From Bacteroidota bacterium (GTDB lineage Bacteria; Bacteroidota; Ignavibacteria; UBA10030; UBA8401), in the NCBI GenBank assembly GCA_013361065.1, contig JABWAK010000008.1:1-48404 (forward strand): DNA of 48,404 bases. Direction: 5' to 3'. Positions within the stretch are counted from its first letter, which is position 1; each line of letters starts with the position of its first letter. The position numbers and the translations under genes were made by a program. The notes below the pieces were generated by a model that saw only the letters and a program-made list of their open reading frames with translations, had not been told where the DNA came from and did no database searches. Positions 1-48,404 of this stretch are shown here, piece after piece.

Positions 1-2
1 CG

Positions 3-500
3 AATGTGATGTTGGGGTATTACAAGAATCCCGCTGCAACGGCCGAGGTGTTCGATAACGGCTGGTTCAGGACCGGCGACCTGGGATATATCGACAGCGA
101 GGGATTCCTCCACATCAGCGGACGGAAGAAGAACGTCATCATCTCAAAGTCCGGAAAGAACGTCTTCCCGGAGGAGATCGAGGATGTGCTCAACCGGAGT
201 CCGTTCATCCTGGAATCGATGGTGTACGGCGCAGAGGATGCGAAGCTCGGCGAGATCATCGCGGCTCAGATCGTGGTGGATGCGGAAGCGTTCATCGAAG
301 TGGCGGAGTCGGCCGGCAAGCAGATCACGAAGGACTTGCTGCACCAGGTGATCGCGGATGAAGTGGGGAAGGTGAACAAACAGCTGAGCAGTTACAAGCA
401 GATCCGGCGGTTCATCATCCGTGAACAGGAACTGCTGAAGACCACCACGCAGAAAGTGAAGCGGTTCGCGAACCTGGCACCGACCACCGCCGAGGAGTGA
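3..500 (+). CDS. AMP-forming acyl-CoA synthetase, C-terminal part (5' truncated by window)
   Basis: The frame is open at the left edge, so this is the last 165 codons of a larger gene. It shows the C-terminal hallmarks of the ANL (acyl-CoA synthetase/adenylation) superfamily: NVMLGYYKNP at the edge, the ATP-binding GWFRTGDLG segment, the hinge-region GRKKNVIISKSGKNVFPEEIE, and a C-terminal KTTTQKVKR that carries the family's catalytic lysine. In this family the enzyme activates a carboxylic acid as an acyl-adenylate and transfers it to CoA. The GRKKN hinge and KNVFPEEIE resemble long-chain fatty-acid:CoA ligases, but the substrate pocket lies outside the window, so chain length cannot be judged. 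It converges on the GNAT gene with a 13-base gap. Confidence 0.9.
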   Translation, partial: NVMLGYYKNPAATAEVFDNGWFRTGDLGYIDSEGFLHISGRKKNVIISKSGKNVFPEEIEDVLNRSPFILESMVYGAEDAKLGEIIAAQIVVDAEAFIEVAESAGKQITKDLLHQVIADEVGKVNKQLSSYKQIRRFIIREQELLKTTTQKVKRFANLAPTTAEE

Positions 501-513
501 CCGCAAAACACAG

Positions 514-1032
514 TCATTCCCGGTACCACGCCATCACCAGATCATCCTCCATCGTACCGTCACGGTGGAGGATGCGGCCGCGGAGCCGTCCTTCCTGTAC
601 AAACCCGAGCGAGGAGTAGAACGCGATCGCACGGGAGTTGCTCTCCCGTGCGAACAGTTCCACCCTCCGTATCTCCGTCCGTTTCCGTACCTCCGAGAGC
701 AGTTCCGTGAAGAGCATCCGTCCGATCCCCTGTCCCTGATACTCGGGATCGACCGCGATGGTCAGATCGGAGAGCATGTGGCGGAATACGGCGACCCCTT
801 TCCGGTAACAGTGGATCTCGCCAATGATGCGTCCCGGCACACCGGCGATGGCGACCAGACCGATGCCGTCCTTCACGCTGAGCGAGACGAACTCCTCGAT
901 GTACTCACGGGTGATCTCATCCCCTGTCCGCGCCAGTCCCCCTTCTACCGCCGCCGTGCGTAGGTACAGTGATTCAATGGCCGGGATGTCGTTGGTGAAG
1001 GATGAGCGGATAGTGATCGGTTCCATAGGCAC
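514..1032 (-). CDS. GNAT-family N-acetyltransferase
   Basis: A 172-residue single-domain protein of normal GNAT length. Motif A is clear: a beta strand ending in AVDPEYQGQGIGR (the Q-x-x-G-x-G acetyl-CoA pyrophosphate loop) followed by the helix MLFTELLSEV. The C-terminal ARESNSRAIAFYSSLGFVQEGR matches the motif B region (N-x-x-A-x-x-F-Y-x-x-x-G-F) of RimI/PhnO-like enzymes. Such enzymes move an acetyl group from acetyl-CoA to an amine of a small molecule or protein; the acceptor cannot be read from sequence. It lies 65 bases downstream of the hybrid kinase on the same strand and could be cotranscribed with it. Start is the ATG at 1032. Confidence 0.88.
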   Translation of the reverse strand: MPMEPITIRSSFTNDIPAIESLYLRTAAVEGGLARTGDEITREYIEEFVSLSVKDGIGLVAIAGVPGRIIGEIHCYRKGVAVFRHMLSDLTIAVDPEYQGQGIGRMLFTELLSEVRKRTEIRRVELFARESNSRAIAFYSSLGFVQEGRLRGRILHRDGTMEDDLVMAWYRE

Positions 1033-1097
1033 GAGAAACGGGACCGGCGCGGTGAACGGAGTACGCTCCGCTCAGCCGCGCCGGTCGTTGAACTGCG

Positions 1098-3500
1098 TCA
1101 GTGCTTCTTCCCCTCGATGGCGGAGATCTCGTTCAGCAGGTCCCGCTTGGTGAAGCCGGACTTCTTCATGAGCGAGACGACGAAACCTTCCAGCTGTTCG
1201 CGCGTCTCATCGTCGATCTCCATGGAGGTCATGATCATCACCGGGATGGTATAGGTGGCGGTGTTGTGTTTCAATTGGTACGCCACGTTGAATCCGGACA
1301 TCTCCGGCATCACCAGGTCGAGGATGATCAGGTCCGGCTTGTGCTGTTCGGCCATCGCCAGGCCGTCCTTGCCGTTATGTGCTTTCAGGACGGTGCACCC
1401 TTCTGCTTCCAGGATGATCTGCACGAGGTCGGTCACCGACCGGTCGTCGTCGATCACCAGGATGGTGGCGGAGTTCTGTGTGCTGCGTCCCTCTACCTTC
1501 CGCACGGCAGCGATGAGTTCGTCCTTCTGCACCGGTTTCACGAAATACTCCACGGCACCCAGACCGAAGCCGACGTTCCGTTCGTCCACCATCGAGATGA
1601 TGATGACCGGGATCTCCTTGCAGAGCGGATGCTCCTTCAGTTCCCGCAGCACCTGCCAGCCGTCCTTCACCGGCAGCAGGATATCCAGTGTGATCACATC
1701 CGGCTTCCAGAGTTTCGCTTTTTCCAGTGCTTCCACGCCATTGGAAGCGATCTCCACCACGTATCCGGATTCGGACAGATAGGTGTGCAGCAGCGTCCGG
1801 GCATGCGGTTTGTCCTCCACCACCAGCACCCGTTTCTGCCGGCCTCCCGCGGCAGTCTCGGAGATGCGTTTGAACACCTTCTCCGCTTCGTTCTCCACCT
1901 GCACCATCAACGGGATGCGCGCGATGAACGTGCTCCCTTCGCCGTACTCGCTCACCACGAACAACGAACCGCCGTGCAGTTCCGTGAGCCGCTTGGTGAT
2001 GGAGAGACCGAGTCCGGTCCCTTCCGTCTTCATCGCCCCGTTCTCGGTCTGCTGGAACGGCTGGAACAGTTTCGCCAGGTCCTCGCTCCGGATACCGACG
2101 CCGAAGTCCTGCACCGATAATTCGATATCGTTCTGGGTCCGCTTCGCTGCCAGGATCACCCTGCCCCCGCCGTGGCTGAATTTGACGGCATTGGTGACGA
2201 GGTTCAGCAGGATCTGTTTCAGGCGGACGCCGTCCGCGATGATATCGTCCAGCTGTTCATCCATCTGGACCTCCAGCGTCACCTGCTTGGCTTCGAGCTG
2301 CGGCTGGACCACCTGTTTCACATTGTCCACCAGGTTCCGGATGCCGACCGGTGCGAAGCGGAGGTCCATCTTGCCTGCCTCGATCTTGGAGAGGTCGAGG
2401 ATGTCATTGATGAGATGCAGCAGGTGCGTCCCGCTCGATTTGATGGCGCTGTTGTACTGCTCCAGCGACTCGGGCGTGATCTGTTTCCCTTCTTCGGCGA
2501 TCAGTTCCGAGAATCCGATGATGGAGCTGAGCGGTGAGCGGAGTTCATGGCTGAAGAAGGCAAGGAACCGTTTCAATTTATCGTGCGCATCCATGGTCTG
2601 GGCGCGCTGGATCTCCAGATCCACATTCTTCACCCGCAGTTCGTCGATCAATCCGCGGCGGCTGATGCCCAGAGTGATCTCACTCGCCAGCAGGGAGAGA
2701 TACGACAGTTCCTTCTCCACGAGGTCCCGCGAGGTGTGCAGCAGCAGTTCGAGCACCCCGACCTTCTCTTTTTCGATCCGCAGCGGCAGGGAGACAAGCG
2801 TGGTGACGGTGGCGGTGATCACCTGCTCCGGCGCGTGGGCGTAGAGCACGCTGCGGGAGAGGTCCGTGGTGACGATCTTGCTGCCGGTCCGGAATGCTTC
2901 GATGCTGGCGAAGGACTGGTGCCGCTCGGTGGAAAGGGTGTACATTTCGCGCTGCGGGTCGGTCAGCGTCAGTTCCGGCGCCAGCAGGATGAGCTGCTCG
3001 TCCGCAGGACGGTGGAAATAGAGCAGGACGTTCTGTTGCGGCAATTCGTACGTTCCGGCGATCACCTTCACCACCGCGGCGCAGAGGTCCTCCAGCTGAC
3101 CGGCGGTGTTGATGGCATGCGAGATCTGCAGCAGCAGGTCACGCTGCCGTTCCTGCAGCTGCTGCTCCGTGATATCCTGGAAGAAGACACCGATACCGTG
3201 CTCGTTGGGATAGATACGGATGTCGAACCACTTCTCGTGCTTGCCGTCCTTGTACTGACTCACCAGGGACTGGAAGGTCTTCGTCTCAAAGGCGCGGACA
3301 TACTTCTCGCCCAGCTCCGCAGCTGCAGCATTCGGGAAGATCTCGAACACATGCTTCCCGATCACCTCCTCCCGTTTCAGACCGGTACCGGCCTCCGCCG
3401 CCTTGTTCAGATACGTGAACCGGAACTCGGCATCGAGGGCGAAGAATCCGCCGGAGATGCTCTCCAGGATCTCTTGGGAATTCAAAAATGGGTCGGTCAT
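1098..3500 (-). CDS. Soluble hybrid histidine kinase (PAS-GAF-HisKA-HATPase-REC-REC)
   Basis: An 800-residue hybrid kinase without transmembrane segments, so presumably cytosolic. Order: PAS (about 8-115, FALDAEFRFTYLNKAAE), GAF-like (about 140-290), HisKA with the phospho-acceptor His318 in FFSHELRSPL, HATPase (N box NLVTNAVKFSHGG, DFGVGI, GTGLGLSIT), then two receivers. REC1 starts near 557 with phospho-Asp606 in LDILLPVKDG; REC2 starts near 678 with Asp728 in LDLVMPEMSG. Both keep the acidic pocket (VED, IDDD) and appear functional, but REC2 has SLMKKSG where the usual KP dipeptide follows the conserved lysine. No output domain follows, so phosphate probably passes to a separate protein. 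No clear ribosome site precedes the ATG at 3500, as is common in Bacteroidota relatives. Confidence 0.93.
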   Translation of the reverse strand: MTDPFLNSQEILESISGGFFALDAEFRFTYLNKAAEAGTGLKREEVIGKHVFEIFPNAAAAELGEKYVRAFETKTFQSLVSQYKDGKHEKWFDIRIYPNEHGIGVFFQDITEQQLQERQRDLLLQISHAINTAGQLEDLCAAVVKVIAGTYELPQQNVLLYFHRPADEQLILLAPELTLTDPQREMYTLSTERHQSFASIEAFRTGSKIVTTDLSRSVLYAHAPEQVITATVTTLVSLPLRIEKEKVGVLELLLHTSRDLVEKELSYLSLLASEITLGISRRGLIDELRVKNVDLEIQRAQTMDAHDKLKRFLAFFSHELRSPLSSIIGFSELIAEEGKQITPESLEQYNSAIKSSGTHLLHLINDILDLSKIEAGKMDLRFAPVGIRNLVDNVKQVVQPQLEAKQVTLEVQMDEQLDDIIADGVRLKQILLNLVTNAVKFSHGGGRVILAAKRTQNDIELSVQDFGVGIRSEDLAKLFQPFQQTENGAMKTEGTGLGLSITKRLTELHGGSLFVVSEYGEGSTFIARIPLMVQVENEAEKVFKRISETAAGGRQKRVLVVEDKPHARTLLHTYLSESGYVVEIASNGVEALEKAKLWKPDVITLDILLPVKDGWQVLRELKEHPLCKEIPVIIISMVDERNVGFGLGAVEYFVKPVQKDELIAAVRKVEGRSTQNSATILVIDDDRSVTDLVQIILEAEGCTVLKAHNGKDGLAMAEQHKPDLIILDLVMPEMSGFNVAYQLKHNTATYTIPVMIMTSMEIDDETREQLEGFVVSLMKKSGFTKRDLLNEISAIEGKKH

Positions 3501-3525
3501 AGAAAATAAAGGCTGCTGGTTGCGT

Positions 3526-3553
3526 GATACTGGATACTGGATTCTGGATTACG
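3526..3553 (-). repeat. Left heptamer array, consensus GATACTG
   Basis: Four tandem 7-base units read GATACTG, GATACTG, GATTCTG and GATTACG on the plus strand, with a weaker fifth (GACTATA) after them. The array lies just outside the 3' end of the four-helix-bundle gene. It is the inverted counterpart of the longer array on the far side: 3525-3549 matches the reverse complement of 4073-4097 at 22 of 25 positions. Confidence 0.8.
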
Positions 3554-3607
3554 GACTATATATGGTAACGGACACTTTGTAACAGATACTCACTGTCACG
3601 CCAAGAT

Positions 3608-3985
3608 CTACTTTTTACTTACATGCTCTCGTTCAACGGCTTGTATAAAATTGTTTAGTTTCTTGCCAAGAATAACAAGTTTCTCATGGGTTACTGTATA
3701 GAACGATTCTTCCTGAAGTGAACCGGTCTCGAACAATGTCTCCAGGTGATCGATCGTCTCATCGTTTGAGCTGAGTGCATAGTGGAGGTACTTAATAAAA
3801 TCTTGTTTGTACTCCCGGCGGCCATATCCTTCCACAATTGCTGACCGGACACTCTTCGAGGATCGCCGGATCTGACTCCCTACTTCATACATCTCAAACT
3901 TCGGCAGCCGTTCCAGCGTCATCTTATGGATGTCATTGACAATTTCTTTGGACAACTGCCATATCTCAAGGTTCTTATAACTCAT
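3608..3985 (-). CDS. Four-helix-bundle protein, S23/23S rRNA intervening-sequence family
   Basis: A 125-residue protein with the family signature: an N-terminal [14 protein letters not shown], the [21 protein letters not shown] segment at the middle, then [26 protein letters not shown]. This matches the four-helix-bundle family first found as ORFs inside 23S rRNA intervening sequences and related to the Avd accessory protein of diversity-generating retroelements. No reverse transcriptase, variable repeat or rRNA is nearby, so it is a free-standing member; its biochemical role is unknown for such members. The gene is AT-richer than its neighbours and is bracketed by oppositely oriented heptamer arrays, which suggests it arrived as a cassette. 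Start is the ATG at 3985. Confidence 0.88.
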
Positions 3986-4047
3986 ACATTGCTACAGATT
4001 CCCTCACAGCTCCTTCTCACATATTATTATTTCTTTGATTACCTACG

Positions 4048-4110
4048 ATCAATCCCTCATCGAACATCTAGTATCAAGTATCCAGCATCCAGTATCAAGC
4101 ATCTACCATC
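4048..4110 (-). repeat. Right heptamer array, consensus GATACTG (inverted relative to left)
   Basis: Read on the minus strand from 4110 down, nine consecutive 7-base units all begin with GAT: GATGGTA, GATGCTT, GATACTG, GATGCTG, GATACTT, GATACTA, GATGTTC, GATGAGG, GATTGAT. Register is kept for 63 bases. The array sits upstream of the four-helix-bundle gene and faces the left array, so the gene lies between imperfect inverted repeats. Confidence 0.8.
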
Positions 4111-4122
4111 GCTCTTCTATTC

Positions 4123-4386
4123 TCACTTTTCACGTGCAAGATGCGGCGGTTTGAATCCGCGGTAGGTATCGAATTGGGAATCATAGAAGACAAGATTGAA
4201 ATTGCTGTCGCGCAATGTGCCGCCGGAGGGATACAGATAGAAGGGCGAGAGCGTGTCGGTCTTCCCTTTCGCCAGCAGTCCGTCCGTCGTATAGAACTGC
4301 ACGGTGTAGAATCCCTGGGTGAACGGGGCGCTCTTCAGCTGCTCGTGCAGATGGGCCTCGCTGAAGATATGAAGGTCGTCGGTCAT
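4123..4386 (-). CDS. Hypothetical protein, 87 aa, coupled to the GroES-like gene
   Basis: The ATG at 4386 overlaps the stop of the upstream GroES-like gene as ATGA, which argues for translational coupling and fixes this start rather than longer in-frame starts inside that gene. The protein begins MTDDLHIFSEAHLHEQLKS and contains FTQGFYTVQFYTTDGLLAKGKTD; alternating beta-prone segments and no signal peptide suggest a small cytosolic beta-rich protein. I do not recognise the family. The QFYTTDGLLAKGK segment looks like a beta hairpin. Its tight coupling to a chaperonin-fold protein makes a partner role possible, but that is inference. Confidence 0.6.
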   Translation of the reverse strand: MTDDLHIFSEAHLHEQLKSAPFTQGFYTVQFYTTDGLLAKGKTDTLSPFYLYPSGGTLRDSNFNLVFYDSQFDTYRGFKPPHLAREK

Positions 4387-4775
4387 TCGTCGTTGAGCCC
4401 TAACTGCGAAAGTGTGTCCGGCCGGATCAGCATCAGCAGATGCGATTGCTGGACGATGAGGAACTGCTTCCCTTCGAACTCGATCTCGATCGCTGCATCC
4501 CGGAGGAATAACGCATAATCCCCTTCCTCCGCCTGCAGCGGGATGTACTTCACCGGATCCTTCGGTGCGGACCACGATTCCTGATCGATGAAATTCGGAT
4601 TCACCACCGGGTAGCCGGGACCGATCTTGATGATGTATCCGGCCTGCACTTTGTCCTTCTCCCTGACGCCGGGCGGGAGATAGAGACCGTGCGGGGTCTT
4701 CTCCTGTCCCTTATCCGGCTCGATCAGGACCCGGTCTCCGACAAGGAAGATCTTTTTCTTCAAGGAAAGTGTCAT
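4383..4775 (-). CDS. GroES-like co-chaperonin (variant Cpn10), 130 aa
   Basis: The fold signature of Cpn10 is present from end to end: VGDRVLIEPDKGQEKTPHGLYLPPG (strand plus mobile-loop region), AGYIIKIGPG, EEGDYALF and GKQFLIVQQSHLLMLIRP. It differs from textbook GroES (about 95 residues): a 20-25 residue insertion, PVVNPNFIDQESWSAPKD, replaces the short roof-loop region, and the mobile loop carries HGLYLP where GroES has the hydrophobic GIVL-type tripeptide. No groEL is adjacent. It is therefore probably a second, divergent GroES paralogue; whether it caps GroEL is unknown. An AGGGGA stretch precedes the ATG at 4775. Confidence 0.8.
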   Translation of the reverse strand: MTLSLKKKIFLVGDRVLIEPDKGQEKTPHGLYLPPGVREKDKVQAGYIIKIGPGYPVVNPNFIDQESWSAPKDPVKYIPLQAEEGDYALFLRDAAIEIEFEGKQFLIVQQSHLLMLIRPDTLSQLGLNDE

Positions 4776-4901
4776 GTGAATCCCCTAACCCCTGAATATA
4801 CAAAGATTTTTTAAATATAAAAGGGGGGGATGAAGTCGTGGAGTCGGGAAGGAGAGGATATTGAGAATCAGGACAGTGTTGCTGAGGAGCCGGCAATTTT
4901 C

Positions 4902-5393
4902 CTACTGAGAATATCCGGATTGATGCTTAAAATCAGGATGGAGCCGGAAGAGCTCCAGCTGGATGCCCTGATCGAGCACTTTTCTCCGCCGGATGAAGTG
5001 CATCGCTTCCGCCTTCCGTTCCTTTAGCAGGTCGGCTATGGTCTTCGGCTGCAAATAGTGGACGGTCGGGATGCGGTGATTGATGCAGGCGCCGATGCAC
5101 ATCAGGCACGGCTCGAAGGTGCTGACCAGCGTGAGATGTGAGCGGTCCAGGGCTGCAAAGCGTTCCACTCCAAGTGATCGGAGGGCATCGCTGATGGCAT
5201 TGATCTCTGCATGTCCGCCGGCATCACTGTTCCGCAGCACTGTATTGTATCCCTCACCGATCACCTTCCCTTCATACAGCAGAAGCGCTGCGACCGGAAC
5301 GTCGTTCGACTCCAGCGAGCGTTTGGCGAGGCGGATCAAATGCTCGATGGTCTCTGCAGGAAGGACGATGGACGGAAGGAACGGATTGGTCAC
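4902..5393 (-). CDS. Nucleoside/cytidine deaminase-fold zinc deaminase
   Basis: A 163-residue protein with both zinc motifs of the CDA superfamily: H61-A-E63 (metal ligand and proton-shuttling Glu) in DAGGHAEINAI, and P95-C96-x-x-C99 in FEPCLMCIGAC. The order and spacing fit the TadA/guanine deaminase branch, which hydrolyses an exocyclic amine from adenine, guanine or cytosine-type bases. The C-terminal half (HFIRRRKVLDQGIQLE) differs from TadA, so tRNA editing is not assured; a free base or nucleoside substrate is as likely. It starts 4 bases after the stop of the methyltransferase gene and is the last gene of the four-gene unit beginning at 8595. Confidence 0.85.
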   Translation of the reverse strand: MTNPFLPSIVLPAETIEHLIRLAKRSLESNDVPVAALLLYEGKVIGEGYNTVLRNSDAGGHAEINAISDALRSLGVERFAALDRSHLTLVSTFEPCLMCIGACINHRIPTVHYLQPKTIADLLKERKAEAMHFIRRRKVLDQGIQLELFRLHPDFKHQSGYSQ

Positions 5394-5396
5394 ATT

Positions 5397-6215
5397 TCAC
5401 CTCTTCGGCTGATACCGGAGCGTGAGGATGAACTGGTCCGCCCAACGGTTGAACGGCGGATGAAGCGTGAACCGCTCATCGCATTGCTGCAGGAACCGGT
5501 AGAGACGCGGGAACCGCGCCGGTACCTTCTCCATGTAAGGCGGAGGGGAGCAGGACGCGACGCCGCGGAGCTTCACGACACGGAAGTCCTCACCAAAGGC
5601 AGCACGCACCTGTCCGACGGAATGGTAGTACGTGCGGAAGTAATGTCCCTCGATATGAGCGATCACACCGCCGGGACGGAGACGCCGCAGACCGATCTCC
5701 GTATTGCCGCGGAGCAGATGGAGCACCTCCCATGGGCAGACCTTCGGCATGATGACAACGGTGACGAGACTGCCGGGACGGATGATCATCCTCACCTGTC
5801 CGGCAACCGGACGCAGATCGGGGATACAGTTCAGTCCGCCGAAGTTGGAGAAGATATGATCGAAGACCCTTGGTGCCGCTCCTCCCGCTTCGGTGAACGA
5901 ACGGCGTTCTGCCGTGACCGTACCGCTCAGACCATGGAGTGCGATCTTCTGCCGCACTTCGTTCACCATGCCCTCGGCGATATCCATCGCATGCACGGTG
6001 AGTCCTCGCTGCGCGAAATGGAGTGCGTCGATACCGGTACCGGCATTGATATCCGCCAGCGCTTGTCCCGGTGCGATGAACTCGTCCATATGCCGGTGAA
6101 CGACCGACCGCATCCACTCCAGCATCGGATTGCTCCGCTGGATGCCGTCGAAGAGCGGCGCCTGTGCGGAGAAGGCATCATTCACCCTGGCAAGATTCTC
6201 TGTCTGTCCCGTCAT
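5397..6215 (-). CDS. Class I SAM-dependent methyltransferase
   Basis: A 272-residue protein with a Rossmann-type SAM motif I, LADINAGTGIDALHFAQRG, followed by an acidic residue at the end of strand 2 (VHAMDIAEGMV) that would bind the ribose of SAM. FDHIFSNFGGLNCIPDL corresponds to motif post-II/III. The later region (VTVVIMPKVCPWEVLHLLRG) and C-terminal FILTLRYQP complete the fold. The acceptor is unknown. Its ATG overlaps the end of the radical SAM gene by 4 bases, so the two are translationally coupled and likely act in one pathway, perhaps sequential modification of one metabolite. Confidence 0.87.
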   Translation of the reverse strand: MTGQTENLARVNDAFSAQAPLFDGIQRSNPMLEWMRSVVHRHMDEFIAPGQALADINAGTGIDALHFAQRGLTVHAMDIAEGMVNEVRQKIALHGLSGTVTAERRSFTEAGGAAPRVFDHIFSNFGGLNCIPDLRPVAGQVRMIIRPGSLVTVVIMPKVCPWEVLHLLRGNTEIGLRRLRPGGVIAHIEGHYFRTYYHSVGQVRAAFGEDFRVVKLRGVASCSPPPYMEKVPARFPRLYRFLQQCDERFTLHPPFNRWADQFILTLRYQPKR

Positions 6216-7681
6216 CGTCCGTTCATACCTCGTTGTAACAATAGATGGTCCAGCATCACTGCCGGGATATAATAGAGCAGCAGGCCGATACGGCGGAGCA
6301 CCGGCAGTACGGGCCGCCGTTGTCCGGTGAGCAGTTCCTTCAGGAACCGCAATCCCTGTCGGCGCCGGAACCGCTTGTGCACATACCGGTGGAGACGTTT
6401 GTAGAACTCCGGCGCATACGCGGCGCGGTACATCATTGCGAGGTCATCCGAATCGGTCCAGTTCCTTTTCTCGCCCATCTCACTCCGCACCAGATCGTAA
6501 AACTTCGTCCCGGGCAGCGGGTACGAGACCGAGATGCCGATATTCTCCGGCATCAGCTGTTCCACCATCGCGATGGTTGCCCGGATATCCTCCATCGTCT
6601 CCCCACGGTATCCGAACTGCAGGAAGAAACAGGCATCCATCCGGTGCTCCCGCAACAGCCGACGCGCTTCGGCGATCTGTGCCAGCGTGATCCCTTTTTC
6701 CATCGCATCTAGCACCTTCTGGGAACCGGATTCCGCACCGATCCACACTTCCGAACATCCGGCATCACGCAGAGCCGAGACCTCGCCCTCCCGCACCAGC
6801 AGGTCGGCACGGGACTGGATCTTGAACGGGATCCGGACATTCCGTTCCTTTACTGCCTGCGCGAACCTGCCGACCCAGCCCGGTTTCAGGCCGAAGATAT
6901 CATCCGCGAACCAGATGTGGTCCGGCGCCGCGATTCGCTGCAGCATGATCATTTCTTCTGCAACATGCTCAGGTGAACGCGAATGATAGACCTGACCGTA
7001 GATCGGTTTTGCACACCAGTTGCAGTGGTACGGACATCCGCGGGTTGTGACCATGTTCACGGAGAAATAGTCGTGATGCTGCATCCAGCGCGAACGGTAC
7101 CGCTCCCACTCCACCAGGTCCCACGCCGGCAGCGGAAGGGAGTCGAGTTCCTGCGATATCATCCGTTTCGAGGTCCGTACGGCCGTTCCTTCCTGACGGA
7201 AGACCAGTCCCGGGATCGTCCGCAGGTCCGTTGACCGGTCACGGAGCATCGCGCGGCAGAGTTCCAGCAGCGTCCGTTCCCCTTCACCCACGATCACCGC
7301 ATCAGCGCCGTGATCGAGATACGCCTCGGCATGGTCCGCTGCATCCGAGCCGTGGACGATCACACGGATGCCGCGGGCGCGGGCAGCGGCGGACATGACG
7401 AACGCCGCCTCGCGCATCCGGGTGAGACACATCTTGTTGAGATAATTGAAATCATCGTCGTAGATCACCAGCAGCTGCGGCCGCTCGTGTTCCAGCGATG
7501 GGATCAGAGCATCTTCCGACGGCGCGAGCATCACATCGCAGAAGCGGAGGCCGAATCCGGCTTCACGCAGGACCGCGGCGGCGTAGAGCGTTCCGAGCGG
7601 AGGGTACGGCATGTTGGCCGCATCCTGTTTCGGATCGAACCGCAGCAGATAGGAATGGGTGAGGAGGATCTCGGCGGACAT
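6212..7681 (-). CDS. B12-binding-type radical SAM protein
   Basis: 489 residues. An N-terminal Rossmann-like cobalamin-binding-type domain (about 1-145: FDPKQDAANMPYPPLGTLYAAAVLREAG, then VIVHGSDAADHAEAYLDHGADAVIVGEGE) precedes a radical SAM barrel whose 4Fe-4S ligands are Cys216, Cys220 and Cys223 in TRGCPYHCNWC. The DxHxxG lower-axial-ligand motif is not obvious, so a base-off B12 mode is possible, as in many of the family. GAESGSQKVLDAMEKGI and the YPLPGTKFYD segment are typical of the B12-binding radical SAM group that performs methylations and ring or carbon-skeleton rearrangements. The C-terminus is basic, with a possible membrane-associating helix (GLLLYYIPAVMLDHLLL). Coupled to the downstream methyltransferase and 2 bases from the upstream nucleotidyltransferase. 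Confidence 0.92.
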   Translation of the reverse strand: MSAEILLTHSYLLRFDPKQDAANMPYPPLGTLYAAAVLREAGFGLRFCDVMLAPSEDALIPSLEHERPQLLVIYDDDFNYLNKMCLTRMREAAFVMSAAARARGIRVIVHGSDAADHAEAYLDHGADAVIVGEGERTLLELCRAMLRDRSTDLRTIPGLVFRQEGTAVRTSKRMISQELDSLPLPAWDLVEWERYRSRWMQHHDYFSVNMVTTRGCPYHCNWCAKPIYGQVYHSRSPEHVAEEMIMLQRIAAPDHIWFADDIFGLKPGWVGRFAQAVKERNVRIPFKIQSRADLLVREGEVSALRDAGCSEVWIGAESGSQKVLDAMEKGITLAQIAEARRLLREHRMDACFFLQFGYRGETMEDIRATIAMVEQLMPENIGISVSYPLPGTKFYDLVRSEMGEKRNWTDSDDLAMMYRAAYAPEFYKRLHRYVHKRFRRRQGLRFLKELLTGQRRPVLPVLRRIGLLLYYIPAVMLDHLLLQRGMNGR

Positions 7682-7683
7682 CG

Positions 7684-8595
7684 TCAGTGGAGTCCCATCG
7701 CGGTCAATCGTTCATGATAGCGGGTCAGCACCGGCACCTGCCGGTCCTCCGGCCAGCTGGCGGAGACATCAGGAGTGATGATGAACATCGACGCGAGCCG
7801 TTCCTTGTCCAGATGACGGTAGACGTTCATCCAATGCGAGCGGTGGACCTCCATCAGACGGGTATCCGCTGCGTCCAGCGGCAGGAGTTCCAGCAGCCGT
7901 TCGGTGATCCGCTGCAGCAGGGAATGGCGCGGTGCGATGAGAAGGGCCGGGTCGGCAGCGGGATGCATGTTCGGCAGGAAGTCACGAGTCCATGCATTCT
8001 GTTCCTGGAACCGTTCGAAGGAACCATCGTCCCAGACCGGCTTCACCGTGACCGTCTCGATGGCGGTGTAGAGGTTGCGGCGGCGAAGCGGGAACCCGTT
8101 CTCCGTGACATAGTAATTGGTGCAGAAATATTTCCTGCTGCCGAGCAGGAACAGTTTACGGATCAGTGTCAGCAAAGAGCGGACAATCCAGAGCCGTCCG
8201 GGAGCAGTGACGATCATGAAATCGATGTCACTCTTCCGGTCCGCAATGGATTTGGACAAGGAGCCGGTGATGAACACGGCGCGGATGAACGGGACCCGCT
8301 TCATCAACCGGGCAACGCTCCGGGCGATGGTGAGCATCCGTTCCGCTTCCCGTTCGCCGTTCCGACGTTCAGCCGCAGCAGAGGCCGGGCGGTCCGCCAG
8401 GAAGTAATACTCCCCGCTGCGTGCAAGCCGGCCCTCTTCCACAAGTCCTTCCGCAACATCGCGAACATCCTCCCGGGTGACGGAATTCCGCTGCAGGAAG
8501 GCATAGATTTGGTCCTCGGTGACGGGATAGGCAAAGAGGTCGAAATATGTCACTGTCCTGAGGATATCCCCGGGAAGCGTCCGATCGTTCATCAT
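7684..8595 (-). CDS. Nucleotidyltransferase-domain protein
   Basis: 303 residues. After an N-terminal winged-helix-like region (TYFDLFAYPVTEDQIYAFLQ, about 15-75) comes the pol-beta nucleotidyltransferase signature: FITGSLSKSIADRKSDIDFMIV, with the GS motif and the D-x-D metal-binding pair. The C-terminal half is helical and unassigned. Enzymes of this fold transfer a nucleotide monophosphate to a protein, RNA or small molecule. It is the first gene of a four-gene unit with radical SAM, methyltransferase and deaminase proteins. I recall the nucleotidyltransferase-radical SAM-methyltransferase trio from other Bacteroidota relatives, without a known product. Two adjacent ATGs (8595 and 8592) are possible starts; neither has a strong ribosome site. 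Confidence 0.82.
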   Translation of the reverse strand: MMNDRTLPGDILRTVTYFDLFAYPVTEDQIYAFLQRNSVTREDVRDVAEGLVEEGRLARSGEYYFLADRPASAAAERRNGEREAERMLTIARSVARLMKRVPFIRAVFITGSLSKSIADRKSDIDFMIVTAPGRLWIVRSLLTLIRKLFLLGSRKYFCTNYYVTENGFPLRRRNLYTAIETVTVKPVWDDGSFERFQEQNAWTRDFLPNMHPAADPALLIAPRHSLLQRITERLLELLPLDAADTRLMEVHRSHWMNVYRHLDKERLASMFIITPDVSASWPEDRQVPVLTRYHERLTAMGLH

Positions 8596-8814
8596 GCTTT
8601 CATATCATCCATAATGTCCTAAAATACTTTATTCCTATTGGTTTCGCAATGTCCGGCTTCCTCGTCGTGATAGGCAGTACAACGTACGGGAGTCCGGTGT
8701 ACATCCGTTCGTGTACCGGAGGTTCTGCTCCGGTTTGTGACGCTGTCCGCTGCTCCGGTCCGGTCACAGATTGCTTTCCGTTCAACAATTATCAATATTG
8801 CTCAACGAGGAGTT

Positions 8815-10509
8815 ATGCAACGAAGAGATCTGTTCAGACCGAAGACCGCAGCACTCGATGCCGTACAGGCCGAGTATGCGAACAGAACGCTCCCGTCCGG
8901 ACTGGAGCGTTCCTCCGCCGGGCTGGAGCCGTACGCCGGTCCATGGGGTGATGAGCAGATGCTCCACCTGCTCCGCCGTACGACGTTCGGTGTGAATCTG
9001 ACCGACCTGGCACTGGTCCGCACGAAGACATTGGCGGAGACCGTCGCCCAACTGCTGGTGGTCCCTCCGCTCCCTGCCCCGCCGGTGAATAATTATTCCT
9101 CCACTGCCGATCCGACCGGTGTGTTTCCCGGAGCCACCTGGGTCACCGCCGCATATAACAGTACCGTGAACGGATCGCGCACCGCCTCATGGAAGGCGTG
9201 GTGGTTCAACGAAATGATCACCCTGCCCCTCTCGCTCCGCGAGAAGATGACGTTGTTCTGGCATAATCATTTCGCAACGGAAACACCTATCATCGACAAC
9301 TCACGCGATATCTATAACCATCATGCATTGCTCCGTCAGTTCGCACTCGGGAATTTCAAGGAGCTGACGCGCCGCGTCACGCTGGACCCCGGCATGCTCC
9401 GCTACCTGAACGGCAATGCGAACACGAAGAGCGCACCGGACGAGAACTACGCACGGGAACTCCAGGAGTTGTTCACCATCGGGAAAGGTCCCGATTCCCG
9501 CTATACCGAGGAGGATGTGAAGAATGCCGCCCGCGTCCTGACCGGATGGAGGATCAACGGCACCACCTACACCTCCTATTTCGACTCCACACGCCACGAT
9601 ACCGGGAACAAGAGTTTCTCCTCCTTCTACGGCTCGAAGGTCATCACCGGCCGGAGCGGTGCGACCGCCGGCGAACTGGAACTGAACGATCTGCTGGACA
9701 TGCTCTTCGCGAACGATGAGACCGCGAAATTCCTCGCACGGAAACTCTACCGGTTCTTCGTCTATTATATCATCGATGCCGCCGTGGAACAGAACGTCAT
9801 CACTCCGCTGGCCCAGGTGATCCGGCAGAACAACTACGAGATCACTCCGGCACTCTCCGTGCTCTTCAACAGCGCCCACTTCTTCGATCCGCTGAACATG
9901 GGCTGCGTCATCAAAACGCCGCTCGATGTGACGGTGGGGCTCTGCCGTGAGTTCGGCATCAATGCCGTGAGCACCGCCGTCCCTCCGGCGGCACTGACGG
10001 ATGCCCAGCGGTACGGCATCTGGGACCACCTCCGGACACAATCCTCCGCCATGCAGATGCATATCGGTGAACCGCCGAACGTGGCGGGCTGGCCGGCATA
10101 CTACCAGGAACCGCAGTTCTATGAGATCTGGATCAATGCCGATACGCTCCCGAAACGGAATCAGTTCACCGATACCATGGTCACCACCAGCGGGTACACC
10201 CGGTCCAGTACCCGCCTTGTGGTGGATGTGATCGCCTATGCCAAACGCTTCCCGGCTCCGGCCGATCCGACCGCTCTCGTGAACGATATCGTGCGTCACC
10301 TCTATGCCATCCCAGTCTCGGAGACGCTGAAGACATCGCTGAAGACCGGTTCGCTGCTCTCCGGACAGGCATCGGACCACTATTGGACCGATGCCTGGAA
10401 TGCGTACATCGCCAATCCGTCCGATACCCAGGCGAAGAATGCGGTCATCACAAGACTCCAGGCACTGCTCAAGGCACTTATGAACGCTGCAGAATATCAA
10501 TTGGCCTGA
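8815..10509 (+). CDS. DUF1800 family protein
   Basis: 564 residues from the ATG at 8815, which directly follows GAGGAG (8807-8812); the frame stays open upstream to a GTG at 8737 but without such a site. Family landmarks: MLHLLRRTTFGVN near the N-terminus, MTLFWHNHFATE, YARELQELFTIG, and ARVLTGWRI in the middle, then FIYRFF-like KLYRFFVYYIID and PPNVAGWPAY. DUF1800 proteins are widespread, of unknown activity, and nearly always encoded just before a DUF1501 protein, as here (5-base gap). No Tat or Sec signal and no type IX sorting domain are seen. The pair is thought to act in the cell envelope, but no reaction is established. Confidence 0.9.
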   Translation: MQRRDLFRPKTAALDAVQAEYANRTLPSGLERSSAGLEPYAGPWGDEQMLHLLRRTTFGVNLTDLALVRTKTLAETVAQLLVVPPLPAPPVNNYSSTADPTGVFPGATWVTAAYNSTVNGSRTASWKAWWFNEMITLPLSLREKMTLFWHNHFATETPIIDNSRDIYNHHALLRQFALGNFKELTRRVTLDPGMLRYLNGNANTKSAPDENYARELQELFTIGKGPDSRYTEEDVKNAARVLTGWRINGTTYTSYFDSTRHDTGNKSFSSFYGSKVITGRSGATAGELELNDLLDMLFANDETAKFLARKLYRFFVYYIIDAAVEQNVITPLAQVIRQNNYEITPALSVLFNSAHFFDPLNMGCVIKTPLDVTVGLCREFGINAVSTAVPPAALTDAQRYGIWDHLRTQSSAMQMHIGEPPNVAGWPAYYQEPQFYEIWINADTLPKRNQFTDTMVTTSGYTRSSTRLVVDVIAYAKRFPAPADPTALVNDIVRHLYAIPVSETLKTSLKTGSLLSGQASDHYWTDAWNAYIANPSDTQAKNAVITRLQALLKALMNAAEYQLA

Positions 10510-10514
10510 GACCG

Positions 10515-12092
10515 ATGCGACGACGAGAATTCATCTCACGCTCTGCTGCCTATTCCCTGCTTCCGATGCTCATCGGCGGATTCACCGTGAAGGCATTCGG
10601 ACGCTCGCCGCTGCTGGAATCGCTCGTCGCTGCGGCCACCGAGACCGACCGTGTGCTCGTCCTCATCCAGCTGAACGGCGGCAACGACGGACTCAACACC
10701 GTCATCCCGCTCAGCGAGTACACCAATCTTTCCAAAGCGCGTGCCGGCATCCTGATCCCCGAAGCGAAAGTGCTGAAACTGACCGACGCCACCGGTCTGC
10801 ATCCGTCACTCTCCGGACTGGCAGACCTCTATGCGAACGGCCGGCTCGCGATCGTGCAAAGCGTCGGTTATCCCAATCCCAGCTACTCCCACTTTCGTGC
10901 GACCGACATCTGGCTGACCGCTTCCGATGCGAATCAGAACCTCTCCAGCGGATGGATGGGACGGTACCTGAACGAGGAATATCCGCAGTTCCCGGACGCA
11001 TATCCGAACACCGTGATGCCCGACCCGCTCGCCATCCAGATCGGCTCCTCCATCTCCCCCGGTCTGCAGGGTCCGGAGGTCTCCATGGGCATGACCATCA
11101 CCGACCCGACCAAGTTCTATCAATTGGTCACCGGAATGGTCGACCCGGCACCGAACACGCCGGCCGGACATGAACTGACCTTCATTCGGCAGGTGTCCCA
11201 GCAAACGCAGCAGTATGCCGCCGTCATCAAGAATGCAGCATCCAAAGCGGCGAACCTCTCCACGCGGTATCCTTCCTCTCCGGACCATACGCTCGGCGAT
11301 CAGCTGAAGGTGGTCGCACGGCTCATTGCCGGCGGTTTGAAAACGCGCATCTACGTGGTGACGCTCGGCGGGTTCGACACCCATTCCAATCAGGTCGTGG
11401 CCGGTGCGACCGAGACCGGCACCCACGCTACGCTGCTGGGGAGACTTTCCAAAGCGATCGCAGCGTTCCAGGACGACCTCGCACTGCTGAAGGTGGACCA
11501 CCGCGTGGTCGGCATGACCTTCTCGGAGTTCGGCCGGCGTATCCTCTCCAATGCCAGCGGCGGTACGGACCACGGCAGTGCGGCGCCGTTGATCGTCTTC
11601 GGCAAAGGGATCAATGCCGGCATCATCGGTTCCAATCCCATCATCCCGTCCACGGTCACTGCCGCCAACAATCTGCCGATGCAGTACGATTTCCGGTCGG
11701 TGTACGCGTCCATCCTGCGGGACTGGTTCGGCGTACCGCAGCAGGAGCTGGAATCGGTACTGCTCAGGGGTTTCCAATCCCTCCCCATCATAGCAGCACC
11801 GACCGGTGTCGGCCGCACCGCGATCACACCGGACAGTGTCACACTCCGGCAGAACTACCCGAACCCCTTCAATCCCTCCACCCGTCTGCAGTTCACGGTG
11901 GCGGACGGACCGGTGCAGATCAAACTCTTCAATAGTGCCGGACAGGAAGTGATGACCATACGGGAAGGGAGCTATCCGGCAGGGACACATGAAGTGTGGG
12001 TCGACGGTTCCTCCCTCTCCAGCGGTGTCTATTATTGTCGCCTGCAGCAGGGCGCAGAGGTCCGCACCATCATGATGACCCTCATCCGTTGA
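10515..12092 (+). CDS. DUF1501 family protein, Tat-type signal and T9SS sorting domain
   Basis: 525 residues from the ATG at 10515. The N-terminus MRRREFISRSAAYSLLPML is a twin-arginine-like signal (RRREF, hydrophobic core, AFG). The core shows LVLIQLNGGNDGLNTVIPL, HPSLSGLADLY, SHFRATDIWLT and VVGMTFSEFGRR...GGTDHGSAAP, the alkaline-phosphatase/sulfatase-like metal-site landmarks of DUF1501. The last about 80 residues form a type A type IX secretion sorting domain: NYPNPFNPSTRLQF, then GQEVMTI and SSGVYYCRLQ. The protein is therefore probably exported by Tat and then across the outer membrane by T9SS, a combination worth noting. The sorting domain is the strongest taxonomic clue in the window. 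Confidence 0.92.
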   Translation: MRRREFISRSAAYSLLPMLIGGFTVKAFGRSPLLESLVAAATETDRVLVLIQLNGGNDGLNTVIPLSEYTNLSKARAGILIPEAKVLKLTDATGLHPSLSGLADLYANGRLAIVQSVGYPNPSYSHFRATDIWLTASDANQNLSSGWMGRYLNEEYPQFPDAYPNTVMPDPLAIQIGSSISPGLQGPEVSMGMTITDPTKFYQLVTGMVDPAPNTPAGHELTFIRQVSQQTQQYAAVIKNAASKAANLSTRYPSSPDHTLGDQLKVVARLIAGGLKTRIYVVTLGGFDTHSNQVVAGATETGTHATLLGRLSKAIAAFQDDLALLKVDHRVVGMTFSEFGRRILSNASGGTDHGSAAPLIVFGKGINAGIIGSNPIIPSTVTAANNLPMQYDFRSVYASILRDWFGVPQQELESVLLRGFQSLPIIAAPTGVGRTAITPDSVTLRQNYPNPFNPSTRLQFTVADGPVQIKLFNSAGQEVMTIREGSYPAGTHEVWVDGSSLSSGVYYCRLQQGAEVRTIMMTLIR

Positions 12093-12110
12093 GCTTTTCC
12101 TCCACATCCA

Positions 12111-12133
12111 CCGAAAAATCCCGTGATTTTCGG
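12111..12133 (+). terminator. Hairpin after the DUF1501 gene, possible terminator
   Basis: CCGAAAAATC / GATTTTCGG forms a 9-bp stem with one bulged A and a 4-base loop, 18 bases after the stop. No T-run follows, so Rho-independent action is doubtful. Confidence 0.4.
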
Positions 12134-12179
12134 GCTTCCCTCCAACAATTCTGGAACACCTCAATCTTTACGATGCATC

Positions 12180-12208
12180 TTGCAAGCGGACCAAGACTTT
12201 CGTAAATT
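12180..12208 (+). promoter_or_regulatory. Probable promoter of tRNA-Glu
   Basis: TTGCAA at 12180-12185, a 17-base spacer and TAAATT at 12203-12208 each match the sigma-70 consensus at 4 of 6 positions. They place the transcript start about 24 bases before the tRNA. Confidence 0.45.
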
Positions 12209-12238
12209 AGGAAGTAATCAGTGAAAACTGGTCACCCC

Positions 12239-12313
12239 GGCGCTATCGTCTAGCGGTTAGGACGGAGCCCTCTCAAGGCTTAAACACGGGTTCGATTCCC
12301 GTTAGCGCTACCA
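12239..12313 (+). tRNA. trnE: tRNA-Glu (anticodon CTC), CCA encoded
   Basis: The cloverleaf folds by hand. The acceptor stem GGCGCTA pairs with TAGCGCT (a G-U pair at 1-72); the D stem is GTCT/GGAC with an AGCGGTTA loop; the anticodon stem GAGCC pairs with GGCTT (G-U at its base); the loop CTCTCAA gives anticodon CTC; the variable loop is 4 bases; the T stem ACGGG/CCCGT closes a TTCGATT loop; the discriminator is A; CCA is encoded at 12311-12313. The anticodon reads GAG (Glu), and the GTCTAGCGGTTAGGAC D-arm is typical of bacterial tRNA-Glu. Confidence 0.95.
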
Positions 12314-12315
12314 TC

Positions 12316-12341
12316 AAAAGGCAGGTTCATCCCTGCCTTTT
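12316..12341 (+). terminator. Rho-independent terminator of tRNA-Glu
   Basis: A perfect 10-bp stem, AAAAGGCAGG / CCTGCCTTTT, with the 6-base loop TTCATC, begins 3 bases after the CCA end. The T-rich 3' arm and following TTTT-containing sequence suit termination. Confidence 0.8.
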
Positions 12342-12664
12342 GTGCTTTTAAACAGTTCATTTCCCCCGCCGCGCTCACGCTTATAAAACTAAGCAGGAAA
12401 ACAACTTGGAACGGACCGAAAGGTCTCATCTCGCACACTGCTGTTTCTGGATTTGTCGAGTTCGGTCAGTGTACGGAAGAACTCTCTCGCCCGGAATTCC
12501 CGCGAGCAATTGCAGAAAGAGTGATGGATGGAGTTATGGAGTCGTGGAGTAGTGAGTATTGGAGGAGAGAGAACGGGAAGGTGACCCAACAGATACTCAT
12601 CATTGAGGATGAGGTGAAGAAAGGAGACGAACTTCTTCTTCGCACAAAGGTGAGGAAATGCATC
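12342..12664. other. Gene-free spacer with repeat-like sequence
   Basis: No convincing gene lies between the tRNA terminator and the PDZ-PP2C gene; short open frames on both strands lack family features and codon bias. The spacer holds a 13-base sequence GAGTTCGGTCAGT at 12458-12470 that recurs at 12692-12704 across the end of the neighbouring gene, and a short octamer array (listed separately). Confidence 0.55.
12523..12554 (+). repeat. Octamer tandem array, consensus GAGTNNTG
   Basis: Four consecutive 8-base units: GATGGATG, GAGTTATG, GAGTCGTG, GAGTAGTG. A related GTCGTGGAGT string occurs near 4837 in the 4776-4901 spacer. Confidence 0.55.
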
Positions 12665-12690
12665 ACCGGTCAACCGCTTCCTCGACCGGT
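12665..12690 (-). terminator. Hairpin just downstream of the PDZ-PP2C gene
   Basis: ACCGGTC / GACCGGT, a 7-bp perfect stem with a 12-base loop, lies 9 bases past the stop on the minus strand. It lacks a T-run, so the terminator call is weak. Confidence 0.35.
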
Positions 12691-12699
12691 GGAGTTCGG

Positions 12700-15492
12700 T
12701 CAGTCGACCGCTTTCACAAACACCACGGTCTGATCGTCATGCTGTTCGCGGTCGCCGGTGAAGGCAGTGAGTGATGCAATAAGCAAGGATTGCTGTTCGG
12801 CAGCACTCTGTGCATGATGGTTACGAAGGAATTCATGGAGTCGCTCCTCGCCGAAATCCCCTCCGGTGTTGTGCGCCTCGGTCACACCGTCCGTTGCGAA
12901 AAGGAACACATCCCCCGTTTCATACGAGATGCGCCGCTCCTCCATCTCCGCGGAGAAGATCGACGCGTCGTTCAGTCCCAGCCCCAGACCGCGCGGCAGC
13001 ACTTTGGTGATGCTGCCGTCCTTCGCATGGTACTGCAGCAGCGGCAGATGGCCGGCACGCGAGACGGTCACGGTCCGCTGCGCCGTATCGAACTCCGCAC
13101 CGAGCACCGTCACGAACGACCGTTTCTCCAGGTCCTGACAGAGCAGCGTGTTCGCGCGGCGGAAGAGTTCCTTCGGCGGAAGGTCGAAGCCGTGCAATGA
13201 CCGGAGGATGCCCTGCACTTTGGACATGTAGAGTGCAGCGGAGGTCCCTTTACCGCTCACATCGCCGATCACCACCGTCACTTTGCCGTTCCCGTTGGAG
13301 AGATAATCGAAGAAGTCCCCTCCCACTTCCATCGCCGGTACGGAGGTGCCGGCGATCTGCAGTCCCTGCACGGACGGTGTCCGCTGCGGCAGCGAGTCGA
13401 GCTGGATCTTCCGTGCGATCTGCAGCTCATGCTTCATCCGTTCCTTCTCCGCCAGCTCCTCATACAGGAATGCATTCTCGATGGCAACGGACGATTGCTT
13501 GGCAGTGGTCGCCAGGAACGCCAGATCCTCCTGCCGGAAGGTGCTCTCGGATTGCTTCTCCCCCACCAGCAGCACGCCGATGAGCCGCTCCTTCGAACGG
13601 ATCGGTATGCCGTAGTGGAACCCTTCGCGATGGAACTCCTCCTTCACGGCCGGCGGAAGATAATCGATGCGGAACTCGTTCCGGAACTGCTTGATGCTGC
13701 CGATCAGTTCCCGTTCATGCGCCATACAGAACTTCTCCCAGGCGCTGCCGTCGAATCCGTGCACGGACAGACAGGAGCAGCACTCCTCCTCGCGGAAGAA
13801 GAGCACGCCGACCCGTTTCAATTTCATCAGTTCGCTCAGTTTCTGGACCAATCCCTTCGCCAATGCTTCGGCGCTGAGCGTAGCGGAGAGCACTTCGCCC
13901 AGTTCGACGGAGGCCCGGCGGTAGTCATACTCCTGGCGGAAGTACTTCTTGTCGATCAATTGCTGACCGTACACCCGCAGCCGCAGCACAGTGAACGTGA
14001 GGGCTATGGCAAGCGCCATGAGCATCACCCGTTCGGAAGTGCCGCGCTGGGAGGCCAGTTCGGGAGCATCATTCACCTCGATGGCGGTGCCGGTGAAAAC
14101 GATATTCGCCTGCGGCAGGTCGAGCTGGGGAAGACGGAAGAACGCCCATAGCAGCGCGTAGAACACCGCCGTCCCCCACAGCACGGTGACGATAGTGTAC
14201 TGGGTGTTGCGGCGGACGCGGAAACTCATATCCAGCAGCCGGTGCCGTGCCACTGTATAGAGATACGAGAGCGGGATGGAGAGTAGGATGATCGCCAGCA
14301 GACCGATGCCGACCGTCTGGAACGTGTTGCGCGCGAACCACATCACTGTCAGTGCTGCAGTGAAGGCGAGCATCGCCGTCCACCGCATTACGGTATTGTA
14401 TTGCCGGTACTCCGCCGTTGCCCCTTTCCGGAAAACGATCATCACGCCGATGCCGTAGACGATGTTCAGCAGGAATGAGAGTCCTGTGCCATCCAATGAG
14501 TTCAGACCGGCCGAGATGAGCGGTGCGATGTAGTAGCCCCAGGCGATCCAGCGCCGGCGGATCAGATCGGGCCGCTCCACCGGGAAATAGTGCGTTGCGT
14601 GGAAGAGGAACGCGGTCCCCAGCACATAGGAGAGTCCGATCACCAGCTGACGGAGGATCACTTCCGGTGTCAGGAAGAAGTCACGGCGCACCACAAGCGT
14701 GGCGATGAAGAATCCGATCAGCAGGAAGCCGAATCCGACCAGCCGTGCAGCGAGCAGCTTTGGCCTCATCACGACGATGGAGAGACCGATGACCATCCAG
14801 ATGAGTCCGGAGAGCGTGAACATCAGCGCGGAGATGGAAACACCGTACTTCGCCAGCTCGATGTTCATCACCATGAACCGGTTGTCCCGCAGGATCTCGT
14901 ACTTGAGCGATCTGCCGATCTGTCCCAGCCGCAGCACCCGGTCCGCCTCGAACGCATTGGTAAACTCCTGCTGGTTGATCCGGAGGATCAGGTCCCCTTT
15001 CTTCATCCCGCCGCGGTCCGACGCACCGCCGGCGGTCACATCGATCACATAGACATAATCGGGCAGGCGGACGATGAACTGCTCGGGGAGCGCTTCGCGA
15101 CGCGCGGTGACCGTATAGAGCGTGTTCAGGGAGGGACGTAAGATCTCGAACCGCACCTCGTCACCCGGACTCCGGTCGATGGCAGCGTACGCATCCTTCA
15201 TCGTCTTCACGCTGCCGTTATTGATGGTCATGATCAGGTCGCCGTTGCGGACGGAATCGAGCGGCAACGGGGCGGCAACGGACGCGCCGCCGGCGAACGG
15301 TTTCGAACTGATGTGGGAAGCGGGGAAGGCACGGACCGCCATGAAGCGGGTCGGTGCGTTCTGGAAGATATTCTCGTCGGTCGGAGTACTGAAGAACCCG
15401 TAGAAGGTCATGACAGCCAGCACCAGCAGCCCGCTGAAGAGCAGGATGGCGGCAGCGCGGTACCAGTGATGCTGTGCTATACGGAAGGTCAT
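12700..15492 (-). CDS. PDZ-membrane-GAF-PP2C (RsbU/SpoIIE-type) serine phosphatase
   Basis: 930 residues from the ATG at 15492, preceded by AGGA; an in-frame TTG at 15513 lacks one. An N-terminal membrane segment (AAAILLFSGLLVLAVMTFY) is followed by two PDZ-like domains (LDSVRNGDLIMTINNGSV and GMKKGDLILRINQQEF), about 6-8 transmembrane helices (about 215-470), a GAF domain (about 540-690) and a PP2C SpoIIE-type phosphatase. The phosphatase keeps its metal-binding acids: GGDFFDYL, VIGDVSGKG, FATDGVTEA and DDQTVVFV. Such phosphatases usually dephosphorylate an anti-anti-sigma protein, releasing a sigma factor under stress; no partner switch genes are adjacent. PDZ domains on the sensor side suggest that protein C-termini in the periplasm may be the input. 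This is inference. Confidence 0.9.
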   Translation of the reverse strand: MTFRIAQHHWYRAAAILLFSGLLVLAVMTFYGFFSTPTDENIFQNAPTRFMAVRAFPASHISSKPFAGGASVAAPLPLDSVRNGDLIMTINNGSVKTMKDAYAAIDRSPGDEVRFEILRPSLNTLYTVTARREALPEQFIVRLPDYVYVIDVTAGGASDRGGMKKGDLILRINQQEFTNAFEADRVLRLGQIGRSLKYEILRDNRFMVMNIELAKYGVSISALMFTLSGLIWMVIGLSIVVMRPKLLAARLVGFGFLLIGFFIATLVVRRDFFLTPEVILRQLVIGLSYVLGTAFLFHATHYFPVERPDLIRRRWIAWGYYIAPLISAGLNSLDGTGLSFLLNIVYGIGVMIVFRKGATAEYRQYNTVMRWTAMLAFTAALTVMWFARNTFQTVGIGLLAIILLSIPLSYLYTVARHRLLDMSFRVRRNTQYTIVTVLWGTAVFYALLWAFFRLPQLDLPQANIVFTGTAIEVNDAPELASQRGTSERVMLMALAIALTFTVLRLRVYGQQLIDKKYFRQEYDYRRASVELGEVLSATLSAEALAKGLVQKLSELMKLKRVGVLFFREEECCSCLSVHGFDGSAWEKFCMAHERELIGSIKQFRNEFRIDYLPPAVKEEFHREGFHYGIPIRSKERLIGVLLVGEKQSESTFRQEDLAFLATTAKQSSVAIENAFLYEELAEKERMKHELQIARKIQLDSLPQRTPSVQGLQIAGTSVPAMEVGGDFFDYLSNGNGKVTVVIGDVSGKGTSAALYMSKVQGILRSLHGFDLPPKELFRRANTLLCQDLEKRSFVTVLGAEFDTAQRTVTVSRAGHLPLLQYHAKDGSITKVLPRGLGLGLNDASIFSAEMEERRISYETGDVFLFATDGVTEAHNTGGDFGEERLHEFLRNHHAQSAAEQQSLLIASLTAFTGDREQHDDQTVVFVKAVD

Positions 15493-15597
15493 GCGGTCCT
15501 GTGAAAACGTCAATGTGTTACGACCATGAGTAGGCTAAGTTACGAAAAGTCCATTGAAAAAGGCCAAAAAATCCGCTGAAAATCTTTACATTCCCGC

Positions 15598-15615
15598 GTA
15601 AAATCGCTATTTTAC
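15598..15615. promoter_or_regulatory. 18-base inverted repeat in divergent spacer
   Basis: GTAAAAT-CGCT-ATTTTAC lies 31 bases before the start of the exported 184-aa protein, in the 153-base spacer shared with the divergent PDZ-PP2C gene. It could be an operator or a leader hairpin; no factor is assigned. Confidence 0.35.
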
Positions 15616-15645
15616 AACCGTCAATCGTTGAACGGAGAACCAAGT

Positions 15646-16200
15646 ATGACATACAGAACCCTTGCACTGCTGATGCTGTTCGTTGTCACGACGGGCCTTG
15701 CCCAGGATGACGATATCCATTCCATTCAGGAACACGGACCCGGCCGCTGGATGTCCTTCTCCACACCGCTGAATGTGCAGCACAAGCTGACGCTCGCCGG
15801 TCTGCTGGGATATGAACTGGTCTTCAATCCCGATTTCGAGATCCGTCAGGGACGCGATCCCCTCTTCGTCTTCCGGTTCGAGGAGATCGGCAAGTTCAAT
15901 CCCGCGCTCAAGCCGCAGCTCCCCGCCAATACCCACATGCAGTTCATCATCGACGGAAAACCGACCTCCGAACTCAAAGTGCAGAAGACCGGGTTCCGCA
16001 ACGAGAAGGATGCGAAGCATGTGCTGAAGTTCGCGGTGGTGGGGAACAAACAGATGGTGGACGACATGACCAATGCACGCTCGGTGCGCGGGCTGCTCTA
16101 CTTCCGTGATATGCGCAATGAGAAGATCGATGTGAAATCATTCTCTCTGGACCCGAAGACCATCCGCTCACTGGCACGGCTCGTCTCCGTCGCCAAGTAA
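15646..16200 (+). CDS. Exported hypothetical protein, 184 aa
   Basis: Start is the ATG at 15646, preceded by CGGAG at 15632-15636 (a little far) and GAACC. The N-terminus MTYRTLALLMLFVVTTGLAQ is a clear Sec signal with cleavage expected after GLA-Q. The mature protein is soluble and beta-rich: FSTPLNVQHKLTLAGLLGYELVFN, HMQFIIDGKPTSELKVQ, then RSVRGLLYFRDMRNEKIDVKSFSLDPKTIRSL. I do not recognise a family. A periplasmic or surface location is expected. It stands alone, divergent from the PDZ-PP2C gene and ended by a strong terminator. Confidence 0.75.
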   Translation: MTYRTLALLMLFVVTTGLAQDDDIHSIQEHGPGRWMSFSTPLNVQHKLTLAGLLGYELVFNPDFEIRQGRDPLFVFRFEEIGKFNPALKPQLPANTHMQFIIDGKPTSELKVQKTGFRNEKDAKHVLKFAVVGNKQMVDDMTNARSVRGLLYFRDMRNEKIDVKSFSLDPKTIRSLARLVSVAK

Positions 16201-16226
16201 CACCGACCGATACCGCTGATAACACG

Positions 16227-16268
16227 AACGGCCGCCTGAGCATCGCTCAGTCGGCCGTTGCAGTTTTT
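16227..16268 (+). terminator. Strong Rho-independent terminator
   Basis: The outer stem AACGGCCG (16227-16234) / CGGCCGTT (16252-16259) and inner stem CTGAGC / GCTCAG around an ATC loop make a 14-bp hairpin with one mismatch, followed by TTTTT at 16264-16268. It ends the gene at 15646-16200. Confidence 0.85.
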
Positions 16269-16284
16269 CAGTGTCCCCCTCGCT

Positions 16285-17241
16285 TCAACGCACGAAGGTG
16301 TACTGAAAAATGGACCTATTGCTCACCTTCGAGATATTGCTCCCGTCCTTCTTCATGGCGTACATGACCCCGGACGCAAGATAGGCGATATACCGGCCGT
16401 CCGGCGTCCAGCGCACATTATTGACCTCCGACCGCCGTAGTCCCGCTCCCGCAGTACCATCGGTCCTCACTGTACGGACCTCCCTCATTTCGGCGGAGAC
16501 CGTACCGACGGAATCAGCGGTGCTCCATCGTTTCACGAAAACAAGCTCCGTACCATCCGGCGAGATATCAACCTCCGGATAAGTGCAGCTGGCGGTCGTC
16601 ATATCGGCGGGAACAAGCAGCGTTGTCTTCTTCGATGAGAGATCGTATCGATACAGTTCCTGGCGGACGGTATCATGCCAGTGTGCATAGATGAGGAATG
16701 CACCATCCTTCGAACAGGCGAACATATTTCCAGCGGCTGCAGTATCGAGCGGTATCACCACTCCGTTCCGGATGATCTTCCACACAACACCATCCAGATC
16801 CAAAGACACCAGCGCATTGCCGTGTGTCCACGTCGCGAAGAGCCTTAGTGGCGACGTGCGGCTGTCGGAGATGACCGATTCGACAGCCGGAGAGGACCGG
16901 ATGTTCACTGTTCCAATGGTAACACCCAGTGAATCGAAGCGCGCCCGGTCGTACACCAATGTGGTGCTGTCCAGAGACAAGGAAAGACTCGATATGGTCG
17001 ATGCATTGAAGCTGATGATGGGCTTCGTGGCCGAATCGGCCAGCGAATGCTGCTCAATGTCGGAGGTGAATCCGTTCGAAGCGGTCCATGTATTCCTGAC
17101 CGCAATGATGGTGTTGGTCAATACGATCGGCGGTACCAGTGTATCGTTGGAGGGTGGTATACCGTCGGAAGGATCGGCTGGGTTCTTGCATCCGACTGCA
17201 ATGAGGAGCGAACCAAGGAGGATCAATGGAAGGTTTTTCAT
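16285..17241 (-). CDS. TolB-like beta-propeller lipoprotein
   Basis: 318 residues. The signal MKNLPLILLGSLLIAVGC ends in a lipobox (I-A-V-G-C18, near-canonical), followed by a linker KNPADPSDG, so the protein should be lipid-anchored. The body repeats four-strand blade patterns with SKDGAFLIYAHW, SPDGTELVFVKRW and TPDGRYIAYLASG, as in TolB/WD40-like propellers. No enzymatic motif is seen; such proteins usually act as binding scaffolds. AGGAG at -12 supports the ATG at 17241. Confidence 0.82.
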   Translation of the reverse strand: MKNLPLILLGSLLIAVGCKNPADPSDGIPPSNDTLVPPIVLTNTIIAVRNTWTASNGFTSDIEQHSLADSATKPIISFNASTISSLSLSLDSTTLVYDRARFDSLGVTIGTVNIRSSPAVESVISDSRTSPLRLFATWTHGNALVSLDLDGVVWKIIRNGVVIPLDTAAAGNMFACSKDGAFLIYAHWHDTVRQELYRYDLSSKKTTLLVPADMTTASCTYPEVDISPDGTELVFVKRWSTADSVGTVSAEMREVRTVRTDGTAGAGLRRSEVNNVRWTPDGRYIAYLASGVMYAMKKDGSNISKVSNRSIFQYTFVR

Positions 17242-17289
17242 TCAATGCTCCTGTGCTGTTCGCTTGTTCCCAGCTGTGTGTCCGTCCCT

Positions 17290-17868
17290 TTACAGTTTCA
17301 ATTGATGGATCTTCTCCTGCTGTTTGTCCATCCATGCGAGCAGAAATCCACCGTCCGGGGTGATGGTCAGCTGCATCCGTCCCGACGGCGCATATTGACT
17401 GGCCGCGATATCCTCCACAACGGTGCCGATGTACTCTGCCTGCACGATGAAGCTGGCGAAGGCCCACGCCGTAAAGCCTTCATCCCCGTTCACAAATGGA
17501 AAGAGCACTTCCGGCTCCCGGAAGCCGACCGACAGAGCGGCATGCTGCTTCACGGCGGTGCTGATGATACCGGTCATGATGTGCACCGGCGCCGCTGCCG
17601 GGTCACGCAGGATGCGGGAAAGAGCCGGTCCGTTGTTGATCGGATCGGTCGCCCCCTCCTTCATCATGGAGGTGAGGAGGTACTCCGCGGCGCTGCGGGC
17701 GGCGGCGGTCCATTCGGCCGGCGTTGAAGTCAGCTCGAGGATCGAAGTAGTTTGAGGAGTATGATGGTCCGTCCGATGGACAGCAATATCGCCGAACACC
17801 GGCTGGAAGGCATTCAATATCTCACGGAGCAAGGGGGATGCACTGTCGCAATTATGGGTAAGGAGCAT
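17290..17868 (-). CDS. Hypothetical protein, about 192 aa
   Basis: The frame is open from a TTG at 17913; the ATG at 17868 is used here, but neither start has a good ribosome site. No signal peptide. Features: SSASPLLREILNAFQPVF-like N-terminus, EWTAAARSAAEYLLTSMM, and HIMTGIISTAVKQHAALS, pointing to an alpha/beta soluble protein. The C-terminal RMQLTITPDGGFLLAWMDKQQEKIHQL is beta-strand rich and the most orderly segment. I do not recognise the family. It sits 48 bases upstream of the TolB-like lipoprotein gene on the same strand and may be cotranscribed with it. Confidence 0.6.
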   Translation of the reverse strand: MLLTHNCDSASPLLREILNAFQPVFGDIAVHRTDHHTPQTTSILELTSTPAEWTAAARSAAEYLLTSMMKEGATDPINNGPALSRILRDPAAAPVHIMTGIISTAVKQHAALSVGFREPEVLFPFVNGDEGFTAWAFASFIVQAEYIGTVVEDIAASQYAPSGRMQLTITPDGGFLLAWMDKQQEKIHQLKL

Positions 17869-18007
17869 AAGAGGAGTTGATTCAATGATCAATGAAAGAT
17901 CGATCGGTTTCAAATCGATGGATCAGACATTGAGTTCATTTAGGTATCATAACTCGTTGATATAATCTTCAGCAGGATGTTTCATTCGTACCATTAGACC
18001 GTGTATG

Positions 18008-18292
18008 TTAATTGATCCTATACGAAAGCAATGACCGTTGATTGAATACCGTGGTCCATGATCGTATCGTAACGATCCCATTCACTAACCCTACGGAAGG
18101 AGAATAAAATGACATTAACTCGTAATCTGGTCCATGTATCTTGTATTGCAGGCAGGAGAAACGGCCGGCTGGAACAACGACAACAGTATCGACTGCACCG
18201 ACAACAAACGCTCCGTACTTGTCATCCCGTATCGCCGGATATTTTGCGATGAGCAAAGGACGTAAGGAATCATCCAGGATCCAGCGCGTTGC
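18008..18292 (-). pseudogene. 5'-truncated remnant of an exported-protein gene
   Basis: Reading minus from just after a TAA at 18295-18293, 94 codons encode WILDDSLRPLLIAKYPAIRD, VVVPAGRFSCLQYKIHG and SFYSPSVGLVNGIV, then stop at 18008. The pattern VPAG-x-F-x-C, followed by Y-x-x-G-V-G-L-V, is what I associate with the C-terminal end of small beta-rich lipoproteins. There is no ATG and no signal or N-terminal domain in any frame upstream, so it looks like a deletion remnant. A functional short protein from the TTG at 18256 (82 aa) cannot be excluded. Confidence 0.5.
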
Positions 18293-18374
18293 TTACATTA
18301 TAAGATCACACTGCCATTCCGTAAAAGATGTTTAATGTTAATTACCTGACAATCCCGAACTAAGAACGGCGGCG

Positions 18375-18394
18375 GTTTGAGCAACAGCTCAAAC
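18375..18394 (-). terminator. Hairpin downstream of the Asp-box lipoprotein gene
   Basis: GTTTGAGC / GCTCAAAC, a perfect 8-bp stem with an AACA loop (plus strand), lies 26 bases past the stop of the minus-strand gene. No T-run, so the call is uncertain. Confidence 0.35.
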
Positions 18395-18420
18395 GACAGG
18401 CTATACGTCGCACTACTAAA

Positions 18421-19371
18421 TTAGTAAAAAGATGTTTTGCTTTTATATATTCCCCTCATGGATGCACCAACATACAAATACCCTTCATCATCTATTGCGG
18501 TTGAATTTGCAGTAACACCCAAGTCTGTTGCCGAAACAATTTCAATCCACGTCAATCCATTGTCAGAAGATTTCAATAAATTCCTATCAACCGCAAATAG
18601 CACATTGTTCTTCCCGACTGTGAATCCTGCCAGGAAACCTTTATAAACATTGTGCCAGCTGATCCCTCTATCTGACGAACGATATGTCGAGCCAAAGATA
18701 TTTGAAACATAAATATTGTTGAGAGAATCGGTATACAGTTCTGCAATCCATGCATCAACGGCGGCAAGTGTATCCCAACTCAACCCATAGTTCGTCGAAC
18801 GTAAAACTCCAAAAATGCCACTTACAAAAAGAGTATCGTGTATCTGACAAATATCCTCGATATACGAAATATGGAACGATGTATCGGGTTCGAACCAATT
18901 TTTACCTCTATTCGTCGAGCACAAAACACCGTTTGACGATGTTCCAAATACATAATTGTTTGAAGTAACGACCATTGAACCGAGAGATTTTGCTAGCACC
19001 AAATTACCATCGGTGAATTTAGCAATGGAGTCTGTAAAACTCCACGAACTACCATAGTTCGATGATGAGTACATACCTGATAATGTAGGAATATAAACAT
19101 AGCCATCGTTACTAAATATTATTCTTCCATGCGGGTAATCATTGATGCAATACTGCCAAGATTTCCCTTTATCGATTGACCTCATCACTCCTTTTTCTAC
19201 GACGGCAATGATATTACCGTTTGGCACAATTGCAATTTTGCTAACGGAAACATTGGGATACAATTGATGCAATATTGATTCTCGTTGTTCATTGCTCTCA
19301 TTGGTAGAATCACACCCATAGAGGATACACTGAATACATACTAGTATTACAATTATTTTTGCTTTATTCAT
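18421..19371 (-). CDS. Asp-box (BNR) beta-propeller lipoprotein
   Basis: 316 residues from the ATG at 19371; alternative ATG at 19401. The signal MNKAKIIVILVCIQCILYGC ends in a lipobox-like I-L-Y-G-C. Six Asp-boxes (S-x-D-x-G-x-S-W type) are spaced along the chain: SIDKGKSW, SSNYGSSW, STNRGKNW, STNYGLSW, SSDRGISW, SSDNGLTW. This is the sialidase/YCF48-like propeller pattern; the catalytic Arg triad of sialidases is not visible, so a binding or scaffold role is likelier. The gene is conspicuously AT-rich against its 60-percent-GC surroundings, suggesting recent acquisition. Confidence 0.82.
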   Translation of the reverse strand: MNKAKIIVILVCIQCILYGCDSTNESNEQRESILHQLYPNVSVSKIAIVPNGNIIAVVEKGVMRSIDKGKSWQYCINDYPHGRIIFSNDGYVYIPTLSGMYSSSNYGSSWSFTDSIAKFTDGNLVLAKSLGSMVVTSNNYVFGTSSNGVLCSTNRGKNWFEPDTSFHISYIEDICQIHDTLFVSGIFGVLRSTNYGLSWDTLAAVDAWIAELYTDSLNNIYVSNIFGSTYRSSDRGISWHNVYKGFLAGFTVGKNNVLFAVDRNLLKSSDNGLTWIEIVSATDLGVTANSTAIDDEGYLYVGASMRGIYKSKTSFY

Positions 19372-19465
19372 AATTCGGTATACAAAAGATTGATTTTTCA
19401 TTGATATATTTTGAACAAGGTTTGTATTCAATGTTCTTGCCGTAAAGCAGATGATTCATCACCTA

Positions 19466-19861
19466 TCAATCGACCACTATTGAATGCTCGATCGGCTTCA
19501 CGCCATCCGGCTGCCGGACCTTGATGTGGAGCATCCCTGTGCGGCGCGCAAGGAACTTCCGTTCCATCCCATCCAGATACGTATCCTTACGGTAATCGAT
19601 CACCGAATACCAAGCACCGACCGCCGTGAGTATCAAGGAGTCATCCTTCTGAACGATGTCGATATGTTTGAACTGCCGCGAATACCATGCGCCGACCTTT
19701 CCGTAGAACTTCACCGTGATGGTATCCTTCAGCATTACCTGCTGCGGGTGGACGATGCTGTCGACGGCGATGATGAAGTCGAACTGCTTGGTCTCCGATT
19801 CAGACCCGCAATGATAGAGCATGGAAAGAGTCGATGCGATGATAATGAGAAGCGTTTTCAT
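19466..19861 (-). CDS. Small exported hypothetical protein, 131 aa
   Basis: The N-terminus MKTLLIIIASTLSMLYHC is a signal peptide; the Cys at 18 with L-Y-H before it is a poor lipobox, so lipidation is uncertain. The mature part alternates strands: FDFIIAVDSIVHPQQVML, DTITVKFYGKVGAWYS, and HIKVRQPDGVKPIEHSIVV, resembling a single Ig-like or beta-sandwich domain. No family recognised. AGGTTCGG before the ATG at 19861 may serve as a ribosome site. It lies within the AT-rich accessory patch but its own composition is closer to the core. Confidence 0.65.
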   Translation of the reverse strand: MKTLLIIIASTLSMLYHCGSESETKQFDFIIAVDSIVHPQQVMLKDTITVKFYGKVGAWYSRQFKHIDIVQKDDSLILTAVGAWYSVIDYRKDTYLDGMERKFLARRTGMLHIKVRQPDGVKPIEHSIVVD

Positions 19862-20050
19862 GTCCGAACCTGCAAAGGATTACCATTGAAGAGTGTAACG
19901 GTTGCATTTGTTCAAATCTATTGATTTTACGCATCTCAAGCTATCACGTAAACACGGTATACCCGGAACGACAGGTATGGTATTTGTCGGAATATCGCGA
20001 ATCGGACTTGTTGGTGGGGATTGGGGTATTGTGAATTGTTCAGGGGGTTC

Positions 20051-20086
20051 ACCGCGGAGAACGCAGAGGACGCAGAGAAGATGTAG
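20051..20086 (+). repeat. Nonamer tandem repeat, consensus AACGCAGAG
   Basis: ACCGCGGAG, AACGCAGAG, GACGCAGAG and a degenerate AAGATGTAG follow in register within the 19862-20284 spacer. Similar period-9 strings are a familiar intergenic repeat in environmental bacteria. Confidence 0.6.
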
Positions 20087-20123
20087 AACACGGTCCCACA
20101 AGCAGCAGCGATCGATCACCACA

Positions 20124-20189
20124 GGCCCGGACTTCAGTCCGGGCCAATACGGAACGGACATACTAGGTAATAATGGGCTTCAGCCCATT
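20124..20189. repeat. REP/BIME-like pair of TTCA-loop hairpins
   Basis: Two palindromes 26 bases apart: GGCCCGGACT-TC-AGTCCGGGCC (20124-20145) and AATGGGCT-TC-AGCCCATT (20172-20189). Each folds into a perfect stem closed by a TTCA loop. Paired hairpins of this form are typical of REP elements mobilised by RAYT transposases; none is in the window. The spacer 19862-20284 holds this pair and the nonamer repeat, and no gene. Confidence 0.65.
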
Positions 20190-20244
20190 CTATATACGAA
20201 TGGATGATGGGATGTGAAAGAGAGAGCAGGTAAGCGTCACCTCT

Positions 20245-20272
20245 AAAAGAGCGTTCGTATGAGGAGACGCTC
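20245..20272 (-). terminator. Terminator of the repeat-protein operon
   Basis: On the minus strand GAGCGT, a 12-base loop, ACGCTC and TTTT follow in order, starting 12 bases after the stop of the 161-aa gene. The 6-bp stem is short but the T-run is well placed. Confidence 0.5.
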
Positions 20273-20284
20273 ACCGGCCACGTG

Positions 20285-20770
20285 TCAGGCTTTGCGGTGG
20301 AGTTCGGCGAGCTGGGCGATCTTCTGCTGGTATTCCTTGACGACGATGTTCTCGGGATCGAAGAAGGCGATGCGCTGGATCTCCTCCAGGGCGCGGCCGA
20401 ATTCCTTCGCTTCGATGAATTGATCCGTCCGCCGGAAGTACTGGTTCTTGATCCGCTCCAGTGCGATGGTCCGTTCGTCCGGCATGACGCTCCCTTCCGT
20501 GCGGCGTGTATCGCGGCGGGAGCGGTCATTCACGGCGCGGTCGATGAGGAGCGCCAGGAGCTGCTCATCCTCCGCGAACCGCTGGGCGGAGAACTCGGGG
20601 GACTCCGGCGAAGGGAGTGCTGCGACGAATTGTTCGAGCGCCAGCAGGTAGAGATTGTGCAGATCGATGATCTTGGCATCGCGGATGATGGTGAGCGCGT
20701 GCGTGTACCGGTGGGTGCGCACTTCCTGATGCACCTCGCGGAGCAGGGTCGTCAACGAGTCGATGCTCAT
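20285..20770 (-). CDS. Short paralogue of the TPR-like/coiled-coil repeat proteins, 161 aa
   Basis: Start ATG at 20770 overlaps the preceding stop (TGATG), so it is translationally coupled to the 851-aa gene. It has two helical-hairpin modules: an N-terminal one (TLLREVHQEVRTHRYTHALTIIRDAKIIDLHNLYLLALEQFV) equivalent to the N-terminal module of both larger proteins, and a C-terminal one (FIEAKEFGRALEEIQRIAFFDPENIVV) matching the internal repeat. It keeps the L-x-x-x-x-F-x-x-A-L-x-x-I-x-x-A/I-x-x-x-D-P-x-N pattern. Reads as a minimal version of the family, perhaps a cap or adaptor for the long proteins. No signal peptide; cytosolic. Confidence 0.8.
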   Translation of the reverse strand: MSIDSLTTLLREVHQEVRTHRYTHALTIIRDAKIIDLHNLYLLALEQFVAALPSPESPEFSAQRFAEDEQLLALLIDRAVNDRSRRDTRRTEGSVMPDERTIALERIKNQYFRRTDQFIEAKEFGRALEEIQRIAFFDPENIVVKEYQQKIAQLAELHRKA

Positions 20771-23325
20771 CAGCCGGCCGCTTGTCCGCTGGAATAGATG
20801 AGTTTGAGGCCCTGTGCCGCCTTCAGGTCATGTTCCGCCTGCTCGGCCCGGATCTCGGCGTCGAGGGTGAGCAGTTCGGTGTTCTGCAGATCCACCGTGA
20901 GACCGTGAGCGATCTCGTCCAGCGCCTTGGCGAACTCGCGCTGAGCACGGAACTCGGTGGCGACGCGGATATGGATGCGGATGAGACGGTCCTGCTCTTC
21001 CTTGGAGATGCGGGGCTGGGCGCCGGCGCCGGGAGCGGCCTGCTGCGATGAAAGCTTCGCATCGTGGAGGGCGGTGATGCGCTGTTCCAGTTTGAGCAAT
21101 TCGTCGTTGGCCGGATCGAGCACCAGTCCTGAGAGGATCTCCACGAGCGCCTTGTCCGGCAGATTGGCCATCAGATAGCTCTGCGCCTGCGCCAGATACC
21201 GCGCCACTTTCTGTTCCCGTGCATCGGCACGGTGCTGGTCCCGGGACTGTGCCATGACCGCTTCGATATCCTCCATGAGGGAGAGCGATTCCACGCGGGT
21301 GGGATCGAAATCGAGCGCCTTGCGCACGGCGATCATCGCTTCGTCGAACTTCTCCACCGTGAGGTACTCCCGTGCGACCACGAGCAGTTTCTGGATCTCC
21401 AGATTCCGGGACTCGACGCGCTGCTGCATCGTCCACCGTTCGGACGCCTCGCGGATCCGTTCGCGCATGGCGGTCAGTTCCGTGTGCGTACCGTCCAGAT
21501 GCAGTCCGCTCTCCACTTCCGACAACGCCTGTTCGAAGAGGTCCCGTTCCAGGAATTCGGCCGCATGCTGCAGATGCCGTTCGATCACCTTCGATGATTC
21601 ATCGCGGGTGCGGCGCTCATGCTCCTCCGCCAGGAAGGCATCGAATTCCGCCTGCAGCTGCTGTTCGAACGACTGGATGGTGAGGTCCAGCGGGTTCAGG
21701 ATGAATGCTTTCGCCACTTCGTTGAATGCCTTGCTGAACTGCTTCATGCCGCGGAGCCGTTCCGCTTCGGCCAGATGCATCGCGATGCGCGCGTCGGTCT
21801 CGTTCCTGGTCCGTTCCTCTTCCTGCCGGGACTGCTGCAGCCGTTCCTGATGGGCCGCCTGATAGCTCTCCCGCTCCGCCAGGATGCGCTGCTCCATCCC
21901 TTTCACATCCTCATCGAACGGATCGATGATGAACGCGAGGGCGACCTCGCCGAGCGCTACTTCGAACTGGCGTTCGTTCAGGAATCTGGAGGCACGCTCC
22001 AGATACTGCAGGATCTTCTCCTTGTCCGCCTTGCGCTGTGCCAGCACCTCCTCGCTCTCCCCTTCCAGCACGCGTTCGCGGTCCGTATGGACCATGCGGC
22101 GGATCTCCTCCTCCTGCTGCCGGCGGATCTGGTCCTGCAGTTCGCGCTTGCTCTCCTCTTCGCGGCGGAAATGTTCCTCCTGCATCGCGAGGATGCGGCG
22201 TTCGCACTCCTGCAGTTCGTCGTTGACCGGATCGAGCACGGTGGCGCGGGTGATGGTGCGGAGCGCGTCGGTGAACTTCTGCTGCCGGGCGAGCTGCTCG
22301 GCGTTGGCGATGTGCTTGCGGATGGTCGCCACGATGGTCTCGCGCTTCCGCTGCCGCTCTTCCAGCTGCCGCTGGTACTGTTCCAGCTGCTGCTGCTGCT
22401 GTTTCTCCTGCATCTCCAGGATGCGCTGTTCCAGACGGAGCACTTCCTCGTTCAGCGGATCGATGACGATGACGAACGCGAGCTCGCTCAGCGCTTCGTC
22501 CAGCTTGTTGGCCTGGTACAGTTCCGTGACATGCTGCAGGTACTGCCGGACCTTCTCCTCCTGCGCGCGTTTCCGTTCCTGTTCCTCACGGCGGACCTTC
22601 TCTTCCTTCTCCTTCTGGTAGAGCTGGGACTGGGACTTGAGGAGCTCCTGCCGTTTCAGGCGGTCCTCCTCCATCCTCCGCTGCCGTTCCGTCTCCTCAT
22701 CACGCCGTGCATCCTCCTGCGCTTTGCGGATGGTGTCCTCCAGCGCATGGATACGGTCATTCACCGGATCGAGCAGATACGCGCGGGCGATCTCATCGAG
22801 CGCGCGGCCGTATTCCTTCCGCTGGAAGTATCCGTTGGCTCGGGTGAGGAACGCTGCGATCTTCCCTTCGATGGCGGTGCGGCGCAGTTCATCGTTGCGG
22901 TTCTTCGCTTCCTCTTCCTTCCGGTGCAGCTCGACCGCCTGTTCCTGCTGTGCGGCAACGGCGGCGCTGTGCTGTGCTTCGATGATGGCGAGATTGGAGA
23001 GGTGCTGGAGGGTCGGTGCGATCTTCTGTTCAGCGTTCGGTTCGGCCGGTGCGGCCGGTGCCGCGGAGGCGGCAGCCGGTGCAGCGGGGGCGGAGCCCTT
23101 CTTCGCTTCTTCGGCCTGCTTGGCGGTCAGAAGCGTCCGGACCCGTTCCTCATACGCAAGGGCGTACAGGTGGCGGGAATCGTAGGAACGCGCTTTGGCG
23201 ATCAGCTGCAACGCGGCGGCAAGGTCTCCCTCCTTCACAAGCTTATCAGCCTGCTTCAGAAGAAGAGCGACCTCCTTCATGCGTTCCGATGCCGGAAGCG
23301 ATGTATTATCCTGCGACGCTGCCAT
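20770..23325 (-). CDS. Giant TPR-like hairpin/coiled-coil repeat protein, 851 aa
   Basis: About ten modules, each a helical hairpin followed by a charged coiled coil. The hairpin consensus is (I/V)xxYLxxAxxLxxxxxFxxALxEIxxAxxLDPxNxxVxxLExRI, for example EYGRALDEIARAYLLDPVND, KLDEALSELAFVIVIDPLNE and LPDKALVEILSGLVLDPAND. Linkers are Glu/Arg/Gln-rich (QQQQQLEQYQRQLEERQRKR). The N-terminal module (about 15-70) is divergent and separated by an Ala/Pro linker at about 78-96. No signal or membrane segment. The hairpin resembles a TPR with the fixed D-P turn. No known named family fits; scaffold function is inferred from architecture. A candidate promoter (23369-23397) precedes it. Confidence 0.85.
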   Translation of the reverse strand: MAASQDNTSLPASERMKEVALLLKQADKLVKEGDLAAALQLIAKARSYDSRHLYALAYEERVRTLLTAKQAEEAKKGSAPAAPAAASAAPAAPAEPNAEQKIAPTLQHLSNLAIIEAQHSAAVAAQQEQAVELHRKEEEAKNRNDELRRTAIEGKIAAFLTRANGYFQRKEYGRALDEIARAYLLDPVNDRIHALEDTIRKAQEDARRDEETERQRRMEEDRLKRQELLKSQSQLYQKEKEEKVRREEQERKRAQEEKVRQYLQHVTELYQANKLDEALSELAFVIVIDPLNEEVLRLEQRILEMQEKQQQQQLEQYQRQLEERQRKRETIVATIRKHIANAEQLARQQKFTDALRTITRATVLDPVNDELQECERRILAMQEEHFRREEESKRELQDQIRRQQEEEIRRMVHTDRERVLEGESEEVLAQRKADKEKILQYLERASRFLNERQFEVALGEVALAFIIDPFDEDVKGMEQRILAERESYQAAHQERLQQSRQEEERTRNETDARIAMHLAEAERLRGMKQFSKAFNEVAKAFILNPLDLTIQSFEQQLQAEFDAFLAEEHERRTRDESSKVIERHLQHAAEFLERDLFEQALSEVESGLHLDGTHTELTAMRERIREASERWTMQQRVESRNLEIQKLLVVAREYLTVEKFDEAMIAVRKALDFDPTRVESLSLMEDIEAVMAQSRDQHRADAREQKVARYLAQAQSYLMANLPDKALVEILSGLVLDPANDELLKLEQRITALHDAKLSSQQAAPGAGAQPRISKEEQDRLIRIHIRVATEFRAQREFAKALDEIAHGLTVDLQNTELLTLDAEIRAEQAEHDLKAAQGLKLIYSSGQAAG

Positions 23326-23368
23326 AATTCGCTGAAATTCGCCTTATTTTTGAAGAAATATCCTGTGT

Positions 23369-23397
23369 ATGGTATCAAAAATCGCCGTGGGAGTCAA
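23369..23397 (-). promoter_or_regulatory. Candidate internal promoter for the 851/161-aa genes
   Basis: On the minus strand TTGACT (23397-23392), a 17-base spacer and TACCAT (23374-23369) lie in the 102-base gap before the 851-aa gene. The -35 matches at 5 of 6 and the -10 at 4 of 6 positions. It could raise expression of the last two genes above the rest. Confidence 0.4.
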
Positions 23398-23427
23398 CCC
23401 GGTCCCCGATTAGAATATTATAACCGG

Positions 23428-25473
23428 TCACGCCGGCAGGGTGGCGCCGCGGTTCTCGTACAGTTTGGCGCGGAGTGCCAGCGCGCCGGGGTGCTGCGGA
23501 TTGAGCCGCAGGGCGAGGTCCACTTCAAAGATCGCCTCGAACGCACGGTTCTCGGAGATGAACTCCATCGCCTTGCTGAGGTGGAACTGGATGACCAGTT
23601 CCTTGTCCTCGTTGGCCTTCTGTTCCTCCAGTTTCCGCTGGGCACGCTCGATCTCGTCGCGCATCTGCAGCGTCTCGAACCGCTGCATGTCGAAGCTCAT
23701 GGCATAATCGACCCAGCCGAGCGCCTCGGCGTAGGAATCGCGGGAGAGCGCCTCGCGCGCCATGGCGAGACTCTTCCGGATCCCCTGATCCTTCTTCGAC
23801 GTCTCCTCCTGCTTCTGCTGTTCCTCCTCGTGCTTCAGGAACTCCTGCTGGATCTCCCCTTCCAGTGCGAAGAGGTCCTCATTCATCGGGTCGAGACGGT
23901 ACGCCTGTGCGATCTCATCCAGCGCTTCCTTGTAGTGATGGGATGATCGATGCTGACGCGCAGCAAGGATGTGCTGCTGGATGACGGCAATGGTCGCTTC
24001 ATCGTCCGCCGGGGAATGCTCCGGCGCGGGGAACGCACCGGAGCGCTGCTGCTTCATCTTCTTCTGTGCATCCAGGATCTCGCGCTGCAGTTTGGCGATC
24101 TCGCCGTCGAACGGGTTGATCTTGAACGCCTTGCCGATATTGGCGAGCGCTTCATCGAAGCGTCCCTGACTGACGAATCCGCGCGCTTTGGAGAGGAACA
24201 GCAGCACCTCCTCCTCGTCCCGGAGCAATTTCGCTTCGGTCTCCACCCGTTCGCGGATCTGTTCGCGCTTCTGCTGTTCGATGGCCAGGCGGTGGAGTTC
24301 CGCTTCCTGCCGGCGGCGGCGGTCCTCATCGGCGCGCCGTTTCTCCTCCTCTTCGATCCGGAGCGCTTCCTCCTCCTCCGCCATGATGCGGCGTTCGAGG
24401 GCGATCACCTCCTCGTTGGAGGGATCGATGAAATAGGCCTGGGTGATCACCCGGAGCGCTTCGCCGTACCGGCGCTGCCCCAGGAACTCCGCCGCCTTCT
24501 CCAGATTCTTCTCCACCGCACGGCGGATGGTCTCCTCCTTCTTCCGTTCCTCCTCCAGCTGCTGTTTCCGCTTCGCCACATGCTCTTCCGAGGAACGGGT
24601 CTGTGCTTCGCGGATCTTCCAGTTCAGGTCGAGCACCTCCTCGTTGAGCGGATCGAGGACCATAACGAAGGCGAGCTGTCCGAGCGCCTCCTCCACCTTC
24701 TGTTCGGCGAAGAGCGTTCGGGCGACCTGGAGGTACTCGCGGATCTTCTGCGCCCGTGCCTGTTTGTGCGCCTCCTCCCGCTTGACCAGTTCCTCCTCGC
24801 GTTCCGTCTCCCGCTGCACCTTCCACTGAGCGAAGAGCTGCTGCCGACGGAGCTCCTCCTCGGCATGACGACGCGTCCGTTCCTCCTCCTCCAGCTTGTC
24901 CTGCCGGTCCTGCGCGATCTTGATCTCTTCCTCGATCTGCAGGATGCGCTCATCCGTGGGATCGAGCATGAAGGCGCGGGCCACCTCGTTGAGGGAGTTC
25001 CGGTAGTCGCCGTGCGCTTCCAGTTCGCGCGCCCGTTTCAGGTAGTCGGCGATCTTGCGGGCGATGCTCGCTGTGCGGAGCTGTTCCTCGTGCCGCAGTT
25101 CCTCCTCCTGCTGGCGCTGCAGGGCGAAGACCTCTTTCTGCTTGTAGGCCGTGACAGCGCTCCGTTTCACCTCCTTGATGGCAAGGTCGAGGATCTTCTC
25201 CAGTGTCGGCATCAGCTGGGCGATGACCGCATCCCGGGCAGCGGTGTCGCCGCCGGGACCGTGAAGGTCGGTCTGCTTGAGGAGCACGGAACGGACATAC
25301 TCCTCGTATGCCCGGGCGTACATGATGGTGGGATTCTTCTCCCGTGCGCGCATGATCTCATCCAGGGCGTGCGGGATGTCACCCTGCCGGATGTACTTGT
25401 CGGCGTTCTTCAGGTAGGCGATCACCTCAGTGAGGTGCTCGGCGCCGATGATTTTTTGCGCGATATTCTGCAT
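23428..25473 (-). CDS. TPR-like hairpin/coiled-coil repeat protein, 681 aa (paralogue of the 851-aa protein)
   Basis: The ATG at 25473 (MQNIAQKIIGAEHLTEV) is preferred over a GTG at 25506. About eight modules follow the same plan: ADKYIRQGDIPHALDEIMRA (N-terminal module), then DYRNSLNEVARAFMLDPTDE, KVEEALGQLAFVMVLDPLNE, RYGEALRVITQAYFIDPSNE, RFDEALANIGKAFKINPFDG and HYKEALDEIAQAYRLDPMNE, separated by long Glu/Arg/Lys coiled coils. Modules 2-5 line up in order with modules 2-5 of the 851-aa protein (both have AL-x-x-LAFV-x-V-x-DPLNEEVL at module 3), so the two genes arose by duplication. No signal peptide or membrane segment. Function unknown; likely a long cytosolic rod or scaffold. Confidence 0.85.
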   Translation of the reverse strand: MQNIAQKIIGAEHLTEVIAYLKNADKYIRQGDIPHALDEIMRAREKNPTIMYARAYEEYVRSVLLKQTDLHGPGGDTAARDAVIAQLMPTLEKILDLAIKEVKRSAVTAYKQKEVFALQRQQEEELRHEEQLRTASIARKIADYLKRARELEAHGDYRNSLNEVARAFMLDPTDERILQIEEEIKIAQDRQDKLEEEERTRRHAEEELRRQQLFAQWKVQRETEREEELVKREEAHKQARAQKIREYLQVARTLFAEQKVEEALGQLAFVMVLDPLNEEVLDLNWKIREAQTRSSEEHVAKRKQQLEEERKKEETIRRAVEKNLEKAAEFLGQRRYGEALRVITQAYFIDPSNEEVIALERRIMAEEEEALRIEEEEKRRADEDRRRRQEAELHRLAIEQQKREQIRERVETEAKLLRDEEEVLLFLSKARGFVSQGRFDEALANIGKAFKINPFDGEIAKLQREILDAQKKMKQQRSGAFPAPEHSPADDEATIAVIQQHILAARQHRSSHHYKEALDEIAQAYRLDPMNEDLFALEGEIQQEFLKHEEEQQKQEETSKKDQGIRKSLAMAREALSRDSYAEALGWVDYAMSFDMQRFETLQMRDEIERAQRKLEEQKANEDKELVIQFHLSKAMEFISENRAFEAIFEVDLALRLNPQHPGALALRAKLYENRGATLPA

Positions 25474-25510
25474 CACAGAAGGGGGACCGGGTCCGGCGGT
25501 GCGCACCGCT

Positions 25511-25540
25511 GCGGACCCCGCGTGGGGCGGCGGGGTCCGC
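25511..25540. other. Perfect GC-rich hairpin inside the signalling operon
   Basis: GCGGACCCCG (25511-25520) and CGGGGTCCGC (25531-25540) form a 10-bp stem with a 10-base loop, in the 105-base gap between the two-receiver gene and the 681-aa repeat gene. No T-run follows, so it is more likely an mRNA-processing or stability element, or a partial attenuator. Confidence 0.55.
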
Positions 25541-25578
25541 AGGAGACACCAATACCGGACGACGGTCCCGGTGCGGTC

Positions 25579-26574
25579 CTATTTCTTGTTCTTGGCGAGC
25601 AATGCCTGGGCGGCGCGGAGACGGAGGCGGAGCGTGCTCTCCTCGTTCCGGACCATCCGTTCGGGGGAGATCTCTTCTGCCATCTTGAGCACGTTCTTGT
25701 GCGGCGTCGCCTTGAATGCCTTGCTGCGCTCGATCGCTTTCTCCAGGGTGTGGGAGATCTGGTCCTCCGGCATCGGTTTCACGAGATAGCGGAACACGTT
25801 CAGCTCGTTGATGGAGCGGATGGCGAGCTGGGCATCCTTCACCTCGGTGAGGATGACGGAGACGGTATTGGGATACTCGCGGCGGACGGTATCCAGAAAG
25901 CTGACGCCGTCCACATCGCCGAAGTTGATGTTGCTGACGATCACCGAGACCGGTTTCTTTGCCATCTCCTGGAATGCCGCATCGATGGAGTTCACCGCCA
26001 CGGCATTGAAAGCGCTGCCGTACTTGTCCACCAGGCGTCCGGTCTCCTCCTCGCTGTAGTCGACGAACAGGACGGTGGGACTCGCCTCCTCCACCTCGAT
26101 GTGGACGCGATGACCGGAGACGGGATGTTCCTCGGTGACCGCATCGTCCTGCTTCTGCATCTCGGTCTCCTGCAGCTTGGTGACCTTATCGTAGATCTCC
26201 ACGCCGAGTTTCACCACGTACAGCATGAACTCACCCTGCCACGGCTTGTTGATGAACCGGAAGACCTCGCCGGCGTTCACCGAACCGATGATGGCATCCA
26301 GGTCCGAGTACCCGGTGAGGAGCATGCGGACGCTGTTGGGACTGATCTCCTTCACCTGCCGCAGCAGTTCATGACCGAGCATGCCGGGCATGCGCTGGTC
26401 GCTCACCACCACTTTGATGGGGACCGATTTGATGATCTCCAGCGCATCGAAACCGTTCTCGGCCAGGTACACCTTGTACTTGTTCTTGAACAGCATGTTG
26501 AGGGATGACAGGATCATCGGTTCGTCGTCGACAAACAGGATGTTCGATTTCTCTTCTATGACGTTTTTACTCAT
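25579..26574 (-). CDS. Two-receiver protein with a degenerate second receiver
   Basis: 331 residues from the ATG at 26574, preceded by GAAGGAGAAA. REC1 (about 11-125) is intact: Asp16/Asp17, phospho-Asp59 in VVVSDQRMPG, Thr87, Lys110 in FINKPW; the DQRMPGM form is typical of receivers in HD-GYP and RpfG-like regulators. REC2 (about 166-285) aligns strand for strand (VLFVDY, VIVSNINFGDVDG, VILTEV, RYLVKPM) but has Asn215 in the phospho-acceptor position and a single acid in the pocket. It is therefore probably a pseudo-receiver. The C-terminal about 45 residues are basic and helical. No output domain: it may relay signals to the repeat proteins encoded downstream. Confidence 0.9.
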   Translation of the reverse strand: MSKNVIEEKSNILFVDDEPMILSSLNMLFKNKYKVYLAENGFDALEIIKSVPIKVVVSDQRMPGMLGHELLRQVKEISPNSVRMLLTGYSDLDAIIGSVNAGEVFRFINKPWQGEFMLYVVKLGVEIYDKVTKLQETEMQKQDDAVTEEHPVSGHRVHIEVEEASPTVLFVDYSEEETGRLVDKYGSAFNAVAVNSIDAAFQEMAKKPVSVIVSNINFGDVDGVSFLDTVRREYPNTVSVILTEVKDAQLAIRSINELNVFRYLVKPMPEDQISHTLEKAIERSKAFKATPHKNVLKMAEEISPERMVRNEESTLRLRLRAAQALLAKNKK

Positions 26575-26623
26575 GGTCGTTTCTCCTTCGTGCACTCAGT
26601 TCAGATTCGGTTCGTTCCGTCGG

Positions 26624-28723
26624 TCACGCCGCCGGTGCAGCTTCCTTCTTGGCGATACGGGGCTGCACCACCGGGATGCGGACAAAGAAATCGGTACCGC
26701 GTCCCACTTCGCTCTCCACCTTGATGGAGCCGCCGTGCTTCTCGATGATCTTGTACGAGATGGAGAGCCCGAGTCCGGTCCCCTCGCCGACCTTCTTCGT
26801 GGTGAAGAACGGTTCGAAGATCTTGGAGAGGTTCTCGCGCGGGATGCCCTTCCCGGTATCGGAGATCTTCACCACCGCCATGTCCGGATTGCCCGGTTCC
26901 TTGTAGGTACGGATGGTGATGGTCCCCTGTCCTTCGATCGCCTGCGCGGCATTGGTGAGCAGGTTCAGGATGACCTGGTTGTACTGGGCCGGGAAGCATT
27001 CCGCCATGAGGTTCGGCTGGTAATCCTTCTTGACCACGGCGCGGTTCTTGATGACGTTGTTGGCGATGACGAGCGTGGCATCGAGCGCGCTGTTGAGGTC
27101 GATCTTCGCCAGGTCCGCTTCGTCCAAACGGGAGAATTCGCGCAGGTTCTTGATGAGTTCCTGGATGCGCTCCGTTCCGACGAGTGCCTGCGAGAGCATG
27201 GTCTTGCTGTCCTCCAGGACGGTGTTCTTCTCGAGTTCGGTGGAGAGGTTGGCGAGGTCGGTAACGGTCTGCTCCAGACCCTCCTCCACGCCGTTCACCA
27301 GCATATCGAGCAATTTGCGGTATTGTTCCACCGCGTCATTGATGGTCTGCTGGTTGCCGATCATCATCTCGATGTTGTTCTTCACATAGCCGAGCGGGGT
27401 ATTGATCTCATGGGCGAGACCGGCCACCATCTGACCGAGGGACGCCATCTTCTCTCCTTGCACCAGAGCGGTCTGTGTTTCACGCAGCTGGCGGTTGGTG
27501 GCTTCGATCTGGATCCTGTTGTCCTCGAGCTCTTTATTACGGGAGAGCAGGCTGAGCGCAACCTGGTTGAAGGAGCGTCCCACACGGCCCAGCTCGTCGC
27601 GCGTTTCGACCTCCACGACCTCGGTGATCTTGCCCTCGTTCAGCTGGGCAGCCACGTTCTCCAGCGTGCTCACCGTGTCGATCACGGAGCTGTAGAACCC
27701 GCCCAACAGGTAGGACACGAAGATCAGCACGAGGATGGTGCCGGCGATGTAGATGAGCACCTGCTGCTCGAGGTTCTTGATGCGGACCTCGATGAGGTTG
27801 CGGAGGATCGGCGCCTGCACGTCGAACACATCGAGTCCCGCTTTGATGGGACGCTCGAGGATGCTCAGATCGAGACCGCGGGCGATGCGGAGGCTGTCAT
27901 CCAGGATCTCGGACTGCAGCAGTTCGATGTACTGGTCGGTGGAGGATTTCAGATCCACATAGGAGGGTTCCACGACCGGGCTGATCGGCTGGTTATAGGT
28001 GTTGATGCGGTTCACCGCGTCAGCGATATCGGACATGAGCGGCTGGACGATACCGGACTGGATGGTGAACGCGGTGCGCTGTTCCGGCAAGAGTTTCGGC
28101 GTGCGCAGTGCGGCGCGGAGCAGGTTCTTGGACTGGCTGAGCGCCTCGGTCATCTGCAGCACCTTGAAGTTGGTGATGTTCATCAGATAGTAGGTCTCGA
28201 TGTCCGTATCCAGCGTGAGGTTCGAGTTATCCGCCACGTCGATGACGAGTGCGAGCACGTCGGAGACGAGCTTGTTGTGGAGCTCCTCGCTCTTCTCGAT
28301 CTTGTGCGTGAAGGCGCGGCTCTTGAGGTTCTTCCAGTCGATCTTGATATTCTTCCACTGTTCCCGCACGGCGAGCGCATCACCGTACTGCGTATCGGCC
28401 GAGTCGACGCTCAGCACGGCGGTCTCGATCTGCTGCTGCGCATCGGTCATGAGCTGCTCGGCGGTGCTGTCCCCCAGGAAGAACTGCACCGAATAATCGC
28501 GGTGTGTCTGGACCGCTTCGTAGAACTGCCGCAGGGCCACGTTGTACGTGATACCCGTGAGCTCCTTCTGCGAGTATTCCACGTTCTGCGTGATCTGCGT
28601 GGTAACGATATACAGCAGACTGCCGCTCGGGATCAAGAGCAGGACCAGAACGATGGCGAACTTCTGCAGATAGTTGAGCCGGTTCATCAGCAGTGCACCA
28701 AGACTGAAGATCGCTTGTCTCAT
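26624..28723 (-). CDS. Transmembrane sensor histidine kinase with HAMP
   Basis: 699 residues. TM1 at about 22-41 (FAIVLVLLLIPSGSLLYIVT), a helical periplasmic sensor of about 280 residues (four-helix-bundle-like, FYEAVQTHRDYSVQFFLGDS), TM2 at about 322-345, HAMP, a coiled coil (NRIQIEATNRQLRETQ), HisKA with His438 in GLAHEINTPLGYVKNN, and HATPase with NLLTNAAQAIEGQG, DTGKGIP and GTGLGLSIS. The GLAHEINTPL form places it in the HisKA group lacking a PAS. No receiver or output domain, so it must use the lone receivers next door. Start ATG at 28723; an internal ATG at residue 13 is also possible. Confidence 0.93.
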   Translation of the reverse strand: MRQAIFSLGALLMNRLNYLQKFAIVLVLLLIPSGSLLYIVTTQITQNVEYSQKELTGITYNVALRQFYEAVQTHRDYSVQFFLGDSTAEQLMTDAQQQIETAVLSVDSADTQYGDALAVREQWKNIKIDWKNLKSRAFTHKIEKSEELHNKLVSDVLALVIDVADNSNLTLDTDIETYYLMNITNFKVLQMTEALSQSKNLLRAALRTPKLLPEQRTAFTIQSGIVQPLMSDIADAVNRINTYNQPISPVVEPSYVDLKSSTDQYIELLQSEILDDSLRIARGLDLSILERPIKAGLDVFDVQAPILRNLIEVRIKNLEQQVLIYIAGTILVLIFVSYLLGGFYSSVIDTVSTLENVAAQLNEGKITEVVEVETRDELGRVGRSFNQVALSLLSRNKELEDNRIQIEATNRQLRETQTALVQGEKMASLGQMVAGLAHEINTPLGYVKNNIEMMIGNQQTINDAVEQYRKLLDMLVNGVEEGLEQTVTDLANLSTELEKNTVLEDSKTMLSQALVGTERIQELIKNLREFSRLDEADLAKIDLNSALDATLVIANNVIKNRAVVKKDYQPNLMAECFPAQYNQVILNLLTNAAQAIEGQGTITIRTYKEPGNPDMAVVKISDTGKGIPRENLSKIFEPFFTTKKVGEGTGLGLSISYKIIEKHGGSIKVESEVGRGTDFFVRIPVVQPRIAKKEAAPAA

Positions 28724-28783
28724 AGTGTTACTCCGTGTGATGTGGGGTTATGATATTGATGTTGAATAGTGTACGTCATATTC

Positions 28784-29176
28784 TCAGGCCGCTTCGGCGA
28801 TGCGGTGGATGGTCTCCACCACCTTCTCGAACTCGATGGACTTGTCATAGAAATAATCCGCCCCCTCCTCGAAACATTTCCGGCGGTACTCCTCCTGCGC
28901 ATAGTTGGTCAGCATGATCACCTTGGCCGGGACATGCTTGCCGCGGATGTTCTTGAGCACATGGATGCCGCTGCCGCCGGTGAGGAAGATATCGAGGATG
29001 ATCACATCCGGCTGCTGGGCGACGATCGCTTCGGTGGCCGCCAGCGGATTGTCGGCGAATCCGACGATGGTGATCGACGGAACTTCGTTGAGGAGAGCGG
29101 TCAGACGCTCACGGACGATGGCGGAATCGTCCACGATGAAGACATTGATCGGCTTTGTTTTCACGGTAGTTTGCAT
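28784..29176 (-). CDS. Single-domain response regulator (CheY-like receiver)
   Basis: 130 residues, receiver only. All key residues are present: Asp16/Asp17 acidic pocket (FIVDDS), phospho-Asp62 in ILDIFLTGGSG, Thr90 in IMLTNYA, Lys112 in YFYDKS. No output domain. In the usual scheme it would receive phosphate from the adjacent kinase and either act by binding another protein or pass phosphate on. It heads the unit that continues with the kinase (60 bases downstream), the two-receiver protein and the repeat proteins. Confidence 0.9.
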   Translation of the reverse strand: MQTTVKTKPINVFIVDDSAIVRERLTALLNEVPSITIVGFADNPLAATEAIVAQQPDVIILDIFLTGGSGIHVLKNIRGKHVPAKVIMLTNYAQEEYRRKCFEEGADYFYDKSIEFEKVVETIHRIAEAA

Positions 29177-29262
29177 GGTAGTGTGGCCTAGGATACAAAC
29201 TTATCGTAGGAGGGAGTATCGGCGAAACAAGGTATTTCGTGTAGGTGTTTGTCCTACAGCGC

Positions 29263-29892
29263 TTACTCGACCAGTTTGTGGTGGAGGGCGTAGCGGGTCA
29301 ATTCGGCATTGGAGCCGAGATGGAGTTTATCGAGGATACGGGAGCGGTAGGTGGAGACGGTCTTCACGCTCAGGGACAGCGCGGCGGCCGCTTCGGAGAC
29401 GGTCTTACCGGAGGCGATGAGTTTCAGCACCTGGAACTCGCGGTCCGAGAGCTGTTCGTGTCCCTCGCCCTGATGGGGACGCTGGACCAGGTCGATGAGT
29501 TGATCGGAAAGCGCAGCACTGATGTACTTCCCTCCGCCGAGGATCTTGGTGACAGCATTGACGAGTTCCTCCGGCGCACTATCCTTGGTCAGATATCCCA
29601 TCGCACCGGCTTTTATCACGCGGAGCGCATACTGGTCCTCGGGATACATCGAGAGGACCAGGATAGGGAGTTTCGGGGAGAGAACCTTGATATCCTTCAG
29701 CAGGTCGAGTCCGCTCCGCCCCGGCATGCTCAGGTCGAGGATGAGCAGGTCGAACGGCGAGCGGATGAGCTGGAGCGTCTGCGCGGCATCGGCCGATTCA
29801 CCGAAGACCACATTCTTCATCCCTTCGGAGAGGATCTGCTTCAGTCCCTTCCGCACGATGGTGTGATCGTCGGCGATGAGGATGCGGGTCAT
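29263..29892 (-). CDS. NarL/FixJ-family response regulator
   Basis: 209 residues: receiver (Asp8/Asp9, phospho-Asp53 in LILDLSMPGRSG, Lys in YLTKDSAP) followed by a LuxR-type helix-turn-helix at about 145-205 (LSDREFQVLKLIASGKTVSEAAAALSLSVKTVSTYRSRI). It is a DNA-binding transcription factor. It begins 1 base after the stop of its cognate HisKA_3 kinase gene, so the pair forms a two-gene operon and almost certainly one phospho-relay pair. Target genes unknown. Confidence 0.95.
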   Translation of the reverse strand: MTRILIADDHTIVRKGLKQILSEGMKNVVFGESADAAQTLQLIRSPFDLLILDLSMPGRSGLDLLKDIKVLSPKLPILVLSMYPEDQYALRVIKAGAMGYLTKDSAPEELVNAVTKILGGGKYISAALSDQLIDLVQRPHQGEGHEQLSDREFQVLKLIASGKTVSEAAAALSLSVKTVSTYRSRILDKLHLGSNAELTRYALHHKLVE

Positions 29893-29893
29893 G

Positions 29894-31339
29894 CTACGCG
29901 GAAGGGAACGTTTCGATCAGCGGGATGCGCACGCGGACGGAGGTCCCTTTGCCGTGGGCGCCGGTAACGAGCACCTCGCCGTTGAAACTGGCGGCACGCT
30001 CCTTCATACCGAGGATGCCGACCGAGCGGGGATTGGCGAGTTCATGCGGCGCGATGCCGCGTCCGTCATCCTCGATGGTGAGCAACACACTGGCGCCCTC
30101 CTTGCGGAGCGTGATGGCGACGTTCTTCGCCTGTGCATGACGGATGACGTTGGTGAGCGATTCCTGGAAGATGCGGAAGAATGCAGTGGACCGTTTCTCA
30201 TCCATCTGGATCGCCTCATCCAGATGGAACGTGAAGTCGATGCCGGTCCGTTCGCTGAAGTCCTTCCCCTGCCATTCGATAGCAGCGGCCAGACCGATGT
30301 CGTCGAGGATGCCGGGACGGAGGTCCGTGGCGAGTTTGCGCACTTTGTGGATGGTGGCATCCGCCAGGTCCATCATCGACCGGATCCGTTTCTGGATCGC
30401 TTCATCCGTGGAAGCAAGTTTGTTGTTCATCCAGGCGAGGTCCATCTTCAGTCCGGTCAACGCCTGACCGAGATCGTCATGGATCTCGCGTGCAATGTGG
30501 GTCCGTTCCTCCTCGCGGATGTTCTGCAGGCGGACGGTGAGGGCGCGCAGCTGTTTGCGCGAACTGTCGATCTCGATCTCCGCATGCATCCGTTCAGTGA
30601 TGTCCGTGATGGTGCCGACGAATCCGGCGAGCGAGCCGTCCGGATTCACTTCCGGGAGCGCCTGACCCATCACCCAGAGTTCGGTCTTGTCCGTCTCGCG
30701 GTAGATGCGGTACTCGGACTGGAACGGCGTCCGTTCACGCACGCAGCGGTGCCATTCGGTGCGGATGCGTTTGCGGTCATGGGAATGGACCGCATTGAGG
30801 AAGCCGTCCCCGAACGCCTGATCATAGGTCAGCCCGGTGATGTCGCTCCACCGCTCGTTCACATACAGATAGAAGCCGTCCGCCGATGCCAGGAAGATAC
30901 CGACCGTGGAGACCTTGGCGAGCGTGTTGAATCGTTCCTTGCTGAGCCGCAGTTCCTCCTGCACGCGCCGCTTGTCGATGGCGCTCTCGATGGCGGACCC
31001 GAGCCGAGCGGAGTGCTGCTTGAACACATAATCCGTTGCACCGGAGCGCATGCATTCCACCACCGTCTCCTCGTTCAGCACCGCCGAGTAGATGATGAGC
31101 GGCGTGGTCGCGATCATGTTCTTCAGGATGCTGATGGTGTCGGACGGTTTCAGTTCGGCGATGGTATAATCGACGATGATGATCTCCGGAGAGAACTCTT
31201 CGAGCACTTCCGGCACCTGATCGAAGGCGGAGATGACGCGAAGTTCGTGGGCGATGCCGGACCGGCGCATCTCTGCCGTGAACAGGTCGATGCTCTCCTG
31301 TTTGTTCTCAATGAGCAGGATACGGGTCTGGTGCGCCAT
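29894..31339 (-). CDS. REC-PAS-HisKA_3 sensor kinase (NarX/DegS-type core)
   Basis: 481 residues, no membrane segments. An N-terminal receiver (about 6-120) keeps Asp57 in IIIVDYT, but its acidic pocket reads ENK instead of DD, so Mg-dependent phosphorylation may be weak. A PAS domain (about 140-255; FYLYVNERWSDITGLTYDQAFG) precedes a HisKA_3 dimerisation domain with His287 in REIHDDLGQALTGL and a HATPase (FFRIFQESLTNVIRHA, IEDDGRGI, LGMKERA). The receiver-first layout suggests the kinase is itself controlled by another kinase. A sigma-70-like promoter lies at 31390-31418. Start ATG at 31339. Confidence 0.93.
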   Translation of the reverse strand: MAHQTRILLIENKQESIDLFTAEMRRSGIAHELRVISAFDQVPEVLEEFSPEIIIVDYTIAELKPSDTISILKNMIATTPLIIYSAVLNEETVVECMRSGATDYVFKQHSARLGSAIESAIDKRRVQEELRLSKERFNTLAKVSTVGIFLASADGFYLYVNERWSDITGLTYDQAFGDGFLNAVHSHDRKRIRTEWHRCVRERTPFQSEYRIYRETDKTELWVMGQALPEVNPDGSLAGFVGTITDITERMHAEIEIDSSRKQLRALTVRLQNIREEERTHIAREIHDDLGQALTGLKMDLAWMNNKLASTDEAIQKRIRSMMDLADATIHKVRKLATDLRPGILDDIGLAAAIEWQGKDFSERTGIDFTFHLDEAIQMDEKRSTAFFRIFQESLTNVIRHAQAKNVAITLRKEGASVLLTIEDDGRGIAPHELANPRSVGILGMKERAASFNGEVLVTGAHGKGTSVRVRIPLIETFPSA

Positions 31340-31389
31340 GTGGTGGTATCGGTGGAAAACGTGGTTGGAAAGTGGTAAAAACCCTGCAA

Positions 31390-31418
31390 AGTATAACGAT
31401 TGTTTCAGTGAAAATCAA
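31390..31418 (-). promoter_or_regulatory. Promoter of the HisKA_3 kinase-regulator operon
   Basis: On the minus strand TTGATT (31418-31413; 4 of 6), a 17-base spacer and TATACT (31395-31390; 5 of 6). The start point would be about 45 bases before the ATG. Confidence 0.55.
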
Positions 31419-31498
31419 TTTACAGGACCATCCCGGGGTCTGCGCAGCAGACACGGCATGATTTTTCTCCGAACTCCTTTTTGCTTACATTGGTCTCC

Positions 31499-34400
31499 AT
31501 GTCGCACCCGGCCCTAGAACGTTTCCATCCTGTCGTCCGCTCGTGGTTCACTGCTTCGTTCGGCGTCCCTTCCCCACCCCAGCAGCAGGGGTGGCCCTCC
31601 ATCTCCGCCGGGAACAACACCCTCATCGTCGCACCGACCGGGTCGGGAAAGACCCTCGCCGCCTTCCTGTGGTGCATCAACCATCTGGTGGAGGAGAATA
31701 TCGCCGCGGGCACCGTCCCGGACGAACCGGAACTGCCGCAGACCGGGCGGCGCCGGAAGCACCGCGGTTCCATCAACAAGCGCGGTATCCGGGTACTCTA
31801 CGTCTCTCCGCTGAAGGCGCTGAACAACGACATCCACCGGAACCTGGAGATACCGCTGCACGGCATCATGGCGGAGGCGGAACGGACAGGGATCGCCATG
31901 GAAGCGATCCGCAGTGCCGTGCGGACCGGCGATACGACCCAGACGGAGCGCGCGCGCATGCTCCGGAACCCGCCGGACATTCTGATCACCACTCCGGAAT
32001 CGCTCTATCTGATGCTCTCATCGGAGAAGTCCCGTCCTCTCTTCGCCGATGTGCGGTATGTGATCGTGGATGAGATCCATTCCATCAGCAACACGAAACG
32101 GGGCGTTCATCTTTCTCTGACGCTCGAGCGGCTGGAGCATCTCGTCCGCACCGCCGCCGCATCGGCATCCTCACCCTATCGTCCCGTCACACGCATCGGT
32201 CTCTCCGCCACGCAGCGTCCGCTGGAGCAGGTGGCACAATTTCTTGGAGGGATGGAACACGACGGAGCGGAACGGAAGCCGCGGCCGGTGACGATCGTCG
32301 ACGCCGGATACAAGAAATCTGTCGACCTGAATGTGATCTGTGCTGCGAGGGATTTCGCCGAGATGCCGATGGACAGTATCTGGTCGCTCATCTTCCCGCA
32401 GCTGCTGACGATGATCCGCGAACACAGAACGACGCTCATCTTCGTGAACAACCGGCGGCTGGCGGAACGGGTAGCAGCGCGGCTGAATGACCTGCTGACC
32501 GGCGCGGAGGATATGACGAACAATTATGCGGTCCCCTTCTATAATAGAAAGGATTTCCCGGAACAGACCGCAGCATCGGTCCGTGACGAGACTTTAACTG
32601 TCTATGCCTACCACGGAAGCATGTCCCGCACGGTACGGGAGCAGCTGGAATCGGATCTGAAGACCGGTCGACTCCGGGCACTGGTCACCACCTCCGCGCT
32701 CGAGCTCGGTATCGATATCGGCACGGTGGACCTGGTAGTACAGATACAATCCCCGAAAGGGATCGCACGCGGATTGCAGCGGGTGGGCCGTTCGGGGCAT
32801 CTGGTACACGCGAACAGTAAAGGACGACTCTTCGTGACACACCGCGAGGATCTGGTGGAATGCGCCGTGGTAGCGAAAGGGATGACCGAGCATGCCATCG
32901 AACGGACGGTGATACCGCAGAACTGTCTGGATGTGCTGGCACAACAGATCGTAGCGATGGTAAGCATCGAGGAATGGAACACGGAGGAATTGTACGACCT
33001 GGTGCGTCAGTCCTATTGTTACCGTTCGCTCGGCGAGCAGAGCTATCATGCCGTGCTGGAGATGCTCGCCGGGAGATTCACGAACGATGCATTCCGTGAA
33101 CTGCGTGCCCGCATCGTCTGGAACAAACTGCACAATACCCTCTCCACGCTCCCGGGATCGTCGCTGCTGGCACTGACCAACGCCGGTACGATACCGGACC
33201 GCGGGTATTTCGGTGTGTATCTGGAGGATATGAAAACGAAAGTGGGCGAAGTGGATGAGGAGTTCATCTACGAGAGCCGCTCGGGGGATACGTTCATCCT
33301 CGGTTCGAATGTGTGGAGGATGGTCGACATCGATGCGAACAAAGTGGTCGTGGCTCCGGCACCGGGTCAGCCGGCCCGCATGCCGTTCTGGCGCGGCGAA
33401 GGGATCGGACGGACGTTCGAACTGGGAGAACGGATCGGGGCATTCATTGACACTCTCACTGCTTCGGACCGTGCCGCACAGGAAGCGATGCTGCAGCATT
33501 ATCCGGTGGATGCTCATGCACGCTGGAACATCCTGGAATATCTGGAGGAGCAGCGCGCATCGACCGGACTGGTCCCGTCCCACCGCACCATCGTCGTGGA
33601 AGGATTCCGTGATGAGGTGGGGGACCCGCGGATCGTCGTCCATTCGCCGTTCGGAAAAGGGGTGAATGGACTGCTCGGCATCGTTCTGCATCACGCCCTG
33701 CTGCTGCGGCTGAACATCGATGTGCAGATGCTCTATAATAATGACGGGATCCTCTTCCGGTGTTCGGATGCCGAACGGCTCCCGCTTGACCTGTTCGACG
33801 GGCTGAGTACGGACCATGCGCAGCAGGTGATCCTGGAATCGATCCCTTCCTCCCCGCTGTTCGGTGCATTGTTCCGTCAGAATGCCGAGCGCTCGCTGCT
33901 GCTGCCGAAAGGGAATCCCGGCAAACGGCGTCCGTTCTTCCTGCAGCGCCTCCGTTCGGCGGACCTGCTGCAGATCGTCCGTCAATACAACGATTTTCCG
34001 ATCGTCATCGAGACGGTCCGGGAATGCCTGACCGACGTTCTGGACCTGGAACATACGATTGAGGTGATCGGACGGATCACGGCGGGAGAGATCACCGTCC
34101 ACACCGTCTATCACGAGACCCCGTCCCCTTTCGCTTCCACCGTCCTGTTCGATTTCGCTGCGGTCTATATGTACGAGTGGGACGATCCCAAACAGACCGC
34201 ACAGCAGCAGTTCGCGTCGCTCAACCGTGAGCTCATCTCCGAAGTGGTCGATCTCGGTGCGGTCCGCACGGTGGTCCGCGCCGATGCTGTGCGGAGCGTC
34301 GAATCCCAGCTGCAGTTCACTGCTCCCACCCGGCGTGCCCGCACCGCCGGTGAACTGCTGGAGATCTTCCTTCGTCTTGGCGAGTTGACCGGACCGGAAC

Positions 34401-36130
34401 TGATGGAGCGGATCGAACAGCCCGCCTTCGCGGAGGAGCTGAAGCAGAAAGGGATCATCGTACCAGTCACCATCGGCAGTGAAGAGTATTGGATCGCCGC
34501 GGAGGAACTCCCGCTCTATCGTCCCATCAGCCGAATTGATGATGCACAACTGTCGCAGCTTCCGGAACATCTCCGCACACTTCGTTTCGAACGGGAGGAG
34601 GCGCTGCACTATGTGATGCTGCGGATGCTCCGCTCCCGCGGAACACTCACCGCCGATGCCATCGCACACCGCTACGGGATCGGCCGGGCAGAATGCGAAC
34701 AGATCCTTGCATCCGTTCCGTCGGCGGCGAATCTGGTGCGCGGCACACTGACCGCCGGCAGCGAGGAGGAACAGTGGGGCTATCGTCCCAACCTCGACCG
34801 GATCCACCGCGCATCGCTCTCGCTCGCACGCAAGGAGATCACACCGGCGACGATGGCGGATGTGACGCGGTTCTTCCTGCAATGGCAGCGGCGGCACCCG
34901 GACCATCTCGCATCGACACCGGACGAGATGCGGTCGCTGCTGGAACAGCTGCAGGGACTTGCCGTTCCGGCCGATGTGTGGGAACCGGAACTTCTGCGGA
35001 CGAGGATGTTGCGGTACGACCGGGAGATGCTCCGCTCCTTCACCCAAAGCGGCGAGTTCTTCTGCGTGGGCGGTGATGCGGGACGCGTGCAGTGGATCGC
35101 TCGCGGCGAGGGATATCATTTCCTTCCTGCTGCGGAGGAGCATCTGGAACTCTCTGCACACGCACAGGATATCCTTACCTTCCTGAAAGAGAACGGTGCC
35201 TCCTTCCTTTCGGACCTGCGGGAACAGACCACCTTCTCCCTCGCCACCATCAACCGGGCCCTCTCCGAATTGTTCTGGCAAGGACTCATCACCAGCGATG
35301 CTGCTGATGAAGCGCTGCATGTGAAACGGTATCTGAAGAATGAGGAACCGGGGATGCCTGCGGAACGGATGGAGATCGTCAACCCCCGCCGGAACCCGCT
35401 GCGCAGCACTGCCATGCGGAGCGTCCGCACCGCGCTGAAGCAGGCTCCCGGATGGAGCGGCCGCTGGTCGCTGGTCCGCACCCGGAGCGTGCTCGGACCG
35501 GCCGTTCCGGACCAGGAACGGATCCGCCGGCAGGCGGAACAGCTGCTGCTGCGGTACGGCGTCGTGGCGCGCGAGATCGCAAAACGGGAGGAGAACCTCC
35601 TTCCCTGGTCGCTGCTGGCGATGGAGTTCCAGAGGATGGAGATGCGCGGCGAACTGCGGCGCGGGTACTTCGCGGAAGGATTGTCCGGGATGCAGTTCGC
35701 ACTTCCCGAAGCGGTGCGAATGCTGGAGGAACTCCGGGGACGGGAACCGCGGACCGCAGAGATCGTAGTATTGAATGCCTGCGATCCGGCCAATCCGTAC
35801 GGCATCGGTATCGAGCATACTTTCGCACCGGAATTGAATGTGCGCATCTCACGTTTACCAGGAAATTATCTTATCTTGGAGAACGGCCGTCCGCTCGTCT
35901 GGCTGGAGAATTATGGCGCACGGCTGTATTGTTCCGCATTCTCCCCGTCCGTCTCCGAAGGTATCCGTCAGTTCATCCAGCATCTCCGTACCGGTTATCC
36001 GGACAGGAACGAGATCGTGCTGGAATACTGCAACGGTCAGCGTCCATCAGAAAGCGGTATGGCGGAATCACTGCGTGCCATCGGATTCTACCGGGACAAG
36101 GTACAAACGATGCGGTACGACCTGCGTTGA
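31499..36130 (+). CDS. lhr: Lhr-type long DEAD/DEAH-box helicase
   Basis: 1543 residues from the ATG at 31499, matching the long (Lhr, about 1500 aa) form. Helicase motifs: PPQQQGWPSI (Q motif), APTGSGKT with Lys51 (I), SPLKALNND (Ia), TTPESL, V-DEIH at 191-194 (II), GLSATQ (III), RALVTTSALELGIDIG (V) and QRVGRSGH at 427-434 (VI). The Lhr core and a long C-terminal extension of winged-helix and beta-barrel modules follow. Lhr is a superfamily 2 DNA translocase linked to DNA repair and mitomycin C tolerance in other bacteria. Start: an upstream TTG at 31481 lacks support. Divergent from the kinase operon. Confidence 0.94.
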   Translation: MSHPALERFHPVVRSWFTASFGVPSPPQQQGWPSISAGNNTLIVAPTGSGKTLAAFLWCINHLVEENIAAGTVPDEPELPQTGRRRKHRGSINKRGIRVLYVSPLKALNNDIHRNLEIPLHGIMAEAERTGIAMEAIRSAVRTGDTTQTERARMLRNPPDILITTPESLYLMLSSEKSRPLFADVRYVIVDEIHSISNTKRGVHLSLTLERLEHLVRTAAASASSPYRPVTRIGLSATQRPLEQVAQFLGGMEHDGAERKPRPVTIVDAGYKKSVDLNVICAARDFAEMPMDSIWSLIFPQLLTMIREHRTTLIFVNNRRLAERVAARLNDLLTGAEDMTNNYAVPFYNRKDFPEQTAASVRDETLTVYAYHGSMSRTVREQLESDLKTGRLRALVTTSALELGIDIGTVDLVVQIQSPKGIARGLQRVGRSGHLVHANSKGRLFVTHREDLVECAVVAKGMTEHAIERTVIPQNCLDVLAQQIVAMVSIEEWNTEELYDLVRQSYCYRSLGEQSYHAVLEMLAGRFTNDAFRELRARIVWNKLHNTLSTLPGSSLLALTNAGTIPDRGYFGVYLEDMKTKVGEVDEEFIYESRSGDTFILGSNVWRMVDIDANKVVVAPAPGQPARMPFWRGEGIGRTFELGERIGAFIDTLTASDRAAQEAMLQHYPVDAHARWNILEYLEEQRASTGLVPSHRTIVVEGFRDEVGDPRIVVHSPFGKGVNGLLGIVLHHALLLRLNIDVQMLYNNDGILFRCSDAERLPLDLFDGLSTDHAQQVILESIPSSPLFGALFRQNAERSLLLPKGNPGKRRPFFLQRLRSADLLQIVRQYNDFPIVIETVRECLTDVLDLEHTIEVIGRITAGEITVHTVYHETPSPFASTVLFDFAAVYMYEWDDPKQTAQQQFASLNRELISEVVDLGAVRTVVRADAVRSVESQLQFTAPTRRARTAGELLEIFLRLGELTGPELMERIEQPAFAEELKQKGIIVPVTIGSEEYWIAAEELPLYRPISRIDDAQLSQLPEHLRTLRFEREEALHYVMLRMLRSRGTLTADAIAHRYGIGRAECEQILASVPSAANLVRGTLTAGSEEEQWGYRPNLDRIHRASLSLARKEITPATMADVTRFFLQWQRRHPDHLASTPDEMRSLLEQLQGLAVPADVWEPELLRTRMLRYDREMLRSFTQSGEFFCVGGDAGRVQWIARGEGYHFLPAAEEHLELSAHAQDILTFLKENGASFLSDLREQTTFSLATINRALSELFWQGLITSDAADEALHVKRYLKNEEPGMPAERMEIVNPRRNPLRSTAMRSVRTALKQAPGWSGRWSLVRTRSVLGPAVPDQERIRRQAEQLLLRYGVVAREIAKREENLLPWSLLAMEFQRMEMRGELRRGYFAEGLSGMQFALPEAVRMLEELRGREPRTAEIVVLNACDPANPYGIGIEHTFAPELNVRISRLPGNYLILENGRPLVWLENYGARLYCSAFSPSVSEGIRQFIQHLRTGYPDRNEIVLEYCNGQRPSESGMAESLRAIGFYRDKVQTMRYDLR

Positions 36131-36151
36131 CATTTCATCAACAGGACCCCT

Positions 36152-37786
36152 ATGAAACATCTCCCGCTCTTTCTCTTATTGATCGTCATGCCGATGACGG
36201 CACAGGATTCCATCACAACAAACGTGGTGCGGAATGCCGAGACGATGATCGGACTCCGTTTCTCGGAAGCGGACCGGGAATCATTGCTCGGCGATGTGCA
36301 GGGACAGCGGGAAAGTTTCGGAAGACTGCGGGCGGTCCCGCTGCCGAACAGCATCGTGCCCTCCCTGCTCTTCAATCCGATCCCGTTCGGGAAAATTATC
36401 CCGCAACGGAAGAGCATCGTCGCTCCGGCCGGAGTGAAGGATGCACCGTTGCCGGAGAGCGATGAGCGGATCGCGTTCGCATCGGTTGGAGAGCTCGCAC
36501 TGTGGATCCGGACGAAACGTCTTTCCTCCGAACGGCTCACGCGCATCTACCTGGACCGGATCAAACGCTATCAGCCGATGCTGCAGTGCATCGTCACGGT
36601 GACGGAATCGCTCGCCATTGCACAGGCACAGCGGGCGGACCGGGAGATCGCTGCCGGGAAGTACCGCGGTCCGCTGCACGGCATTCCGTACGGTGCAAAG
36701 GACCTCCTGTCGACCAAGATGTATCCTACCACCTGGGGTTCGGTACCGTACAGAACACAGCAATTCTCGGAGGATGCAACGGTCATAACGAAGCTGGAGG
36801 AAGCGGGTGCAGTGCTGATCGCTAAAACGGCGCTGGGAGAACTGGCATGGGGCGATGTCTGGTTCGGCGGGAAGTCGAAGAATCCCTGGGATACCACGCA
36901 GGGTTCCAGCGGTTCCTCCGCCGGGTCCGCCTCCGGAACCGCTGCCGGATTGTTCGCCTTCTCCATCGGTTCGGAAACGTACGGTTCCATCGTCTCCCCC
37001 TCCACGCGGTGCGGGGTGACAGGACTCCGGCCGACCTATGGACGCGTCAGCCGGTACGGAGCGATGGCGCTCAGCTGGTCCATGGACAAGATCGGACCTA
37101 TCTGCCGGACCGTGGAGGATTGTGCGCTCGTCCTGCAGGCGATCGCCGGGCCGGACCCGAAGGATCAGACACTGTACGATATGCCGTTCGTCTATGAACC
37201 GAAGAGGACCGAACTGAAAGGTCTCCGCATTGGGTACCTGAAGAGCGATCTGGACAGTGCGAAGAGCGGCAAGCAATTCAATGATGCAGTGCTGGAACAG
37301 CTGCGCGCGCTTGGAGCGGTCCTGATCCCTGTGGAGCTCCCCGCATTCCCGGTGGATGATATCGCCATCATGCTCAGCGCGGAGTCGGCCGCCGCGTTCG
37401 ATGAACTAACGCGCAGCGGAAAGGATGATCTGCTGGTGCGGCAGATCAAGAATGCCTGGCCGAACTCGTTCCGTGCCTCGCGGTTCATCACCGCCGTGGA
37501 GTACATCCAGGCGAGCCGTGTGCGGCAACTGCTCATCCAGGAGATGGAGCGCACGATGCGCTGGATCGATGTGTACGTCGGACCGTCCCTGGAAGGGAAC
37601 AGCCTGCTTCTGACCAATCTCACCGGACATCCCAGCATCACCGTCCCCAGCGGATTCACTTCCGCCGGTCATCCGGTCAGCATCACCTTCACCGGTCAGC
37701 TCTTCGGCGAAGGGACGCTGTTGTCCGTCGCCAAGAAATATCAGGATGCGACCGGTCATCATGTGAAGCATCCTGTATTGCCCTGA
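36152..37786 (+). CDS. Exported amidase-signature enzyme (GatA-like fold)
   Basis: 544 residues. The N-terminus MKHLPLFLLLIVMPMTAQ is a Sec signal. The amidase signature is complete: Lys in GIPYGAKDLLSTK, then the Gly/Ser-rich QGSSGSSAGSASGTAAGLF holding the cis-Ser and nucleophilic Ser, and SIGSETYGSIVSPSTRCGVTGLRPTYGRVS. The Ser-cisSer-Lys triad hydrolyses amides. The export signal argues against the GatCAB tRNA role and for periplasmic amide, peptide or aryl-amide hydrolysis. It follows Lhr by 21 bases on the same strand and may be cotranscribed. It converges on the SUMF1-like gene with an 8-base gap. Confidence 0.92.
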   Translation: MKHLPLFLLLIVMPMTAQDSITTNVVRNAETMIGLRFSEADRESLLGDVQGQRESFGRLRAVPLPNSIVPSLLFNPIPFGKIIPQRKSIVAPAGVKDAPLPESDERIAFASVGELALWIRTKRLSSERLTRIYLDRIKRYQPMLQCIVTVTESLAIAQAQRADREIAAGKYRGPLHGIPYGAKDLLSTKMYPTTWGSVPYRTQQFSEDATVITKLEEAGAVLIAKTALGELAWGDVWFGGKSKNPWDTTQGSSGSSAGSASGTAAGLFAFSIGSETYGSIVSPSTRCGVTGLRPTYGRVSRYGAMALSWSMDKIGPICRTVEDCALVLQAIAGPDPKDQTLYDMPFVYEPKRTELKGLRIGYLKSDLDSAKSGKQFNDAVLEQLRALGAVLIPVELPAFPVDDIAIMLSAESAAAFDELTRSGKDDLLVRQIKNAWPNSFRASRFITAVEYIQASRVRQLLIQEMERTMRWIDVYVGPSLEGNSLLLTNLTGHPSITVPSGFTSAGHPVSITFTGQLFGEGTLLSVAKKYQDATGHHVKHPVLP

Positions 37787-37794
37787 ATGATCGG

Positions 37795-38688
37795 TCACCG
37801 CACGACAACACGAAATCCCACCCTTGTGCCTCTGTAGGATTGGTTCAGTCGGGTGCGAGCCGTCGTGCGTACACCGGGTTCCGCATTGAACCAGGAACCG
37901 CCCCGCAGTACTTTGAATTGATCCTCTTTGCGGACCAAAGGATCGTTCTTTTGCTCTGCCGTATATGGACCATACGAATCAGCACACCATTCCATGACAT
38001 TACCGGACATATCAAACAGCCCGATACTGTTGGAGTGGAACGAACCCACCGGGGCAGTAATGACAAACCCATCGTTGTATCCGTTCCAGATCTTTAAATT
38101 CGGCCATCGGGCAGCCGCACTCTCGTCGGCCACATTACCGTTCGGTACTCCATTTCCCCAACCATAGCGCGGACGCATGCCTCGTTCCCTTGCTGCGAAT
38201 TCCCATTCCGCTTCGGTCGGCAATCGGACCGTCCTGCCAGTGACACCGGAGAGCCAGCCGCAGAATGCGACGGCATCCCTCCAACTTACACAGACCACGG
38301 GATGCTGATCGGTCTGAGGAAATCCGGGCTTGCGATATGTTGCACCATACTCTTTACTCCAAGAAGTGCCATCCCACACGAATGCCCATCCTTCCGATTC
38401 GGCATCGGTCATGTATCCTGTTTGTTCGGTGAACCGAGTGAACTGACCAACAGTGATCTCATGAACACCCATGGAGAAATCACTGACGGTCACGAAGCTC
38501 ACCGGCAGTTCATCGGCTGCACCTTCATTGAAAACATCACCAAGCCGGAACGTGCTGCCGGGGATCGATGCTACTGAAAGATCCGCCAACTCTGTGACAA
38601 GCAATTCTTTTTTCGGTTCTTTGCTGACGCCGCCAACAGCAATGACGACAGCAACCGATAGAAAACACAACAGACTGAGGACTCTCAT
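37795..38688 (-). CDS. SUMF1/FGE-fold exported protein lacking catalytic cysteines
   Basis: 297 residues from the ATG at 38688, which has AAAGGAATGG upstream. N-terminal MRVLSLLCFLSVAVVIAVGG is a signal or anchor. The formylglycine-generating enzyme-like fold is clear: GVHEITVGQFTRFTEQTGY, HPVVCVSWRDAVAFCGWLS, RLPTEAEWEFAAR, GLFDMSGNVMEWCADSYG and RGGSWFNAEPGVRTTARTR...GFRVV. The C-terminal segment that carries the copper-binding Cys pair in true FGE has none, so sulfatase activation is unlikely; many bacterial members bind ligands or have other roles. Convergent with the amidase gene. Function unknown. Confidence 0.87.
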   Translation of the reverse strand: MRVLSLLCFLSVAVVIAVGGVSKEPKKELLVTELADLSVASIPGSTFRLGDVFNEGAADELPVSFVTVSDFSMGVHEITVGQFTRFTEQTGYMTDAESEGWAFVWDGTSWSKEYGATYRKPGFPQTDQHPVVCVSWRDAVAFCGWLSGVTGRTVRLPTEAEWEFAARERGMRPRYGWGNGVPNGNVADESAAARWPNLKIWNGYNDGFVITAPVGSFHSNSIGLFDMSGNVMEWCADSYGPYTAEQKNDPLVRKEDQFKVLRGGSWFNAEPGVRTTARTRLNQSYRGTRVGFRVVVR

Positions 38689-38905
38689 TTTGCCATTCCT
38701 TTTTTTGATACACAATATATCCTCGGTGAAAAGGAATGCAAGATGCTCCGGACGATTTCACGGAATCATCACCACAAAGAGAAAGAACGGTCATCTAAAG
38801 TTCACCGTCCCTTGACGAAGACTTATTGTTCGATGAACGAATGGAAGTTTGTTCAATTGCATTTGCGGACATCGGTTTCTAAATTGTATCCTTTAATACT
38901 GACCT

Positions 38906-39745
38906 ATGACCATATCCGATATCCTACATCATCAGCAGGCACCGCCGCTCCTGCTCCGGTTCCCGCGGCTCTTGTTCCTGTACTTCCGGCTCAACCGTAT
39001 CTCCGTACTGCGGATGAAGTATGCGTATCGAGCCGTACGGCGCATATTGAAGGACCGTCCCGCTCCCCGCACCGTGATCGATGCCGGCTGCGGCATGGGT
39101 GACTATCTGTTCATGGTGCCGGAGTTCGCATCGTCCGGTTCGCTCATCGGTATCGATGTTTCTCAATCCAACATCGAACTCTGCAATGCACTGGCCAAAG
39201 AGACCGGCCGGCAGAACATGTCCTTTGTCTGCAGCGACCTTGTCTCCGCCGAACTGCCGGCGGATGTCGATCTGATCCTCTGCATCGGCGTGCTGATGTA
39301 CATCGGCGACGATCGTGCAGTCTTGAAGAACTTCCACCGCTCCCTTGCACCGGGAGGCCGGCTGGCACTCTATACCGCGGTAAACTATCGCCGGACGCTC
39401 CCTCTCTATAAACGTCTCGCCAGGATACCCGGATTCGATTATGACCAGGTGATCGGCCGGCCGCAGACCTACAGCGATGCACAACTGGAGGAGCGGCTGG
39501 CAGAGGCTGGATTCACCATTATAGAACGACGTCCTTCTTTCGGTTCATTTGCTGCTGTAATGTTCGAAATATCGGCCATTTTTGAATGGTTCTTCAAATC
39601 GCTGCACCCGATACTCTGGCTGCTGCTGATCCCGTTCTATATCATCTTCTATCCACTTTATCTGATCTCCATGACCGCCGATGTGCTCGGGAAGCGCAGC
39701 ACCGGGAACGGCGTCATGATCATTGCGGAGAAACGCGCACCATGA
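38906..39745 (+). CDS. Class I SAM methyltransferase with C-terminal membrane helices
   Basis: 279 residues. Motif I is VIDAGCGMGDYLF, the acidic strand-2 end GIDVSQSN, motif post-II SFVCSDLVS, and LAPGGRLALYT (motif III region): a complete SAM fold. The C-terminus has a hydrophobic stretch (ILWLLLIPFYIIFYPLYLISM) predicting membrane attachment by one or two helices, which suggests a lipid or quinone-like substrate. The stop overlaps the start of the Kir gene as ATGA, so the two are coupled. Start ATG at 38906. Confidence 0.85.
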   Translation: MTISDILHHQQAPPLLLRFPRLLFLYFRLNRISVLRMKYAYRAVRRILKDRPAPRTVIDAGCGMGDYLFMVPEFASSGSLIGIDVSQSNIELCNALAKETGRQNMSFVCSDLVSAELPADVDLILCIGVLMYIGDDRAVLKNFHRSLAPGGRLALYTAVNYRRTLPLYKRLARIPGFDYDQVIGRPQTYSDAQLEERLAEAGFTIIERRPSFGSFAAVMFEISAIFEWFFKSLHPILWLLLIPFYIIFYPLYLISMTADVLGKRSTGNGVMIIAEKRAP

Positions 39746-40704
39746 TGAAGAAACAGACACCTTCCACCGTCAAAGAGGATGCAAACGATCTCGGTTTCGG
39801 CAGCCGTCTCTCCCAACAGCATGTGAACCGGATGATGAACCGGGACGGTTCATTCAATGTGGACCGGGCCGGATTATCCGTGGTCCGTTCCCTGAGTCTC
39901 TATCATTGGCTCATCACCATCTCTTGGACGAAGTTCATCCTGCTTACGATGGTCTTCTATCTGTCCGTGAACATCATCTTCGGCTGGGCTTACTATGCGG
40001 CGGGACCGGATGCGCTGAACGGCGCGGAATCGACCACCTTCACCGAGCATTATTGGAACTGTTTCTTCTTCAGTGTGGAGACCTTCGCAACCATTGGCTA
40101 CGGTGCACTGAATCCCAGGAATGCAACAGCGAACATTCTGATGACCATCGAATCATTCTTCGGCTTTGTGAGCGTAGCAATGATCACCGGACTCCTCTTC
40201 GCCCGGTTCGCCCGGCCCAATGCGAAGATCCTCTACAGCAACACCGCGGTCATCGCTCCGTTCAAGGATGGGGAAGCACTGATGGTCCGGATCATCAACC
40301 AGCGCTCCAGCCAGCTGATCAACATCGAAGCACAGATCATCTTCTCCATGATGAAGGAGCGGCAGGGACGCCGGGTGCGTCAGTATCACGGACTAGCACT
40401 GGACCGCCAGAAGGTCACCTTCTTCCCGCTCCATTGGACCATCGTGCATGAGATCGATGAGAAGAGTCCGCTCCGCGGAATGGATGCGGACCAGCTGCGG
40501 GAAGCGGAGACGGAGATGTTCGTACTGATCACCGCGACGGATGAGACCTATTCCCAGACGGTCCATTCCCGTTCCTCCTATCGGTACAATGAGATCGTCT
40601 TCAACGCACGGTTCAAGGATATCTTCATTCCCGGTACGGACGGAAAAGCGATCGGCGTGAGCATGGAACGGATCCATGAGTACGAACTGCTGAACGGGAA
40701 ATGA
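39742..40704 (+). CDS. Inward-rectifier potassium channel (KirBac-like)
   Basis: 320 residues. TM1 at about 57-80 (LITISWTKFILLTMVFYLSV), pore helix and selectivity filter T117-I-G-Y-G121 (ETFATIGYGAL), TM2 at about 130-153, then a C-terminal cytosolic beta-sandwich domain of about 165 residues (KILYSNTAVIAPF, FFPLHWTIVHEIDEKSPL, ETYSQTVHSRSSYRYNEIVF). This is the two-TM-plus-cytoplasmic-domain layout of bacterial Kir channels, which form tetramers passing K+. The two ATGs at 39742 and 39745 are in frame; the first overlaps the methyltransferase stop. Coupled at its 3' end (ATGA at 40701) to the NYN gene. Confidence 0.92.
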   Translation: MMKKQTPSTVKEDANDLGFGSRLSQQHVNRMMNRDGSFNVDRAGLSVVRSLSLYHWLITISWTKFILLTMVFYLSVNIIFGWAYYAAGPDALNGAESTTFTEHYWNCFFFSVETFATIGYGALNPRNATANILMTIESFFGFVSVAMITGLLFARFARPNAKILYSNTAVIAPFKDGEALMVRIINQRSSQLINIEAQIIFSMMKERQGRRVRQYHGLALDRQKVTFFPLHWTIVHEIDEKSPLRGMDADQLREAETEMFVLITATDETYSQTVHSRSSYRYNEIVFNARFKDIFIPGTDGKAIGVSMERIHEYELLNGK

Positions 40705-41177
40705 CCATGGACCATGTGATCATCGACGGGTACAATTTGATCCACGCTGTGCCGTCGCTGAAGAAAACATTGCTGCACAATGCCGAGAGTGCGCGGGAAC
40801 TGCTCATCCACGCCGTTGCACAACTGACCCACAAACGGAAGTTCCGGTGTTCCATTGTGTTCGACGGACACGAGCCTCCTGCCCGCACCAAACAATCGGT
40901 GCATGCGCCGGTACATGTCATCTACTCCGGCACCCGTACTGCGGACTCCCACATCCGCACGATGATCGAACAGTCCAAACAGCGTCCCCGCCTTGTCATC
41001 GTTTCGTCGGACCGGGAGATCATCGCCTTTGCCCAGGCATGCTCCTGCCAGACCCATTCCTCCCGTCATTTCGCCAACCTGTTGTCCGAAGCGGACGATG
41101 CCGTGACCGACAAATCGGACTCCACCCTCACACCGCATCAGATCGATGAGTGGCTGAGGATCTTCGGGGAAAAATAA
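40701..41177 (+). CDS. NYN-domain nuclease, YacP/Rae1-like
   Basis: 158 residues. Begins HVIIDGYNLIH, the defining NYN/PIN-like metal-binding opening (D-G-Y-N), continues with CSIVFDGHEPPA, ADSHIRTMIEQS and VIVSSDREI, where the D residues of the second metal site lie. The fold matches the YacP/Rae1 group of small endoribonucleases; Rae1 in Bacillus cuts mRNA within ribosomes. The C-terminal TLTPHQIDEWLRIFGEK is a typical end. The ATG overlaps the Kir stop. An ATG at 40707 is an alternative. Confidence 0.85.
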   Translation: MTMDHVIIDGYNLIHAVPSLKKTLLHNAESARELLIHAVAQLTHKRKFRCSIVFDGHEPPARTKQSVHAPVHVIYSGTRTADSHIRTMIEQSKQRPRLVIVSSDREIIAFAQACSCQTHSSRHFANLLSEADDAVTDKSDSTLTPHQIDEWLRIFGEK

Positions 41178-41195
41178 AATATTCCGGTTTACCTC

Positions 41196-41224
41196 TTGAC
41201 ATTCACTATGCCGTAATGTAAATT
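41196..41224 (+). promoter_or_regulatory. Promoter of the CDF-DtxR-feo operon
   Basis: TTGACA (41196-41201, perfect -35), a 17-base spacer and TAAATT (41219-41224; 4 of 6). The -10 overlaps the DtxR-like palindrome at 41222-41239, so bound repressor would block it. Confidence 0.7.
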
Positions 41225-41239
41225 TAGGTTAACCTAAAT
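41222..41239. promoter_or_regulatory. DtxR/MntR-type operator, perfect 18-bp palindrome
   Basis: ATTTAGGTT-AACCTAAAT is a perfect inverted repeat with the TTAGG...CCTAA arms of known DtxR/IdeR-family boxes. It covers the end of the -10 and the likely start site, 22 bases before the first gene. Autoregulation by the DtxR-family protein encoded at 41948 is the simplest reading. Confidence 0.75.
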
Positions 41240-41260
41240 CTATAAAACAGGTATTCCGTA

Positions 41261-41929
41261 ATGCATACTCATCCCCTGACGCTCGAAACCGCCACCAACA
41301 AGGCAAAATATTACCGGTTTGCCATGTATTTAAGCATTTTTACCATCATCTATAACATTGCGGAAGGGGTTATCTCCACCATGGTGGGGTTCTCGGATGA
41401 ATCTCTGACGCTGTTCGGATTCGGGGTGGACAGCTTCATTGAGACGATCTCCGGCATCGGAATCGCCGCCATGGTCATCCGCATTACCGGCAATCCGCTC
41501 AGCAGCAAGAGTCCGTTCGAGGTCACAGCCCTGCAGATCACCGGCTGGTCCTTTTACGCCCTCTCGGCAGGACTGCTGCTCACGGCGGTCCTCTCCGTGA
41601 TCGGCGGGCGTCAGCCGGAATCGACCTTCTGGGGCGTGGTGATCTCCGCCGTATCGATCATTGTCATGCTTGGATTGATCCGTGCGAAGAAACAGGTCGG
41701 CGCAGCGCTCGATTCCAAGGCGATGATCGCCGATGCCAACTGCAATGTGGTCTGTGTCTACATGTCCCTGACGCTGCTCGCCTCGAGTTTCCTGTACGAG
41801 ATGTTCGCCCTGCCGTACGTCGACGCTGGTGGTGCGGCGGGGCTCGTCTACTTCTCGGTGCGTGAGGGGAAGGAATGTTTCAGCAAAGCGCGCAGCATGA
41901 GTGATGACTGCGCATGCGGTCACGATTGA
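41261..41929 (+). CDS. CDF-like membrane cation transporter
   Basis: 222 residues, four to five predicted membrane helices (FAMYLSIFTIIYNIAEGVIS, LTLFGFGVDSFIETISGIGIAAM, YALSAGLLLTAVLSVIG, WGVVISAVSIIVMLGLI). The transmembrane part resembles cation-diffusion-facilitator proteins: the helix-2 and helix-5 positions have FGVDSFIE and MIADANCN instead of the usual H/D-xxx-D sites, and the cytosolic C-terminal domain is missing. The Cys-rich tail (DDCACGHD) could bind metal. Divalent metal export (Mn or Fe) is inferred from the operator and the DtxR gene 18 bases downstream. Confidence 0.78.
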   Translation: MHTHPLTLETATNKAKYYRFAMYLSIFTIIYNIAEGVISTMVGFSDESLTLFGFGVDSFIETISGIGIAAMVIRITGNPLSSKSPFEVTALQITGWSFYALSAGLLLTAVLSVIGGRQPESTFWGVVISAVSIIVMLGLIRAKKQVGAALDSKAMIADANCNVVCVYMSLTLLASSFLYEMFALPYVDAGGAAGLVYFSVREGKECFSKARSMSDDCACGHD

Positions 41930-41947
41930 ACAACGGAGAACGGTCCT

Positions 41948-42613
41948 ATGGCCAGCGAACAGATCGAGAACTACCTGAAGAACATCTATAAACTCTCCTC
42001 GAACGAAGGGAAGGTGACCACCTCCTCCCTCTCGGAGAAGCTGCAGATCTCCCCGGCGTCCGTCTCGGAGATGATCAAGAAGCTTGCGGAGGAGGGAACG
42101 CTCACGCACACGCCGTACAAGGGAGTGGAGCTGACCGAAGAGGGGAAACTGCTCGCCCTGCGCATCATCCGAAAGCACCGCCTCTGGGAGATGTTCCTGG
42201 TGCAGGTACTCCACTTCGGATGGGATGAGATCGACGACGAGGCGGAACGCTTCGAGCATATCATGTCCGACAAGATGGAGGAGAAGATCGACCATGTGCT
42301 CGGTCATCCCTCCATCGATCCCCACGGCGATCCGATCCCGAGCAAGGACGGGGTCATCACCTGTTCCATGAGTTATCCCATCGCGGATGCCCATGAAGGT
42401 GCGACCGTTCGCGTGCTGCGGGTGAGCGATGCCAATTCCGAGATGCTGCAGTACGTCTCCTCCATCGGCATCTCCCTGCACCGCGAGATCGTCATCCGGC
42501 AGAAGATGAGCTTCGATAATTCGCTGCTCGTCCGCATCGGGGAGCGCGAAGTGAACCTCAGCTCCACCATCGCCGCGAACATCTTCGTGGAGAATGTGGA
42601 GGCTGAGCGATGA
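41948..42613 (+). CDS. DtxR/MntR-family metal-dependent repressor
   Basis: 221 residues in the three-domain layout: winged helix (about 1-65, VTTSSLSEKLQISPASVSEMIKKL), dimerisation and metal-binding domain (about 66-135, HRLWEMFLVQVLHFGWDEIDDEAERFEH and [12 protein letters not shown]), and an SH3/FeoA-like C-terminal domain (about 145-215). It is a likely repressor of its own operon through the palindrome at 41222. The metal (Mn versus Fe) cannot be told from sequence. The stop overlaps the next gene as ATGA. Confidence 0.92.
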   Translation: MASEQIENYLKNIYKLSSNEGKVTTSSLSEKLQISPASVSEMIKKLAEEGTLTHTPYKGVELTEEGKLLALRIIRKHRLWEMFLVQVLHFGWDEIDDEAERFEHIMSDKMEEKIDHVLGHPSIDPHGDPIPSKDGVITCSMSYPIADAHEGATVRVLRVSDANSEMLQYVSSIGISLHREIVIRQKMSFDNSLLVRIGEREVNLSSTIAANIFVENVEAER

Positions 42614-43629
42614 TCGATCCTGCCAAAGCACTCATGTTGTTCGGCATCATCGCAGCGGTGGCCGCACTGTTCTTCCTGCCGAAGATCGGCCTGGTCGCGC
42701 GCTGGAAACGCGCGCGCCGCGGTATGCAGCGCGTGCTGATCGAGGATGCACTGAAGCATATCTTCGACTGCGAGTACAAGAACATCCACTGCACCACCGA
42801 GAGCATCGCCGGCACCCTGCTCATCCCGACGGACCAGGCGGCCGAACTGCTCACCCGGTTGGCGGTGATGGGGCTCCTCTCCACCGGCGACAACGGCGTG
42901 CATCTGACGGCGGACGGACGCTCCTACGCCCTGCGCGTGATCCGCGTCCACCGCCTCTGGGAGCGGTATCTGGCGGACGAAACGAGCGTCCCGGCAACGG
43001 AATGGCACGCCTCCGCCGAATTGGCCGAGCATACCCTCACGGCGGCGCAGACGGAAGCACTCGCGGCACAGATCGGTAATCCGCATTTCGATCCGCACGG
43101 CGATCCGATCCCGACCACCAGCGGCGAGATCCCTCCGAAGGTCGGCCGCTCCCTGCTCTCGCTGCACAGCGGCGAGTTCGCGGTGGTGACACACATCGAG
43201 GATGAACCGGAGACGGTCTTCGCACAGCTCACGGCACAGGGACTCCATGTGGGGATGCAGGTGATGATGATCGAACGGAACAACGACCGGGTCCGCTTCG
43301 CGGCGAACGGCGAGGAGATCGTCCTGGCTCCCCTTCTGGCGAACAATCTCACCGTGGCGCCGATGACGGAGGAGGAGCAGCGCATCACCGCGCCGCTCTC
43401 GCCGCTCACTACCCTCTCCGTCGGCCAGGAAGCACACGTGTTGAGCATCTCCAAAGCGATGCGCGGACACCAGCGGCGGCGGCTCATGGACCTCGGTGTC
43501 GTTCCCGGAACGATGATCCGTGCGGAGATGACGAGCGCATCCGGCGACCCGACCGCCTACAGTATCCGCGGCGCGCTGGTGGCGCTGCGGCGGCAGCACG
43601 CAGAGATGATCTACATCAAGAAGGACTGA
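42610..43629 (+). CDS. Membrane-anchored DtxR-like protein with FeoA-type domains
   Basis: 339 residues. One N-terminal TM ([17 protein letters not shown]) and a basic linker ([20 protein letters not shown]) precede a degenerate winged helix ([28 protein letters not shown]), the DtxR dimerisation motif ([21 protein letters not shown]) and two SH3/FeoA-like domains (about 180-240; about 260-335, [16 protein letters not shown]). The TM-plus-linker looks like the tail of an ABC3-type metal permease fused to DtxR. FeoA domains assist FeoB in iron uptake. Probably a membrane-tethered sensor or FeoB accessory. Coupled to the repressor (ATGA). Confidence 0.85.
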
Positions 43630-43657
43630 ACGAACGGAAGTATCGAGGAAGAATGGT

Positions 43658-44491
43658 ATGACGATGAATACACAAACACACGCTGCGAATTGCGAGGACT
43701 GCCCTGTCCACAATCTCGGGAATCTGAAGAAACTCGGCATCAACATGGCGGAATTCGATTTCGTCGTGGCGCTGGCCGGCAACCCGAACACCGGGAAGAG
43801 CACGGTCTTCAATGCGCTCACCGGACTCCGTCAGCATACCGGCAACTGGCCGGGAAAGACCGTCACCCGCGCAGAAGGCGGGTTCGTCTACGGCGCCAAG
43901 CGGTTCAAACTGGTCGACCTGCCCGGCACATATTCCCTGCTCTCCACCAGTACGGATGAGGAGGTGGCGCGCGATTTCATCCTCTTCGGCCAGCCGGACG
44001 TGACCGTGATTGTCGTCGATGCCACACGGCTTGAACGGAATCTGAATCTGGTCCTGCAGGTCCTCGAGATCACCGACCGCGCCGTGCTCTGTCTGAACCT
44101 GATGGATGAGGCGAAGCGGCACGGCATCACCGTCGATGCACGGGCGCTCGCTCGGGACCTCGGCATCCCGGTCGTTGCCGCCTCCGCGCGGCAGGAGGAA
44201 GGGATCCCGGAACTGCTGAAGTACATCTATGAGGTCGCGACCGGCACCTATGTCTGCCGGCCGCACCGGCTGGAACGGACCGCGCCGCATCTGGAACGGG
44301 CGTTGACGGAACTGACCCGCCGCATCTCCGCCGAATTCCCGGAGATCCCCAACGCGCGGTGGATCGCACTGCGGCTGCTGGAAGGGGACCAGAAGATCAT
44401 CGATGCCGTCCGGAACGGCGAACTCCGCTCGCTCATCCGCCGGACACCGATCCGGCAGAACGAACCCATGGTCAACGAAGGCGCAGTATGA
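43658..44491 (+). CDS. feoB: FeoB GTPase half of a split ferrous iron transporter
   Basis: 277 residues. G-protein motifs: G1 [10 protein letters not shown]3 DLPGTYS, G4 NLMD and a G5-like SARQ, with the FeoB-specific [16 protein letters not shown] switch-I region. After the GTPase comes the helical guanine-dissociation-inhibitor-like region (about 190-265). An N-terminal CEDCPVH motif could bind a metal. In the usual FeoB this part is fused to the membrane domain; here it ends at 44491 and the membrane half starts at 44488 with an ATGA overlap, so the protein is split but its translation stays coupled. Confidence 0.93.
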
Positions 44492-45924
44492 AGAACGAGA
44501 CGCGACAGACGAACGGAACCGATGCCATCCTCTCCACCGCGAACACGCTGCGGTGGGAGATCGGCGACAACATCCATGACACGCTCGTGGAATCGATCTA
44601 TACCGATGCCCAGCGCATCGCTGCACGGACGGTCACCGTCCCCGAATCCCGGCCGGCCTTCTCCTTCGACCGGCAGCTGGACCGGCTCATCACCAGCCGC
44701 TGGTTCGGCTTCCCGCTCATGTTCCTGATGCTCGCCGTCGTCTTCTGGCTGACCGTGGAAGGAGCGAACGTACCGAGCGCCATGATCGCTTCCCTGCTGG
44801 TCGATACGGTCCATCCCTGGCTGCGCGGGGCCTTCTCGGTCCTCGGCTCTCCCTGGTGGTTCACCGGGTTGATGGTGGACGGCGTCTGGCTCGCCATGGC
44901 ATGGGTCATCAGCGTCATGCTGCCGCCGATGGCGATCTTCTTCCCGCTCTTCACACTGCTGGAGGATTTCGGATACCTGCCGCGCGTGGCGTTCAACATG
45001 GACTCCCTCTTCCGGCGCGCCGGCGCACACGGGAAGCAATCGCTGAGCATGACGATGGGATTCGGCTGCAATGCTGCCGGCGTGGTGGCAACGCGGATCA
45101 TCGACAGTCCGCGCGAACGGCTCATCGCCATCATCACGAATAATTTCTCGCTCTGCAACGGACGGTGGCCGACGCAGATCCTGATCGCTTCCATCTTCTT
45201 CGGCGCGCTGGTTCCGGCCCATCTGGCCGGGCTCGCAACCGCAGGTGCGGTGGTGGCAGTTGCCATGCTCGGTATCTTCTTCACGCTCGCCGTATCGTGG
45301 GGACTCTCCAACACTGTACTGAAAGGCGAAGCATCGGCGTTCAGTCTGGAACTGCCGCCGTACCGTCCGCCGCAGCTGTGGCAGACGCTCTACACGAGCC
45401 TCATCGACCGTACGGCGATCGTTCTCTGGCGCGCGATCGTCTTTGCCGCACCGGCAGGCGCCGTCATCTGGCTGGTCTCCAACATCCACATCGGGGAACT
45501 GAGCCTGGCGGAACATTTCATCAACAATGCGGACCCGTTCGGCATCCTGCTGGGACTCAACGGCGTCATCCTGCTGGCGTACATCATCGCTATCCCTGCC
45601 AACGAGATCGTCATCCCGACGGTGCTGATGCTCACCGTGCTCAGCGCAAAACTGACCGGCGTGGGGGACGGCGCCGGTGTGATGTTCGAGCTGGATGATG
45701 CGTCCGGCGTGGCCGATGTGCTGCGCGCGGGCGGATGGACGATGCTGACCGGCCTGAATCTGATGCTCTTCAGCCTGCTGCATAACCCCTGCTCCACCAC
45801 GATCTATACGATCTATAAAGAGACCAAGAGCGTGAAATGGACCGCCGTTGCCACCGTCCTTCCCGTCCTGATGGGACTGGTCGTCTGCTTCCTGGTGGCG
45901 CAGGTCTATCGGCTGCTCGCATAA
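44488..45924 (+). CDS. feoB: FeoB membrane half of a split ferrous iron transporter
   Basis: 478 residues. The N-terminal about 60 residues are cytosolic ([20 protein letters not shown]), then about 9-10 membrane helices including the two gate domains: [50 protein letters not shown] and the second gate [23 protein letters not shown]...[14 protein letters not shown]. Conserved gate Cys residues (GFGCN, SLCN, NPCS) are present. With the preceding GTPase it imports Fe2+. Expressed from the operon under the palindrome at 41222, so it should be shut off when metal is plentiful. Confidence 0.94.
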
Positions 45925-45937
45925 TTCCGGAGGAATG

Positions 45938-46540
45938 ATGGAACAAGAGACGATCACACGGATACTCTTCGCACTGCCATTCTATGCTGTTGTCCTGTAC
46001 GGCGGATATCATCGTCACAAAGCACATCAGCAGAACGACCGGTTTGCCCGGATGAAGAACGAAGGGCCGGTCACCTTCCTGCTGCTGCGCATCTTCGGCG
46101 GCATCCTGTGGGTGAACTGCCTGCTTTTCCCGCTCGCTCCGGGCCTGTTCGCATCGGTACGGATGGAACTGCCGTCCGCAGCAACCTGGACCGGCTATGC
46201 GCTTGCGCTGCTCTCCCTGCCGATGGGTTACTCCGTGTTCCGCTCGCTCGGCAGGAACATCACCGATACGGTGCAGACCCGCGCAGAGCATGAACTGGTC
46301 ACCCACGGCATCTACCGGTTCATCCGGCACCCGCTCTATACGACCGGGTTCCTCCTCTTCTTCGGTCTCGGTCTCTTCGCCGGCCTTCTCCCGGTGCTGC
46401 TCTTGTCATTGTTTGTGCTGGGAACGCTCTATATTCGTACGTTCACCGAGGAGCGGTTCTTGGTGGCACAGTTCGGGGACCGCTACCGGGAGTACAGCGA
46501 ACGCACCGGGAAATTCCTGCCCAAACTCAATCATCTATGA
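45938..46540 (+). CDS. Isoprenylcysteine carboxyl methyltransferase-like membrane protein
   Basis: 200 residues from the ATG at 45938; GGAGG at 45929-45933 fits this start better than the adjacent in-frame ATG at 45935. Four to five membrane helices, then the family motif R-x-x-RHPLYTTGFLL and the C-terminal E-x-x-L-x-x-x-FG-x-x-Y-x-x-Y (EERFLVAQFGDRYREYSERTG) of the ICMT/PEMT group. These membrane enzymes methylate lipids, isoprenyl groups or other hydrophobic acceptors with SAM. The acceptor is unknown. It follows feoB by 13 bases and may be the last gene of the operon, with no obvious link to iron. Confidence 0.85.
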   Translation: MEQETITRILFALPFYAVVLYGGYHRHKAHQQNDRFARMKNEGPVTFLLLRIFGGILWVNCLLFPLAPGLFASVRMELPSAATWTGYALALLSLPMGYSVFRSLGRNITDTVQTRAEHELVTHGIYRFIRHPLYTTGFLLFFGLGLFAGLLPVLLLSLFVLGTLYIRTFTEERFLVAQFGDRYREYSERTGKFLPKLNHL

Positions 46541-46554
46541 ATTAGGTTATTACC

Positions 46555-47334
46555 ATGCGTCTTTTCGTCTTCACCCTTCTCCTTACTGCAACACTCTCCG
46601 CTCAGGAGTTCACCAAAGCGATCGAGGATAATTCCTTCTTCATCGAGGAAGCGTACAATCAGGAGCAGCGGGTAGTGCAGCATATCACGAACGCTTCCTT
46701 TCTGAATAATACCAACTCTTTGTTCGATGCGTACGATCTGAGTTTTACACAGGAATGGCCGGCGGGGGGACGCACCCATCAATTGAGTTATACCGTGCCG
46801 TATTCCATCGTCGGCACTCCTGGCACTTCGGGGATAGGTGATGTGATGCTCAACTACCGGTTCCAGATGGTCGATTCCCCCGCGCGCGCGTTCGCTCCGC
46901 GGGTATCTGTCATCTTACCAACAGGTGATAAGCAACGCGGCCTTGGCAGCGAAGTCTTTGGCATCCAGACAAACCTTCCGTACAGTGAACGGATCAGTAA
47001 TACGTTCGTGACACACGTGAACATCGGCGGCACCTATTCGCCGGATGGTATAGAAGTTGGTTCCTCCACGGAGGATTATTCCGATATCTTCGTAGGCGGC
47101 AGCGCCATCCTGCTGTTGAGTTACCGTCTGAATGTGATGATGGAGATCCTCTATATCAACTCCGGCAGTTCCGATCGCCGTACTGATGAAATGATTGTCA
47201 GTCCCGGCATGCGGTTCGCCATTGATATCGGCGGTGTGCAGATCGTACCAGGATTGGCGTTCCCATATTCTTCTTCAACACATGAAACGACCAAAGGGAT
47301 GTTCTTGTATATTTCGACCGAGCATTCATTTTAA
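46555..47334 (+). CDS. Exported beta-barrel-like protein (transporter/OMP candidate)
   Basis: 259 residues. Signal MRLFVFTLLLTATLSAQ. The mature part is alternating beta strands (AYDLSFTQEWPAGGRTHQLSYTVPYSI, IGDVMLNYRFQMVD, FAPRVSVILPTGDKQRGLG, FVTHVNIGGTY) ending in the aromatic FLYISTEHSF, a pattern of outer-membrane barrel strands ending in F. It resembles the phenol-degradation MetA-like transporter-type outer membrane proteins common in Bacteroidota and Ignavibacteria. It precedes a multiheme cytochrome gene, so a role in moving electrons or substrates across the outer membrane is possible but unproven. Confidence 0.75.
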   Translation: MRLFVFTLLLTATLSAQEFTKAIEDNSFFIEEAYNQEQRVVQHITNASFLNNTNSLFDAYDLSFTQEWPAGGRTHQLSYTVPYSIVGTPGTSGIGDVMLNYRFQMVDSPARAFAPRVSVILPTGDKQRGLGSEVFGIQTNLPYSERISNTFVTHVNIGGTYSPDGIEVGSSTEDYSDIFVGGSAILLLSYRLNVMMEILYINSGSSDRRTDEMIVSPGMRFAIDIGGVQIVPGLAFPYSSSTHETTKGMFLYISTEHSF

Positions 47335-47432
47335 ATATAAAACGGACAATTCACTCCGCTCAATTCCCTCCTCCTCTTTGCATATTGCTTCTTCTGCGAT
47401 TTTCATTTAGTCTTCATCATACTCTTTCCTGA

Positions 47433-47455
47433 CCGCACCGGCAGAAACGGTGCGG
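47433..47455 (+). terminator. Probable terminator between the barrel and cytochrome genes
   Basis: CCGCACCG / CGGTGCGG, an 8-bp GC stem with a 7-base loop (GCAGAAA), is followed by the pyrimidine-rich CCCTCCTCTTCC. The T content of the tail is modest. Confidence 0.45.
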
Positions 47456-47491
47456 CCCTCCTCTTCCATACTCCACAGCTCCGGAGGATCT

Positions 47492-48404
47492 ATGAACATT
47501 CCCGGCCGTCACCGTCAACTATCCCTGTTCTTTCTCGTTGTACTGCTTGGCCTGGCTGCATCGATGCTGTTCTCTCAAGAGAAGAAGGCTGGTGATGCCG
47601 CATTGGGGACGAAGAAATATTCAGATTATGAACGATCTCAAACCTGCGGCACATCATGCCATGTCGATTTCTTCCGTCAATGGGAACAGTCAATGATGTC
47701 ACAAGCATATACGCATCACTGGGATGAGATTGAGTACTTCACGCTGGCCGTTCCGCACGCGGAAAAAGACCCGAAGGTTGCCGGCGTGAAGGCCGGGTGC
47801 AACGGCTGTCACGCACCGGTCGCCTTCCTGGCCGGAGACGTCCCTCCTCCTCCTCCCTCCGCTAACAGCCGTGCGAATGAATCGGTCTCGTGCGATGTCT
47901 GCCACACGATCACCGGATTCCAGGGTGATGTACCCCACAATTTCAACTACGTTTCCGAACCCGGCAAAGTGAAATATGGTCCGCGCGAGGGACTTGTCTC
48001 GCCTGCCCATGAAACGAAGCAATCGGATTTCCTCCGCTCGGCAGATTTCTGCGGCACCTGTCACAACGAGAAGGATCCGTATGGCATCTGGGTGAAATCG
48101 ACGCATTTGGAGTGGAAAGCAGGTCCCTACGCGAAGGAAGGGGTACGCTGTCAGGATTGTCATATGACCTATGCACCAGGACGGAATGCCTCCATGTCCA
48201 AAGAACTGCCGAATGTGGCGCAACACTTGTTCCATGGTGCGCACGATCCGGGAAAGGTACGCGGGGTCGTGGAGTTGCGTATTCATCCTGACATCCGTGA
48301 AGCAGAACCGTCGGAGCAGGTGAGATTCACCGTGGCGCTTTTCAATCAAAAAACAGGACATTCGTTCCCCACCGGGTCAGCCGAAGAGCGGATGCTCTGG
48401 TTCG
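47492..48404 (+). CDS. Multiheme cytochrome c, N-terminal part (3' truncated by window)
   Basis: The frame runs from the ATG at 47492 (CCGGAGGA at 47481-47488) without a stop to the edge, 304 codons. Signal FFLVVLLGLAASMLFSQ, so periplasmic. Five heme-binding motifs: CGTSCH at 52-57 (a CX3CH, unusual), CNGCH at 103-107, CDVCH at 134-138, CGTCH at 187-191 and CQDCH at 220-224. Several extra His could be distal ligands (H75, H76, H89, H149, H173, H205). After the hemes, VRFTVALFNQKTGHSFPTG begins a beta domain seen in respiratory multiheme cytochromes. It may carry electrons between periplasm and the barrel protein upstream; the electron donor and acceptor are unknown. Confidence 0.9.
   Translation, partial: MNIPGRHRQLSLFFLVVLLGLAASMLFSQEKKAGDAALGTKKYSDYERSQTCGTSCHVDFFRQWEQSMMSQAYTHHWDEIEYFTLAVPHAEKDPKVAGVKAGCNGCHAPVAFLAGDVPPPPPSANSRANESVSCDVCHTITGFQGDVPHNFNYVSEPGKVKYGPREGLVSPAHETKQSDFLRSADFCGTCHNEKDPYGIWVKSTHLEWKAGPYAKEGVRCQDCHMTYAPGRNASMSKELPNVAQHLFHGAHDPGKVRGVVELRIHPDIREAEPSEQVRFTVALFNQKTGHSFPTGSAEERMLWF

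Follow-up and report, generated by a model that had tools for sequence, protein, structure and literature searches.

Contacts between receiver-fold proteins and TPR or scaffold proteins have been described in other bacteria. The pseudo-receiver of FrzS in Myxococcus xanthus binds the TPR protein SgmX (PMC11580455, PMC12632262), the TPR domain of Rap in Bacillus contacts Spo0F (PMC3035606), and in Pseudomonas aeruginosa the polar retention of PilG goes through FimL, which interacts with FimV (PMC10519157). On the transcriptional side the closest system is GacS/GacA (BarA/UvrY), where the GacA site is TGTAAG-N6-CTTACA (PMC4950607). We analysed a window of 48,404 nucleotides (the whole stretch of DNA studied) from an Ignavibacteria genome, which encodes a signalling locus that can be compared with all of these. 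Among the titles and abstracts listed on TPR, TonB and kinases in Ignavibacteria, none describes such a locus.

The likeness to FrzS-SgmX is one of analogy, i.e. a receiver-fold protein without DNA-binding output that may contact a TPR protein (SgmX has 14 TPRs), with a pseudo-receiver apparently in both systems. However FrzS has one pseudo-receiver and a coiled coil of its own, while the double receiver of our locus, RECx2, seems to join a phosphorylatable receiver to a pseudo-receiver and adjoins a membrane kinase. SgmX and our TPR proteins TPRA and TPRB are likened here by TPR architecture, and homology is not implied. The Rap-Spo0F pair may be analogous in that a TPR domain touches a receiver, but Rap is compact, an N-terminal 3-helix bundle with a catalytic Gln joined to a TPR domain, whereas TPRA and TPRB are predicted to be rods with spaced TPR units. 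With PilG-FimL-FimV the analogy would be that a scaffold or hub holds a lone receiver, though that system has a chemotaxis-type ChpA kinase and the FimL adaptor, neither of which has a counterpart in our locus.

All genes of the locus are on the minus strand. The six genes given in a preliminary description were found in the places, order and spacing reported there, down to the 1-base overlap at the end: the lone receiver REC1 (28784..29176, 130 aa, Pfam Response_reg 1.9e-22), the membrane HAMP-HisKA-HATPase_c histidine kinase HKB (26624..28723, 699 aa), RECx2 (25579..26595 with an ATG at 26574, two receivers and no output domain), and the TPR/coiled-coil proteins TPRA (23428..25473, ATG at 25473 and stop at 23428, 681 aa), TPRB (20770..23325, 851 aa) and TPRC (20285..20770, 161 aa). 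The gaps from REC1 to TPRB are 60, 49, 105 and 102 bases, and TPRB and TPRC share one base (TGATG). The terminator placed at 20245 is not confirmed as such: what lies 3' of TPRC is a strong hairpin (about 20229..20274, -28 kcal/mol) that lacks a U-tract.

That description started the set at 29176 and stated that no DNA-binding output is encoded, and it missed two genes further upstream. HKA (29894..31339) is a REC-PAS-HisKA_3 histidine kinase (Pfam HisKA_3 9.6e-17, PAS_3 and Response_reg, with HATPase_c present and no transmembrane helix predicted), and RR (29263..29892) is a NarL/GacA-type response regulator with Response_reg and the DNA-binding GerE domain. The two are separated by 1 base and RR lies 86 bases 5' of REC1, all on the same strand, hence the locus does encode a DNA-binding output. 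A promoter-like TTGATT-17-TATACT precedes HKA (31418-31390), and the position of HKA is kept in relatives. The idea of a defence system was dropped, as the sole PADLOC match was a weak one to REC1.

A 19-bp palindrome, TGTAGGacaaacaCCTACA, between RR and REC1 (29240..29258, minus strand, 5' of REC1) is the probable binding site of RR, judging from its distribution and half-sites. It is the only match in the window when up to 3 mismatches are allowed, none was found in shuffled sequences, and it is a single copy in its own genome. One match each to the pattern TGTARGACAAANNCCTACA was found in G000, G006, G007, G010 and G013, and none in the rest of the 23 genomes searched, in which the reversed pattern gave 0 matches; the alignment adds G015. 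RR orthologues (at least 66%) were found in G000, G004, G006, G007, G010, G013 and G015 and are missing from G002, G003 and G005, with a piece of a broken RR gene retained in G003. The palindrome is thus found only where RR is kept, and in G004 RR is kept while the second half-site is degenerate. We downgraded the joint loss of RR and palindrome as proof of binding, since a single deletion may remove both neighbours, and their co-occurrence is good but not independent for the same reason.

The RR is nearest to the GacA family, with UvrY/SirA/GacA (NF007018) as its best NCBIfam match, although its 157 bits fall below the curated cut-off of 280. The half-site TGTARG matches the GacA half-site, but the spacer is 7 instead of 6 and the site is unique to one promoter. 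The HKA-RR pair seems to set how much of the signalling part gets made.

The residues needed for two-component signalling are in place. The DD, D, T and K residues of REC1 are intact and invariant in the alignment, and H438 and the G boxes of HKB, i.e. its His and ATPase boxes, are invariant down to 55% identity. The first domain of RECx2 is canonical, with D23, D24, D66, T94 and K117 kept in all 28 sequences compared. Its second domain has N222 at the place of the phosphorylated Asp, which is N or E in 19 of the 28 sequences and N in every member of the order among them, and is best read as a pseudo-receiver. RECx2 does not fall in the FrzS type, a receiver without the phosphorylated Asp and with a long coiled coil after it: the second domain of RECx2 does lack the Asp, but the first is canonical and no long coiled coil follows. 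The match to T2SS_HK kinases (NF038348) reached 243 bits, below the curated cut-off of 450, and the AlphaFold model of RECx2 (mean pLDDT 55) is too poor to interpret. From gene adjacency we infer phosphotransfer from HKB to RECx2 and REC1, and from HKA to RR.

Within the order, and among those members outside it that are nearer, the last 20 residues of RECx2 (EES-LRLRLRAAQALL) show strong conservation. We considered this tail as a dock specific for the TPR proteins. It is conserved also at loci where no TPR gene follows, which weakens the idea, and so it cannot count as a rod-specific dock.

The repeats of the three TPR proteins are real, as the preliminary description held: with a unit profile derived from TPRB we found 7 TPR-like units in TPRA, 10 in TPRB and 2 in TPRC. 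TPRA and TPRB pass the Pfam TPR cut-off of 27 bits (38.4 and 28.5; TPR_2 8.8e-10 and 1.3e-6, respectively), while no Pfam TPR model matches TPRC, which is assigned from the unit profile and homology only. TPRA and TPRB can be regarded as paralogues since they share the order and register of their units, with a spacing that alternates between 103 and 76 residues, and 35% identity. The TPRB model is all-helical (mean pLDDT 81, pTM 0.30) and fits a long rod, in which helices up to about 80 residues long link the helix-turn-helix TPR units. The PDB fold search with TPRB returned general TPR proteins only (TM-score 0.06-0.08 on the query), as did the PDB sequence search, and no function could be deduced from either. 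No membrane helix is predicted by hydropathy in TPRA, TPRB or TPRC.

HKB and RECx2 occur together and always with a TPR-rod gene within the order. RECx2 (E <= 1e-60) is found in 11 of the 98 genomes of the order and HKB (E <= 1e-70) in the identical 11, and in 11/11 a TPR-rod gene lies directly downstream of RECx2. These genomes cover four genera of the window's family plus G055, from another family, where the set is HKB-RECx2-TPR only, with 70% identity for RECx2 and 55% for HKB; G001 is a fragment whose contig begins inside TPRB. In G018, of the same genus as G010, RECx2, HKB and full-length TPRB are jointly absent and the TPR matches are weak. Fisher tests gave p = 2e-8 (order) and 3e-5 (family), values inflated by shared descent. 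TPR and receiver domains are also fused elsewhere: the window's own genome encodes a TPR-TPR-(TerB-like by eye)-REC protein (C65:4535-5725), and relatives of such fusions were seen in eight further loci of the order, some adjoining hybrid kinases. The shared 11 of 98 genomes, the constant downstream rod and the recurring fusions indicate that the coupling of the two-component genes to the repeat proteins is not accidental.

This coupling has a narrower distribution than the rod module, since TPRB relatives occur in sister families without HKB-RECx2. Family f6 has TPRB homologues of 39-48% identity and f5 has others; they adjoin a second gene, whose product matches TPRC in its N-terminal part and continues with one transmembrane helix, a Pro-rich stretch and TonB_C. 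HKB and RECx2 are absent from these loci. The preliminary description had proposed that widespread homologues without two-component genes would make the coupling accidental, and this is half the case: such homologues of the 851-aa and 161-aa proteins do exist, mostly with a TPR-TM-TonB_C protein. In these pairs, for which we found no name, homology covers TPRB and the TPR part of TPRC, but the window's TPRC lacks a transmembrane helix and TonB_C (maximum hydropathy 1.35), so that it is not a TonB-type envelope protein. TPRC matches the cytoplasmic portion of the TPR-TM-TonB_C proteins found in other families, and corresponds to that portion only. Genus g2 has a related rod (about 550 aa) amid unrelated genes.

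The HKB-RECx2 half has a wider distribution of its own. Among 395 sampled genomes of the phylum, 16 that lie outside the order have RECx2 relatives (35-62% identity), with up to at least five per genome. An HKB-type kinase lies directly upstream in 18 of the 20 neighbourhoods examined there, which makes HKB-RECx2 an old cognate pair, and since 17 of the 20 loci show no TPR gene following, the pair can work without rods. No unit of the TPRA/TPRB type was seen nearby in any of these 20, and as far as sampled, rods as neighbours of HKB-RECx2 are limited to this order. The best reading of these distributions is that the locus joins two older modules.

The genes probably do not form one operon from REC1 to the 161-aa gene, as had been supposed. 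A GC hairpin, GCGGACCCCGC/GCGGGGTCCGC (25510..25541, minus strand), between RECx2 and TPRA is kept in 8 of 11 genomes, and in G002, G003, G004, G005, G007 and G010 a T-rich stretch follows, which gives it the form of an intrinsic terminator; no such stretch accompanies the hairpin in the window and in G006. A promoter-like TTGACT-17-TACCAT (23369..23397, minus strand) lies 5' of TPRB, and its pattern, TTGAC(A/T)-17-TA-hexamer, is kept in 7 of the 10 genomes compared. These conserved internal signals weaken the one-operon view and suggest that there are likely three transcription units, HKA-RR, REC1-HKB-RECx2 and TPRB-TPRC, with TPRA likely expressed by read-through from REC1-HKB-RECx2 or from its own start.

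With such a layout, HKB-RECx2 and the TPR rods could be neighbours only, transcribed apart and doing different jobs, their synteny coming from limited divergence or shared expression needs. The hairpin 3' of RECx2 in most relatives, the promoter 5' of TPRB and the occurrence of each half alone elsewhere speak for this explanation. We consider it unlikely, as the TPR gene stays directly 3' of RECx2 in every one of the 11 genomes, across five genera and two families, and the halves are jointly absent from G018.

We prefer to read the locus as signalling in two layers, a transcription layer and a protein-contact layer that joins HKB-RECx2 to the TPR rods, and we would give this model a little less than an even chance. 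In the first layer HKA would phosphorylate RR, which would bind the palindrome and set the transcription of REC1-HKB-RECx2. In the second layer HKB would phosphorylate D66 in the first domain of RECx2, and probably REC1 too, and the phosphorylation state of RECx2 would alter its binding to TPRA and TPRB, whose rods would hold TPRC and other partners. The second domain of RECx2, the presumed pseudo-receiver, might serve as a fixed docking surface. Since RECx2 has no output domain we expect its output to be by protein binding, and protein scaffolds probably read out the signal. The TPRB-TPRC half is related to the sister-family module that ends in TM-TonB_C, and its assembly here would be cytosolic because the membrane part is absent. 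The model is favoured by the identical 11 genomes of RECx2 and HKB with a rod gene directly downstream in each, the joint absence in G018, the old pairing of HKB with RECx2, the intact residues of the first RECx2 domain and the frequent N or E in the second, the TPR-REC fusions, the three loci outside the order where a TPR gene or one of matching size follows, the single-copy palindrome confined to genomes with RR, and the FrzS-SgmX and Rap-Spo0F precedents. Against it stand the terminator-like hairpin and the promoter that part the two halves, the relatives of TPRB and TPRC without HKB-RECx2, the 17 of 20 outside loci that have no adjoining TPR gene, the RECx2 tail conserved there as well, the closeness of RR and palindrome, which one deletion could remove together, and the degenerate palindrome of G004 despite its RR. 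Both the genes and their linkage hold up as real and conserved, and a scaffold as the output is the best single reading of them, one that we hold tentatively and just short of evens.

A more specific form of this reading is that HKB and the receiver/pseudo-receiver protein act as a switch for assembling TPR/coiled-coil rods in the cytosol, so that the output of the two-component system would be a scaffold or filament. We regard this form as rather unlikely. Such a system may have arisen in one lineage, when the old HKB-RECx2 pair was joined to a rod module which a TonB-type protein links to the envelope in relatives.

Alternatively, the TPR proteins could regulate the receivers in a Rap-like way, by binding RECx2~P or REC1~P and blocking or dephosphorylating it, with the real output being transcription by RR or another partner. 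The direct contact between the Rap TPR domain and Spo0F (PMC3035606), the presence of Spo0F among the PDB sequence matches of RECx2 and a DNA-binding RR in the same locus agree with this possibility. But no Rap family model matched, two rods (681 and 851 aa) whose helical linkers are long, as in the TPRB model, fit a scaffold better than a compact phosphatase, and TPRB relatives occur without these receivers, paired instead with a TonB-type protein; we therefore find Rap-like control improbable. A CheY-like action of RECx2 and REC1 on a flagellar or other motor, with the rods placing the complex at a pole, is also improbable, for although the genome encodes FliM and PilG is held at the pole via FimL, which interacts with the hub FimV (PMC10519157), the conserved set includes no motility gene and neither kinase is CheA-like.

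Double receivers lacking an output domain turn up repeatedly in the phylum, as seen in the 395-genome sample, and their partners are not readable from sequence alone. The locus offers a concrete candidate partner in its TPR rods, and we infer that RECx2 contacts them. A natural comparison is at hand between genomes that have RR and those that lack it, between genomes with rods and those with none, and between rods with a TonB-type membrane part and rods without one. If the contact is real, receiver-to-TPR signalling of the kind known from FrzS-SgmX and Rap-Spo0F would extend to a phosphorylatable system and to another phylum. Outside the order, TPR domains were seen in same-strand genes following the RECx2 relative, as a TPR-cyclase by Pfam in L087 and a TPR-GGDEF protein in L096; a gene that agrees in size and position with the L087 cyclase gene is present in L088.

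Beyond the gene of the 161-aa TPR-like protein TPRC, the window encodes a PDZ-GAF-SpoIIE phosphatase-type protein (12700-15513, minus strand; Pfam). In the related genomes G002-G005, G013 and G015 the next same-strand gene after TPRC is a homologue of this gene or a gene of the same size, the domains being assigned by Pfam in L033 and the window only. A single opposite-strand gene separates the two in these relatives, whereas in the window the interval between them spans ~3.6 kb (16285-19861, minus strand) and holds BNR-type genes among others.

The membrane kinase HKB (gene at 26624-28723, minus strand) has a conserved extra helical stretch at residues about 450-545, which follows the histidine region of HisKA and precedes the ATPase domain. 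Pairs of the type formed by HKB and the double receiver RECx2 are also found outside the order (L086-L105), with up to five matches per genome, and the genes near them include those for a BBP2 porin, TerC, Peripla_BP_5 and a TonB_C protein. In G003 the remnant of a broken gene for the DNA-binding response regulator RR (L037, 3487-3693) lies between the HKA kinase and the lone receiver REC1.

The window's own genome encodes a TPR-TPR-(TerB-like)-REC fusion protein on contig C65 (L036, 4535-5725), adjoining a gene with Por_Secre_tail. Its relatives were found repeatedly in the order, some beside hybrid kinases (L068, L072). The sister families f5 and f6 carry two-gene modules of a TPR rod and a TPR-TM-Pro-rich-TonB_C protein (L043-L049, L053, L054, L058, L060-L063), of which a literature search gave no description; G055 has several copies.
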